This document shows, piece by piece, positions 1-64,000 of a DNA stretch of 64,000 bases (its first letter is position 1; each line of letters starts with the position of its first letter). The notes under the pieces were generated by a model that had not been told where the DNA came from, ran no database searches, and worked only from the letters and a program-made list of their open reading frames with translations. The position numbers and the translations under genes are program-made. This stretch comes from Perkinsus marinus ATCC 50983 (taxonomy: Eukaryota; Perkinsozoa; Perkinsida; Perkinsidae). The DNA is taken from positions 910,802 through 974,801 of the forward strand of contig NW_003206658.1 in assembly GCF_000006405.1 (NCBI RefSeq), written 5' to 3'.

Positions 1-617
1 GTCCTGAAGTCTCCGAGCCATAAGCTCGACGGCAGATGGACTCCGGGAGTTATAAAGCGACAAGTTGGTAAAGCTTGTTACGAGATTGTGTTGGAGACTT
101 CCCCATTGAGCCAGATATATCACAAAGATCACGTCAAATTGTATCATGATGCTGATCTGCTATTGGTCTTATTTCAAAAAGTCCGTCCACTCCTGGACAT
201 ACTCCTACTCAATCGGCAAAAAGGCATTTGAGCGAAGCTACTGGAGAGCCTCCGCTGCCGAAGAAGTCGAAGATCATCGAACCTCTCGGTTCAAGAGGTT
301 TGCATCCTTTTGACATGCATACACTCACTGGTTGGAGAGTACGCGATGATGAGCCGAGAGTAGGCATTGTTCTTGGTCGAGATATTAATGATAAAGTAGT
401 GGTTCATGAACACCATATTCGAGATGACTCTGCTATCCCTTTATGGATAGATGACAATGGTATTATCCATGAAGGAGGTGTACCCACTACAAAGCCAGTT
501 ATTGTAACTCTAGAGCCGAAGGATCTTGTCAGACTTACTACTATTGATAATCTTACTCTCACTCCCCGGGCCAAGAAGAAACTCTCTGAGATGGGCCTTT
601 CCTTTGGGGAGGGATGA
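1..617 (+). pseudogene. Retrotransposon pol 3' end (integrase C-terminus), frameshifted
   Basis: The reading frame is open in frame 1 up to about base 170 (a post-integrase beta-barrel-like stretch containing RQVGKACYEIVLETS and YHKDHVKLYHD) and then in frame 3 to the TGA at 615-617, so at least one frameshift separates the two parts. The last 100 residues contain VHEHHIRDDSAIPLWIDDNG, which matches the C-terminal tail of the element-C pol at 28686 (VHEYRLLDERLLPLWIGPDG). It is therefore the end of a family-C-like polyprotein whose upstream part lies outside the window. It is a relic: the frame is broken and nothing upstream is available. Confidence 0.7.
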
Positions 618-801
618 TGTTGGATTCATATAATTGTATGAGATTCGTGCATTTTGCAGTTGCACGCATACACATACGTTTAGCTAAGTTTGAGCAAAAG
701 GCTCTTGTGAGATCTAACTGGCCGTTAACTACAGAAGTTGAGTTGCCCAGTCACACATCCATAGTTGTCTTAACATCTACCTCAGCGACAATAATCTAAC
801 A
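618..801 (+). repeat. Possible 3' LTR of the preceding pol relic
   Basis: A purine-rich stretch (TTTGGGGAGGGATGA, 603-617) that could be a polypurine tract overlaps the end of the pol relic. It is followed directly by TGTTGGATTC, and 184 bases later the sequence reaches TCTAACA, giving the TG...CA ends expected of an LTR. No second copy exists in the window, so the boundaries are only a guess. Confidence 0.25.
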
Positions 802-1793
802 ATGGACCTCGAAGTCTTCAAGAAAACGCTTTCTCAGGTGATAGATTTGCCGGACGTTGTGTTGTCAGCGATATGCGCGTACTAGTCGATTCGATGTTCG
901 AGACATCGTAATTTATTATCCTGCGAGGGTAGCATGACCTTAGGAAATACTTCTGAAACCTGACCTCCCGCATACGACCCGGCGAGTAGGGGCACAGAAG
1001 TTTCTCCTTCTGTGCGAACTCAAACACAAGTTGTGTTACACAACAATATGCAAGATGTGGGAGGTGCATTGGTAATGTCGATACTCGCTCAACGCAGTGC
1101 TTTTCTTCTTTCCGCTATTGGGTTTTCAGCTATCGGGTACTACCCAATGGGTAGCTTCTGACCGAGGAATTCCCTAAGTAAATTTTCCTCCGACTGCGCA
1201 AAGAATGCGAGACCCGAATTTTTTGAAGTTCAAGTTACTAACTTAGACATTGACTTCACTACCAGTGAGTTGCCATTCTAATGGACTATCTAACCGTTAG
1301 CCTCGCATAATGCGAACCGCAATACTAGTATAATCTACCGTCACTAGAAATGATTTAGACCTAAAAATACAATCACCTAGTGACCCCGTGGCCTTCCAAC
1401 AGGAGCTGCAAAACATATACAGTAGGCTCGACTCGCAGCGAATTCGATGCTTGAATCCTTCGGGGATCACGTTCTGGATTCCGCTACTGGACTATCTAGG
1501 CTCGGAGCATCATCTTCAGTCACCGTCCTGGCGATAGTATCAATATATTGCTCGGAGCAGAGCCAGGATATGGCAATTCCAGCCTTGCCAGGGGGAAGGT
1601 TGGGTTCTACCAGTAGTACTAGTAGTAGTTCTCAAGTTTAGCATTGGGATCACGTTGAGCGTGATAACAGAACTAGACTGACTGTATATGGGTAGGACCT
1701 CATTCACTGCCGGGATCCAGTACCGATTTCTATGTCCACAGTACCGATATTCTCGTCAACGTGTTCAGCCTCGTTAACTTCTGGCAAGGTTAA
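802..1793. other. Unassigned stretch without supported gene
   Basis: Only short open frames with no recognisable domain are present. A perfect 15-bp palindrome, CTACCCAATGGGTAG, lies at 1140-1154. It is probably degenerate retroelement or LTR sequence, since both neighbours are relics. Confidence 0.4.
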
Positions 1794-3019
1794 CTATCGG
1801 GCGCTCTCCTCCATGCGGCCTAGAGCAGCCAGGGCAACAGTAATCAAAACACAGGGCATGGACTTCCGCTGCTCCCAGAATTTCGGACAACACGAAGATA
1901 TCATCGGCGGATGGATAATCGACAGAGACAGTGGCACGGTTGAGCAGTTGGAACAGTAGTAGGGATGTTTGCCCTTGACTCCAGTGCTCAGTACTCGGCT
2001 AAGGTTGTCGACCGCGATTGAGAACTTGGCAAATGCCACTAGAAATCCACAAATACCAAGAAAGAATATCAACGTAGAGAGAATTAGGTAACAGACAGAG
2101 AGATCCCCGTCGCTCAAGACTATAGTCAGGTCGTCCACAAATTCTGCGATTCCACCTCGCCCACCCGAACCTGGGGGTGCCGCCAGTAGGCACTTAACCT
2201 GGCGTCCCAGGGATTACTCCAATGATTCGGGTCCATGGACCCCGAGACAGACCCTATCTGGAGAATAATACGCCTCATCACCCGTGTGCACTTCAAGGCG
2301 ATTTAGACACCCTTCATGCGAGCAATGTCGGAGCATATAGAATGCTGAATGACAATCTGCAAAGATCAGTACCGCTGGCCGAAGGAGCCTCATACAGCAC
2401 ATAAGCACAGAGATGAAGGTAGTATGAGTGGAACTCGACGGTAACGCCCCATTCAAGGGCCTATAATCATAAATAAGAGGACCCTTTCTACTCGAGCAGG
2501 TCAGGAAAACCTCAGCAGCAGCAGCTGAAGGTTTGGAGGACATGCGCCGCCAGTGACCTCGGGAGATATACATGGAGACCAGTGACTGATACAGCGGCCG
2601 CTGTTTTGCACTTAACTTGGCGTAGACCTTAGTGGCATACTGGTGACCTCGGAGGAGCAGACCGTCGCATGAGAAAGTGCATCGAGCAATTCGAAGATAC
2701 CAGAGACAGCGGAATGGATCTCTACGATAGATCCATTGGCAACCCCAACGGTTAAAGGATGCTCGAGCTTGTATGATGATACTGGAAGACGATCAGTATC
2801 ATTGGTGGCCACGTACGAGTAACCAGAAGCGGAATCAACAACACAGTCGACCTCGACGCCCGCGAGGCGCCCAAGGACAATCTCTGGAAGAGATTGAGGA
2901 ATGTTGAGGAACGACGATTGCTGGATTATATCGTCGACATCATCCGCCCGACAAGGGCTCTCGGCTTTCTCTATCGACTTAGCCGAGAAGAGAGGGACAG
3001 CATCAGTTGACGACTTCAA
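1794..3019 (-). pseudogene. Family-B retrotransposon relic: protease, reverse transcriptase, RNase H fragments
   Basis: Read on the minus strand, three blocks appear in retroelement order. At 3019-2646 there is an aspartic-protease-like block with VDCVVDSASG at the active site. At 2640-2214 there is an RT block with DYRPLNGALPSSSTH and the palm motif-A stretch FADCHSAFYMLRH. At 2138-1794 lies the tail of an RNase H region (DNLSRVLSTG, PKFWEQRKSM). The second and third blocks are close copies of the family-B element at 24859-26097. The blocks are in different frames and are joined by deletions, so this is a dead copy. It still holds the protease, which the 23-26 kb copy lacks. Confidence 0.75.
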
Positions 3020-3079
3020 TGGAATAGAAGGAATAATACATCTAGGACTTCGATCTATCAGGGAGCAGACTGGTTCAGA

Positions 3080-3290
3080 ACATTACTGATTGGGGGTCCC
3101 GGATCAATTATCTGAAAATATACAGTGAGTTGCAGACTTTAGTGAATTATTAGAAGTAAAAGTAAAAGTAGAATGGGCCTCGTACCCTACTGGCGCCGAT
3201 AATAACGAGGCCCTGTGGCTTCTCCCAGCGTCTGAAAAGGTCGAATAGCGACGCCCATCTCCGCGCACGTCACAGCATTGAGGTTACTCT
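3080..3290. repeat. About 200-bp module shared with 26660-26856
   Basis: The block containing TTGCAGACTTTA, GGGCCTCGTACCCTACTGGC, AACGAGGCCCTGTGGCTT and GACGCCCATCTCCGCG recurs at 26660-26856 with scattered substitutions. In both places it lies on the 5' side of a minus-strand family-B coding relic, so it is probably part of that element's untranslated leader or an insertion inside it. It contains no open frame of note. Confidence 0.7.
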
Positions 3291-3304
3291 TCATGTGATC
3301 GCCA

Positions 3305-3610
3305 TCATTCGCCATCATTGAACGCGGCAAACCCGTAAATGTAACCATAGGAGTGATGGAGGATCAGAGTATCATCGGTGACCAAAGTTTTATTCGTTCG
3401 GAAATACATAACGGTTCCCTCTGGATGTTGTGCCGCGAGTTCAGAGATTGGAGCTGGGCTACTAGAGTCCTTGACCCTATGAACCTTTTCTGGTCGCTTG
3501 AAACCCATCGTGAACTGCCTCCCAAAAGACTCTGCGTTCTCTATTGACTTGCACACCGTTGTAATAGCAGTAGTGACGCAGATCGGAGGCTGTCCAGCAC
3601 CTGGGGGCAT
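3305..3610 (-). pseudogene. Possible gag remnant of the family-B relic
   Basis: An open minus-strand frame of 101 codons holds the stretch CKSIENAESFG, resembling SAKSIEKAES in the protease block at 2612-3019. It lies upstream of that block in the same orientation, so it may be a gag or linker piece of the same element. No zinc knuckle or other diagnostic motif is visible, and it may not be a gene piece at all. Confidence 0.3.
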
Positions 3611-3999
3611 CCTTGTGAAGATTCAGATGATTTTCTCACCTCGCTATCACCCCGTTGAGAAGTTGAGATATGCTGTATTCGCCAAGTTGATCGATAACAT
3701 ATAGCTTTTGTGGTTTTTGCTAACAGAAGATTACAGGCTCCTTACAGATTGCCCTGTCGTGTTCTGTCCGGTGCCTGGAGCTACATAATATTCAAGACAT
3801 CGGATGACACTTTTCTGAGAAAACTGTCTGCTAGGAATCGGATCTCAGCAGGCTCACTCCCATACACGAAGAAACATAGGTTGCCAATAACGGTCCCCCT
3901 CTGCTTGAAGGTCTCAGCCATGTTGCCATATAAACTTGTGGGTTCGCAGGCGACGAGAAACCCCTGCATGGAGTGATGTCTTGGAACCAAACTGTCGCA
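3611..3999. other. Unassigned stretch
   Basis: No domain, repeat or convincing open frame was recognised. The overlapping short frames on both strands have no composition or motif that favours coding. Confidence 0.35.
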
Positions 4000-5157
4000 G
4001 CAACGGTGCTGTAGTAGCGGTCCACCTATGTTTAGACGTTTAAGCATCACTCTCTGCTGTCTCATGCAGCAGCTGCATTGCAGCTTAGAAGATCCGTCCA
4101 CGGAGTTGAGGAGCTTAGCAGTCGAAGGAGACGATCAAGGCCATCCAGCAGTTCAACAGGTTAATTGATAGCACTCCCATCAGTAGATTCGTCTGATGCT
4201 AGTTTGTTTGGCTTAGGATATATTATATGCAATGCTAGTTCACGCGGAATTTTTACCGCCAGCCGTAAGCTAGTTCCTTTGCCTGCGATGCCATACTCCA
4301 TAGTTCGTAAGGAAACACTAGCCCTAGAATATGCGTTGACTGCTCTTATCACTCGCGCTAAAGATTTTCCTTATCCGAGGAATCGGGTATTCTATGTGCT
4401 GACTGACTCCAATGTTGTTCTTCAGAGAGCTTCTCGAGTCCTAAGCCATGGTCACGGAGATGCTGCCACTGTCTGGAAAGCGCCCCAAGGCTGGAGCACA
4501 TGGGAGATCAATCACTGCAAAGCCATAGCCGATCAGTTGAAGGTTCTCCAGGAGATAGCCAGTCCACAGTCAGTCCACTTACGTCACTGCCCTGGTAACG
4601 CCAATCTTTCCGATGGCTGTAGTCGAGGACTTGATCCCTTCGGTGAATCTTATCCTCAAGCCGAACGATTCCTTCGAGAGCTACTGGCATCTCACGGCAC
4701 GCCCGTTGTCGAGCAAGCGAGTGGTATCGATTGGGTGGGGTTTGCATCCGATGAAAACGGCTGGTCCACTGACACTCTACCCCAATCAGTTGGGCATGAC
4801 AAGGTATCCAAGGTCAAAGCTGGTCTCTATCCTCTGATCGTTGCTGCTCAAGCCGAGGACCCCCACACTCAGATATGCCTAAGCTTACTCGACTCCAAGC
4901 AAAAAACTACTACTCTACCAGATCAACTACAACGACGTCTCCAAAGCTACTCGCATGATGAGAGAGCAAGATTTGTGGTGGTAGTTGAGGAAGGACAAAG
5001 GGTCCTACGGTTGGGAGTCGGTCGAGCAGTAAACGAGAACGACCCGTCTAAATCGCCTATCTTCGTCCCGGAGACAGTGAGAGATGCGGTCATCAGCCAC
5101 CTCCACAGCTTCTCCTGTTATCAGCCATCCAAGTACTTGGTAGCTTATGCCGAGAAG

Positions 5158-5193
<36 letters not shown>

Positions 5194-6345
5194 AAAGGTA
5201 TAGGAAAGGCCATTCGTGCATACTCGCGCAGCTCCCCTGGTTGCCAGCGCAGCAGGCATGCAAAGATGTGGCCAGATACATGTCAAAGAGTCATCCCCAA
5301 GGATTTTGATGTCAACTGCGTGTTAACACTGGATTGGATGGGTCCGCAAGTGAGCCCTATGGTCCGGTAGCAACGGTGCCCTATGTCGGTGGTCAAGATC
5401 TGTTACAGACGACCAAGAATGAGAGCGAGGTTCCCAGATATACTCTGCATATATACGACCTAGTATTTCGCTACAGTGCCTTCTATCTAGCACGGGACGA
5501 GCCAGCCAGCTCTGCCAGACTACTTACCGAGTACCATTTCCACAAGCATTTCCACATTTCCACGGTTATCCACAATATATTGTGGTCGATCAAAATAGGA
5601 GTTTCATTGGCAAAATATATGTTGGATGGGCGGCATCTCTGGGCATATCAGTGGTAGCTCAAGCTCCATATGCATCATTCCGCCGCAGCTATCTTGAACG
5701 CCAACATCTGGAGTTCTGGGCTCTAATCAGAACCATCCGCGAGGATGAGCCGGCTTGAGGCCTCACTCTTTCTCCGTGGTATGCTCTTGTTCCCAAAGTG
5801 GCCTCAACAATCAACTCTACACCGGTAGCGAGCGACATCACCCCCAACGACTTGATTTTTGCAGCGGCACCCAAGCCACCACCATCGATCTCTTCAAGAC
5901 TGCCCAATCGGAGCACGAGGATTTCAAGTAAAAAACCTACGTCGAGGCTAAGCGTAGAGGTCACCAGGATATGTTCAAAACCTTTCATGAGCATACATTG
6001 AGCCGCTTGCGGAAGACAGCCATCAAGATGGCAGAGAAGAGTAGACGTCGCCGAGCTCCAAACTTAGCTCCCTACCAGAAGGGTGACTGGCTCTGAGTTG
6101 CGTCCAATACCATCAATAAGCTCAAGCCCCGATGGACTGGTCCTTTCAAGTGTATGGGAGGTGAAGAAGTGACTGGCTCGACCCAATTGATAGAGATATC
6201 TTCTTGGAGTGACCAACCCCGAGGACAAGTGCATGCAGCGACGAGCAGTTAGACGTCTACTGGCGACAAGATAAGAGCCAGCCGACGACTACCTCTGCTG
6301 TCTTCCCAGTCTCGGGAGACATACCGACTGTAAAGTCGGAGCAGT
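4000..6345 (+). pseudogene. LTR-retrotransposon pol relic: RNase H and integrase
   Basis: A 401-codon open frame (4165-5370) starts in an RNase H domain: VDSSDASLFGLGYI, then KETLALEYALTAL, YVLTDSNVVLQ and HCPGNANLSDGCSRG supply the usual acidic positions and histidine. An integrase zinc-binding region follows (HLHSF ... PGCQRSRHAKM), then the first integrase-core aspartate in LTLDWMG. The core and C-terminal region continue in shifted frames with stops (5334-5657, then about 5640-6290, for example FRRSYLERQHLEFWALI and LAPYQKGDWL). Weak traces before 4165 (PSTELRSLAVEGDDQGHPAV) suggest the RT side is lost or scrambled. It is dead by several frameshifts. The exact superfamily is not clear. 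Confidence 0.75.
5158..5193 (+). repeat. (TAC)12 microsatellite inside pol relic
   Basis: Twelve perfect TAC units fall in the reading frame of the integrase zinc-binding region and encode twelve tyrosines between YAEK and KGIGK. They sit where the HHCC finger should be continuous, so the expansion probably happened after the element died. Confidence 0.95.
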
Positions 6346-6569
6346 TCCCTGCGATGCGACACTTCATGATCGAGGGTGGCGACAAGGAATGGCAGCTCTT
6401 GGTTGCAAGGTCGGTCGTCCCCATCAAGGATTCTACTGATCTATGGTTACAGTGCGATCAATGTGACGTGTGGACAGAAGTTACGGCAGTTCTCCATGAA
6501 GCCTATAAGGGTGATGCTCCATTCAGTTGCAGCATTCTCGGTGTTCCATGTGTGTTTCCGGACATGTGA
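6346..6569 (+). pseudogene. CW-like zinc finger at end of pol relic
   Basis: An open frame (6354-6569) ends with LWLQCDQCDVWTEV, then about twenty residues, SCSILGVPCVFPDM and a stop. The W-x-Q-C-x2-C-x2-W start followed by two later cysteines and a final P-D is the pattern of CW zinc fingers, a methyl-lysine reader fold of chromatin proteins. The last two cysteines are closer together (six residues) than is usual. It lies directly behind the integrase C-terminal remnants, so it may have been a chromatin-targeting tail of that element. A chance similarity is possible. Confidence 0.4.
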
Positions 6570-8484
6570 TTCTCGTATTTGTTATCTTGCTGCTATCAAT
6601 TTTACGGTCGATTATTCGAGCTGCATATCATCAGCAACAAATCGCTGTACTCATTTGGGGGCGGCCAGTATCCTCATATCTTTGATCGTCGCCCGCCCGA
6701 GCGTTTTACAGTACTCTCTACTGTAGTACTCTGTACTATCTCAAAGCAGCATGATCAATTAAGCAAGAGTAACGTTTGGTTTCTCTTCTATGGTTGTGTT
6801 GAACGATGATCTCGACAACTCTCCCAACACGACTAACGAGTCCGTAATGGCCAGTGAGCATATCATCCTAGACGTTCTTAATACCGTCCCTATAAACTCA
6901 CCAGACTTTTGGAATACACTTCGTGTGATAAATATTTCAGGGCGGTGGCGACGCCGGCAACATTAACTGATTCGTAATTAATAAAAACGGCTCATCCTCA
7001 TTGATAAAATGAGATAGACAGATTGTCAAAACACTGATTATCGATGAGAGCTCTAAAGAGTCTCGAGCTTCTCCCAACTCGGAATTCATCAGTTCAAGAT
7101 CATCATCATCATCATCATCATCATCAGCTGTTACAACCACTCAATCGTTTCGGACACTTAGCACTAGACATTCGACCGAGCGCGAACAATGTACCCTCGC
7201 CACCACCTTCTTATTCGAGTCACTAGTCACGTCAGCTCTGCGTTGCAAGGTGTTGGCTATCAGGTTTATGTTGAAATTCAAATGCCTAATCTGTAAGGTC
7301 CTCAGATAGACAACGCATTACGAATCAGTACGAACCCACAATTGTTATTCATGCTAAGGCTGCTGCTGCTTCTCGAGGTGCGCCCGTTCTTCATGCAATT
7401 TTCGTGCACTATCAGTTTACTTGGGTGAAAGTCCAGGCTTGCATGGGGCAAACTCAAGCGAGCGTAACAAGTATCGCTCGTGCGTGCGTGGCGCACGCCA
7501 TTGTGATCGACCCGAATCAGAAAGTGGTGCAACCGGTCGAGACTGAAGTGACAGCAATCTGGCTGTCCAGGAGCCTCTCGAGCCTCTGTAAAATTTCTGT
7601 TTCGGTCTGCAGAGATCTTCATTTGTTTACGTATAGATGTTGAAATGTTCAATCAGATTGCTTACCATCTCGAATTTGAGCAGGAGTTGACTAATTATCC
7701 GGTCTTCATCTCTCGTCATCTTTGCATTCTTCGTTATGATCTACTGACCCGGGCTCAGTGATCAGCTTGATATGTTACAGATCCTAGATCGCCGGCCTTC
7801 TAGCTTGGGCAAGCTCCTCTTCTAAGGTACCTTTTGGGAGACGTCTTTGAGCGTTGACTCAGGAGGGAACTTCTCGTGTACCCGCAACGCACTGTCGAGC
7901 CACTGACCGAGGCTCAGTGTGGTCATTTATCGGAGACACGTCCGTGAGCGTTGACTCCTATGACCCGATGGAGCCTCCGAGTCACGTTGCACGGGAGAAT
8001 CTCCGTTGTTCATCTCTGGCCTGGTTTGCGTTAGAGAACCGGCCACGAGAGATCATCCATCATGCAGTTGCCGAAAGCTACAAATCACGGACCCAGTTTA
8101 CGGGTTCCGTGTTGTGGTTTTCGACCACTGCCCCTCCCGGACTCGCAGATCAGAGGTTTCAGTGACGTTATCGTCGACAGGCTATTTCAACTTGGTGTCA
8201 CTGTCGCTGACCTTCCGATCTTGGTCTTAAAGCCGGACATGCTGAAGAACACGGTTGTTGATGTCCTCTGCCCCATTGGTAAAGAGAAAACGGCAGACCA
8301 GACGTAGCTCCTTTCGGTTCGTGGTCTGAGGATTGGATCCGCTTTACAAGGTGCTGTTAAGGCCTTTTTCAACAAGCATGGTGCTGCCGCACAGGTCAAC
8401 TCGAGTACATGGAGCGTATCTCGAGACGTTATCGTGGTGGTTGCCCAGGTTTGGTAGTCGACCAGGCTAAGTGAAACTGCTGAG
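6570..8484. other. Long stretch without recognised gene
   Basis: Only short frames without known motifs occur. It may hold the LTR and untranslated region of the preceding element, but no second copy exists to define one. A near repeat (GAGACGTCTTTGAGCGTTGACTC near 7840 and GAGACACGTCCGTGAGCGTTGACTC near 7932, abbreviated here as a GTGAGCGTTGACTC-type block) occurs twice about 90 bp apart. Confidence 0.4.
7099..7125 (+). repeat. (ATC)9 microsatellite
   Basis: Nine tandem ATC units. The open frames crossing it (poly-His on plus, poly-Asp on minus) are products of the repeat. Confidence 0.9.
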
Positions 8485-8699
8485 TGAGTTTCTTGCTACC
8501 TACCGAGAGGTAAAACTAGACTCCGATCGTTCCACAGGAAACAAGTAGCCGGTAGTGGATGTCAGCGGCAACATCCAATGGAATCCCGACTCGGCGTATG
8601 GCCGAGTTGTACGGCCTTCTCCCTATCGTATTATGTATCGATACTAGCTGCGGAGCCTCGGAGCCTGGTTTCATCTCTCGGTAGGTAGCAAGAAACTCA
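8485..8699. repeat. 25-bp perfect inverted repeat flanking 165 bp
   Basis: Bases 8485-8509 and 8675-8699 are perfect reverse complements (the arm contains TTCTTGCTACCTACCGAGAG), and the match weakens outside (GTAAAAC against GTTTCAT). The enclosed 165 bp have no gene. The LINE begins immediately after the right arm. It could be a small fold-back element or a stem-loop at the LINE insertion point. No target duplication was seen. Confidence 0.75.
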
Positions 8700-11600
8700 T
8701 AGGTTCTATTTTTTGGCTCCCAAAATGTCCTCCCCCGACTCGCGACCTTCACGTGGCGAACCGGATGAACCGCTCGCTGTTTCTTGGACAGCTGATGCGG
8801 TGATCGACAGCAAGCGGGCAAGACGACGCCGTGGGACGCGATCACAAGTCGCCCTGATGAGATGTCGGGTGGCAAGAGCTGCCAGGCGTCGACTCAAGCG
8901 TCAGCGTACCCGGACGCATCGCGATAGTTCTGAGAGGCGTAGGACACCCTCAGTAGTTCGAACTACAGTCCTCATAGTGGTGGATCCATCAGGTCGTACA
9001 ACCGAAGGGACGTAGACCCCAGTGTGATACGCATGTACACCTGGAACGTACGTTGCCTATTAGGATACGCCAACAGGTTCGCAGTCGTTGAGTTCTTGAA
9101 AGCGATCGGGAGTGATGTCCCAATAATCGCCCTACAGGAAGCTCGACTACGAGAGGAAGTGCAAGGGGAATCGCTAGGGGATCACATCCTCTACAGCTGT
9201 CCTGCATTACGCGGAATCGGTGGAGTGGGTTTCCTAGTCCATCCCAATGTCAGAGTTCAGTCGTGGGTATCTATTTCAAATAGAATAGCTCACATCACGC
9301 TGAACAGTGACATGACCATTGTCGTGTGCTACGCTCCCACAGAGGTACCATACTTCTGAACTTTTCGAGTTTCGAGGCTCGATCTCGAATCGATTCGGTC
9401 CCAGAGGTTATACAATCGATTGGTCCAATATCGATACCGGTAACCGAGAATCGATCTCGAATCGATTCTTTCGATTTAGGGGCGCCGGTTCGATCCAAGG
9501 CTCCGGCATTTTTATGTATTTTCTATTTCGAAAAGTTGCGCACAATGGAACCACTGAAACCCGGCACCTGCTCATCCGCGCCCCTAGATTCGTCGCCCCT
9601 AAGGTACTCAATCCGCCCCTAAATTGCCCAATCCGCCCCTAAATGACTCGTACCGGCCCCTAACTTTTCAAGCTACCCGAGCGTCCCTGAAGCTTCACTG
9701 CAAGCATGTCACGTGGCTTTGTTGACTGCCATGACATCTTGAGGAAAACTCATGTGCATCACGCTTGACCCTGGCCGTCTGAAAGATACATGTTCGAACT
9801 TGACCAGCCACTGGCTTGAACGTTTCGAAACCTTGGCCGACGCAATGATCAATCTAGTTTCGCATCGTTGTGTTGAGCCGTGCTATCTACTGATCTTGGC
9901 CGGCGGCCAATGGCCGCCCTGAACACGTACTGAGCGTACTGAACTCCACCACGTAACTACATTTATTAGCTAAGCACACTGGTATGGGTCACTGAGACAG
10001 AAACTGTGCCATGTATGTCAGTCTCAGAGAAGCTGTAACGATAGCGGATGACTCATCCAACTTTAGAACGCATGTGGCATATTTAGGGGCGGATTGAGTA
10101 ATTTAGGGGCGGGGCGAAGAATCCGGATTTTTGAACCTATGCTATATGCGATAACTATTAGAGTTATTAGGCTACTTAGTAGCCGCTACTAGGGATATTG
10201 AATTTGCGGTGTGGATTATGCTCAGAAATAGTATTTGGATAATCTTCTTCTGAATTACCGAAGAACAATCTCGAGGGTTCGTCGAGGCTCGAGGCAAACG
10301 CGCAATCTGACCGAACCCGGGGAATACCATCCTTCCGACCCGGGGAATCGGCATCTGCAGAATATCTGGCTGTCGCCGCAATTGGCAGCGTGCCACAGCA
10401 AAGCGATTCGCCTCGGGCGAACAGCAAGGTCGTGCGCGGATATTCAGTATCTCGCTGATGGAGTCTATCCGAGTCAGATAATCAGACAGCCTCCCAGTGC
10501 CTGTGGCTATCAACTGAGCGGTCTAGCCTCGACCCTTACTTTTTCTTCTCGTGGAAGTGCTTTGCTAAAGGCATCCTGAATTGTTGCAATAATATGACAG
10601 GTGCTGTAGACCCTATAAGTAACCCTCAATGCTGACGTAGAAGAGCATTTCAATGAATTTCGAGTTTCGAGGTGGATCGATTCCTCGAATCGAATCGATT
10701 CGTCTGCCCGCCGCAGCATCCTCGATTGATTAGCACCGAACAATCGATCGATTTTCGATATCTCGATCCAATCGAGCCTCGGTCCGATGTATGAGAGGTA
10801 CCGCCGCAGGGTCAAAAGGATGAGTCTTGGGATGCTGTCGAAGAAGTGGTGAGACTAAAAAGTCCGGAAATTGTCTGCGGTGACTTCAACGCCAGGTTAG
10901 ATTCAGATCTCGCGAGGGATCCGATCCACGGCCTCGGCAAGGCTTATGCCTATGAAGAGACCAATGACAATGGATGAAGACTAGTCATGCTTGCTGCTGC
11001 CTCACATACTGGCCATGCAGTGAGTCCTTTTCCCAAGCCCCAAACTCACCTTGGGACGTGGCTCGCCCGGTAGAGAAGTGCTGGCATCAGCTAGATCACT
11101 TCCTGATCCGCAGCAACAGGAAACTACAAGTGCTGGATGTTCGTGTGAGACAGACAGTCATGGGTTCATCTAATCACTGTGCACTAGGACTCTCATTTCG
11201 TAACACAACAACTTGTCGGCCCACCCGGCGTCTCCAAGGACGGAAATTAGCCTCACGTCCTATCGTTGATAGACGGGCTTTTATTGCGAAGGTCCGCGAA
11301 AAGGAAGCCCAGCATGAGCTCGAGATGGGTATGATCCATACTTGTCCTCAGGATGGTGCCCACTCAGACGTAGTCCATGCATTTCAAGCTCCCATGCGTA
11401 AGCTGGATGGGGTAAAATCGTGTTTTAAAAAGCCCTGGTTCTCTGCATCTCATGTTGCAGCTGCAGTTAGCGAGAAGAGACTGAAATGGGAGGCGTTACT
11501 ATCTAGGAAGACACCAGAAGCTTTCAAGTCATACCGCGAAGCTCGCAGTAACGTGGTGGAAGTAGTGAGAAAAGCTAAAACCGATTTTATAGAGCTGAAG

Positions 11601-12158
11601 TGCTCACAGATTGAGAACGCGGAAGCTCAACACGCTGTTGGGAATGTCAAGGCTTCACACTGACCCACAGACGACATGATCTTCTCTCTCCGCAGGTGTT
11701 TGCAAGATTTTGCAGCAACTATTCGCTCCGAAAACTTGCACTCTACCTGCATTGAGCCAGTCGACCTCCCAATAGAGCGCACGGGAGGGGATGACATCAC
11801 CTTGGATGAGGTGAAGGACTCTCTCTGCTCTATGGATAACGGTAAAGCTCCCGGAGCAAATGGGTGCTCACATCAGCTTTGAAAGCCGGTGATGAGCATA
11901 GTCTGAGGATCTTACACCGCTTGTGCAGAGAGTGGTGGAGTGAACCGGGGACTATTCCCAGAGCTTCAAGACATTCCATTATTATCTCTTTCTATAAGAA
12001 AGGCCATAGGAAGGTAGCAGGCAACTATAGGGGGATAAATCTGCTCGATCATATCGGCAAGGTTTATTCCCGAGTTTTGGGGCAGAGGCTTAAGCCTCTA
12101 GCAGAGAGTTTCGTTGGAGAGAAGCAGTTCGGATTTCTGCCAGCAAAGGGCACTCTAG
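8700..12158 (+). mobile_element. LINE (non-LTR retrotransposon), 3'-truncated and interrupted
   Basis: The APE-type endonuclease starts at about 9024 (MYTWNVRCLLGY, then VPIIALQEARLRE and VVCYAPTEVP). It continues after a DNA-element insertion at about 10803 with EIVCGDFNARLDSD, and ends with QLDHFLIRSNRK and GSSNHCALGLSF (about 11080-11200). An interdomain region (to 11663) is followed by RT motifs: LDEVKDSLCSMDNGKAPGANG (about 11805-11865), NYRGINLLDHIGKVYSRVL and EKQFGFLPAKGTLD (to about 12158). Stops and frameshifts occur near 10975, 11663 and 11882. Everything after RT motif 2, including the catalytic YxDD, is missing because the sequence flips into an oppositely oriented LINE. A basic frame at 8713-9015 may be the end of ORF1. 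It is a dead copy. Confidence 0.85.
9349..10793. mobile_element. Non-autonomous DNA transposon (hAT-like by its 8-bp target duplication)
   Basis: The 1445-bp segment is bracketed by the direct repeat AGAGGTAC (9341-9348 and 10794-10801). Its ends form short imperfect inverted repeats: CATACTTCTGAAC on the left and CATACATCGGACC on the right (reverse complement), 10 of 13 matching, followed by a shared GAGGCTCGAT. Removing the segment rejoins the LINE endonuclease frame exactly (CYAPTEVP then PQGQKDESWDAV). Inside are many ATCGAT-type palindromes, and a 20-bp internal inverted repeat TACTCAATCCGCCCCTAAAT at 9605-9624 and 10081-10100. No transposase gene is visible. The 8-bp duplication fits hAT elements, but the termini are not diagnostic. 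Confidence 0.8.
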
Positions 12159-14245
12159 ACGACAAAAGCCTGAGTGATACAAGAGCGACGCTTTCCGAAA
12201 GCAGCCTGCTCCCAAGAAAAAACCTCATTAACAATGGAAGAGATTCTACTCAGGACACATTGTTCAAGGCATTTGAGCGACAAGAGACTAATCGGCCGAC
12301 ACTCTGAACCTCTATTATGTTTAGATTTCTTAGGAAGAAGAACGCATGTGGCCGACAAGAGTTCATCTAGGTTCAAACTACCGTCTAAAACACCATTCAG
12401 ATGAGATGCAACGATCTTGCGAACGAGGTCATTACAGGAAGCCAAACGCAGAAGTGATCCATGGACTAGATCCGGACCAGCTGCTTTGCTAGTGGGGGCC
12501 CGCTGCAGACAAGACCTAACTTCATTTATAGTAAAGTTTCGATCGACCTCACCAATTGCGTTAGAAGGCATGATCCACTCCGAAGATGGGATAGGCGGAA
12601 ACTTGGACTGCCAAATAGCCTTCCAATCCTCAGCGCACTGATCAGGGTCTAACGATACGCCTCCCTTATTCCGGCGACATATCTTAGCTGCTTTCCAACA
12701 TCCATCAGTATCAGCGGTGAGTTTAACTAAACGGTCACGCCGAAGACGATTGCATTCAGTACGGGCAGCACTGGCAACTGAACCCGAAACCAAACCACGG
12801 ATAAGGCATCGGGGTCACCGGCTGACATACTGAATCTGGCGACGGAACTTATTCACTACCATATTTCCCTTGCCTGGGCAGATAGGGGCGACTTCAGAGT
12901 CAGTACCACGTAATAGGGAACACAAGGAGACTAAGGTCGGGTGTTCATCATCGGTGTCAAGTCGACGAATAAGTGTAGCACAGAAAGAGGCTGCCTTCTC
13001 AGGCGACGATTGCAGTTGAGAGGCCGAGTAAGGTAGCCTAGGCCATGACTTCGAGCCAGGTGTTGTGAGGTTTACAAAACCTAGGAGAGGATCATGATCA
13101 GAACATCCTTGGGGGTCGAGGGTATGAAACCGATTGGGGAAGAGATGAGTTAATGACTCAAGAGTAAGAACATAGTCGATCTTACGACCTGACCGAGATC
13201 GAGTAGGCGACTCATCACAAAGGCGTCTGAAGGGTCCGTCACCAGTGATAAAGCCGTGGAGAGACTCTGCACTGCCACTCAAACAACCACCAGCATCACG
13301 AGAAATGTCTACATTAAGATCAGAACCAACTATGCCGGGCTTATTACTTCCCACTACTGATGAGAGAGCCAAAAAAAATAGCATCTAAACGCTCGTAGTG
13401 TCGAGGACTTTGTGTGCTGAGGGGACATGCATATGCAGAGCATACCACAACACCACATGTTTCGTAGATCCCAACAGCCCAGTCCCGTTCACTCCCCGTT
13501 GTTGCACTGTACGGACAGCTGTTCCTTTCCGCGCCGCAATGTCCACTCCACCCTTCCTCTTGACTGGATTCACTGTTAAGAAGGAGACATTGTCATAGAG
13601 GTCCTTGAAACGGTGGGAGGCGCCTTGAGTCTCTTCGAGGATTGCACAATCAAACCTTCTGCCGTCAAGGCCTTCCGCAATGAGACGAACGGCGTCAACT
13701 GTAAGCCCACCAGTGTTCCAGGAGAGAAAACGCACCTTCGAGTAGTCAGGTGAGGGGTGACAGGGTCGCTTTGTCAGAGTTTTATTATAGAGTAGGTTAG
13801 CACAGTCAGCGACTCGTATGACCCTCCACATGACGGAGTGAATAACCGGAAAAGGGAAAACCTTGCATTCGGGTTTCATTGCAGATTTGATCGTTCGAAG
13901 GCATGTGGAAGATAAGGCACACATGCAACAGTCCCTCTCTACTGCCTGAAGCATACCAACAGCTTCTGAGAGCCTCGTATGTCTCATGCCTCTTACAGCC
14001 GGTAAACTCTTTAACTTTGTCGCGAGAGCCGAGGCTGTCCACAATCTCGACCCATAACCAGCGCCCGATACGAGAAGAGATGCAGCACAGCCAGTGTTCA
14101 CTTTCGTCCAGAGGAAGAGTCCTACTAATTTCGCTATGCGAACGCCACTTAAAACTGTCCACACACACCAGTTAAGGGTACGGCGCTGATCGCAAGATAG
14201 CGCCGTACCGTGATCTTGAGTGAGAGCAACAAAACAGAGCAACAA
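12159..14245 (-). mobile_element. Second LINE, opposite orientation, 3'-truncated
   Basis: On the minus strand the endonuclease starts at about 13741 (VRFLSWNTGGLTVDAVRLIA, FDCAILEETQG), breaks at a stop near 13385, and continues (VGSDLNVDISRDAGG, RKIDYVLTLES, CSDHDPLLGFV; 13384-12815). A further break at about 12800 leads to the RT part: FTINEVRSCLQRAPTSKAAG, LLPKKSKHNRGSECRPISLL and EQAAFGKRRSCITQAFVV, ending at about 12160. The RT catalytic motif and the whole 3' end are absent. The region 14245-13745 upstream is open but unrecognised and may be ORF1 or leader. It is a family distinct from the LINE to its left, and is dead. Confidence 0.8.
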
Positions 14246-14564
14246 AACCCTTGGTCAAAACAGGGGGAACGAGAAATTTTCCTCCAGGCTCGGGTCTGTT
14301 GCCGGTGTATTCTCCTTCTCTCAGACCTGCGGTAACGCCTTCTTGCTATCGCTGCCGCAGAAGCTGTGCCGCGACAAGTAGGCCTGCGTTTCCTCCCTTG
14401 TATTTGGTCCTGCATCTCCTGTGCTGAGGGAGCAGGGCACCAGGGTTCCCGCGTGGACTGGGGGGAGGGCATTTCCAGAAGGAGAAAAAAGAACGCTCTC
14501 GAGCCGGTTCCACCCGGGAATTTTTCTTTTACCTTCACTAGTTGTTTGTGGGACATTGCCTATA
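14246..14564. other. Unassigned stretch
   Basis: An arginine-rich frame runs on the minus strand (14149-14556), but no motif supports it. It may be the 5' part of the second LINE. Confidence 0.3.
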
Positions 14565-14845
14565 GTGCCTGCGTGCCAGGCAACGTGACTGTGGTGTTAA
14601 GCCAATGCACGGCGTGTTGTGAGGTTCGGTATTATCACCGCCCTCTGCTGCCTATTGGCTTACACGCAGTCTCACCCAACATTCCCAAATAACTAATGCG
14701 TTGCGGTGAAGCGTGCCTTGACGACTTTCTAAGCACGATACAATGATCCATATGGGAATCATGAATAGAAACCTCGGGTGAAATAAAGGGTCATGAGAAG
14801 GTGGTGAGGGTTCGAGGTATACCCAACCCATGGTATTATAACCCT
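14565..14845 (-). repeat. Family-B LTR, copy A, distal part
   Basis: This matches 21852-22134 nearly base for base (starting GTGCCTGCGTGCCAGGC and ending at ATTATAACCCT). Its continuation is found at 20473, on the other side of element A, which is inserted here. In minus-strand terms it is the 3' end of a family-B LTR. Confidence 0.9.
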
Positions 14846-15116
14846 TGTAGTAAACCGCCTCTCTCATTTGCTAGGATACATCATTGTGTTCGTATGTCTC
14901 TGTGGCGTGTGCAAGTCAATGATACTATAGCGCCCTTGTGTATTGTCCCCTAGCGTAAAGCTAGTCGTTATTACGGAAGTTTTATTGTAATGTATGAACT
15001 AGATACAAGCTCAATTTTAATTACCTTCTCCTATGTCACAGTATCCGTCGAGTTCTAAGGGTGGTGATAATCCTGCTGATTCTAGTAAACGGTCTACACA
15101 GGCCGGGAACACTAAA
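14846..15116 (+). repeat. 5' LTR of element A
   Basis: Begins TGTAGTAAACCGCC and ends GGGAACACTAAA, so the 3' end lacks the usual CA. It contains the gag start codon at 15033, hence 84 coding bases. Near-identity to the 3' LTR indicates a young insertion. Confidence 0.95.
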
Positions 15117-15791
15117 TTGGTACCCGATGCAGGATATCTTGCTCTTACTGGCCCCGGACATCGATCAGAAGGTGGTGTTTCTTCGGCTCGGAGTGAGTTT
15201 GCTAAGGCTGTTGGCCTTGATGCTAGACTCATTCATCTGCTTAAATCTGAAGAAGTTGAAGCTCTTGTGACTAAAACTTCTGGTGAGGATCTGGACAAAC
15301 GTCTGCAACTTCGATTTCTATATCAGTCGGTTTTGGCTGAAGTCCCTAACGTTGCTGCTGCCCAGGTGAATGTTCCTCATGTACCTTCTCGGTTGGACTA
15401 TGCTCGATATCATAGGCCTCTTCCTACGCCTGGGTTAGGTGGACGAAGTGATAATGGATGTGGTTCTAGCATTCATGATCTATGTATGGAGCAAGGTGAT
15501 GCTGATGATTCTCTCAACATCAAATCGGTAGGTATGGTTTCTTCTTTACCTATACCTGGTGGTGGTCAATGTTTTAATGGCCGTAGTGATACAAGATCTA
15601 TATCTTATTTTGTGCGAGAATGGCTCCAAATGTGTCGTCTTTATGGTTTATCGACGGCTAATTGTTGGAGGTATCTTCTGAGATGTATCAATGCTAGTGT
15701 ACGATCAGAGCTGATGGATAGCTTGGAAGAAAAGGGTCTTTTAGTTTCTGCTTCGGTTGAGCAGCGACTGCAACATGCTGAGATGTTTTGA
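15033..15791 (+). CDS. gag: Element A gag, N-terminal part
   Basis: The ATG at 15033 (MSQYPSSSKGGDNPADSSK) is inside the LTR, and the frame continues across the LTR end and the presumed primer-binding site (codons reading NTKLVPDAGYL). The 252-codon frame contains a gag-like helical stretch (ISYFVREWLQMCRLYGL, WRYLLRCINASVRSELM) and ends at a TGA at 15789-15791 in GAG ATG TTT TGA. The gag domain is not finished there: it goes on in the -1 frame (RGAYSITDDTVKYRQRL). Either a programmed -1 shift on the T run or a single lost T explains the break. It encodes the structural protein of the virus-like particle. Confidence 0.85.
   Translation: MSQYPSSSKGGDNPADSSKRSTQAGNTKLVPDAGYLALTGPGHRSEGGVSSARSEFAKAVGLDARLIHLLKSEEVEALVTKTSGEDLDKRLQLRFLYQSVLAEVPNVAAAQVNVPHVPSRLDYARYHRPLPTPGLGGRSDNGCGSSIHDLCMEQGDADDSLNIKSVGMVSSLPIPGGGQCFNGRSDTRSISYFVREWLQMCRLYGLSTANCWRYLLRCINASVRSELMDSLEEKGLLVSASVEQRLQHAEMF
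15118..15133 (+). promoter_or_regulatory. Candidate primer-binding site of element A
   Basis: TGGTACCCGATGCAGG starts one base after the LTR. It begins with TGG, as expected for pairing with a tRNA CCA end, and shares 13 of 16 bases with the site in element C (TGGTGGTCGATGCAGG). It is simultaneously gag coding sequence. The tRNA was not identified. Confidence 0.55.
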
Positions 15792-18700
15792 GAGGTGCTT
15801 ACAGTATCACGGATGATACCGTGAAGTATCGTCAACGACTTGCTCAAGTTAAGCAGAAGACCAATGAACTTATTGGTGAATATATTGGTCGCCTGAGGGA
15901 ATCTCTAGCGGAAGGTCGATGCTTAGGTATTAGTATTGCCAATGATGAATTGCTGGATAAGTTTGTTCGTGGGTTACGACCAAATTATCAGAAAGCGGTG
16001 AAGACTATTTATGCTCATATTCGTGATACCAACGAATTATGTAGCGTCTTAACTCTTTGGGAAGCCTCCAATAGTGAGTCTGGTGCTACTGTAAATGTTG
16101 TTAGTACTGGTGAAGACTCGGTTAATGTTGAAGGTTCTCAAGTGGGCCAAGGACCTCAGAGTCAAGGAAGTGCTCAAGTTAGAGTTAAGGTCCCTATCAA
16201 GTGTTGGTACTGTAATGGTGCTGGTCATATGAAGCGAGATTGTGATCTTTGGAAGGCTAAAGTGAGATCTCAGCCGACTCAGATAGTTAATGCTGATGTT
16301 CCAAAATCTGTGGACCCTTCATCTGTAGTTGCTTCTCAGCAATTGAGTCCGAGCTCTGTGAATGTAGCGCCAGCAGTTGCTGTACCAGCAACTACTAAAC
16401 CTATTGGTAATAAAAGTTCTGATCAAGATCCTGCTAATGTTGCTACTCGAGGATTTGAGAAAGTATCGGTTATCTCAGCTATAGTGAGTGGTAAGAGACA
16501 TTGTATGGTTGACCTGATTATTCGTCAGGAACCTCGATGTTCTCAATGGGGTGCTAAGGTTGCTGCACTGTTGGATACAGGTGGTCAAGGTACAGCATAT
16601 ATTAATGCTGATCTGTATCGTGCTATTAAAAGTGAGGGTTTATTTGATGATTCCTTGAGTACTTGCCAAGGTGTTACTTTTGGTAACGGTGAACGTGTAG
16701 CTGCTTTAGGTTGCTTCTTTGCTTCTCTAGAGGATGGTGACAAGAAGGAGTTGGTGAAATCGGTTCAATTCAAGGTGATTGAGGGATTAACTCCCCTTGT
16801 CATTGTTGGTATTGAGACTATAAAACGTTCTACTCTACTTCAGTCAATGCTACTTGCTAGTATATCGAGCATAGCTATTGATGGTGCGACTTCTGATACC
16901 ATTGATGTCAATGACCATATTGCAGTAGTTCAACCGGATGAGGTCAGAGCTGCGACTAATATGACTCTGGATGACCATGGTTATACTGTAGATTGTCCTG
17001 TAATGAGTGCTCGTTCGGTAATGCCTTATGCTGAGCCTCGGAGAAGGAGGAGCCGAAGTAAAGAAATTGCTATTCATAGGAGGATTCTTATCGCTGCTCG
17101 TGAAGGAAAGTTTGCTCCTATTGATGTTGCCTCAGCGACCGTCATAAACGAGGTTGTTCTGGTTGATAAGGGTTCCTCAAGTGGAGATGGTTCGTCTGTG
17201 ATTCCTATTTATGATATGACTGACGATGAGATTAAGAAGAGATTTCGAGTGACTCTTGACTGCCGAAGATTGAATTGTATGAGGCTTGTTAAGAAGCCTG
17301 ATTCTCCTGGTGAGTATATGTGGGTTTTGCCGACGGAGATGGCGGAAACGTGGAAGTTGGAATCTTCTGTTACTCAGAGTCAGACTAATGCCTTCCTTAC
17401 TCTTCGTGAATGGCCGGGTCATTTACGACGGTTTTATTTCAAATTGGATCTGTCGGATGCATTTTCGGCAGTAAGAACCGCTAAGGATCTTTGGCCGTTA
17501 TTCTGTTGTAAGACCTATGATGAATTTGGTCAGGAACATGTTTGGTGCTGTACCGTTATTGTTCAAGGATTTCGGTACTCTCCGATTTTATTCTCGAGAG
17601 TGGTCTCGGATGTATTAGAAGCAGCTAGAGCTGAATGTAAGCGTCTTGGTTATGATGTTAAGCTTACTCATTTCCAAGATGATATACTGGGTGGAGGTTC
17701 CTCGTTGACGGTGGTTTCCAAAGTGAAGGAGTTGGTAGAGCGTCTCTTTGTAGAGAGAGGTTTCCAAGTGGCTCCACATAAATGTCAACTTGGTGATGAA
17801 GTAGTTTTCTGTGGTCTTAAGTGTCTGCGAGGAGAAGTTCGTCCTTCAGAACGGAAAGTTCTGACTACTGCTATAGTTAATGCTTCGTGTGCTGACTTTG
17901 AAAGGATCACCGATGTTGAGGAGAAGAAGAAATGGATACGCTCGTGGAGTGGTAAATTTCAATGGCTTTCGAGGTGGTTATCCCCTAGAGCCAGAGTTGT
18001 TCTCTCCAGATTGCATAAGGTCTCTCCTGATGGTAATGAAGCTTTCTCGCTGGTTCGAGAAATTGCAGACTATTATTTTAGTGGTCTCGCATGTCTATAT
18101 GTCTTCGGACATTCTGATACTTTTAAGGTATTAGCGAGTGTGATCATGACCGACTGCAATAAAGAGGTATGGTCTAGTATCCTCTTTCAGTTGGTAGCTA
18201 TACCTCGGTGGGAGATGCGTTCGTTGGGAGCTACAGCGATGGGCTGGATGGCGGAGCTCGAGAATGTTATTCCCCGTGTAACCGATCTGCTGCATATTAG
18301 TATATGTGGTGATGAAGTTCTTATGTTGCTGCCATTGTGTTTGGATGGGGGCTCCTTATCTAATAATGATATGAAGAAGTCCTCTACTTTCAGGGAACGT
18401 AAAGCTCAGTTAATGTCGCTTCATCGTTTCTTACCACTGTGTATGGAGCCAGTTATTATGGTCGGTGATAATATGAATTCTGTTGGTGACCGACATTGGC
18501 ATTCACTGGAAACTAATCATTGTGCTGATGAGTATGAGATGAATATGGTTATGGAATACCAACGGTCTGTGGTTGGTACGTTATGGGTCAATCGATCATC
18601 TTGTATATCTCTGGTGGACGCTATGGCTAGGATTTCCAAGGAGGAAGCTGACACTTTGGAATGTGATCGCCAAGACGGTTTGGTGGTTACTTTGAACCCT

Positions 18701-20179
18701 CTGTCATGTATGCTAGCTACCATTAATGATCTTGATGATGAGAGTATCTGTGTTATTGATGATGATGTAGAGTCTTGGAATGATATTGTGGTGGAACCTT
18801 TCGTTTGCCCCAAATTCTGTGATCTTGACGAGGTAAGAAGACAACAGTTGACGTGTCCAGAGGTTGTGGCTTTGAAAGGGCAGTCTGGTTTCCTCTCTGA
18901 CCCTGATGGGACGGTGTATCGTGTGCAACGGTTCAGTCCTACTGGTACTCTTGTTAAGCAACTATTACTGCCTAAATCTTGTCGTAGACATCTTGTTGAG
19001 CAAGCTCATGCGGATACTCATGCTAATGGACGACAGTTGAAGTTCTTTCTCCAGTCTTGGGCGTGGTTTCCCAAGCTTGGTAATTTATGTCGTGCTGTGG
19101 CTCAGGCCTGTCCAACTTGTCAGTTGACAGCTAGTCAAGCTGGTAGGGAGTTTGCACCTCATGGTACTAGGAGACCTACTTCGGATACTCCGACGGCTTG
19201 GTTGAGAGTCGGGGTAGATGTGGTTCACATGGGTGGTGGTGGTAAGCTTTTGACAGCTACATGTTGGTATACTTCATTCTGTGATTTCGAGCCTATTCCT
19301 GATACGAAGGCAAGCTCTTTCATCCGTGGATTGTGTATATTATTCATGCGATGTGGATGGCCGCGATGTGTATTCTCTGATGGTGAGTTTAATTCTCAAG
19401 AAGTTCAGTCGTGGAGTAAAGAGGTTGGTATTTCGTGGACCATCCATGCTGCGAATCATCCACAGAGTGGAGGATTTTATGAGAGACGGCATCGAATGAT
19501 CGTTGAGGCTATGAGGAAGTTTACTCTAGCAAGTGGATCGTTGTGGTCTGATGAGCTGATCCTTGCCCAGGTTAAATGGTTGGTTAATCATTCTGAGATT
19601 GGTGAGAGTGGAATCTGTCCGGCACTGCTCTTTTATGGTCGGGTGCTTCCTGTTCCTTGTATGAGGGGCGTTGATGATGACATCACGATCGAGCAGCCAC
19701 AGTCTTTATGTGATCTCCTTAAGATTGTCGGTCGGGTTGATAGTCAGCGACAGAAGATGTTGGCTATGTTTCTTAATGAATGGCTTGATCAACGAGAACG
19801 GTCTCGTCCGACTATTCGATATGAGTCGAACTTGAAGCCTGGTGTGTTGGTTTATGTCTTCACAGAACGTGTGAATAAGCTTTCTCCTACGTTCCGTGGT
19901 CCTTTTCCAGTGCTTTCAGTTCGTGGTCGTCATGTTTTGGTTACTACTTCTTCTGGTGTTGAGATGCACTGGCTTGGTAACGTTAAACGGTTTAAGACTC
20001 TTGAACCAGATGGACGTCGCCAAGCAGCAGTAGCTTCTGAAGAACGTACTCAACAAGCTTTACGAGAAGAGAATCGAGTTAAGGATGTTTTGCCTGTGCG
20101 TTCTTCGAAACGTCTACGTGGTGAGTCTCCTGGTCTGATGGAGACTGTTGAACGAGCTAAGAAGGTTGCTAGATCGTGA
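15788..20179 (+). CDS. pol: Element A gag C-terminus and pol polyprotein
   Basis: A 1463-codon frame. It opens with the end of gag and a CCHC knuckle, CWYCNGAGHMKRDC (about residue 139-152), then an aspartic protease with LLDTGGQGTAYI (about 260). Reverse transcriptase follows, with FKLDLSDAFSAV (motif A) and THFQDDILGG (motif C, about 628), then a degenerate RNase H-like region. The integrase has an HHCC finger (HADTHANG ... CPTCQL, about 1075-1120) and core residues in GVDVVHMG, VFSDGEFN and GGFYERRHR (about 1141, 1195, 1228). A barrel-like FRGPFPVLSVRGRHVLV motif and a basic tail (KRLRGES) end it. No internal stop occurs. Expression probably needs a -1 shift from gag at 15786-15791, because there is no good independent start. 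Of the retroelements here this is the best candidate for recent activity. Confidence 0.93.
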   Translation: MRGAYSITDDTVKYRQRLAQVKQKTNELIGEYIGRLRESLAEGRCLGISIANDELLDKFVRGLRPNYQKAVKTIYAHIRDTNELCSVLTLWEASNSESGATVNVVSTGEDSVNVEGSQVGQGPQSQGSAQVRVKVPIKCWYCNGAGHMKRDCDLWKAKVRSQPTQIVNADVPKSVDPSSVVASQQLSPSSVNVAPAVAVPATTKPIGNKSSDQDPANVATRGFEKVSVISAIVSGKRHCMVDLIIRQEPRCSQWGAKVAALLDTGGQGTAYINADLYRAIKSEGLFDDSLSTCQGVTFGNGERVAALGCFFASLEDGDKKELVKSVQFKVIEGLTPLVIVGIETIKRSTLLQSMLLASISSIAIDGATSDTIDVNDHIAVVQPDEVRAATNMTLDDHGYTVDCPVMSARSVMPYAEPRRRRSRSKEIAIHRRILIAAREGKFAPIDVASATVINEVVLVDKGSSSGDGSSVIPIYDMTDDEIKKRFRVTLDCRRLNCMRLVKKPDSPGEYMWVLPTEMAETWKLESSVTQSQTNAFLTLREWPGHLRRFYFKLDLSDAFSAVRTAKDLWPLFCCKTYDEFGQEHVWCCTVIVQGFRYSPILFSRVVSDVLEAARAECKRLGYDVKLTHFQDDILGGGSSLTVVSKVKELVERLFVERGFQVAPHKCQLGDEVVFCGLKCLRGEVRPSERKVLTTAIVNASCADFERITDVEEKKKWIRSWSGKFQWLSRWLSPRARVVLSRLHKVSPDGNEAFSLVREIADYYFSGLACLYVFGHSDTFKVLASVIMTDCNKEVWSSILFQLVAIPRWEMRSLGATAMGWMAELENVIPRVTDLLHISICGDEVLMLLPLCLDGGSLSNNDMKKSSTFRERKAQLMSLHRFLPLCMEPVIMVGDNMNSVGDRHWHSLETNHCADEYEMNMVMEYQRSVVGTLWVNRSSCISLVDAMARISKEEADTLECDRQDGLVVTLNPLSCMLATINDLDDESICVIDDDVESWNDIVVEPFVCPKFCDLDEVRRQQLTCPEVVALKGQSGFLSDPDGTVYRVQRFSPTGTLVKQLLLPKSCRRHLVEQAHADTHANGRQLKFFLQSWAWFPKLGNLCRAVAQACPTCQLTASQAGREFAPHGTRRPTSDTPTAWLRVGVDVVHMGGGGKLLTATCWYTSFCDFEPIPDTKASSFIRGLCILFMRCGWPRCVFSDGEFNSQEVQSWSKEVGISWTIHAANHPQSGGFYERRHRMIVEAMRKFTLASGSLWSDELILAQVKWLVNHSEIGESGICPALLFYGRVLPVPCMRGVDDDITIEQPQSLCDLLKIVGRVDSQRQKMLAMFLNEWLDQRERSRPTIRYESNLKPGVLVYVFTERVNKLSPTFRGPFPVLSVRGRHVLVTTSSGVEMHWLGNVKRFKTLEPDGRRQAAVASEERTQQALREENRVKDVLPVRSSKRLRGESPGLMETVERAKKVARS

Positions 20180-20188
20180 TGGTTATTT

Positions 20189-20196
20189 AGGGGGGC
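20189..20196 (+). promoter_or_regulatory. Polypurine tract of element A
   Basis: AGGGGGGC, followed by TGTAA and the 3' LTR at 20202. This is the expected place for plus-strand DNA priming. Confidence 0.75.
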
Positions 20197-20201
20197 TGTA
20201 A

Positions 20202-20472
20202 TGTAGTAAACCGCCTCTCTCATTTGCTAGGATACATCATTGTGTTCGTATGTCTCTGTGGCGTGTGCAAGTCAATGATACTATAGCGCCCTTGTGTATT
20301 GTCCCCTAGCGTAAAGCTAGTCGTTATTACGGAAGTTTTATTGTAATGTATGAACTAGATACAAGCTCAATTTTAATTACCTTCTCTTATGTCACAGTAT
20401 CCGTCGAGTTCTAAGGGTGGTGATAATCCTGCTGATTCTAGTAAACGGTCTACACAGGCCGGGAACACTAAA
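20202..20472 (+). repeat. 3' LTR of element A
   Basis: Same length as the 5' LTR (271 bp) with about one substitution. It repeats the first 84 coding bases of gag, which here run out into flanking family-B LTR sequence. Confidence 0.95.
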
Positions 20473-21607
20473 CCTCATGTCTATCATCCGATGTACTGCT
20501 GCTGCTGCCAACAATAATATGTACGGCCTCACTTACTGTCATCACCTAGTTCATTATCACGTGGTGTCACATCTTAACATGATGATTGAAAGCTTTGATG
20601 ATGTTTACGCAGTAGACAAGGTTAGTTGTGGGTGCCGCAATGACCGTTTCATGTGGCGCACTACGAAAGATCTTCCGTGACAGTTACAGTGAAAATCATC
20701 GATCAATAGAATATCATGAATTTTGCTCATGACTCATTCGATGGTTGTCCGTGAAAACAGTGAATCCTGGAAATGGTGAACCGGAAAAATTTCCCGTGAA
20801 CCCTGATAACAGTGAAGGAACTTGCGCGCTCCACGAGCGAGCGCCACCAAAATTCAAGTCGAGATCCCCTTACGTCATATATGTTGTAATCGACCGGTTG
20901 GTCTAGCGGTTAGGCATTAAAGGTAGCAGCCGACTGTCCAAGGTTCAAATCTTTTGATCGACATGGCAATTTTGTAATTGAGACGCGGATTATGCTGGAC
21001 CGGGCCTGGGTGCGTGAATATGAGTTTGTGTTCATGAAGATGAGTTTGCGTGCAGGGCTTCATCCAGCGGCTTCACCCGGTGTTATCAAGAGTCTGATCG
21101 AGCGAGTATAAGTGTGCCATAGTTCTATCATTATCTGAGTTATCTCAGTTCTTCTTCGTTTATTTATCTTCGTTCGGTTCGGTTAGAAGATCGGTTCTAT
21201 CGACCTTCGGTCTAACTGTCTTGACTTGCCTCCGTCTTATATTTGTGGTATCGATCGACAGTAACTAAATACCCTACAACCGGCTAGTGCCACTACCGTA
21301 TCACTAAGTTAGCTGGTATATTACAAGAGCTGGAGTCGAGTTGGCTTATCTAGTTATAGCCGTGAGATATCGATTTTGGTACAGGTTCAACCGCGGCAGT
21401 TGAGGACTGTTGCCTGTTCGTATCGTTGCGCAACTGCTCTGTAACACGACTCATGGGGAGGAGACGAAATAAAGACGTATTATTGATAAGGAAGAGCACG
21501 CAAGTACAATAATCTGGCGCTTGCGTGCTCTCCACGTGAAAGAATGAGTGAAGGTTAAAGTCAGAGCTACAGACTATGGCTAGTTGAATCTCGGCTAAAT
21601 GGCAACA
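20473..21607 (-). repeat. Family-B LTR, copy A, remainder
   Basis: Continues the LTR interrupted by element A. It matches 22132-23273, differing by a CTG microsatellite (fewer units here, near 20502) and scattered substitutions. In minus-strand direction the LTR starts TGTTGCCATTTAGCC at 21607. Confidence 0.9.
20890..20961 (+). other. tRNA-like sequence inside family-B LTR (copy A)
   Basis: A 72-nt stretch has an A-box-like TGGTCTAGCGGTTAGG and a B-box-like GGTTCAAATCT at tRNA spacing. Its ends TCGACCG and TGATCGA can pair with one mismatch. A GGTAG/CTGTC stem with a 7-nt loop can form, but the base before the would-be anticodon is A instead of U, and the arms are not well spaced. It therefore looks like a tRNA-derived sequence and is unlikely to be a working tRNA gene. 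Confidence 0.5.
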
Positions 21608-21850
21608 TATCTACGGTCTCCAGATTCAATAGCCAACTACACCTCAAGATCTGACTCTATGCAGGACTTAGCGACATTATGATGAGAGACGGTGGATTCT
21701 CGACCTGACTTGATGTTACGTACTGAGAGACGTCTAACAACACCATCAGAGCCAGGGAGAGTCTTGACAACCCGAGCAGGATTGATAGACTTGCCGCTCT
21801 TGACAAAGATCAGGCTAGGCTTCGATCGTTCCACAGGAGACAAGTAGCTA
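21608..21850 (-). pseudogene. Truncated family-B pol C-terminus
   Basis: Minus-strand frame with VKSGKSINPARVVKTLPGS and GRESTVSHHNVAKSCIESD, nearly identical to the end of the pol frame at 23303. It is cut at about 21810, where unrelated sequence joins it directly to the next family-B LTR. This marks copy A as the 3' end of a second family-B insertion arranged head-to-tail with the next. Confidence 0.85.
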
Positions 21851-23273
21851 TGTGCCTGCGTGCCAGGCAACGTGACTGTGGTGTTAAGCCAATGCACGGC
21901 GTGTTGTGAGGTTCGGTATTATCACCGCCCTCTGCTGCCTATTGGCTTACACGCAGTCTCACCCAACATTCCCAAATAACTAATGCGTTGCGGTGAAGCG
22001 TGCCTTGGTGACTTTCTAAGCACGATACAATGATCCATATGGGAATCATGAATAGAAACCTCGGGTGAAATAAAGGGTCATGAGAAGGTGGTGAGGGTTC
22101 GAGTTATACCCAACCCATGGTATTATAACCCTCATGTCTATCATCCGATGTACTGCTGCTGCTGCTGCTGCTGCCAACAATAATATGTACGGCCTCACTT
22201 ACTGTCATCACCTAATTCATTATCACGTGGTGTCACATCTTAACATGATGATTGAAAGCTTTGATGATGTTTACGCAGTAGACAAGGTTAGTTGTGGGTG
22301 CCGCAATGACCGTTTCATGTGGCGCACTACGAAAGATCTTTCGTGACAGTTACAGTGAAGAACATCGACCAATAGGTTATCATGAATTTTGCTCATGACT
22401 CATTCGATGGTTGTCCGTGAAAACAGTGAATCCTGGAAATGGTGAACCGGAAAAATTTCCCGTGAACCCTGATAACAGTGAAGGAACTTGCGCGCTCCAC
22501 GAGCGAGCGCCACCAAAATTCAAGTCGAGATCCCCTTACGTCATATATGTTGTAATCGACCGGTTGGTCTAGCGGTTAGGCGTTAGAGGTAGCAGCCGAC
22601 TATCCAAGGTTCAAATCTTTTGATCGTCATGGCAATTTTGTAATTGAGACGCGGTTTATGCTGGACCGGGCCTGGGTGCGTGAATATGAGTTTGTGTTCA
22701 TGAAGATGAGTTTGCGTGCAAGGCTTCATCCAGCGGCTTCACCCGGTGTTATCAAGAGTCTGATCGATCGAGTATAAGTGTGACATAGTTCTATTATTAT
22801 CTGAGTTATCTCAGTTCTTCTTCGTTTATTTATCTTCGTTCGGTTCGGTTAGAAGATCGGTTCTATCGACCTTCGGTCTAACTGTCTTGACTTGCCTCCG
22901 TCTTATATTCGTGGTATCGATCGACAGTAACTAAATACCCTACAACCGGCTAGTGCCACTACCGTATCACTAAGTTAGTTGGTATATTACAAGAGCTGGA
23001 GTCGAGTTGGCTTATCTAGTTATAGCAGTGAGATATCGATTTTGGTACAGGTTCAACCGCGGCAGTTGAGGACTGTTGCCTGTTCGTATCGTTGCGCAAC
23101 TGCTCTGTAACACGACTCATGGGGAGGAGACGAAATAAAGACGTATTATTGAAAAGGAAGAGCACGCAAGTACAATAATCTGGTGCTTGCGTGCTCTCCA
23201 CGTGAAAGAATGAGTGAAGGTTAAAGTCAGAGCTACAGACTATGGCTAGTTGAATCTCGGCTAAATGGCAACA
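21851..23273 (-). repeat. Family-B 3' LTR, copy B (1.42 kb)
   Basis: In minus-strand sense it starts TGTTGCC (23273) and ends GGCACA (21851), giving TG...CA ends and short terminal inversion. It contains the same tRNA-like segment and CTG run as copy A, plus a stretch (AACAGTGAATCCTGG near 22430) related to the fold-back repeat at 28100. It also keeps the uninterrupted target site of element A near 22133. Only 175 bp of the matching 5' LTR survives, at 26856-27030. Confidence 0.8.
22556..22627 (+). other. tRNA-like sequence inside family-B LTR (copy B)
   Basis: Same 72-nt stretch as at 20890 with a few substitutions (GGTAG/CTATC stem kept). A- and B-box-like sequences are unchanged, which would suit an internal polymerase III-type promoter. 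Conservation may simply reflect recent common origin. Confidence 0.5.
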
Positions 23274-24991
23274 TATCTACGGTCTCCAGATTCAATAGCC
23301 AACTACACCTCAAGATCTGACTCTATGCAGGACTTAGCGACATTATGATGAGAGACGGTGGATTCTCGACCTGACTTGATGTTACGTACTAAGAGACGTC
23401 TAACAACACCATCAGAGCCAGGGAGAGTCTTCACAACCCGAGCAGGATTGATAGACTTGCCGCTCTTGACAAAGACCAACTCATCAGCAGCGAAAGAAAG
23501 AACTCCCGCTCTACCTCTACTGCCACCCCGGGCATTGCGGGTGGAACGATCCTTCAACCACTGAAAATGAAAAGAGAGAAAATAGTTTCTTACAGCTGAC
23601 AATCGCCTAGGAGGCGTCCCGAGAGCGCCTCCAGGTAAGAAACCCGGACCACCTTGACGAACAGCAGAAGATTTGATGAGGAGGTCGATACCGGGATCAT
23701 CATCCCCATCGCAGCGAACACCATCTTGAGACAATTCGAGCAAGGGCTCAGTGAGGCGATCTGTTCGTCGGATATAACCGAAACACAGACTATCAGGGCA
23801 TATAGTATTCACTTCCTCACCAGTACTGCTGATACCGAGCGGTCGCTGATTCATAATGAGCGAAATCTCCATCAACAACATCCGCAAGGAAGCAACGTCA
23901 GAATCAAATGTGGCGAATAGTCGCCTGAGTAATGGCAACTCACCAAAGAAGCGAAGTGGACGGCGAACTCCTTGTTTTCGGCGCTCATATAGAGACCCTT
24001 CAAATGGCGAGCGAGAAGCCAAATGCACACTTTGAATACCCAAGTTCTTGAGACCATCCAAGTATAAACTGCTGCGAAAGTAAGCCGCACGGTCTGAGAA
24101 GACGCACAATGGACGGCCGAACATCAAAGTCAGCTCCTTGATAGAATCCAGAGAGCACTTTGAGTCCTCTCTGGGAGTACTTAACAAAGTACAATGCCGT
24201 GCTGCAGCACAGATGCAGACAACGGCTTGGACCTTAGGTGCCAAGGAGACGTAGTCGATCCCGACGACACTGTAAGCAGGCAGTTTCATGAGTCTACTAA
24301 TGTCAAAAAAGGGTCCCCCACACGGAACGGCCCAGTTCTTAGGGAACGTCGCACAGAAGACACAGTGCTGCCGCACCGCTACAGTCGCGGATCGGAGTCT
24401 CTCAGCATGGAAGCCTTGACCAACCTTACCACACATATAGTCCACTCCACAGTGCCCATAACCTCGGTGGACATCTCGAAGAAGCATATCTCGGAGGAGA
24501 CCGCTAATTAGTGGCCGAAAGAGAACTACTGCGGAGGCAGAACTAGAGCGGAAGGTAAGTACTCCCTCAATGTCATAGTATGGGTCTGCTAGGTCCTTGC
24601 CTCGGACAGTAGCCACGGGCGGATTTCTCCCTTGGTCGATACGGAGAAGAACAAGTAGGTCATCCCGATCCCAACTCTGAGGGAAAGACGCAAAATCCCT
24701 CGCGCGAGGACCGCGACGAAACTTGTCATGAATGACGACCCGCCAAACTCGTAGACACCAGCGGGCGACCGCAACCTGACGGCATGCGAGGCTCAGACTC
24801 CAACAGCTACGTCGCAGCTTCAACGACAAAGGTTCACTGTCATCGGAGTAATCGGTGCTTAGTAGGGAGCTTCGTCCCTGGTCGCTGACTGCGAAACACC
24901 GATCCACGAAGATCTTCTCCTGCATAGCGAAGCTGGCTTCCGGAAAAACTTGCTGTATAACATAAAGAGCAGCCTCGTCAACCTCTGACAA
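23274..24991 (-). pseudogene. Family-B pol, integrase part
   Basis: A 562-codon open minus-strand frame (24991-23303). It contains the integrase zinc finger (LLRDVHRGYGHCG ... QHCVFCATF) and core residues in YSVVGIDYVS, VFSDRAAYF and FEGSLYERRK. A GPG-type linker and a basic C-terminal barrel (ADELVFVKSGKSINPARVV) follow. The GSLYER context resembles BEL/Pao-like integrases and that of element A. The frame itself is intact, but the RT upstream is deleted, so the element cannot be autonomous. It overlaps the RNase H frame by about 130 bases in another phase, so a frameshift lies near 24900-24990. Confidence 0.85.
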
Positions 24992-25608
24992 GGAGGATAT
25001 CGGGTGCTCTTCTTCGTGCGGCCTAGAATAGCCAGGGCCACAGTAATCAAAACACAGGTCATGGACTTGGACTGCTCCCAGAATTTCGGCCAGGACGAAG
25101 ATATCGTCGGCGAACGGATAATCGACAGAAACAGTGGCACGTTTGAGCAGTTGGAACAGTGGTAGAGATGCTTGTCCCTTGCCCCAGTGCTCAGTACTCG
25201 GCTGAGGTCGTCGGCCACGATATTCTGGGTCCCAGGAAGATGCATAATTTCATACGATCCGCAGGCCTTCCGTATCTCGCCCAACTCATTCCCTAGAGCC
25301 GAAGCGAGACGATGCGGAGCGTGGCGTTCCACCGCTGTGAACTTCAAAGTGCTGCAAGACGAAAGACACCAACGGACTGTACTGTGGTTGTCAGACTGGA
25401 TGATTGGTGGATCTAACGCGACCCGCGAGGTACTGAAGGACATTGAAAACAGTTGCCTCGAGATACGGGACAACCAACAGACACCACGATGAAGGGCCAT
25501 CATCTCCCTACGATTTGAGTGATACCGCTGCTGAAGAGCCGTCCAAGAACACGCGTCTCGGACTAGGGGCAACAGAGACCCATCACCTTGACGTAAGCCT
25601 ATAAACAC
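24859..25608 (-). pseudogene. Family-B pol, RNase H part
   Basis: Minus-strand frame with RNase H hallmarks: RREMMALHRGVCWLS, PIIQSDNHSTVRW and IMHLPGTQNIVADDLSRV, followed by a cysteine-containing linker (YHCSNCSNVPLF). The relic at 1794-2138 matches its end. It lies between RT and integrase as expected. Confidence 0.8.
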
Positions 25609-26395
25609 TCCTGCCCCAGAGGCGCTCGCATCAGATGTTCACAAGGAGATGATACCGAGTTCTTGATAAAGTCGATCCAACGTGAACGTATTTCCATCCA
25701 ACATCTCCATTGGTCCGCCGAGAAATCATCTTGGCCGAGCTCGCGAAACCATGATACCTTGTTCAAGACCGAGCCGAACAATCGGCGGGATATATAGATG
25801 TTGGCTATACATATGTCGGAGCATATAGAATGCTGAATGACAATCTGCAAAGATCAGTACCGCTGGCCGAAGGAGCCTCAGACAGCACATGAGCACAGGG
25901 ATGAAGATAGTATGAGTGGAACTCGACGGTAACGCCTGGTTCAAGGGCCTATAATCACAAACAAGACGACCATTTTTACTCGAGCCGGTCAGGAAAACCT
26001 CAGCAGCAGCAGCTGGAGGTTTGGAGGACATGCGCCGCCAGTGACCTCGGGAGACACGTGGAGACCAGTGACTGATACAGCAGCCGCTGTTTCGCACTCA
26101 ACTTGGCGTAGACCTTAGTGGCATATTGGTGACCCTTGCGAATATTCTTAGGTTTAGGGCAGCAAATCTCCCAGAAATAAGATTGGTAGTTCGGAAGCCT
26201 GCTCTTATCATCGCCCACAAACGGCACAAGCGCCGAGAAATAACCACGATGATCTTGACGGAATGGTTGACGATCACTCAAAGAAAGACAGTACTGAGTA
26301 ACCTGGGCTCAAGTCTCCTCCGAAACCTGGAGCTCGAGATACTCGGCAAGATCCATGGGGATGAAGATTCCCCGATTGACGGACTAGTCTTGCCA
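25609..26395 (-). pseudogene. Family-B pol, RT part with internal deletion
   Basis: Reading down the minus strand: QYATKVYAKLSAKQRLLYQS, then in another frame VCDYRPLNQALPSSSTH and FADCHSAFYMLRH (motif A). The sequence then jumps to a post-RT linker (ISRRLFGSVLNKVSWFRELG) in a third frame. The region that should hold motif B and the YxDD catalytic motif is missing, and no gag or protease lies upstream. This is a deletion-killed copy. Confidence 0.8.
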
Positions 26396-26424
26396 TGACC
26401 TTCCAGATCTTCGCAGAGGAAGCT

Positions 26425-26670
26425 TGTTATACATTTGGTATCAAAAATGGTATCATTTACTTTTTGTTATTGGTATCATTACCATTGGTATTATTTATTT
26501 TTTGGTATCATTTACTGACATTTGGTATACCGGTGCGGGCGAGTTTGTTGTTCACTATTGTCAGGCTTTCACCCGCTTTAGTGGGAGAAAAAGTCGCTAA
26601 AACGGATTCACTCGCCCTCCACCCTTTTCAGGATTCACTGTTTTCAGGCGGGACTCATTCGATTGATTGG
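26425..26670. repeat. Half copy of the fold-back repeat with TGGTATCATTTAC direct repeats
   Basis: Bases from about 26511 to 26670 are nearly identical to the left arm at 28083-28240 (GGTATACCGGTGCGGGCGAG, CTTTCACCCGCTTTAGTGGG). Before it, TTGGTATCA-type units occur five times within 90 bp. The right arm is absent. Confidence 0.8.
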
Positions 26671-26856
26671 GGCTCCCGGAGCAATCATCTGGAAGTGTAC
26701 AGTTAGTTGCAGACTTTAATGAATTACGACCAGTGGAAGTAGAACGGGCCTCGTACCCTACTGGCGGCGATGGTAACGAGGCCCTGTGGCTTTTCCCGGC
26801 TTCTGAGAAGGTCGAGTAATGACGCCCATCTCCGCGGACGCCGCAGCATTGAGGTT
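26660..26856. repeat. Module shared with 3080-3290
   Basis: See the entry at 3080. Here it ends exactly where the truncated family-B LTR begins (TTATCGTTGCGC), so it may mark a deletion or template-switch junction. Confidence 0.7.
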
Positions 26857-27030
26857 ATCGTTGCGCAACTGCTCTGTAACACGACTCATGGGGAGAAGAC
26901 GAAATAAAGACGTATTATTGAAAAGGAAGAGCCCGCAAGTACAATAGGCTGGTGCTTGCGTGCTGTCCACGTGAAGGTTAAAGTCAGAGTTACAGACTAT
27001 GGCTAGTTGAATCTCGGCTAAATGGCAACA
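26856..27030 (-). repeat. Truncated family-B 5' LTR
   Basis: Matches the first 175 bp (minus sense) of the family-B LTR: starts TGTTGCCATTTAGCC at 27030 and ends at GCGCAACGATA. The remaining 1.25 kb of the LTR is missing. Confidence 0.8.
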
Positions 27031-27573
27031 GACCTCAACTTGAGGTATTGACCAGCTAGGGCCAGTAAGCTTACCTAACTCAGCTCGCACGCCTCCTTAG
27101 CGGTTACGCCGGGTCCACGAGTTGTAATACAATGCTATCCAGGAGCTCAGTATAGAAGTTGTATTTCTTCATGTTCAAGAGGAACAGGCATTAGGACCTG
27201 TTGCCTCATGCATTGCTGTTTATCCTTGTTGTACTGCCAGAATTGTTCATCAACAAGGTTCCCATACTTCTTCTATAGTCACTACTATGGACTCAAACGC
27301 TTTGCTTATGGCAATCGTGTATTTCAGCTAGTTGGTAACGGATTGAAAACTCAATCCAGACAAAATATTTGATCAAAACTGGCGACAACACGGATTTCCG
27401 AATCCCGAATCCCGAAGAAAGAGCACCATTCAGTACTTCCCGAAGTACTACTTCCTGTCCACAACCATGGCATAGGGTGACTCAAAAGCTATTACTAGAC
27501 CGTTCGTGTTGCTCCTACTTCCGAGGAGTCGCTTCAAGAGGCGCAACGAAAAACTAGGCGTGGAAAAGATGAC
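27031..27573. other. Unassigned flank
   Basis: No recognised gene. Two short plus-strand frames cross it without motifs. It may be older element sequence into which family B inserted. Confidence 0.35.
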
Positions 27574-27957
<384 letters not shown>

Positions 27958-28099
27958 TGCGACCCGATCCGCAATAGTCTTAAGCTGCGGCTGCTGTGAG
28001 CAAGCTGACTACTTACACATTACCGGAGGGAGAGTGATCATTGAAAGTTGAATCGGTTCGGGGAGGAGTGGTAGAGAAATTACTGACATTTGGTATACC

Positions 28100-28355
28100 G
28101 GTGCGGGCGAGTTTGTTGTTCACTATTGTCAGACTTTCACCCGCTTTAGTGGGAGAAAAAGTCCCTAAAACGGATTCACTCGCCCTCCACCCTTTTCAGG
28201 ATTCACTGTTTTCAGGCGGGACTCATTCGATTGCCATGCGACTGATAACAGTGAATCCTGAAAATGGTGAAGTGCGAGTGAGTCCGAATTCGTGAGTATC
28301 TGACCCACTAAAAATGGTGAAAGCCTATTAACGGTGAAGACAAACTCGCCCGCCT
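28100..28355. repeat. Fold-back (long inverted repeat) element
   Basis: The left arm (28101-28222, GTGCGGGCGAGTTTG ... CAGGATTCACTG) and the right arm (about 28240-28354, ending CAAACTCGCCCGCC) are imperfect reverse complements over nearly the whole length, leaving a very short centre. Both arms carry CAGTGAATCCTGAAAA-type and CACTCG-type blocks. No gene. Related pieces lie at 26511-26670 and, more distantly, near 20755 and 22430. Confidence 0.8.
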
Positions 28356-28424
28356 TCATGTGGTGAATATCTTTGGTTTTTGTACCACTCTCCTGGGACT
28401 ATCTAACTTGAAATCACTACTCCC

Positions 28425-28659
28425 TGTCGCATAACTCTCCGCCGGTGTTGAGGAACTCCTCGACGACATGCGGTGACCAATAACACGACACTAAGATCTT
28501 GAGCCAAGATGGCTACAGAACCTCAATACTAGACACTTACAACGAGAAACGTAGGTTCTAAGAACCATACGATTCGCTATATGAGGAAAAGCGCACGCCC
28601 AATAATGCTACGTGCCTCACGATCTCAATACTCTAGTAAATACGTCAAAATACGTCACA
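28425..28659 (-). repeat. 3' LTR of element C
   Basis: Minus sense TGTGACGTATTTTG ... GAGAGTTATGCGACA. A purine tract, TGAGGGGATGAGAT (28660-28673 on the complementary strand), precedes it. It contains the spliced-leader-like motif at 28498-28518. Confidence 0.95.
28498..28518 (-). other. Spliced-leader-like motif in 3' LTR of element C
   Basis: The minus strand reads TGTAGCCATCTTGGCTCAAG; the dinoflagellate trans-spliced leader ends CGTAGCCATTTTGGCTCAAG. These 20 bases match at 18 positions, and the preceding base (C) also agrees. It is not followed by GT, so it is not an SL RNA gene; it looks like a leader fused to the element's 5' untranslated region. Confidence 0.8.
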
Positions 28660-28685
28660 ATCTCATCCCCTCAGGTGGCGACATC

Positions 28686-31388
28686 TTAAGGAGCCACCTC
28701 ATCTAAGCTCTCTTCTAGTAGGGTGTTTGTGACCTCATCCACTTTGATCTTCTTGACATCCCTCGGGGACAATCTCACAAAGGCTGCGACATTACCGATA
28801 GTTGATAGCTTACCATCGGGACCAATCCATAGTGGTAGAAGTCGTTCATCCAGTAGACGATACTCGTGGACCATATACTGACCGCTACCTGTCCAACGCT
28901 CAATCTTACCGTAATGACTCTTAGAATCTTGTGGATCTTTCCACAATATAAATTTAGTGTGCCTCAGTGAACGTGTAGACAGAGTAGGCTCTACAGAAAG
29001 CTCATCGTCAGTGATCTTGGGGTTTTCGTCGTCATTATAAAGTCCATTAGGAAGAAAGGCGTTCAGGTGATCAGCACTGTAGAGCTGGGAACGGTTACCA
29101 TTAGACTTGACTTCATAACAACGGGAACCGACCCTGCGTATAATCTCACCTTCCTGCCATATACGGTCGAATCTGTGGCTCGGTTGCGTCCATACCAAAA
29201 CCTTATCTCCCACATCGAACTCGTTCGGTTCGTTAGCCCGCTGCGGCGTACGCTCTTGCCAAAGCTTCCTCCAGTCCTCCACAATCCTTTCCCTCGACTT
29301 ATCGACTCTAGGAAATCTGGTAAACCGGCAGGCCTCACAAGACTTAACAATGCGTTTAATATCAGAACGAGCCTTGGGCCACCAGAAATTCGACATTATT
29401 AATCGATAAGTATTATTGATACCAATGTACCCATGTAATATATGAAAATAGAGAATAATTTCTTTAATGAATAACGGAGCACAAGCACTTCGTGGTAGAA
29501 CTATTTTAGGAGAATCATCATAGTACTTAGTACTAGTCTTAGTTAAAATCTTACAAAGTAGACCATTCACGACCATCATATGCTGCGCATACTTTTGGAT
29601 ACGAATAGATTCATCGTGAAGAACAGATACATTACTACTTAATACACGGAAAGTAGCAGCAGCCATGTCATCACGTTGCTGCTGAGATTGGATGAACCTC
29701 AATAAATAGTCATCACAATTGTTAATATGTTTATGACGCCATCCCTGGAAACACTCATTCAGCAGAATAAAGCATCTATAAGTAGGCAGATTATCAATAG
29801 TAGATAATGAGATTGTACAGCATTCTGGATGAGACTCAACGACAGATGGAAGTCCTCGAATGTCTCTCGCAGGAATATCTTGATTTATCCTCGAGAGCAA
29901 ATATGGTTGAGCATTTCGATCAGCTGATACATGAGTGAAGCGAACAAAGATCTTATACGAACGAACAAGTCTTAACATATCAAGACAGCACTCACGTAAT
30001 CGAGAGGTGGATAACCACTCTACTCCTTTCATCTTATGAGGGCGATCATCTAGTCGTCGGATCGCCGTAGTAGAATCACTCGAGAGAACGACTGACTCCA
30101 ACTGTGGGAAGAAACCATCGAGCAATGAAGAATAAAACTGCCCCAGAGAGCTGCTCAGACAGAAAAGTTCCCTCCTATTTGCATGCCAGAAACGAGCACA
30201 GGTAGCGAACAGGTGAGAACGCGCACAAAGGATTATCATATGCGGAATCGCAGCTTCTGTGGTGTCAGAAAGTACGGTAGAATACCATACAGATGCAAAC
30301 CCACAGTTCGAGGCATCATTCTCTATCACGAGAGACTTAACAGTGGAAAATAAGGGCAGCTCGAGAGGAATACGTGCTCATGATTCTACAGCAGCATTTA
30401 AATGCTTATTCACCTCCTTCTTGATGTCAGGAGGCAACACATCATCGAAAGCTATACTCTGGGACCCACTCACTCGACGGGCCCAATCACAATGCGCTCG
30501 AGCCTGTACTTCTTCTAACGATTGACGTAGATCTAGGAAGCGACCTGCTTGACGAAAGACCTCACGTTTAGTAGTGGAAACCGTAAAATTATTCACCGGT
30601 GGCTTCACGCGTAAGACACAGCCGTCCCACGCCCAGTAAGCACCCAGCCACTTGGAGTACTCATCTCTCCATACAGCTTTCTTCTCATACGGAATGTCGA
30701 ACCCCGCCAAATCCAACACTTTATAGAGTGTAGCCTCGAACTCATCCAAGTGTACTTTTGACGACACCACAACGATATCGTCCATCACTCTGAGAGTACG
30801 CACCAAAGTGTGGAATCGGTCGAGTATACTCCATAGTAGGTCCAATGAGTGCTCTAAGGCCCCTGGGCCTATCGCCAGCCCGAAGGTTAGGCGAGAGCTC
30901 CTCATTTCTATACCACGACCATAATTGATATAGACTGGCCTCACAATGGCGAGCCTATAAAAGGCCTTCGCCAAATCGTATTGGCGAATCTCCACAGACG
31001 GCGTAATGATGGAACGTAACTGCTGAGTAATACGACCGATGCTGTGCTTACGGCTCGATGCGACTGGTGCTCGTAAATTGAGTATCCTGGCATCTACAAC
31101 TGGCCTAATCCTCGTAGATTTAGCCATCGATATTATTGGAAATGCCTTGGCCCTATCCCTCGGCACTTCCTAGTCAGATACTCTCTCCCACCAATGGCGA
31201 TTTTCATACATTTTTAGCTCATCTAGCCAGAGCTCATACTGGTCAGGACTGAGCTTCTGCAACAATCTATTCAGAGACCACGACCGTTGCTCATTCGCAC
31301 TCTCGACTTCCTCCCAATCTACTAGAAATCGATACTCTTGCGACGGCGTATCGCGAACATCATCGGTTTCTAATTTAACCAATCGCAT
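28686..31388 (-). pseudogene. pol: Element C pol: RT, RNase H, zinc finger, C-terminal barrel; integrase core missing
   Basis: A single frame runs from 31388 to 28686, broken only by a TAG at 31170-31172 and a TGA at 30378-30380. RT: RPVVDARILN, QYDLAKAFYRLAI, FGLAIGPGALE, RVMDDIVVVSS (a VMDD catalytic box). RNase H follows (IENDASNCGFASVW, RRELFCLSS, VLSSDSTTAIRR, FTHVSADRNAQPYLLSR). The integrase HHCC finger is present (HILHGYIG ... CEACRFTRF), but then the frame passes directly to a post-core segment (VDKSRERIVEDWRKLW, FDVGDKVLVWT, GEIIRRVGSRCYEV). The DDE catalytic core of about 150 residues is absent without a frame loss. The tail resembles the relic at 1-617. Confidence 0.88.
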
Positions 31389-31521
31389 CTTGTAAGCTTC
31401 CGCATTCTTTATCGGTCTCCATCCAGAATCACAAAGCTTCTCAAGACACTGCTCGATCGAGTCGCAATTCTCGCATTCGCACTTACTATTACTATTAGGG
31501 ATGCTTGTCGGTGTCCAACTA

Positions 31522-33581
31522 TTAAACTCGGAAATTCCAACTCGGACTCCGCCGAGCTGTACTCCTTAATTTCACTCTCTGGTGCTTCAGAGTAACCGCC
31601 ACCTCATCGCCTGAGACTGAGCATGCTATCGTACCATTAAGATGCACACCACTGCAATCAATCCTCTCTGGATTGATAATATCCACTGAGGATATCTCCG
31701 AGAACTCGTAGGACCCATCCTCTTCATTGAGAGACGGTACCGTCCTATTACGCGAGCTCTCTGACTCCCTGGATGCTTCCAATAACTTCGATCGGATCTT
31801 TCCCAAGGCTGTCTCATCATCAAATCTATAAACGAGCTTCGCACCGCACAAGCGCAACGCCGAACTTCCTAAGATGAGGTCGTATGATAGCCCATTTGCT
31901 ATCAAGAATGGGAGAATCAATTCTTTATCTCCTACTCGACACAGAACGATCGTCTCTTCCGTGATCATTTGTGTTTGATTATTGGCAAACACCGCTCGCA
32001 GAGGAGCAATACTTTTTCTACTCAACTTCAAACGCTTGGCGAGATCCCTATTGATCAACGCCAGAGCCGATCCGCTATCCACAAGCGCGTCGAAGACTTC
32101 TCCTGCCAGAGTCACTTTACATGTACTAGGGGGACATGCCGTTGCTAACGTAAGAGACTTCAACTCCTTCGGCTCCTGTTCGGCAACAGATGCAATATCA
32201 ATCAATCCCTGATCGATGTCGACTGCCATCGCTCCTCGACTGGTGGAGTTGTTCGGTCTCGCATCACCGCTCGTAGCGCCCATACCCTGGACTCTGCTAG
32301 ACTTCTCATTTTGTGGATTGGGATTTTTCCTTGGACAATTACGAGCTACATGCCCAAATCCTCTACAATGATAACATTGCAAAGATCCTTTCGCACCGTT
32401 GAGGCCCTGACTCGCTCTCAATTGGGGTGGTTTAGAATCACCCTCACGGCGGATCGATCCTGGCCCTTGCCCCTTGCCAGCACCTTTCCCCGTGACTAAA
32501 GGCTTCGAATCTTTATAATCTTTCTCATAAAACTCTGCTGCATCTGCTATCACTGATAGAGGCTCGCTATACAACTTGGGACCGAAATATTGTTCCAACT
32601 TCACCACCAGACCACCGGGTAAACCCCTCAAAATCTGATTTCGCACATCACTACTACTGAGACTTGGTAGAGTCTCCCCGAGCTCCTGTACACGACCACA
32701 GAAGGAATTGACGCTTTCATCACTCTTCTTGAAAACTTTTCCGAAATTACTCACAGCTCGCCCTTCACTCCATAAATTCGCAAATTTCTCATCTAATCGC
32801 TCCCACAACATTTCGGAAATATCCCCTTGTAAACCATTATCTTCCAATTCCGTCAACTTCCCCAACTGCTCTTGGCAGTATGTTTTGGCTCTACCGACCA
32901 AATTTCTGCTCAAATAGTAACACGCCAACGGACCCTTCAACTGATAACTCTTACAAGCCGATCGAACTCTCTTCTTAAATATATCGTACGTCATAAACAC
33001 ATTATCAGCATTTTTCCCGTCTACGTCCCAAGGAGCAGCTTCTACCAGAGGGAGACTATTTAACTCTATCTTATTTTCGATCCAATGAGCAGGAGTCATT
33101 TTATTCTTCGAATCACTCCCCTCGATACCCAAGACCACCAACAATCGTGCGAGCATCACCGGATTTCTTTCCGTGAAGCACGCATCAAGAGCTGATATTT
33201 TCACTAGTGATCTCATCACTCCCAAGCTCAAACAGTACGCTAACTCCTGAGCTCCCTCTGTCAGGCCACTATCCAAAGTGCACCAATATAGAGCCGCATA
33301 TATCGAACGCCAAACATCACTATAGTTCGTCACATTCGCATCCCTCGCGACCTCTCGGAAAACTCTTTCAATGCAACGGCCCCCTTACGTATCAAAACCC
33401 CGATCTTAGCCCGTGCTCTCACCTTGTCATCAACAGCTAGGAGTCGGTCTACTATGTCGCAGACTTTCTCGGACACTCGCTCATCATCGGGCTGCTCTGC
33501 TTGCACGTTCCGTAGGCCCTGCATCGACCACCAATTTGTCGCATAACTCTCCGCCGGTGTTGAGGAACTCCTCGCCGACAT
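31522..33581 (-). pseudogene. gag: Element C gag and protease
   Basis: The start MSARSSSTPAESYATNWWSM is at 33581, inside the 5' LTR. This first frame runs to about 33340 and then shifts to a 604-codon frame (33333-31522). Features there: a gag helical region, KGKGQGPGSIRRE linker, CCHC knuckle CYHCRGFGHVARNC, then an aspartic protease with FDALVDSGSALALI and a downstream YDLILGSSAL. The frame ends about 130 bases before the pol frame resumes, so gag-protease and pol are separated by a further phase change, decay or a programmed shift. Gag would form the particle; protease would process it. Confidence 0.85.
33518..33533 (-). promoter_or_regulatory. Candidate primer-binding site of element C
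   Basis: Three bases after the 5' LTR the minus strand reads TGGTGGTCGATGCAGG, close to the element-A site. It also encodes part of gag (NWWSMQG). Confidence 0.55.
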
Positions 33582-33771
33582 GCGGTGACCAATAACACGA
33601 CACTAAGATCTTGAGCCAAGATGGCTACAGAACCTCAATACTAGAGACTTACAACGAGAAACGTAGGTTCTAAGAACCATACGATTCGCTATATAGGGAA
33701 AAGCGCACGCCCAATGATGCTACGTGCTTCACGATCTCAATACTCTGGTAAATACGTCAAAATACGTTACA
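33537..33771 (-). repeat. 5' LTR of element C
   Basis: Same ends as the 3' LTR. It holds the gag ATG (33581), the spliced-leader-like motif (33610-33630) and, upstream of both, GGGCGTGCGC, a block also found upstream of the leader motif near 53620. Confidence 0.95.
33610..33630 (-). other. Spliced-leader-like motif in 5' LTR of element C
   Basis: Identical to the motif at 28498-28518. Its 3' end lies 28 nt upstream of the gag ATG, the layout of a trans-spliced mRNA 5' end. Confidence 0.8.
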
Positions 33772-33903
33772 CTCCCTCTCTGGCTGTGGAGTTTTCGAGT
33801 GTTAGGCTTGCTCGAGGAAGGCTACATGAGACGTGCGCGAGGTGGGGTCAGACTCAAATTGGACATAGATGCGGGGTTCCCGCATTTGAGCGTGCTCATA
33901 TTT

Positions 33904-34239
33904 TGTGCTGACCCTCAGGCAGCGCAAGATTCTATGTCGCTCGCCTAGAATCTAACCGTTTCAATCAAAGGCTTTATTGGATTGTATATCAAACTTGAGA
34001 CTGTTTGGATTACGTCCGCCTGATCCTTACGACCTACCCGTTCGTCTACTCTGGTAGTCTATCATCGATCTCTATTTGTGATCTCTATCTCGTCTACATA
34101 TAGAACTGTATCTTATCTGTATTATCTATGCATTCTATTAGTGAGTCGCCGCAGTTTGTGTTATGCAGCCGTCGGATTCTGGGTTTAGTTCTAGTGAACG
34201 CTTTACATCTGTGCAATCTACTTCGCACATCGAACCACC
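33904..34239 (+). repeat. 5' LTR of element D
   Basis: Starts TGTGCTGACCCTCAGG and ends ATCGAACCACC. Contains the gag ATG at 34163 (77 coding bases in the LTR). Confidence 0.9.
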
Positions 34240-37211
34240 CTCCAGAAATTCTGAAATTTCTGGTATCTGGTCACGCCCATTGTCCGCACATTCTACCGGG
34301 ATTTCCTACCGAACCTCTGCGTTCGCTATGTCGTCATCTATGCCTCAGCTTCTACCTGCTGGATCTAGCTCCAGCTCGGCAAGCTTATCTTCTTCAAGAA
34401 GGTCTTCTATGCTCCGCCATCGTTCTCTCCCCTCGAGAACACAAGAAGTTCGAGCCCGTTCTACTGTCTATGACCACGACGATCCTCAAGGAAATCTACC
34501 GTCATCTTCCAATGATGATATGGTACCTCAACACTCTACTGTTGGGGCTGGTCCTGAGATCTACGTTGAGCACAACGATGTTCTAGTTCTACCTGTGAGT
34601 AATGGTATCTCTGGTTGTCTGGACGACAAGGTTAACGACAAGCATTCTATCGGTTCTATCGTAACTGGTAACTCTAATGCTCTGTTTAATGGTAAGGACG
34701 ACTCGTCTTCCGGCTACCCTGATCGGATGCACTGCACTCCGACATTCGGCAACGATTCTTCTAGTGCTGTTCCTATCTCCGATGGTTGCGGTCTACGTGG
34801 TTCACCTATTAATCTGGGTACTGTCTAAATGACTGGTGTCACTAGAACGCCGACCCCTGAAGCCTCTACTAAGAAGCGTGCTATTAGCGCTACTCGTCAT
34901 TCCTCTAGTCTGGTGATATATCTGATGCTACTAATGGTAAGTCTGTATCTACTCCCAAGAATGATAACTCTGGTGATGATTCGGTTCCTCAACCTTCTGC
35001 TTCGTCGTCTAGTGGGTTTAAGACTATTGAGGCTGACTCTACTACACCCCTCGAGGGTAATGGTGATAGTTCTAATATATCGGGTAATGATGATCTGGCT
35101 AATTCTAGTAAGAAGACCGTTGCTACTGCTGTACCTTCTGCTGTTAATGTTCTTAATGGTAATGGTATCTCCAGCCCACATCTCAACACTACTGCTCAGC
35201 ACTCTACTGGCCCTGTTAATACTACTATGCCGGTTACTCCTATTGTGCATCAAGGATTGGTCCAGCCCACTAATCCTATTATCGATGGATCTATGGTTTC
35301 TACCCTATTCCTGTTAACCCTTTTCCATCTAATGTGCAATCAAGTGTTGGTGCCTCTAATTTCCAATGAGGCTACATGCCTGGCCCTAATGGGGGCTTAT
35401 CTCTAGTCCCCTATTCGGTTGTTGGTTCTCCATCTATGATGCCTTCTATGCCTATTGGTGTAACTGGTACTAATACTACCGGCGTTGGCCACGGATTACA
35501 AAAACCATCTACTCAAGGCCCTCTATCCCTGGACCACTATCAAAGCGGTCAGGTTGCTTCTCGTGCTTCTCGCTGTTCTAGTCGCTCCGTTCGTGAGTCT
35601 CCGTTTTTGCCACTCTAGGGACTCCGGCCATGGGTCATCTAGGAGTAGGGAAGATCACATCTCTGTTGCATCTAGCCAACATGGCTCCCGCTGTTCTAGA
35701 GCTTCTGAGTCCTCTAGGGACAAGGGTTCCTCTGGTTCTCGCCATTCTAGGCGACCTTCTTGGAAGACTCCTAAGAGTGAGGGTTCAATGGTTCACGCTA
35801 CTCTCGTCGTCGTGAAGATTCTAAGCATTCTCAAGGCTCTAAGTCTTCTACGTCTTCGAGAAGATCTTCGTCATTATCTGGCGACGGCGAACTTCCTCGT
35901 CAATCTCCATCTAATGTGCCCAAGACCGGTCTAGCTGATGGATTTGTCCCAACTTCCGCTCAAGGTGGTCTCTATGGTAATCGCTTCTATCAACCCCCTA
36001 ATCGTGCTCCTCCCTCTTACGATGCTATCTGTCCGGGTTGCGGTTCTCAACCCTGTCGAGCTAAGATTTCTACTAAAGAATTCGAAACCGCCAGGTCCAT
36101 CGCCGAGAAGAAGCCTTTAAAGCCTATCTTCAAGGGAGAAGGGGATTCGAGAAGTGGTTCTACTATTGTTAGAGAGATCGACTTTGTTTAAGAAGGCCAT
36201 GATGCGGTCACTCGGTATCCATGGGCTAATAATAATATTGAGCCCTCTACTTGGTGCAAGCTCATCAAGGGTACTCAACCCCCTGCTAAGTGTTATCTAG
36301 ACTATGAGAAGCATCTTGAGCGTCTACAGTGTCAACTCCGTTCTCTCTACGATGATGAAGATTGTATTGCTAAGGCTAAGGTTTCGTTCTTCATGTGTGA
36401 GCAAGGGACTTCTGAGTCTCTATCTGACTATGTCAAGAGACTAGAATCTACTGTTACTGAGCTGCATCTAATGGGTATTATGACTTACGAGTATGATATG
36501 AAGAGAAGACTATATGATGGTCTACAGGCTGATTATCTACGCGATAAGGTAGACAAGGAGTCAAGTGATTCTACTATTACGTTCGATAAGTTTGTGCGTC
36601 TACTGACTGGCTATGAACGTCCTCGATTGGGTAGAGTCCGCCGTCAGAAGGTTAATACCGTCGTCGGCGATGTCGACGATGACTCTAGCTTCGATGCCCA
36701 CGTCTATGCTGTTGGTGCCGACTCTATGTCTATACAATTTTATCGCTGCACCGGGGTTGGTCATCCTGCTAGACTCTGTCGAGGCAAGGTGAGCAATTTA
36801 AGCTCAAGGTGCCACAAGTGCGGTAACTCTAATTATGTTACCGATCAGTGCAATGTTTCTGACAAGAGTCTCTATTGTCAGAGATGTCGTAAGAGAGGAC
36901 ATCTTTTAGTTGAGAGCAAAAAGAAGCCTGTCAAGGACGAGCCCTCTACGCCGACTCCTAGTGCTAAGGTTACTAATCCTAAGACCAGGGCCCATCTAGT
37001 CTCACGTGAGGATGCTGAATTCTACCTTAGAGTCTCTACTCTAGAAGGTTCAGATTCACAGTGCTCTAAGTATAATGCTCTCCACTCATTGTCTTCCGAC
37101 TCTACGGCAACATCTAGTACGTCCAGCTCTAGAATCTCAATGGTTGTCGGTGATCTGTCTATCTGTGGTACTATCCGGCCAGTACTCTATGATACAGGTG
37201 CAGACGTATAA
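34163..37211 (+). pseudogene. gag: Element D gag and start of protease, several breaks
   Basis: MQPSDSGFSSSERF starts inside the LTR. The 221-codon first frame is Ser-rich and ends at TAA 34826, with the same frame open again after it (MTGVTRTPTPEASTKKRA). Coding then moves among frames through Ser/Thr/Asn-rich sequence (34910-35930). A gag core lies at 36393-36630 (TSESLSDYVKRLESTVTELH, YDMKRRLYDGLQADYL). Cysteine motifs CHKCGNSNYVTDQC and CQRCRKRGHLLVES follow (about 36810-36920), then the protease start RPVLYDTGADV at 37175-37211. Protease sequence continues to about 37440 (NGSTLSVLGNVELEVG, PVIMGLSTMAKL) after a stop. Confidence 0.8.
34242..34263 (+). promoter_or_regulatory. Hairpin at the expected primer-binding position of element D
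   Basis: Three bases after the LTR lies a perfect 8-bp stem (CCAGAAAT / ATTTCTGG) with a 6-base loop. No TGG-type tRNA-complementary site is seen here. The same hairpin is kept in the relic copy at 52688-52709. Confidence 0.55.
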
Positions 37212-37531
37212 CTAATTGCAGTCTTTACACTGCGTCATCTAACTGATAAGGAGCTCCGCTTCGATGATCCTTCGGCTCTCGGTCATATTAGTGTCGCCAA
37301 TGGCTCTACCTTGTCAGTTCTCGGTAACGTCGAGCTAGAGGTTGGATACGGCTCTACATTCGTCAAGGACTCCTTCCTTTTGGCCTCTAATGGACTCAGT
37401 ACTCCAGTCATCATGGGTTTATCTACGATGGCTAAACTTCGAATGTTAACGATCTTCTAAAACTTCTAAACATCATCGGTGGTTCTACTGGTTCTTCTAA
37501 TGTTAACGATCTAGATCTTCTAGATGGTTGC

Positions 37532-39156
37532 TTGTCTGTCAAGGAGATGGATTGGGCTAGGAAGGTTATGGTTATGCAGGTCAGTCACTACTCTAAGGTT
37601 GTGCCATGTCTACGTGATCTAACGGTCAAGTCTTCTTTAACTATCGAGTCCCTTGCTAGAGCCAACTCTCTAAGTGGTCCGATTGGTCTTTATCAAGATC
37701 TCTATCACGATGCTAAGATTTATCCTACTGATGATACGTCTATTGGTATGGATGATACTCTACTCGTTGATGAATCGGATAGAGAGTCTACAAGGCGTGA
37801 TCAACTTCCTCCTTGGGACGCTATATCTAGATCATGGGCCTACGACTCTAATGCTCCATTAGGTAGAGACCATACTAAGGTCCCCTGGAGGGATGATTCC
37901 CGTCCCGAGTATGATTTCTATTATGCTGCTAAACGTGGTCTAGCTTCTATAGCTAAACTCGACAAGGAGCGTCATTCTATGTTTGAAGGTGCTTTATCTC
38001 AACTTATTGATAAGGGTTTCAGCTCTATTGTTTGTGATGTACGTCAGGGTATCAAGATTCTTGATTCAAGAAGCCTACCAAGTCTATGTGCTCTAAAGCA
38101 TGGTCCAAGTTAACTAGTGGTACTATCTATGAAGGGTGTAATGTTCTTTTACCGGAGCACTATACGCCTTCACATCTAGCCTTTAGACCGTCGCATCCGA
38201 GCACGCCGTGTCGTATAGTTTTCGATTTCCGATCTCTAAATCGACACTCTCTACGTGGTGGTTATCCTCAAAACCACCTAGTTGGTAGTCTATTGGCGAT
38301 ATGCTCTAATCGGTATTTCGTCGCGGGCGACCTCTCTAAAGCATTCTGTAGAATGCAGAGCAATTCTAATGACGTTCCTTATGTTGGCTACACTTGTATT
38401 GGGTCATATGTCGTATCATGGTCTAGAGTTGCATTCGGTTCTAGTGCTGCTCTGTGCCAACTAGATGCGTCTATGGAAGATATTACTCTAGAGATTAATG
38501 CCTTGTGGAAGCTTGCTGCGAAGTTTCCGGCGTCTATCGTGACTATCGCTGACCTGTGTCGAGAAGAGGTAGAAGCTTGTCTTCTACGTCCTTCTGACAC
38601 TGCGTATGACTACTTACTTAGAGCTCCTCCTATATCTAAGAAGGTTATACTTATCAAGTTTGTTGATGATATCTATGCTGGTGGTTCTACCCAAACTGAG
38701 GCTCGTCGGAACTATGATCTAGTGTCATATATGTGCAACGGTCACGATTTTCCGGTGGAAGTTCTAAAGAGTTATGACAATTGGTCTACTCCGAATGATG
38801 GTCTAGCTCTAATGAAACGTCAACATCTACTGGGTCATGACTGTTGCACCAAGGACGATGTCTTCTATTGCTCCTTTAGCGGCTCTATTCCTGGTAATGA
38901 CTCAATTACCAAACGACAGTCGTGTGGCATTCTCGCCAGTTTCTATGATCCTCTTGGTTTGCTCGTCGAGCATGACATGCAGGGGAGATCTATATGGAGA
39001 GATATTAATAAATCTACTCCAACGGATTGGGAAGCTACTATTTCTCTATCTTTGACTAAGGCTGTCGTCGAGTGGGCAACACTCTCTAAAACTCTGGCTG
39101 AATCTAAGGCTCTAACTCGTCATGTACATCTAGATCAACCGCTGCTTCTAACTTAG
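37532..39156 (+). pseudogene. pol: Element D reverse transcriptase
   Basis: Two overlapping frames (37532-38113 and 38086-39156) need one frameshift near 38095. RT landmarks: PSTPCRIVFDFRSLNRHS, YFVAGDLSKAFCRMQ (motif A), AFGSSAALCQ (motif B), IKFVDDIYAGG (motif C, FVDD), then the BEL/Pao post-RT motif ILASFYDPLGLL and SIWRDINKSTPTDW. After a stop at 39154, pieces of the RNase H-like region continue to about 39560 (HVPSNCNASDSISR). Confidence 0.85.
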
Positions 39157-39543
39157 AAGTTCTAAGTACTGATGCACCTAACCTCGAGATCATGCTCTAA
39201 CTGTCGCTGTTGACTCCGAGGCAACGGTCTGTCGGCTGAGAAAGCCTTCTAATGATGATAAGTTGATGGCACCGGAACGACGCCGTTTGGCTGCTGTTCG
39301 TCAATTATGCTCTGATCTGCAAGCGTGCGTCAAACACGTGCCGTCTAATTGTAATGCTTCCGACTCTATTTCTAGGTGTACTCTACCTGAGAAGTTTGAT
39401 GTTACTTTATTATCATCATCTCTAGAAGACCGATGTGTTATATATGATCCTTCTATGACTCACGCGACCTCTACTAAGGACGCGGGGTACCCCCATGCTT
39501 CTCCTAGCGCAACCTCTACTACCTCTATACATCGGGGTACCCC

Positions 39544-41661
39544 TTGGTGGCCTCTGCTCTAGACGACGACTTCTGCTATCATGAGTCTATCACTATTGAT
39601 GATCTTCCGGTCTCACCACTTGATATATCTACATCTGTTCATGCTAAGGTTATGTTGGTTAACTGCGATTGCCTTGATCTACCTAACATATCTGGTCTAG
39701 ATCTATTTGACGTCGAGAAGGAAAAACTAAGACTCCTTCTCGAGTTCGTTGATACTACTAGAGGTATGTCTAACGCTCTTGAGTCCACCTTGGATAATAT
39801 TGAGTTCAAGCAACGTCTAACTGTTTGTGTTCGTCGGTGTCAATCTAATGATGCCGATCTTTCTAAGTTCCGAGACTATCTAGAAAGCAAGGTTTCTCGT
39901 GGATCTATTGGTCTTCGACAGACGGTCTTTCAACGTATGTCTAAGCACTGTTCGCTAGACAATGATGGTCTCATTCGTCAACGGCGCTGGTATAGTTCAA
40001 ATAATAATACTGATCCTGAAGACGGTGGCATTATTTATCTTGATAACTCTAGCTATGCATACCAAGTGCTATGTATCCTTTGCGGTATCTACCATTATCC
40101 CTATGGCCACCCAGGGAAGCGTCGTCTACGATCTATTCTACAGAGGAAGTTTACTGATAGAGATATATGTGTTGCTGTCCGCAAGACCACATCTAGTTGT
40201 AGTTTGTGTCTCCGCGCCAGATCTACTAAGTCTATCAAGTATCTAAATTCTGATGTTTAAGATATGGTTACAACACAACTATGGCAGTTGGTGGGAGTTG
40301 ATATTGTTGGTTCTTATGGTAAGCCACCGCAACAACGATATCTACGACAAAACTCTACCTCTTCTCAAGCCTCTAATCGTTCGATTGGTGATGGTAAGCT
40401 CGATCCCTCTAAGAACTATTATCTATTAGTGTGTCAAGACGCTGTTAGTGACTTTATTGTCGCTAGAGCTATGCGTAACACTAAATCTACTACTGTTGCT
40501 AATACTCTACATTCAGTCGTCTGTGAGCACGGCAGTCCATCTGTAGTTATTAGTGATCGAGATATCTTTTCTATCTTGACTAGGTCGGTACGCTCTGTTC
40601 CAAACAAACACGGTATTAGACAGTATACTCTACCCGGCTACAGTCAACATCTCTCCTTCTGGGAAAGATCTCATCGAGATCTAGTCCAAACATCTAGAGC
40701 TATATTGGCGTCAAGTGCTACTCCTGAAGACTACATCTTCAGTTACCTTCTAGCCGTTCGATGCTATAACAGCACCCCTAGGCACTGGTCTACGCTGAGT
40801 CCATGCGCTCTACATTATGGTTATGGGCAACGTCCACCCGGCGACCCTCCGTCTGACTTCCCCGCTATCGATTGGGACACGCTCGAGGTCAAATATCTGA
40901 ACGTTGACTATCTGCCCTATGTTCGATCCTTGTTGCCGGTTCTATCAGGTCAACAAGAAAAGGTCAAGGTCACAGTTCAAGAGTACGTCGATTCTTGGAA
41001 GCTAAAACAAGCCGCTCTTCGCGAGAATTCTATCAAGGATACTTCTCAAGATTATCAACTGGCACTCTATGACCTTGTCTATATCAGCGAGTGTGCCGAT
41101 CATTCTCTTGCTGGTCATCTATCCCTCAAATTGCGAGGGCCTCTAACGGTTGCTAAGCTATGCGGTACATCTATGGTTCATCTCTTTGACGGTATTGTAC
41201 TACCATCTGACTATGGCGGTAATCTAAAGGTTTCTGATGATGGAACTACTCTAGAAGGTGGCCCTGGGGTCTCTTCTCTCATCTACGCCTCCGTCAAGAA
41301 CCTGGTACCCGCACGTGCTCTACAATCTCCAATCTATGAAAAGGCCTAAGAGTTTATCAGGACGCGGAAGGTAACTTCGATACTTTCCCTGCTAGCGGTG
41401 ATGGTTCGGATCAGTCTAAGATTATTCTAAGACGAGTCGAACAACGGTCTTCTAGTAACCATCAACGTCGACAAGAAGACTCTACCATTTTGCCTGGTTG
41501 TGAGGATGTCCTTCTAGATCCATCTAATCAGGTCATATCAAGTCCCTCCTCATCAATTGACGGAGTGGCTCTATCTCCCCCTCATGATGATTCATTCGAT
41601 ACAACTGAAGACTATGAAGTTGGTACCAATTTACGTTCGTCTCCATCAAGACTATCGGTAT
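39544..41661 (+). pseudogene. pol: Element D integrase and C-terminal region, first part
   Basis: Zinc finger YHYPYGHPGKRRLRSIL ... SCSLCLRA (about 40090-40220), an in-frame TAA at 40258-40260, then the core: LVGVDIVGSYG, VVISDRDIFS, LSFWERSHRDLVQ (acidic residues D, D, E), and a barrel-like region (LYDLVYISECADHSL, LRGPLTVAKLCG). After the stop at 41349 the frame shifts; RLSV at about 41650-41661 is the last element-D coding before the LINE. Confidence 0.83.
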
Positions 41662-42416
41662 GGGAACGAGCTCAGAGACCTCCTCGTGGTGTTCCTGGAA
41701 ACTCAACTATAATGTTTTATTGTTGAGGCGAACATCTGAGCATTCGATTGTTTCCTCTCTGTTTCCTTATACAATTTGTTATTGCTTTGTTGATTTGCTT
41801 CTCGTTTTGTCACGTCTCTAAATCCTTGTTATTTCAGTCCAACTGAATGGGTCCGATTATGGTATTGGTCCGACATACATATGTATGGTAAGTTATGCAC
41901 ATGTATGTTCTGTTTACTGTTCATTTGAAGTTGCCTTGTGTTGCGGTAATGATCGGTTAGTCACCTGTTTGGTGCACTAATGGTTGTGTCCCCGTGTTGG
42001 GGGAGTTTGCTCGGTGTTGAACGAGTATGCGGTCGACAGTTGTCGGAATCCATGTGTGGTTGGATGGTCGATCCCTAATTAGGGGTAAATGTGTTGTGTG
42101 GTGGATAAAGGGTACCATTGTCAAGTCGGTAGATTCGGGTGGTGCGACGCTAGATTTGTGTAAACTACTATCTTTTCGCGTACTAAGTAATCGTGATGAT
42201 TCTTAATCACATACATGTTTATCATAAGTGTTGTTATTCTTTCGCTTTACTTTGTTTGTTCATTTGCTCGTTTATTTTGTTTGATTCATCTTCATGGCGA
42301 TTTCGAGTTCCAGCCGCCTCTGAGTGGCGTTATGCTTGAATTGCCCTCGTATTCTGTTTATCCTTTGTCTTCAGGTTCCTGTTTTTTTGTTTTAAAATTA
42401 GGATGAACCGTTGTTG

Positions 42417-43031
42417 ATGTCGACGTTTTCAACTGCTCCAGATCTGTCTGGGACCATAGTTGAGACATTAGCTCAACCACCCTTCTCGGTTAACTCTTTG
42501 AGAACGTTGAAGGCAGCGGTTGATGATGCCGAGTTGTTGGGAGGAATGGTAGTTGCTTGTGCTGTCGCTATGGGTGCTGTATTGGATAATGATGCCGAAC
42601 AGCCTCAGGCTGATATTATCGCTGTGAGACTGAGAAGAGCAAGACTCAGAGCTGCGTTGATTGCCGCTGCTTCTCAAAAAAAGGATGTCGTAAAGGCGAA
42701 GTTCTCTGTGGATGCGAGACTCGTGTCAGCTGGACAGTTATTTGGTTGTTTACCCAATAATGAACTGGTTCCTCTTCCGCATGTTGCGGAGGTCTTGTCT
42801 CGAGATAGATATTTATTTATTGAATTTGAGACTTATCCTGAGATCACCGCGGCGGCCAGGAAGTCTGTTATACAGTTTACTCTAGATGGTCAAGCTGCGG
42901 AGACTGCGAAACTTCCCACGGGGCGCTCGCTAAGGGACAGGTTATGGCAAACAAATTCTGGGGAGTCATGGAGAGCTGGGGTTTCCCAGAACGAACAAGT
43001 CGGGACAGTAGCCACCAGCACTCCAGGATAA
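42417..43031 (+). CDS. Unrecognised 205-residue protein in LINE (ORF1 candidate)
   Basis: Starts MSTFSTAPDLSGTIVETLAQ. The middle is alanine- and arginine-rich (VRLRRARLRAALIAAASQKK), followed by VDARLVSAGQLFGCLPNNEL and FIEFETYPEITAAARK. No zinc knuckle, RRM or coiled-coil hallmark of known ORF1 proteins is evident. It is the first open frame of the LINE and ends just where the ORF2 3' remnant begins, so an ORF1 role is a guess. The frame is intact across more than 600 bases, unlike most of the window. Confidence 0.5.
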   Translation: MSTFSTAPDLSGTIVETLAQPPFSVNSLRTLKAAVDDAELLGGMVVACAVAMGAVLDNDAEQPQADIIAVRLRRARLRAALIAAASQKKDVVKAKFSVDARLVSAGQLFGCLPNNELVPLPHVAEVLSRDRYLFIEFETYPEITAAARKSVIQFTLDGQAAETAKLPTGRSLRDRLWQTNSGESWRAGVSQNEQVGTVATSTPG

Positions 43032-43453
43032 AGCATAGACTCGAGAGAGTTAAGGATTACGTGACAGTCCGTATGGTGTCTACCTTATCACAGAGTTTGC
43101 AAAGAACACTGCGAAGTTCAAGACAAAGAGAAATTGTCCGTATGGTAGTATCGTACAGAAATAATGGAGCATTCCTCCAGTTGCTCTCCGGTCACTCTAC
43201 CTTACTAAGAGGATATAGATATGGACCTAGCTACTGCTGGGGTTCACATGATGAGAATTGCTCTCATTGCCATGTTAAAGAGACCAGTGAACACCTCCTG
43301 CTCAAGTGCACAAGACCAGATCGGTCACGTTTGCGTCCGAATTACGTGGACGGGAGCGGAACTCTTGGGCAAATAACAATTAGTGTGAATCGATGCACGG
43401 CTATGGCGAGCTTCTGTGAGAAACTGACCTTCAAAAATGCGACAAACCCGTGA
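42944..43453 (+). pseudogene. LINE ORF2 C-terminal cysteine motif
   Basis: The last 169 codons of a LINE polyprotein. SRQREIVRMVVSYRNNGAFL is followed by CSHCHVKETSEHLLLKCTRP, the C-x2-C ... H ... C finger that closes many APE-type LINE ORF2 proteins. Its beginning overlaps the end of the 42417 frame in a different phase, marking the internal deletion junction near 42950. Confidence 0.8.
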
Positions 43454-43803
43454 TATGAGGGAACGCAACTAGAAGTATATGCTTCTGCCATCGAGAGTGA
43501 TAGTCTCGGGTGAGGGATGACTTATGCTAGGGTACGGATTTTTCGAGTCTCGGAGATGATGCTTGTGGTCAACACACTGTGGCGAGTGCTTGTGTTCCGT
43601 GGTCGTACACAGCCCCCGCAGTCGTGTAAGCGGATCCTGCCGAGAGGAAAGGAAGTACATTGGCAGAGGTTATCTCGCCCTGTGGACAGAACCCATTGGC
43701 AGGATGAAAGTAGACAATTTAAAAGGCCAAAACTGATCCCTCGTGAGCCAATGTGCATTGACGCGAGTCTAACTAAGCCGTGTTGTCGGCGTCGGACTTT
43801 AAA

Positions 43804-43834
<31 letters not shown>
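43804..43834 (+). repeat. (CA)n 3' tail of the LINE
   Basis: About fifteen CA units end directly at the right target duplication, as a simple-repeat 3' tail would. Confidence 0.9.
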
Positions 43835-43836
<2 letters not shown>

Positions 43837-43843
43837 TCGGTAT

Positions 43844-44154
43844 CGTCAAAACATCCGTCTTCAACCGTTGAGACCATTACCCCGGTTAGACAGGAGACAG
43901 CAGCTTCAACTAGACGTGTGGATAATGTTCTAGTGTTTGGTAAACCTATTCCATCTTCTGTCACGCCTCACAATGGTTGGTTGGGTATCTCAAATGATAC
44001 ATCTATTTATCTTGGATCGGCTTCTATTGAATGCTATACTGCCAACTCGGACTCTTTATGTCGAAGCCCTGTTACTCTCGTAACAGATATATCTGGGGCG
44101 TTGTCCACTTCCAATGAGTTTCTCTACGAGGTGTCTCGTACTAAGGTGATTTAG
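43844..44154 (+). pseudogene. Element D pol C-terminal tail, after the LINE
   Basis: Frame SSKHPSSTVETITPVRQET ... LVFGKPIPSSVTPHN ... TISGALSTSNEFLYEV-like, ending with a TAG at 44152. It continues the 41490-41661 frame once the LINE and one target duplicate are removed. Bases 44155-44592 are untranslated and lead to the 3' LTR. Confidence 0.7.
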
Positions 44155-44592
44155 ATAACGTCCTCTACTAGACCTCTAACACGCTCTCTTCTAGAACGTA
44201 CTAGTAATTTGCTAGACCGGCTACAACTCTAAAGGACTCTAACTATGATTTGGCCCAACTTCGTTCTATCACCAACGATTACTATGAGGAGGATAAGAAC
44301 TCTATCTTGGATTAAGTGGCCTAGGACGGTTAGTGACCGTGGTCTATCTATTATCTATCAAGTGGTATAAGGAAATGCTCTAGTAGTTAGTATCTACGAT
44401 TGCATCCGCTATGACGATATCTATATTGGTATCACTATCGATGTCTCTTATGACATCCCTACTTTTTCTCTATAGATCATAGGCTAGATTCGTATACCTA
44501 TATTGTATTTGTCTGCTTTATATAGACAATTAAGGTATGGTCTATGAGATGGTCTCTACAGATGTGTCTAAACACGGACCATCTACGGGGTA

Positions 44593-44928
44593 TGTGCTGA
44601 CCTTCAGGCAGCGCAAGATTCTATGTCGCTCGCCTAGAATCTAACCGTTTCAATCAAAGGCTTTATTGGATTGTATATCAAACTTAAGACTGTTTGGATT
44701 ACGTCCGTCTGATCCTTACGACCTACCCGTTCGTCTACTCTGGTGGTCTATCATCGATCTCTATTTGTGATCTCTATCCCGTCTACATATAGAACTGTAT
44801 CTGATCTGTATTATCTATGCATTCTATTAGTGAGTCGCCGCAGTTTGTGTTATGCAGCCGTCGGATTCTGGGTTTAGTTCTAGTGAACGCTTTACACCTG
44901 TGCAATCTACTTCGCACATCGAACCACC
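44593..44928 (+). repeat. 3' LTR of element D
   Basis: Same length and ends as the 5' LTR; about 98% alike by eye. It repeats the first gag codons (MQPSDSGFSSSERF at 44852). Confidence 0.9.
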
Positions 44929-45018
44929 AATACCTGGGCGGATTCCATGTGTTTATGCGGCGCTAAAAATGGGGGCTAACTTTAATAGGTTTCTATGGCG
45001 TGCGCCAATGCACTTATG

Positions 45019-45438
45019 TGTCGCAGGAGTGAACCGACCCAACTAATGAGAAGAACACAACCAGCACACCTAGGGTATAAGGAGTTGAGCTGACTAAGCT
45101 ATAACCAGATATCCGACTACGTACAGAGCGGTGGCTGTACGAGATAGAGATAACCAGAGAATACGACTACCGCAGGGACACTACGATAGATGACGGGGAT
45201 AAGAGTACGAGTGGAAGGCGTGTACAGAACACGAGTGGACTACGTGTAAAGTGTACTTGTACAGAGCTCGTAGTAAGCTTGAACTAAGCTTATACGACAA
45301 CTACGTATGATCGATATCCAATAGCTAAAGATACTGCGAAACGGCTGCAGTACTCGCAGATACGGTCTGTAGCACACAGTGAAGATCGCACACAGAATAG
45401 GGACGTGCGCACAGCGGAGCGAAGCACGTCCCATCACA
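45019..45438 (-). repeat. 3' LTR of element E
   Basis: Minus sense TGTGATGGGACGTGC ... CACTCCTGCGACA. A polypurine tract GCGTGGGAGGAA (45439-45450 on the complement) adjoins its start. Confidence 0.95.
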
Positions 45439-45567
45439 TTCCTCCCACGCAGATCCGAACCGGGCTACAGACGGAAAAAGCAGCGTACCAGTGAAGGCAG
45501 CATATACGAATTCTAGCAATACGTACTACAGCGGTGTACTTAATCATAATAATAAAAAGTCTCATAC

Positions 45568-45954
45568 TTAATTCATCCTTACGGCAACAGCTTGTCCGAG
45601 CCGTCCAGAATAGAGCAGAATCAGCTTAGCTCGAAGGGCCATCCTTAGAGCAAGCAGAACCTTGAGTCGGGGCTTGAGCTTGAGCATCCTCGATTTCAAC
45701 GTCCGGCACGACCTCAGAAACGAATCCTTCAATCTTGAGAGCGTCTTCGGCGGACCAGGCTGCATCATCGACACCACGGGCAAATCAGGGACAAAAGCGT
45801 AGACATATCGACTGGATAGACTAGAAATACAGCGCAGGATTGGAACCGCCGAGACAGTTCGGGGTTCCACAGTCACTGCAGCGCAGTGGCAAAACCAACT
45901 TGTAGAAATAACCAAAACATGTTGTACAGGACCTTCACATCCAACCACAACCAA
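45568..45954 (-). CDS. Small open frame after pol of element E
   Basis: 128 codons (MVVVGCEGPVQHVLVISTSW...) between pol and the 3' LTR. Basic and leucine-rich near its end (LKLKPRLKVLLALRMALRAK). No envelope-like signal or membrane pattern is convincing; it may be untranslated sequence. Confidence 0.25.
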   Translation of the reverse strand: MVVVGCEGPVQHVLVISTSWFCHCAAVTVEPRTVSAVPILRCISSLSSRYVYAFVPDLPVVSMMQPGPPKTLSRLKDSFLRSCRTLKSRMLKLKPRLKVLLALRMALRAKLILLYSGRLGQAVAVRMN

Positions 45955-46143
45955 CTAAGTAACAGGCTTCGACACGTACAGAAAGGAGACATAGAGGAAC
46001 TATCCCTGAACGGGGATAGGCTGCCGGCAGGCTTTTACAAGAGGCAACGAGGAGGGTCGGGAGATCGTCCAACTCGAGACTGTATAGAGAGTTAGAAGGG
46101 TGCACCAATCTCTTTCTCCTCCCACGCAAACCTCCTTCCTCAC

Positions 46144-49100
46144 TTAAGAAGAGTCAGAACGTCCATGGCTCCGTTCAGAACGAAGAGCCATCGGGACGTA
46201 GGTATCGGGGTCGAAGCGGGTCGGTGGTCGGGATCGGTGACCAGCCCTAGACCTAGTAAATGGTCTTGTAGACTCGGGGGCTGCCTCTGCCGGAGGCGTG
46301 GTCGGCGGTGCCTCAGCAGGTTGTTGGATGGGGTCGTTAACAGGGGGCGTCGGCGTACCTTGGGGAGACTCGAAGTCAGCGTCCATGATCGGGCTTGCCA
46401 TATCGGAAGGAAGCGGCGTTGACTCTTCAGGAGACTCCACAGGGGTAGTAGGCGTCACGGACCGTGAGCGTCCAGGGGGAAGCTCGTCAGGTGACACAGA
46501 TCGGGATGGTTCCAGGGGGGACGGAGGGCCATCCGAAGGTACCGACTCAGCCGGGCTCTGAAGACTATCAGGCACCGGCGACGGGAGCGGTGTAGAAAGA
46601 AGCGGCGGGGACAGGGGCGAATAATGCCCATCATGAACAGGTCGTCCTTCCACCGGAGGAGGCGACGACATAAACGGCCGCGGGGGTAACATAGACTGTC
46701 TAGATGGAGCCGCAGGAGTAGAGGCTGCCGAAGGGGGCATAGGCCTCGTCCGTGATCTAGACGGGGCAGGAGATGCGGACGGACCATTCGGCGGTCGTAC
46801 CACAGATCGAGCGGGTACGGGCTGATTGTCCGGAACACCGTTAGAGAACTCGTCCTCGTCAGACATTGACCTAGGAGGCATCGTTCGCTGAGGGTGTAGA
46901 GCATGAGCAGGCGGTGCCTCAGGGTTGAAGGCCGGTAGAGGGGGTAGGTCTGGGACTTCTCGATCCACACGCTGTAGGAGACCGTCCGGCAGTTGGTCAG
47001 GTTGAACTGGATCCAGTCGAACATGGTCCACGTTGATGACCTTCAACTCGCCCGTGACAGCATGTTTAAGGCGAAGCACTTTTACCGGGTCTTGTGAGCC
47101 AATAATGTCCACTATGTACCAGTCACCTTCCCACCTCGGAGCCAGCTTGTTGTTGGGGACGTGAACACGTACAAAGACTCTAGCGTTCGGAAAGAAAGCC
47201 GTGGGCTTGGCTTTGCGATCGTAGAAGGCCTTGTACCTCGCTGCTGCATGAGTGACAGCCTGGTCGACCTCATCGTCCAAGTAAGCTCGTACCCTAGCCA
47301 CATATTGTCCGTACGTCTCGGTATCAAATACCAGTGAACTATAAGCGGACGTTATAGGAATGAAGTCGGCCGGAGGCTCACGTCCAAACATAAGCATGAA
47401 GGGACTGTAGCCAGTAGAAGAGTGGATAGCAGTGTTGTACTTGAACATCCGGAGCCGGCAGATGGGTCGGCCAGTCGGGGATGCAACAGTGTCTCCTCAA
47501 CATCGACAAGATGGTCCCGTTAAGTCGTTCAACCAAACCGTTACCAGCTGGATGGTAGATGGTCGTCCGAGACTTAGAGATACCCAGAGCGTCCAAGGTA
47601 GCTCGGAATAGAGCACTCTCAAATTGCTGGCCTTGATCCGAGTGGATCCGTGCTGGCGGACCAAACCGAGCGAACAACCCAAGAAGGTGAGGCAAAGACT
47701 CTTCCACCGTTTCCGTACGGAGAGGGTAGGCTTCACCCCACTTGGTGAAGTAGTCTTGAACCACCAAGAGGCACTTATAACCGCCCACACCAGGACCGAT
47801 CTTAAGGTAGTCGACACCTAAGGTGTGCCAAGCTCGTCCGACAGGAACCGGTAACAGGGGTGACGGGGATCCTTGTAATGGGCCAGCAGCAAGACAAGAA
47901 GTACAGGTCTGCAAATGCACTTCCACATCCACGTGCATAGTCGGCCAGTAGCACTGTTGTTTCATCTTGCTCAGCATCTTCTCTCGAGCAAAGTGGCCGG
48001 TGTCCTGATGATAATGGCGGAGGGCACGTTCTCGTAACTCATCGGGGATCACTGGTAGGAGCCTCGCCTCATCCAGCGCGTCCATACGATAATGCCGAGC
48101 CAAAATCCCATCAGACACATCCAAAGAAGCCCATATACGTCGATACGGAAGGTAGTCTCGGGTCTTGAACTCGCTGCGGCCCAAAGGATGACCGTCCAAG
48201 ACTCGCTCTCGTACTGCAGAGACCACCTCGTCCAAGTCCTGACCGTCTCGGATATCATCGATCGAGAATAGGGTGTCAAGAACCACCAAGGACGTATGTA
48301 GTCGGCAACCAGGGTCGTCCAGACAAGATCGCAAGACGGGGGAGTCGTTGACGGGGGACCGTACTTCACACGCATGGGGGTCTGGTACTACAGGATCTGG
48401 CCGTGGCAATTGAGGTCGAGAGAGTACATCAGCATTGATATTCTTCGTCCCTTCCTTGTACCGTACCACAAACCGATACCGTTGCATAGCCAAAATCCAT
48501 CGCTGGACTCGATCAGACGTACACTTAGCAAGGTGTTGCAAGGGGCGGTGATCACTGTAGATAGTAACCTCCAAAGGGTGACCAATAATATAGTCATGAA
48601 ACCGATGCAGACACCGAAACAGCGCGTACGCTTCCTTCTCGAAGGTATGCCAGCGTAACTCAGCACCAGATAGGACTTGAGAGTAGTAGCAGATCGGGCG
48701 ACCGTTCTGTTCAAGGACCCCACCAATAGCTTGATTGGAAGCATCGCAACAGATCTGGAACGGCTCCCGAAAATCGGGATAGGCCAAGCCAGGAAGTCCG
48801 ATGAGAGCAGTCTTGAGCTTCACAAAGGCTTCATCAGCATCCACGTCCCAATATTTAGGTACGTCGTCCGGGCACTTGTCACATAGAGACACCAGCCGTT
48901 GGATGGGTTTAGCTACCGCAGACATCCGAGGTATGAACGTCCGGTAGTAGTTGACCAGCCCCAGGAACGACCTCACCTCTGACACTGTCCTAGGCGGCGT
49001 CCACTCAGCGATAGCTTGAACCCGAGCGGGATCAGGGTGCATACCGAACTGATCGAAGTAGTGGCCTAGATACTTAACACCGTCTCCAGCGAACTTGAAC

Positions 49101-50962
49101 TTAGCCGCGTTCAGGGTCAGGTTAGCCTCTGCCAATCTACGGAAGACTTCGTCCAAGTGCTTAGCATGGGTCTCCAAGTCCGGTGAAAAGATGAGGACAT
49201 CGTCCAGGTAGACCTTAACATAAGGAAGGTCGCCTAGTAGTCGATCCATCAAGTCTTGGAACGTACCGCAAGCAGAATGTAGACCGAAGGGCATAACCAA
49301 AAACTCGTACAAGGGCAGGTTGGCACCAGGGCAGAAGGCCGTCTTACATACGTCCGAAGGACGGACGGGAATCTGCCAATAACCCGAACGTAGATCGAGA
49401 TTGGTATACACCTTAGATCCAGCCAGAGACTCTTGAACAAAATCGGGTAGCGGGACCGGGTAAGCTGATGGAGGAGAAGCTGTGTTGAGCTTCCGGTAAT
49501 CAACACACATCCTTACGCCTCCGTCCTTCTTGGCAACATACACACAAGGGGCTGCGTACGGGCTTTTAGACCGCCGGATAACACCTTGCTTCTCTAGACC
49601 GTCCAACTGCTCAATAATCTCGTACCGATAGACATGCGGGATACGCCGAGGCTTCTCTCTCGTAGGTTTGGCATCATACGTGTCGATGTCGTGCTCGACC
49701 AAGTTACACCGACCAATCTTGTTAGAGAAGAGCGACTTATACCGCTTACAGACCTCGTCCACCGCCACCAGCTCTGGCTTGGCATCGACGTCGAAGGTAG
49801 GAACCGAAAACACCTCCTCCTCGTCCGTGGGGAGCTGAGGAATTGCGTACTGCTCAATGTCCTTGCCGATAACGTCATCATCCATCTCGTCACCAGGAGC
49901 CATGGACGGAGTCGGCCACTCTTCGTACGGAGTAAGGTCGCCAGCCTTCGAACCCAAATAAGGCTTGAACTGTGGGTACGGTGAAGGGATAGACTGCGCG
50001 AACATGATCTTCATCTTGTAGAAATCGCCTTCGTACAAAGTAGGATCAGGCTCGGTGTCCTTCAAGATCGTAACCTTCGACAGAGCATCATCATCCACGG
50101 ACTGGGCAGGATAAACCGACTCATCTCCTTCCCTTGCCAAAGCGGCAAACCGTGTACCACGAACAAAGCTGTCGTCGTCCCTTGGAGATACCACCGATCC
50201 CTTCTGAGAAGTCGTCGACCATGCCTTAGATACCGAGCCAACCGATGAAGACGTCCGGCCAATGGGCGTCCCAAGGTTACCGTCCGCAACTACTGTGGAC
50301 TTAGTGTGCCGGCAATACATAACAGGCTCACAGCGAGGTCGGACACAACGCCACGGGGTCTTCTTACGGCGTCGCCGGGGTCGTCCATCACAGGCTGGTT
50401 CCTCGGTCGTAGGGACAGGAGTCGCCGACATCGGAGGTGGCTCAACAGGGTCTTCTGTAGTAGTGGTCGACGATGGTATCCTATAAGCGTACAGGGAAGG
50501 CAACGTCAGCCTCAGAGCGACCCCGGGCGGAACATGGGTCGGGCTGCGGATCGGGGCCGAGGTCTTCACGTGCTTGATGCAAAACCCAGTAGCATCCGCT
50601 TGAAGTCCGAGACCAAACCGCCAGAGCCAATCGTACCCTAATAACATATCCGCCGACAGATCGTCCACCACGTAGACCGTCATCTCTGCTGAAGCATCCC
50701 CAGGGGACGAGAGCATGCGTCCCGAGGGTTGCGACAACATAGTAGGGGAATCATAAAAATTGATAGTGACCGTGGCCGTACCGAGAAAGGCCAAACTTAC
50801 CGAAGGTAGAGCCGTCACCGTCGTCATTGAAACTGGTCGTATTTGACAACCAGCAGGTAAAAATTTCTTCTTAACTATAGTTAAACTAGCACCGCTATCT
50901 ACCAGAGCACAGATAAAAGGAGAATGTCGTCCACTACACTCTAACCGGGTATACAGATACAT
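46144..50962 (-). CDS. pol: Element E pol (one frameshift)
   Basis: The main frame 50962-47378 begins in the protease (FICALVDSGASLTIVKKKFL, then DMLLGYDWLWRFG). After a spacer, RT carries YRKLNTASPPSAYPVPLPDF, TNLDLRSGYWQIPV, MPFGLHSACGTFQ and VKVYLDDVLIFS (residue about 583). RNase H has ICCDASNQAIGGVLEQNG, TFEKEAYALFRCL, IYSDHRPLQHL and NINADVLSRP. The integrase has HYHQDTGHFAREK with CTSCLAAG, LGVDYLKIGP, RIHSDQGQQFE and YHPAGNGLVERLNGTI (about 1131), a canonical Ty3/gypsy set. Near 47455 the frame shifts to 47448-46144 (YNTAIHSSTGYSPFMLMFGR), which gives the integrase end, a barrel (NKLAPRWEGDWYIVDIIG) and a long Pro/Ser-rich tail. One indel thus splits an otherwise full polyprotein. Confidence 0.93.
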
Positions 50963-51045
50963 ACCATACGAACCCCCGAACGTTCGTAGTATAACATCAT
51001 CTAATTTAGCTTTGGCACACCGGTCACCGCTAACCGGCTGCCGAG

Positions 51046-52173
51046 CTAGTTTCCCTGCCTCTGTACCAAAGAGGCCATAGGTCGACGTGAAGGGTGGTCA
51101 GGGCAATTGCGAGCCATGTGATCGTCCTTACCACAGATCATACAACCAGTGTCGTACTTGCGAAACGGGCAAGTAGGTGTACGATGAGATCCACCGCAGA
51201 TACCACATCCACCACGACGTTGTTGTTGGAATCGTCCACCATTACCTTTACCACGATTACCAGCATGTTGTACCGGGGCTTGTTGACCAGCCTGGGCAGG
51301 GCGTACAACATGAGTCAGGGCGTTAGTCATGGCAGTAGCCAGCCGTTCGAACTCCTTCGTCAATACCGCCGAGATGTTCTCTGAGTCAACACGTTCGGGA
51401 GAGGGAGACGCCACCGCATTCACTTGTTGGGTACGAGAGGTGGCATTGGCAGTCACGTCTTCCGAGTAAGCGTCCAGGACCTCACAAGCTTCACGGAATG
51501 TCTTGGGGCGATGCCGACGCATCTCTGCCTTAGCCGAACCAGTAGCTGTCTCGCAAACACGGTCAATCAGTAGAGTCTCCAACACAGCAGGGGGAATCTT
51601 CGAGTCGTCCGGGAGCAGGGCACTATAATCTTGAAGGGCTTGCGATAAGTTCGCCGTATACTCCGACAAGGTGATCTTGCCATCCCAGGCGTACTCCTTG
51701 AACCGTAAGAGAGCAGCATCAGCGGTCTTGGATTTATCGAAGGCCTTGAGCAGAGTAGCACGGGCCGTCTGATAATCGCCCTTAGGGCAGGTCGAACGCC
51801 AAACTCGGTGTGCAGAACCAGTAAGATAGAGACCAAGGTACGTACCACGCTGAACATCGTTCCAACCGCAGGCAGAGGTAGCCATCTCGAAGGTACCAAA
51901 CCATTCTTGTATGTCTTGATCTACAGAACCCTTAAACTTCTCACACACGTGATGGCTGATCAGGCCAATGGCAGGCTTCCGAGGCAATCCGGGATTACCG
52001 TTCACAGAGGCAGGCTCTGGAGAGTTCGTACCGTTCGCCACAGAGGAAGCGTTGTTAGAAGTAGGGGGCGTACTAGCCGTACCCGTGCTTGAGGAAGATG
52101 CTGACGTCTCATCAGTACCAATACCAATCTCTCGAGGAGAACTAGGCGTACCACCGTCTTCGTGACCACTCAT
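51046..52173 (-). CDS. gag: Element E gag
   Basis: 375 codons from MSGHEDGGTPSSPREIGIG. Unlike elements A, C and D, this ATG lies outside the LTR, 55 bases past it. A low-complexity N-terminus is followed by a retrotransposon gag domain (DIQEWFGTFEMATSACGW, GLYLTGSAHRVWRS, FKEYAWDGKITLSEYTANL). Two CCHC-type knuckles come last: CGICGGSHRTPTC and CMICGKDDHMARNC. Gag ends at 51046; pol is open in a different frame shortly downstream, so a frameshift probably links them. Gag assembles the particle and packages RNA. Confidence 0.92.
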   Translation of the reverse strand: MSGHEDGGTPSSPREIGIGTDETSASSSSTGTASTPPTSNNASSVANGTNSPEPASVNGNPGLPRKPAIGLISHHVCEKFKGSVDQDIQEWFGTFEMATSACGWNDVQRGTYLGLYLTGSAHRVWRSTCPKGDYQTARATLLKAFDKSKTADAALLRFKEYAWDGKITLSEYTANLSQALQDYSALLPDDSKIPPAVLETLLIDRVCETATGSAKAEMRRHRPKTFREACEVLDAYSEDVTANATSRTQQVNAVASPSPERVDSENISAVLTKEFERLATAMTNALTHVVRPAQAGQQAPVQHAGNRGKGNGGRFQQQRRGGCGICGGSHRTPTCPFRKYDTGCMICGKDDHMARNCPDHPSRRPMASLVQRQGN

Positions 52174-52208
52174 AACCAGACCAAGTAAATGAAGGCGGCG
52201 TAGAACAA

Positions 52209-52221
52209 GGAGCTGCTACCA
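52209..52221 (-). promoter_or_regulatory. Primer-binding site of element E
   Basis: TGGTAGCAGCTCC, 6 bases inside the 5' LTR. TGGTAGCAG is the start of the site complementary to eukaryotic initiator methionine tRNA, the common primer of Ty3-like elements. Confidence 0.75.
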
Positions 52222-52227
52222 GAAAGA

Positions 52228-52649
52228 TGTCGCAGGAGTGAACCGACCCAACTAATGAGAAGAACACAACCAGCACACCTAGGGTATAAGGAGTTGAGCT
52301 GACTAAGCTATAACCAGATATCCGACTACGTACAGAGCGGTGGCTGTACGAGATAGAGATAACCAGAGAATACGACTACCGCAGGGACACTACGATAGAT
52401 GACGGGGATAAGAGTACGAGTGGAAGGCGTGTACAGAACACGAGTGGACTACGTGTAAAGTGTACTTGTACAGAGCTCGTAGTAAGCTTGAACTAAGCTT
52501 ATACGACAACTACGTATGATCGATATCCAATAGCTAAAGATACTGCGAAACGGCTGCAGTACTCGCAGATACGGTCTGTAGCACACAGTGAAGGATCGCA
52601 CACAGAATAGGGACGTGCGCCACAGCGGAGCGAAGCACGTCCCATCACA
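52228..52649 (-). repeat. 5' LTR of element E
   Basis: See the 3' LTR; high identity indicates a young insertion. Confidence 0.95.
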
Positions 52650-53030
52650 TATGCACAAATTGTGCGGACAATGGGCGTAAACAGATACCAGAAATTTCAG
52701 AATTTCTGGAGGGTGGTTCGATGTGCGAAGTAGATTGCACAGGTGTAAAGCGTTCACTAGAAGTAAGCCCATAATCCGACAGCTGCATAACACAATGCGG
52801 CGACTCACTAATAGAATGCATAGATAATACAGATCAGATACAGTTCTATATGTAGACGAGATAGAGATCACAATAGAGATCGACGATAGACCACCAGAGT
52901 AGACGGACGGGTAGATCGCAAGGATCAGACGAACTTAAATCCAGTATTTTAGTCCAATAAAGCCTTTGATTGAAACGGTTAGATTCTAGGCGAGCGCCAT
53001 AGAATCCTGCGCTGCCTGAGGGTCAGCACA
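52650..53030 (-). repeat. Relic LTR of family D, opposite orientation
   Basis: Minus sense: TGTGCTGACCCTCAGG at 53030 through ATCGAACCACC at 52712, then the hairpin (52688-52709) and about 35 bases of gag leader. It is clearly more diverged than the two LTRs of element D. Element E inserted just beyond its internal end. It is head-to-head with the 3' LTR of element D. Confidence 0.85.
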
Positions 53031-53039
53031 ACGCGCGCC

Positions 53040-53720
53040 CGAGGCGCGCGCTAGTCCCTTGACTGTTTATAATCCTATCGTGAGATTTTTTCCGGTTCGA
53101 TTCACTGTTATCATGACCACCCTTCGATTGTCTTGTGAGACGTTTTCACCTCGGCCTCCGGCTGTTAACGTTAGTTTAGCTCGCCCTTCCACGCCACGGT
53201 GGAGATGATGCACGAGTTTGCTTTTAGCTGCACAGCTCGTGGTCATCTCGCAGTACAGGCTCGTAGACCTCACCATACCTACGGCCCTATCCTGGAACTG
53301 GACATCGGTGGCCTACGACCTCCGTCGAGATAGTCTCCGGTTCCTGGCTTACGGGCCGCAGGTTTGCAGTCTGGTCTTTCGGTCTGTGTTACGGTCGGCC
53401 GACTCGGTTGGTTTGGACGGTTCCTCAACGCGACTAGTACTCATGTGAAAATGGAGAGTATAAGTACAGACTTGAGCCAGATGGCTACGGATCTATCTCA
53501 CATGCTTATAGTATCAATTTAATTAGCAACAATGACAACTCTAACACTTAATCTCAGCATCATATATCTATCCTCTGGCCTTCCTGCCTGCCGTTACTCA
53601 CTGGAGCATTTCGCGCACGCCCGATAAGAATAGCAGATCATTCGGTGCCGCGACACTGGGCTTCTGCTGCCCTCACCCGAACTCTGTGGTCGTAGGAAAT
53701 GTGCGGCTTTTCCAACTAAT
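53040..53720 (-). mobile_element. Relic LTR and gag start with spliced-leader-like motif
   Basis: The minus strand shows a block TATCGGGCGTGCGC (near 53620, compare TATTGGGCGTGCGC in the element-C LTR), then a leader-like motif at 53471-53490, 26 bases, and ATG at about 53444 opening MSTSRVEEPSKPTESADRN. This frame stops after about 30 codons. The layout copies that of the element-C LTR (U3-like sequence, leader motif, short spacer, gag-like ATG), so it is probably a related family's 5' end. The other parts are missing. Confidence 0.5.
53471..53490 (-). other. Spliced-leader-like motif
   Basis: The minus strand reads CCGTAGCCATCTGGCTCAAG preceded by T. Relative to the dinoflagellate leader (CGTAGCCATTTTGGCTCAAG ending) it differs by one missing T and one T-to-C change. 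No GT donor follows, so it is not an SL RNA gene. Confidence 0.8.
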
Positions 53721-53782
53721 GTGACTGTAGGATAATAGGGTAATAACAATAATCTGTTTATAGTTCATCATCATCATTTACT

Positions 53783-54905
53783 ATGGTACTCCTCTTCTCC
53801 TTGCTCTCCTCTCTCTCTATTTATATGGTTATGAATACTATCTGGATAGTTCTTACTATATTAGTATTGCTATCATTAAGTGTACCTTGCCTCAAAGAAT
53901 GGAGTATGCATGGTAAACTAAGAAGTAGTACTACTAATACATATTATCATCATTATTATGATGGTACTATGATTAAGTTATGGTCTTACTTGAATAGTTT
54001 ATACATATCCAAGACTCACTTCTTGGACTTCTATGTTGTTGGTAGTATCTTTACTACATGTATAAGTATATTCATATTATACTATCCTATTATGTATAAG
54101 AATGAACAGGAAAGTAAGATATTATTCATATTCATTAGAATCATCACTGTATTATTATTATTTTGATATTCAGGATATGGTGTTATAATAACATTATTGT
54201 TATTATTAATACATTTATACAGGAGAGTATTGGAACAGAAGTATCTATATAGTAAAGTTAATGATAGAGGATTAATGCATATATCAGCATGGATACTAGG
54301 GATAGGGTATTATAATAATACTAATACTATATTACATACCTATTAGGTTCTATATACTCATGCCTTTATCGATAATCATACCTACTGATATTAGTAATAA
54401 TAGAGCAGCTGAAAAGAAGGATAATAATACTACTCTTAGTGGTATATCATTAGCAGGTATTGGCAGCAGCAACAGCAGTAGCAGCAACAGCAGTAGCAGT
54501 AACAGCAGTAGCAGTAGTATGATGATGTTGATTATTATTATTAACTTATTAGCACAGTATTGGCAATATAGATCCCATAAGGAGTTAGCTAGATTAAATA
54601 ATAATAGTAATAGTAAGCAGTATGGTATACCTAATGGTGGATTATTTAATTATATTTCATGTCCACATTACACATGTGAGATTATTATATATACATCATT
54701 ATGTATTATTAGGTTATACTATATTCTTGATAATATATGTAATAATATCATATTATTATCAACAATACAACCATTCATCACTTGTACATTATTTGTTATA
54801 CTTAATTTATCGGTTAATGCTTATAATAATGATAAATGGTATAGATATAAGTTTCCTCATACTTACCCTACTCATAGATATGCTATTATACCGTTTCTGC
54901 TATAA
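53783..54905 (+). CDS. Polyprenol reductase (SRD5A3/DFG10-like), 3 exons
   Basis: Exons 53783-54113, 54174-54306 and 54347-54905, with introns of 60 nt (GTAAGAT...TTCAG) and 40 nt (GTATTATAA...TACTAATA...TATTAG); both splices keep the frame. The product is rich in membrane segments. Family hallmarks, in order: LYISKTHFLDFYVVGSIF, HLYRRVLEQKYLYSKVNDRG, HISAWILGIGFYILMPLS, YWQYRSHKELARL, YGIPNGGLFNYISCPHYTCE, and the end KWYRYKFPHTYPTHRYAIIP. These match the C-terminal steroid 5-alpha-reductase domain, and the tandem SCPHY and KF..YP motifs point to polyprenol reductase, which reduces polyprenol to dolichol in the ER membrane for N-glycosylation. A Ser/Asn run (about 54463-54525) from an AGC/AGT repeat is inserted before the WQY motif. 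The CDPK gene follows after 65 bp on the same strand. Confidence 0.88.
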
Positions 54906-54970
54906 GAGAGTATAATCATTGAGTAGTAGTAATAGTGTTGTGAGAAGTATGGTATTAGTATTTCTTTAAT

Positions 54971-58970
<4,000 letters not shown>

Positions 58971-60400
58971 TAATGATAATATGCATTATTCTATCATTAT
59001 CATCTGATCATAATAGTGATGCTTCTGTATTATCCATTATTCAACAACATTCTGTTACTCTTTCCTATATCATACTATCATCATTATTACTATTATCAGT
59101 CTTGTTATTGCTTTAGTTGACCATATACTCAATAAAAGGAATATAGTAGAATGTGGTTAGTAGTGTATTGATGATGATAGTAAACCGTATGGGACGTTGG
59201 TACCTCCTCATCCTATTATCCTACAGGCTGCTTATACTCTGCTAAAACAAGTCGATAGTCACTCCTTCAAATCACCAAAGTAAAAACGTTATAATGTGAT
59301 GATGGCAGTAAGAACTAGTTACTGTACTCTCAGTCAAATGTATCCTACCGCATTTATCCATTATTATGATACATCAAGTATATCAGTTTTCCTGATTAAA
59401 ACATTTAGTATGACGGAGTATCTTATAACATATCAATGCACCATCACATAGGTGTACTTCATCATGCTGCTACTGAGGCAGCAGGTTTCAATAGGGTATC
59501 AGTACTTTGAAGGTCGTATTGTACTAGGAGTTTGACATAGGGCCCCGGTTCGATCCCCGGGTAGGACATTTCTATGTCGTTCAAGTTTTTCGTGCATATA
59601 TATCTCTTCGAGCTGTTCACATAATCGAGTTTTCCGATTTTTCCCATGCTGAGGGGCCTTTCGATCTATCTGGTGACCTCCCACGCTTCGTAGTAAAGTC
59701 AGAATAATTCTGCACGCATGCACAACACGAAAGAACCTGTTGTTGAGGTATATGCCCCGCTCGCTTCGCGATTGCAACATCACCCAGAGGCTTAAGGAGT
59801 ATTTTCCGCGAGATATCCTATATCGTTGCGTCGCTTCTTGGGTTGTTTACACTATTGGGAAGGAATGATAAAACATTGAAATTATATAACCACCGGTTCG
59901 TGTTGTTATTGTACACAACTACTTAAACATCAAAGTTCATCTAGAGATAAAATCAACTACGTTCTCTTTTCATATCTGTATTATCATCATCGGTTGGATG
60001 TTCTTCCAAAAGTGAACAATGATAACGCAATTCCTGAGAAACGATGAATATTCATAAATTTATACCAAGTATATTACATTGCGGAGGGATTTGGGTATTA
60101 TAAGTGCCGATCGTGATGAAAGGTAAGTCTTCAACTCGTCTATAGTCCTAATAGAATTCCTATCCAAAATATCTATCATCATCCAGGATGCCTAAAAGAT
60201 AATAATAATACTATCACCAATAGATCAGTAATAAACATTATCACCAGTTCATCATCGCCGATACAAGCACGTACCACACATTCTAATGATGATGATGATG
60301 ATGGAGTTACAACAGTCCTCCTCCTCCTCCTACTCCTTCTAGGTGGGAGTATACCGTATATTGATGATGATGATGTATCATGATCATCATCATCATCATC
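58971..60400. other. Intergenic region between convergent genes
   Basis: The 3' ends of the CDPK gene (plus) and the zinc-finger gene (minus) face each other. The stretch is AT-rich with ATC/TAA runs (e.g. GATGATGATGATGATGG near 60290). Apart from the tRNA-like fragment at 59540 I see no gene. Short frames on the minus strand at 59462-59783 read through that fragment. Confidence 0.5.
59540..59568 (+). other. 3' half of a tRNA-like sequence
   Basis: GGCCCCGGTTCGATCCCCGG followed by GTAGGACA has a perfect B-box (GGTTCGATCCC) and a T-arm with one mismatch, then seven bases and A as in an acceptor end. The matching 5' acceptor strand GTCCTAC and a good A-box are not found within 90 bases upstream, so it is a tRNA fragment, a SINE piece or an odd intron-containing gene. 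Confidence 0.4.
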
Positions 60401-63400
60401 CTAATAAAGAATAGAGGCAACAACCATATTATAATGTATTACATTCATCATCGTCATTATTGATGAAGACTGCTGCTGCTGTCGTTGTCGTCGTCGACGC
60501 GATGGTCCTATCTGTTCTTCTCCTTCTTCTTCTTGTTGTTGTTGTTGATTCCTGTTGTTCTTATTCTTACGAGTAGTTTCTGGTGGTGGTCTATATTTAG
60601 GTAACACAGCTATATGCATATGAGCATCAGATTGGCCTAGTTCCTCTCCACCTGATTCCTCATCAGATGATATAGTTCTAATAATAATAATGAATATTAT
60701 AATTACTCATATTGTAGTAGTATTATTATTACCTATCACGATATGCATATACACAAAATACACATGTAGAGCAACATGGACCATTAGGAAGTTTACCAGA
60801 TGATGATATACAGAAATCACCTGAAGATATATACAATAATAATAACTACCAATAATAATAGGAATACTACAGTGTGGGCACAGACCACGACCACGACCAC
60901 CATCAACAAGAGTACTACTACTACTATCATTGTTATTATCCTTTATAGTTGTTATCATCATCTTCATACAGGCCTTATGTAACGTACCGTATATACATCC
61001 CTCGTCTGAGTTTAATAATGATTATCATCATTGACATACTGATGATGATGACCTTTAAGACGGCAATCAAGAGTATCCTCTCCATCCTTAATCATCTTAC
61101 CACATATACATAGTCCATTCTTATGCTTTTCACAAAATCTAAATAAGATCAATAACAATACTATACACCATATAAGCATAATCATGATGATGATGATGAT
61201 AGTAATAGTGAAGATTATTACACTCTGAGATAAGTATGTCCACATTTAGTCATCCTTTGGAAGTTCTCATCCTTAATGGTAACACTAACAGGCTTCTTCA
61301 TACCAGGTCCTCTTATTATCCTTTTATACGTATCATTATTATTACCAGTATGAATAGCATTATCAATACAGCTAGGATGATATCGTACATTACAACCAGG
61401 GTATCCACAGCGTACCTTATTAATAATAACGGGTAGATATTATAATAATAATACTTCTACTTACCGCACCTGGCTTTGAACATATTACACATTGTCTACG
61501 TCTACCTATCTTAACTAAGTTACCGATAATATGTAACTTATCACTACATTCAAGAGCATCTTCATGTAACTGTAATAATGTTGTTGTTGCAATAATAATA
61601 CTAATAACATTTATTATTACTCTATCGGGTTTTAGGAATAATGCACATCTAATATGAACGAATTGTCCAGGTAAATCACTACGATAAACCATAAAGGATC
61701 CTGTCTTATCATCTAATCCACATATACCACATTTAAATGCTAAGGATGATCCCTAAGAATAAGAATAATAAATACATAATCTTACAATGAGAATGATGAT
61801 GATGATTATTGGTATTACTGTTCGACAGGATAGACAGGATACCCTACCACCACCACTTGTTGTTGTTGTTGTTGATCCTCCCCCCTTAGTAGTAACAAAA
61901 CCTCTATAACATGTACTATGAGCATATCTACCACACTTCTCACACTTTAATAATGACCTATACAACAGACTACCACTATAATATAACCAACGGGGACTAC
62001 TAGAACGACGTACTATTACCTATTATTATTGAGGAATCCAGTCATGATGTTGTTGTTGTTATGTTCTTCTCGTTGACACACACAACAATATAGGAGGAGG
62101 CTAGATGACGATGATACTGCTACTTCACCACCAACACCACCATCTGGCAACAATAATGATAAGAAAAAGGTGAACAGTAATAATTATTATTATCCATGCT
62201 ACTACTACTACTACTACCAGGTATGGTTAATGCCTTCCTCCGCCTCTTATTACGTCTTTGATTAATCATATTCTAAAGATACAACATACGACAATATGCT
62301 CATACTTAATAATAACAACCCCTACTACTTCTTGTGATGATGATGATGAACTCCTGATGGTATGGTAGGATATAACGTCATCATCATCATTGTGATCAAG
62401 AGTATGATTATTCTTATTCCTCTTAGATGTGTCTGGCTTGCTCTTGGCAGCAGTCGCTCTTACACGTGTATGAGGAGGCATCGATGATGATGGTATTCTT
62501 TTTGTAGATCCTAGTCTATCATCACATTCCTTTTCATTATTAATTTGTATACACTTCGGTTGTGCCATAGTAAGTGGTTCCTAAAGGGTTATTATAGATA
62601 GAGTATAATAGAGTAGTATGTTAATACCAATAATTCCACCATCTTGGAATTCTTACGTAATGTTGCCAACTGTAATGGTGTATAACCATCATTTGTAGGC
62701 ATTACTGCTCTATCACGACATCCTGCTATACTTAATAATCTACAACATCATTATATTAATGATGATAAGAACCTCCTCCTCCTGCTGCTCTTCTTACGCT
62801 TGTAGTACGTTAACTCCGTATTCAGCATCTCTTGCAGTGACTGCTAACTGTATAGGAGTACAACTATAATGATGATGATGATCATCATCATTAGTCTCTA
62901 GATTCACTAAGTTAGATAGTCTTATTATTATTACCAGTATTACTATTATTATTACATATAGTATGCGGATCAGCTTGGGGTAATGTAACCAACTCCTGTA
63001 TTGTTATCGTTGCCAATTTCTTCTGGAATCGGCTTTTAAAGATCTCACCAGTTGTACAGTAGAGGAATCTATTAATGATAATTAACAATATAGATTGTAT
63101 ATAGTTATTATTATTACAAAGGTATCCATTTAGAGGAGACCATATCCTTCTTATTATCTAATCCTAATTCACTACGAAAATGTCCTATCTCCCCTTTTAG
63201 GAGTTCATCAAAAGCTCGTTGTTCATTACCAGCTAATACCATACAGCTATATATCCATACACTATAATCATAATAATACTACTAACACAACATATACTTG
63301 ATAAATGATCAAGGACGACGACGACGACGATGACATAATGCTTGTATTGACAGTCTAGTATTATGATGATGATGTTGGGGTTGATGCATTGTTGTTGTTG

Positions 63401-64000
63401 AGATAGTCATATACCATGCATTCCAAAGAATACGCACTTTACGTCTTCGTTTAAGTAACTAATATGGTGATAGTAGATGAATATGAATGTCAATTATATA
63501 TCATATCAGTACTATTACCATAAGCAATGAATAATGTCTCCACCATACTTGTATAACAATTGCTGCTTGTATTCTATACCGATATTCGGGTATAACCTTC
63601 TTATAATCATTATTATTATTACTATTATGAATACCGTATTATTATTATTACCTTAATACGTTCCATATATGAGCGGAATAGAGATTGTATCTTTATAGCA
63701 GCATCATTATACCGTTGTATTATCACTCTATGTAATCTCTCCCAGGGTCGTCGAGATGATAAACTATCCTTTACATCATCATATTCTATACAATTTTTTA
63801 TGCTAATATAAGTATTATTATTATATCCCATAAATTGAGTATTGTTGTTGTTGTTGTTGATGATATCATCATGTGTAGTAGACCTGCAGATACTACATTT
63901 AAGGTAGGGACCTGTAATAATAATCATTACCAGTCTTTCCCTTTATTATCATCATTATATTCTTGTTGATCCTCATAGTCGTCATCATCATCGTGATGTA
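60401..64000 (-). CDS. IQ-ankyrin-PHD/extended-PHD protein gene, many exons, 5' end outside or near window edge
   Basis: The minus strand carries many short exons with repeat-rich introns. In order: LKCSICRSTTHDD; an IQ motif NDAAIKIQSLFRSYMER (near 63690); a second, YRIQAAIVIQVWWRHYSLL (exon 63519-63599); IQ-like RRRKVRILWNAWYM (about 63440); an unrecognised exon with GNEQRAFDELLKGEIGHFRS (about 63130-63240); ankyrin-like repeats (CTPIQLAVTARDAEYGVNVL, DGYTPLQLATLRKNSKMVEL; 62640-62870); a basic linker (62266-62568); a PHD finger (LLYCCVCQ ... LLKCEKCGRYAHSTCYRG ... CLSCR; about 62070-61820); a zinc knuckle (FKCGICGLDD ... GQFVHIRCALFLKP); a second PHD (RRRQCVICSKPG ... RCGYPGCNVRYHPSC; to about 61380). 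CxxC-rich exons (FCEKHKNGLCICGKM, GLCPHCSIPI) and a Gln/Arg-rich tail (to 60401) end it. PHD-knuckle-PHD modules read histone H3; IQ motifs bind calmodulin. One gene or two cannot be settled without transcripts. Confidence 0.75.

What the first reader, a model, noticed from the sequence alone, without database searches (positions are those of the whole stretch)
33537..33771. Spliced-leader-like sequence built into the LTRs of retrotransposon C, 28 nt before the gag ATG
Both LTRs (28498-28518, 33610-33630) carry TGTAGCCATCTTGGCTCAAG on the element's sense strand. The dinoflagellate trans-spliced leader ends CGTAGCCATTTTGGCTCAAG, so 18 of 20 bases agree in order. The motif is followed by a 28-nt spacer and the gag start, exactly like the 5' end of a trans-spliced mRNA. 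Inference: an ancestral element RNA was trans-spliced, reverse transcribed and the leader became a fixed part of R/U5. The element may now supply its own leader, with no need for trans-splicing, or may use it as template-jump homology with cellular mRNAs.
Basis: partly seen in the sequence, partly recalled or inferred. Interest (0 to 1): 0.9.

Follow-up and report, generated by a model that had tools for sequence, protein, structure and literature searches.

The report
Spliced leader built into retrotransposon LTRs
In what looks like the oyster parasite Perkinsus, many different families of virus-like jumping genes carry the cell's own mRNA leader sequence inside their terminal repeats, apparently as the joint at which their copying machinery jumps from one end of the RNA to the other.

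Summary
Both LTRs of a minus-strand Ty3-type element carry a 22-mer matching the Perkinsus marinus spliced leader (SL) at 20 of 22 positions. In the same genome 105 fetched SL copies are not SL RNA genes; their upstream flanks form 25 groups, 10 with paired LTRs, most pairs near-identical. Flanks of 18 representatives share nothing upstream and little downstream; the shared part begins at the mature leader's first base. Of 33 copies with a long frame behind the leader, 28 start it 11-40 nt later.

LTR mosaics meet at the SL: two elements with dissimilar gag share a U3 (83%) up to the SL and nothing behind it; others share only the downstream side. SL position 3 flips between otherwise identical LTRs. 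A few copies show AG-bounded joints, the known mark of repeated trans-splicing. I read the SL as the start of R, used for first strand transfer; trans-splicing versus transcription starting at the SL is not settled.

Against: within two families the SL decays as fast as its flanks; only 17 of 150 integrase places have an SL nearby; no RNA was examined. A 2011 paper listed these sequences without calling them LTRs.

The parts
33537..33771 (-).
   Evidence: 96.6% identical to 28425-28659; TG..CA ends
28425..28659 (-). 3' LTR of the same element
33610..33631 (-). spliced-leader sequence in the 5' LTR (TCTGTAGCCATCTTGGCTCAAG); proposed start of R
   Evidence: host leader from PMC9399869 and PMC3101222
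28498..28519 (-). spliced-leader sequence in the 3' LTR; proposed acceptor of the first strand transfer (inferred)
33632..33771 (-). U3 part of the 5' LTR (boundary with R inferred)
33582..33609 (-). 28-nt spacer between SL and ATG
33579..33581 (-). ATG of gag, inside the LTR; the frame runs 83 codons to a stop in this copy (L001), 326 codons in copy C70 (L002), whose LTR is 97% identical
33772..33776 (.). target-site duplication CTCCC next to the 5' LTR
28420..28424 (.). target-site duplication CTCCC next to the 3' LTR
31522..33333 (-). gag/protease open frame: CCHC zinc knuckle, aspartic protease
   Evidence: Pfam PF00098, PF13975, PF00077
28686..30329 (-). integrase open frame
   Evidence: Pfam PF17921 Integrase_H2C2, E 3e-13
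33515..33536 (-). stretch directly after the 5' LTR, where a primer-binding site would lie; not confirmed
   Evidence: sequence; one guessed tRNA pattern gave 0 hits
53387..53655 (-). single LTR of another SL family (U4), 95.5% identical to the LTR of element C197; short-type SL at 53471-53491

Best explanation
These are Ty3-type LTR retrotransposons whose R region begins with the host's spliced leader. Shown by sequence: the SL sits at one anatomical place in LTRs of many families with dissimilar U3s, the shared part begins at the mature leader's 5' end, mosaic LTRs meet at it, and its cap-near position 3 is a change hot spot. Inferred mechanism: the element RNA is capped with the host leader by trans-splicing (at least from time to time) at the AG that ends the LTR's own leader copy or at a nearby AG. 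Minus strong-stop DNA therefore ends in the complement of the leader and can pair with the leader copy kept in the 3' LTR. The first strand transfer takes place there, on the same RNA or on the RNA of another SL family. This renews the leader, keeps it like the host's, and lets U3 and U5 modules be exchanged between families with the leader as common adaptor. An LTR element in a trans-splicing host faces the problem that its RNA's 5' end is not encoded in cis; encoding the leader in the LTR solves it.
For: (1) 18 representatives of upstream groups: mean information 0.014 bits/position over the 29 positions before leader position 1 and 0.25 bits over 30 positions after the SL, against 1.86 bits at SL positions 4-22 (the last is high partly by choice, since places were found by the SL pattern; the flanks and position 1 were not in the pattern); first leader base T 10, A 6, G 2, C 0 of 18. 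(2) 18 LTR pairs contain the SL; 15 of 18 pairs are at least 99.7% identical in aligned bases. (3) Mosaics: U2a and U2b elements share U3 at 83% over 155 nt ending at SL (score 145; shuffled maximum 27) with no downstream match, and their gags do not match at E 1e-3; D3 and D5 show the reverse. (4) Position 3 changes 6 times on the U0 tree (0 of 168 flank columns reach 6) and 2 times each in U3, U5, U2a (3 of 214, 1 of 353, 0 of 245 flank columns reach 2); L051 and L040 LTRs are identical in all 168 flank bases and differ at position 3. (5) Trans-splicing marks: L033 SL + CCATCTTGGCTCAAG (joint at the SL's internal GTAG), L043 versus L019 SL joined at the next AG (TGCGAG/TTTCG), L099 SL + TAGCC...; the first is the truncation described for dinoflagellate relict leaders (PMC3229502, passages). 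(6) L102 carries the short leader in a long-leader family; against L062 it has 2 substitutions and no gap in 354 flank bases. (7) PMC2868825 (passages): P. marinus leader cDNAs are usually incomplete, ascribed to 5' modifications; [quoted passage not shown]
Against: No RNA was examined. PMC3101222 (section 16) made 3' RACE and RNA blots with primers that match this very LTR and found no clear product. Within two families the SL core decays at the flank rate. Only 17 of 150 scored integrase places have a same-strand SL nearby, and three other LTR elements in the window, two with LTRs 97.9% and 99.5% identical, have none within 4 edits in their LTRs, so an SL is not needed for LTR replication in this genome. 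AG-bounded marks are few (3): L033 is a copy rearranged just downstream, and L099's joint is at an AG only if the older leader read CAG. Other stubs (L065, L082, L104, L092's last piece) do not sit at an AG. Indels in general are not enriched at the SL (10 in about 390 columns versus 93 in about 1970). In D3 some 7-8 nt before the SL are shared as well, so that seam is not exact. Both C234 copies found lack the last bases of the SL. The tRNA primer was not identified. L102's change could be a one-base deletion.
Confidence: 0.58

Rival explanations
1. Self-supplied leader: transcription starts at the LTR-encoded SL, so R begins there, but trans-splicing plays no regular part. The SL was captured in the past and is kept because it helps translation or because it is R.
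For: Also explains the sharp left edge, mosaics and the position-3 hot spot. Tandem leaders are rare: searches for a leader followed by an inner-AG-truncated one, up to 2 mismatches, found 1 long-type and 0 short-type places, whereas regular use of the inner AG would stack leaders.
Against: AG-bounded joints (L033, L043, L099) and a long-to-short leader change (L102); no upstream signal at a fixed distance in 18 representatives (maximum 0.58 bits; 95% limit of random shifts 0.66).
Confidence: 0.22
2. Frozen relict: the leader entered ancestral elements by retroposition of a trans-spliced RNA and now has no function.
For: Relict leaders in retrogenes are well known in this lineage (PMC3229502, PMC6050394, passages); within two families the SL decays at the flank rate.
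Against: Pol stretches of SL families that match at all are about 24-40% identical and U3s are unalignable, yet young copies keep the 19-nt core; a functionless motif should not survive that. Mosaics meet at it.
Confidence: 0.08
3. DNA-level role: the SL is a promoter or binding element in the LTR (a promoter motif inside the dinoflagellate leader has been proposed for retrogenes, PMC6050394 section 7).
For: Fixed place before gag; no other shared motif upstream.
Against: The proposed TTT(G) motif is not in the Perkinsus leaders (CATCTTGG, CATCTGG). It does not explain the edge at the leader's cap base, the tandem leaders or the position-3 hot spot.
Confidence: 0.07
4. Rapid U3 turnover alone makes the SL look like a seam, without strand transfer between families.
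For: D3, D5 and D10 groups share the downstream side and differ upstream, as fast U3 evolution would give; in D3 some 7-8 nt before the SL are shared.
Against: U2a/U2b shows the opposite: U3 kept at 83%, downstream side and gag without a match.
Confidence: 0.05

Closest known systems
Ty3/gypsy (Metaviridae) LTR retrotransposons
   Same: LTRs TG..CA, 5-bp target duplication, CCHC knuckle, aspartic protease, H2C2 integrase
   Different: The LTR holds the host's spliced leader at the proposed U3/R border, and gag starts inside the LTR a few tens of nt later
Relict-leader retrogenes of dinoflagellates (Slamovits and Keeling 2008, as cited in PMC3229502 and PMC6050394; original paper not read)
   Same: DNA-encoded leader upstream of a coding frame; truncated second leader at the inner AG in L033
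   Different: Here the leader lies in both LTRs of elements and recurs in many families; it is not a passive tag of a single insertion
'SL-like' genomic sequences of P. marinus (PMC3101222)
   Same: Primers PmaSL-L1-like-F1..F4 and LongSL1a/s are letter-for-letter in this LTR; PmaSL-L2-like-F1 and shortSL2a/s fit families U1 and U4 (compared by eye)
   Different: The authors retrieved over 100 and judged them not to be functional SL RNA genes; 'transpos' does not occur in the text
Cer1 of C. elegans (PMC3315495, passages)
   Same: Ty3-type element in a trans-splicing host; a short spliced Cer1 RNA can carry SL1
   Different: The full 8-kb Cer1 RNA was not trans-spliced at that site; nothing in the passages seen says the LTR encodes SL1

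Membership tests
Ty3/gypsy LTR retrotransposon (window element) | paired direct LTRs with TG..CA and target-site duplication | tested here: met
Ty3/gypsy LTR retrotransposon (window element) | gag knuckle, protease, then integrase, in Ty3 order | tested here: met
Ty3/gypsy LTR retrotransposon (window element) | reverse transcriptase and RNase H domains | tested here: inconclusive
   ORF 30378-31166 has no Pfam match. Open frames of other SL families give weak RT, RNase H or rve matches below the curated cut-offs
Ty3/gypsy LTR retrotransposon (window element) | tRNA primer-binding site after the 5' LTR | tested here: inconclusive
   one guessed tRNA pattern, 0 hits
SL RNA gene | SL exon followed by a GT donor and SL intron | tested here: not met
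   the element has ATCTTAG after SL; 8 fetched places do have the intron GTAGATATCAG or GTAAATATCAG
Relict-leader retrogene | reverse-transcribed host mRNA, not an LTR element | tested here: not met
   gag/protease/integrase domains and two LTRs
trans-spliced RNA | element RNA starts with an SL donated in trans | not testable with these tools
   no RNA data at hand

The most novel reading that the evidence does not exclude
The host's spliced leader is itself the start of the R region of a large, diverse set of Ty3 elements: each replication cycle takes the first bases of R from a host small RNA in trans, and the leader acts as a universal adaptor by which distantly related retrotransposons swap their promoters.
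Probability: 0.5. Interest if true: 0.92.

Novelty: new variant of a known kind. Interest (0 to 1): 0.82.

Why it matters
LTR retroelements need the same R sequence at both ends of their RNA. In a host that replaces RNA 5' ends by trans-splicing that should fail. This offers a concrete answer: the leader is written into the LTR and serves as R. It would be a case where part of a mobile element is supplied each cycle by a host small RNA, would explain many of the 'SL-like' sequences in print, and gives a route by which LTR promoters spread between families. It also warns that counting genomic leaders as retrogenes in dinoflagellates and perkinsids may count LTRs.

Tried and rejected
Motif conservation within families: a first count and a correction for the 1-mismatch search (12 copies with a core change, 27.9 expected) suggested that the SL core is protected; both rest on copies chosen by the motif. 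Copies found by LTR similarity show no protection, so I dropped that claim. The query was meant to be the whole U1 LTR but my coordinates gave the SL and what follows; its hits were used as such, so the SL was part of that query.

CpG decay as the cause of position-3 changes: it predicts C to T and, on the other strand, G to A at position 4. CAG and CGG occur at position 3, and position 4 shows 0 changes in the four families, so it does not suffice.

Indel hot spot at the SL: not found in general. tRNA primer by one guessed pattern: 0 hits. Viral contigs: exact search for the 19-base core of the long Perkinsus leader found 0; for the dinoflagellate leader 1 contig, of which I read 601 bases. 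Chance: excluded by 76 and 38 places against 0 in the controls. L100 as a hybrid of an SL RNA gene: only about 10 nt upstream are shared, not pursued. L101 as a long-to-short switch: too diverged to say. The clustering was distorted by N runs and was replaced.

Full report
OBSERVATION. The 20-mer is present exactly twice in the window, once in each LTR of a minus-strand element, with 0.00 expected by chance. The LTRs are 235 bp, 96.6% identical, TG..CA, with a 5-bp target duplication CTCCC. The element has a CCHC knuckle, an aspartic protease and an H2C2 integrase, so it is Ty3-type; the gag frame of this copy meets a stop after 83 codons. gag's ATG lies inside the LTR, 28 nt after the leader.

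WHOSE LEADER. The window is part of a 54.5-Mb assembly of 347 contigs, unnamed. It holds SL RNA genes of two kinds, long (L017, L018, L035) and short (L078-L081, L096), each followed by a GT intron. Their sequences and several LTRs match P. marinus primers in PMC3101222 letter for letter, by eye, so I take the host to be P. marinus or something very near (inference). The published leaders are ACCGTAGCCATCTTGGCTCAAG and ACCGTAGCCATCTGGCTCAAG (PMC9399869, passage). The LTR copy differs from the first at positions 1 and 3 only.

HOW COMMON. 76 places match the long and 38 the short leader with at most one mismatch; the backwards control gives 0. I fetched all 76 long and 35 of the 38 short places; three further places in an array on C102, the contig of SL RNA genes L080 and L081, were not fetched. 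A scan of the fetched DNA gave 115 leaders: 8 are SL RNA genes, 2 are second copies in tandems, 105 remain. By similarity of their flanks these make 25 upstream and 26 downstream groups (9 of the 25 upstream groups are single copies); the score limit was 50, the largest score of 2000 shuffled pairs 27. I compared 18 same-strand pairs: all are direct repeats with the leader inside, 15 of 18 at least 99.7% identical, and they cover 10 of the 25 upstream groups (for L108/L109 and L033/L034 the repeat ends were not cleanly found). Of 107 places examined, 33 have a frame of at least 80 codons starting with an ATG within 160 nt of the leader; in 28 of the 33 the ATG lies 11-40 nt behind it, in 5 (U5, L056, L058) 77-127 nt; the longest runs 493 codons to the end of the DNA at hand. 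Four of five internal stretches taken from other families are open over 3.5 kb.

EDGE. Aligned on the leader, 18 group representatives share nothing upstream (0.014 bits per position), nearly everything in the leader (1.86 bits at positions 4-22, partly by choice since the leader was the search pattern) and little downstream (0.25 bits). The base at leader position 1, which was not in the pattern, is T, A or G in 18 of 18, as in dinoflagellate leaders. So the shared piece is the mature leader, whole, from its cap base to its splice site. Pol stretches of SL families that match one another are about 24-40% identical; U1, U2a, U4, U7, U8 and U0, U3, U10 form two sets without a match between them at E 1e-3, though different parts of pol were at hand.

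SEAMS. U2a (L063 type) and U2b (L024 type) have the same U3, 83-84% over about 155 nt, ending at the leader; behind the leader nothing matches, and their gags do not match each other at E 1e-3: U2a's is nearest to U8 and U1, U2b's weakly to U11. D3 shows the reverse: the same 5' UTR (88-96% over 44-52 nt) with three upstream groups, although 7-8 nt before the leader are shared too. D5 has two upstream groups; D10, with U11 and U14, is weaker because much of the match is the stretch after the LTR. Other one-sided pairs (L054, L098, L114) break a few bases to tens of bases away from the leader and were not counted. Exchange at the leader is what strand transfer between RNAs of different elements would give. 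Fast U3 evolution alone does not give the U2 case.

POSITION 3. In trees made from the flanks only, leader position 3 changes more often than any flank column in U0 (6 changes; flank maximum 4 of 168 columns; 21 copies) and U2a (2; flank maximum 1 of 245; 6 copies), and as often as the few most variable columns in U3 (8 of 10 copies, the two C234 copies dropped for their gap) and U5 (6 copies). These trees are small and include both LTRs of some elements. LTRs identical in 168 flank bases differ there (L051 versus L040). None of the 8 fetched SL RNA genes has T there. PMC2868825 (passage) reports that cDNA copies of the leader are usually incomplete, which its authors ascribe to 5' modifications that hinder reverse transcription. 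A cap-near error hot spot fits a leader that is the 5' end of the copied RNA.

TRANS-SPLICING MARKS. L033 has leader + CCATCTTGGCTCAAG, a second leader cut at the inner AG, the form described for relict leaders in dinoflagellate mRNAs (PMC3229502, passages); its sister LTR L034 has one leader, and L033 is rearranged about 27 nt further down. L043 (and its partner L044) has its leader joined at the AG that lies 6 nt further down in L019. L099 has leader + TAGCCATCTGGCTCAAG, an AG joint only if the older leader read CAG (an assumption). L092 has two full short leaders and a stub. L065, L082 and L104 carry 6-7 nt stubs that are not at an AG. L102 carries the short leader within a long-leader family; against L062 it has 2 substitutions in 354 flank bases, though a one-base deletion would look the same. 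Searches found one AG-truncated long tandem and no short one in the genome, so stacking is rare: either the usual acceptor is the leader's own final AG, which leaves no mark, or regular trans-splicing is absent.

RESULTS AGAINST. In two families sampled by LTR similarity (U0: 17 of 25 hits, leaving out the reference, three copies identical or nearly so and four hits without the SL region; U1: 33 of 35 hits, leaving out the reference pair), the core changes at the flank rate (17 of 321 versus 135 of 2440; 48 of 565 versus 521 of 6108). Of 150 scored H2C2 integrase places (218 candidates), 17 have a leader on the same strand within -7 to +4 kb and 2 only on the other strand. Three other LTR elements in the window (about 14560-22132, 33904-44928, 45019-52650) have none within 4 edits in their LTRs. 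Published 3' RACE and RNA blots with primers that match this LTR gave no clear product (PMC3101222 section 16). Both C234 copies lack the last bases of the leader. Indels are not enriched at the SL. No upstream signal at a fixed distance was found, which says little for or against.

READING. The leader marks the 5' end of R. With trans-splicing (preferred, 0.58) or with transcription from the leader itself (0.22), the 3' LTR's copy is what the strong-stop DNA needs to pair with. Steps shown: place, edge, seams, hot spot, a few AG joints. Steps inferred: RNA 5' end, trans-splicing as a regular event, polyadenylation downstream of the leader, the strand transfer itself.

LITERATURE. Nine completed searches of the open library, with capped listings in most, listed no paper whose title or abstract start describes a spliced leader inside LTRs. 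I saw passages of PMC3101222 (plus section 16), PMC9399869, PMC3229502, PMC12014239, PMC6050394 (plus section 7), PMC2868825, PMC9550989, PMC4558846 and PMC3315495, none as a whole. Slamovits and Keeling 2008 was not read, and subscription papers are mostly not held, so prior description cannot be excluded.

Noticed in passing
window 53387-53655 (-): A single LTR of another family (U4) with a perfect short-type leader; the bases before it end in CAG and the bases after it begin with CAG.
   Followed up: yes
window 45019-52650, 33904-44928, 14560-22132: Three further LTR elements (Ty3; Pao-like by a weak Peptidase_A17 match; another with RT, integrase and CCHC domains) without a leader in their LTRs. 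How their RNA ends work in a trans-splicing host is open.
   Followed up: partly
G000 C228:8612/13193 and C247:32368/36949 (L124-L127): Inverted pairs of U1 LTRs, about 4.6 kb apart in both contigs, sharing a leader variant CCACCTT.
   Followed up: no
G000 C281:23155-24286 (L128): Three LTR-like units with leaders in a tandem array about 565 nt apart.
   Followed up: no
L131 (IMGVR_UViG_3300045993_001077) 2746-2766 and 2893-2913: A viral-collection contig with two exact dinoflagellate leaders 147 nt apart, one of them 45 nt before an ATG; could be a virus or retrogene of a dinoflagellate or a mixed assembly.
   Followed up: no
window 27574-27957: A simple (AAT)n array of about 380 bases, some 470 bases from the element's 3' LTR.
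   Followed up: no
L082, L104, L065, L092: Short stubs (CTCAAG, ACTCGAG, GCTCAAG) directly after a full leader that are not at an AG; I have no explanation that covers them all.
   Followed up: partly
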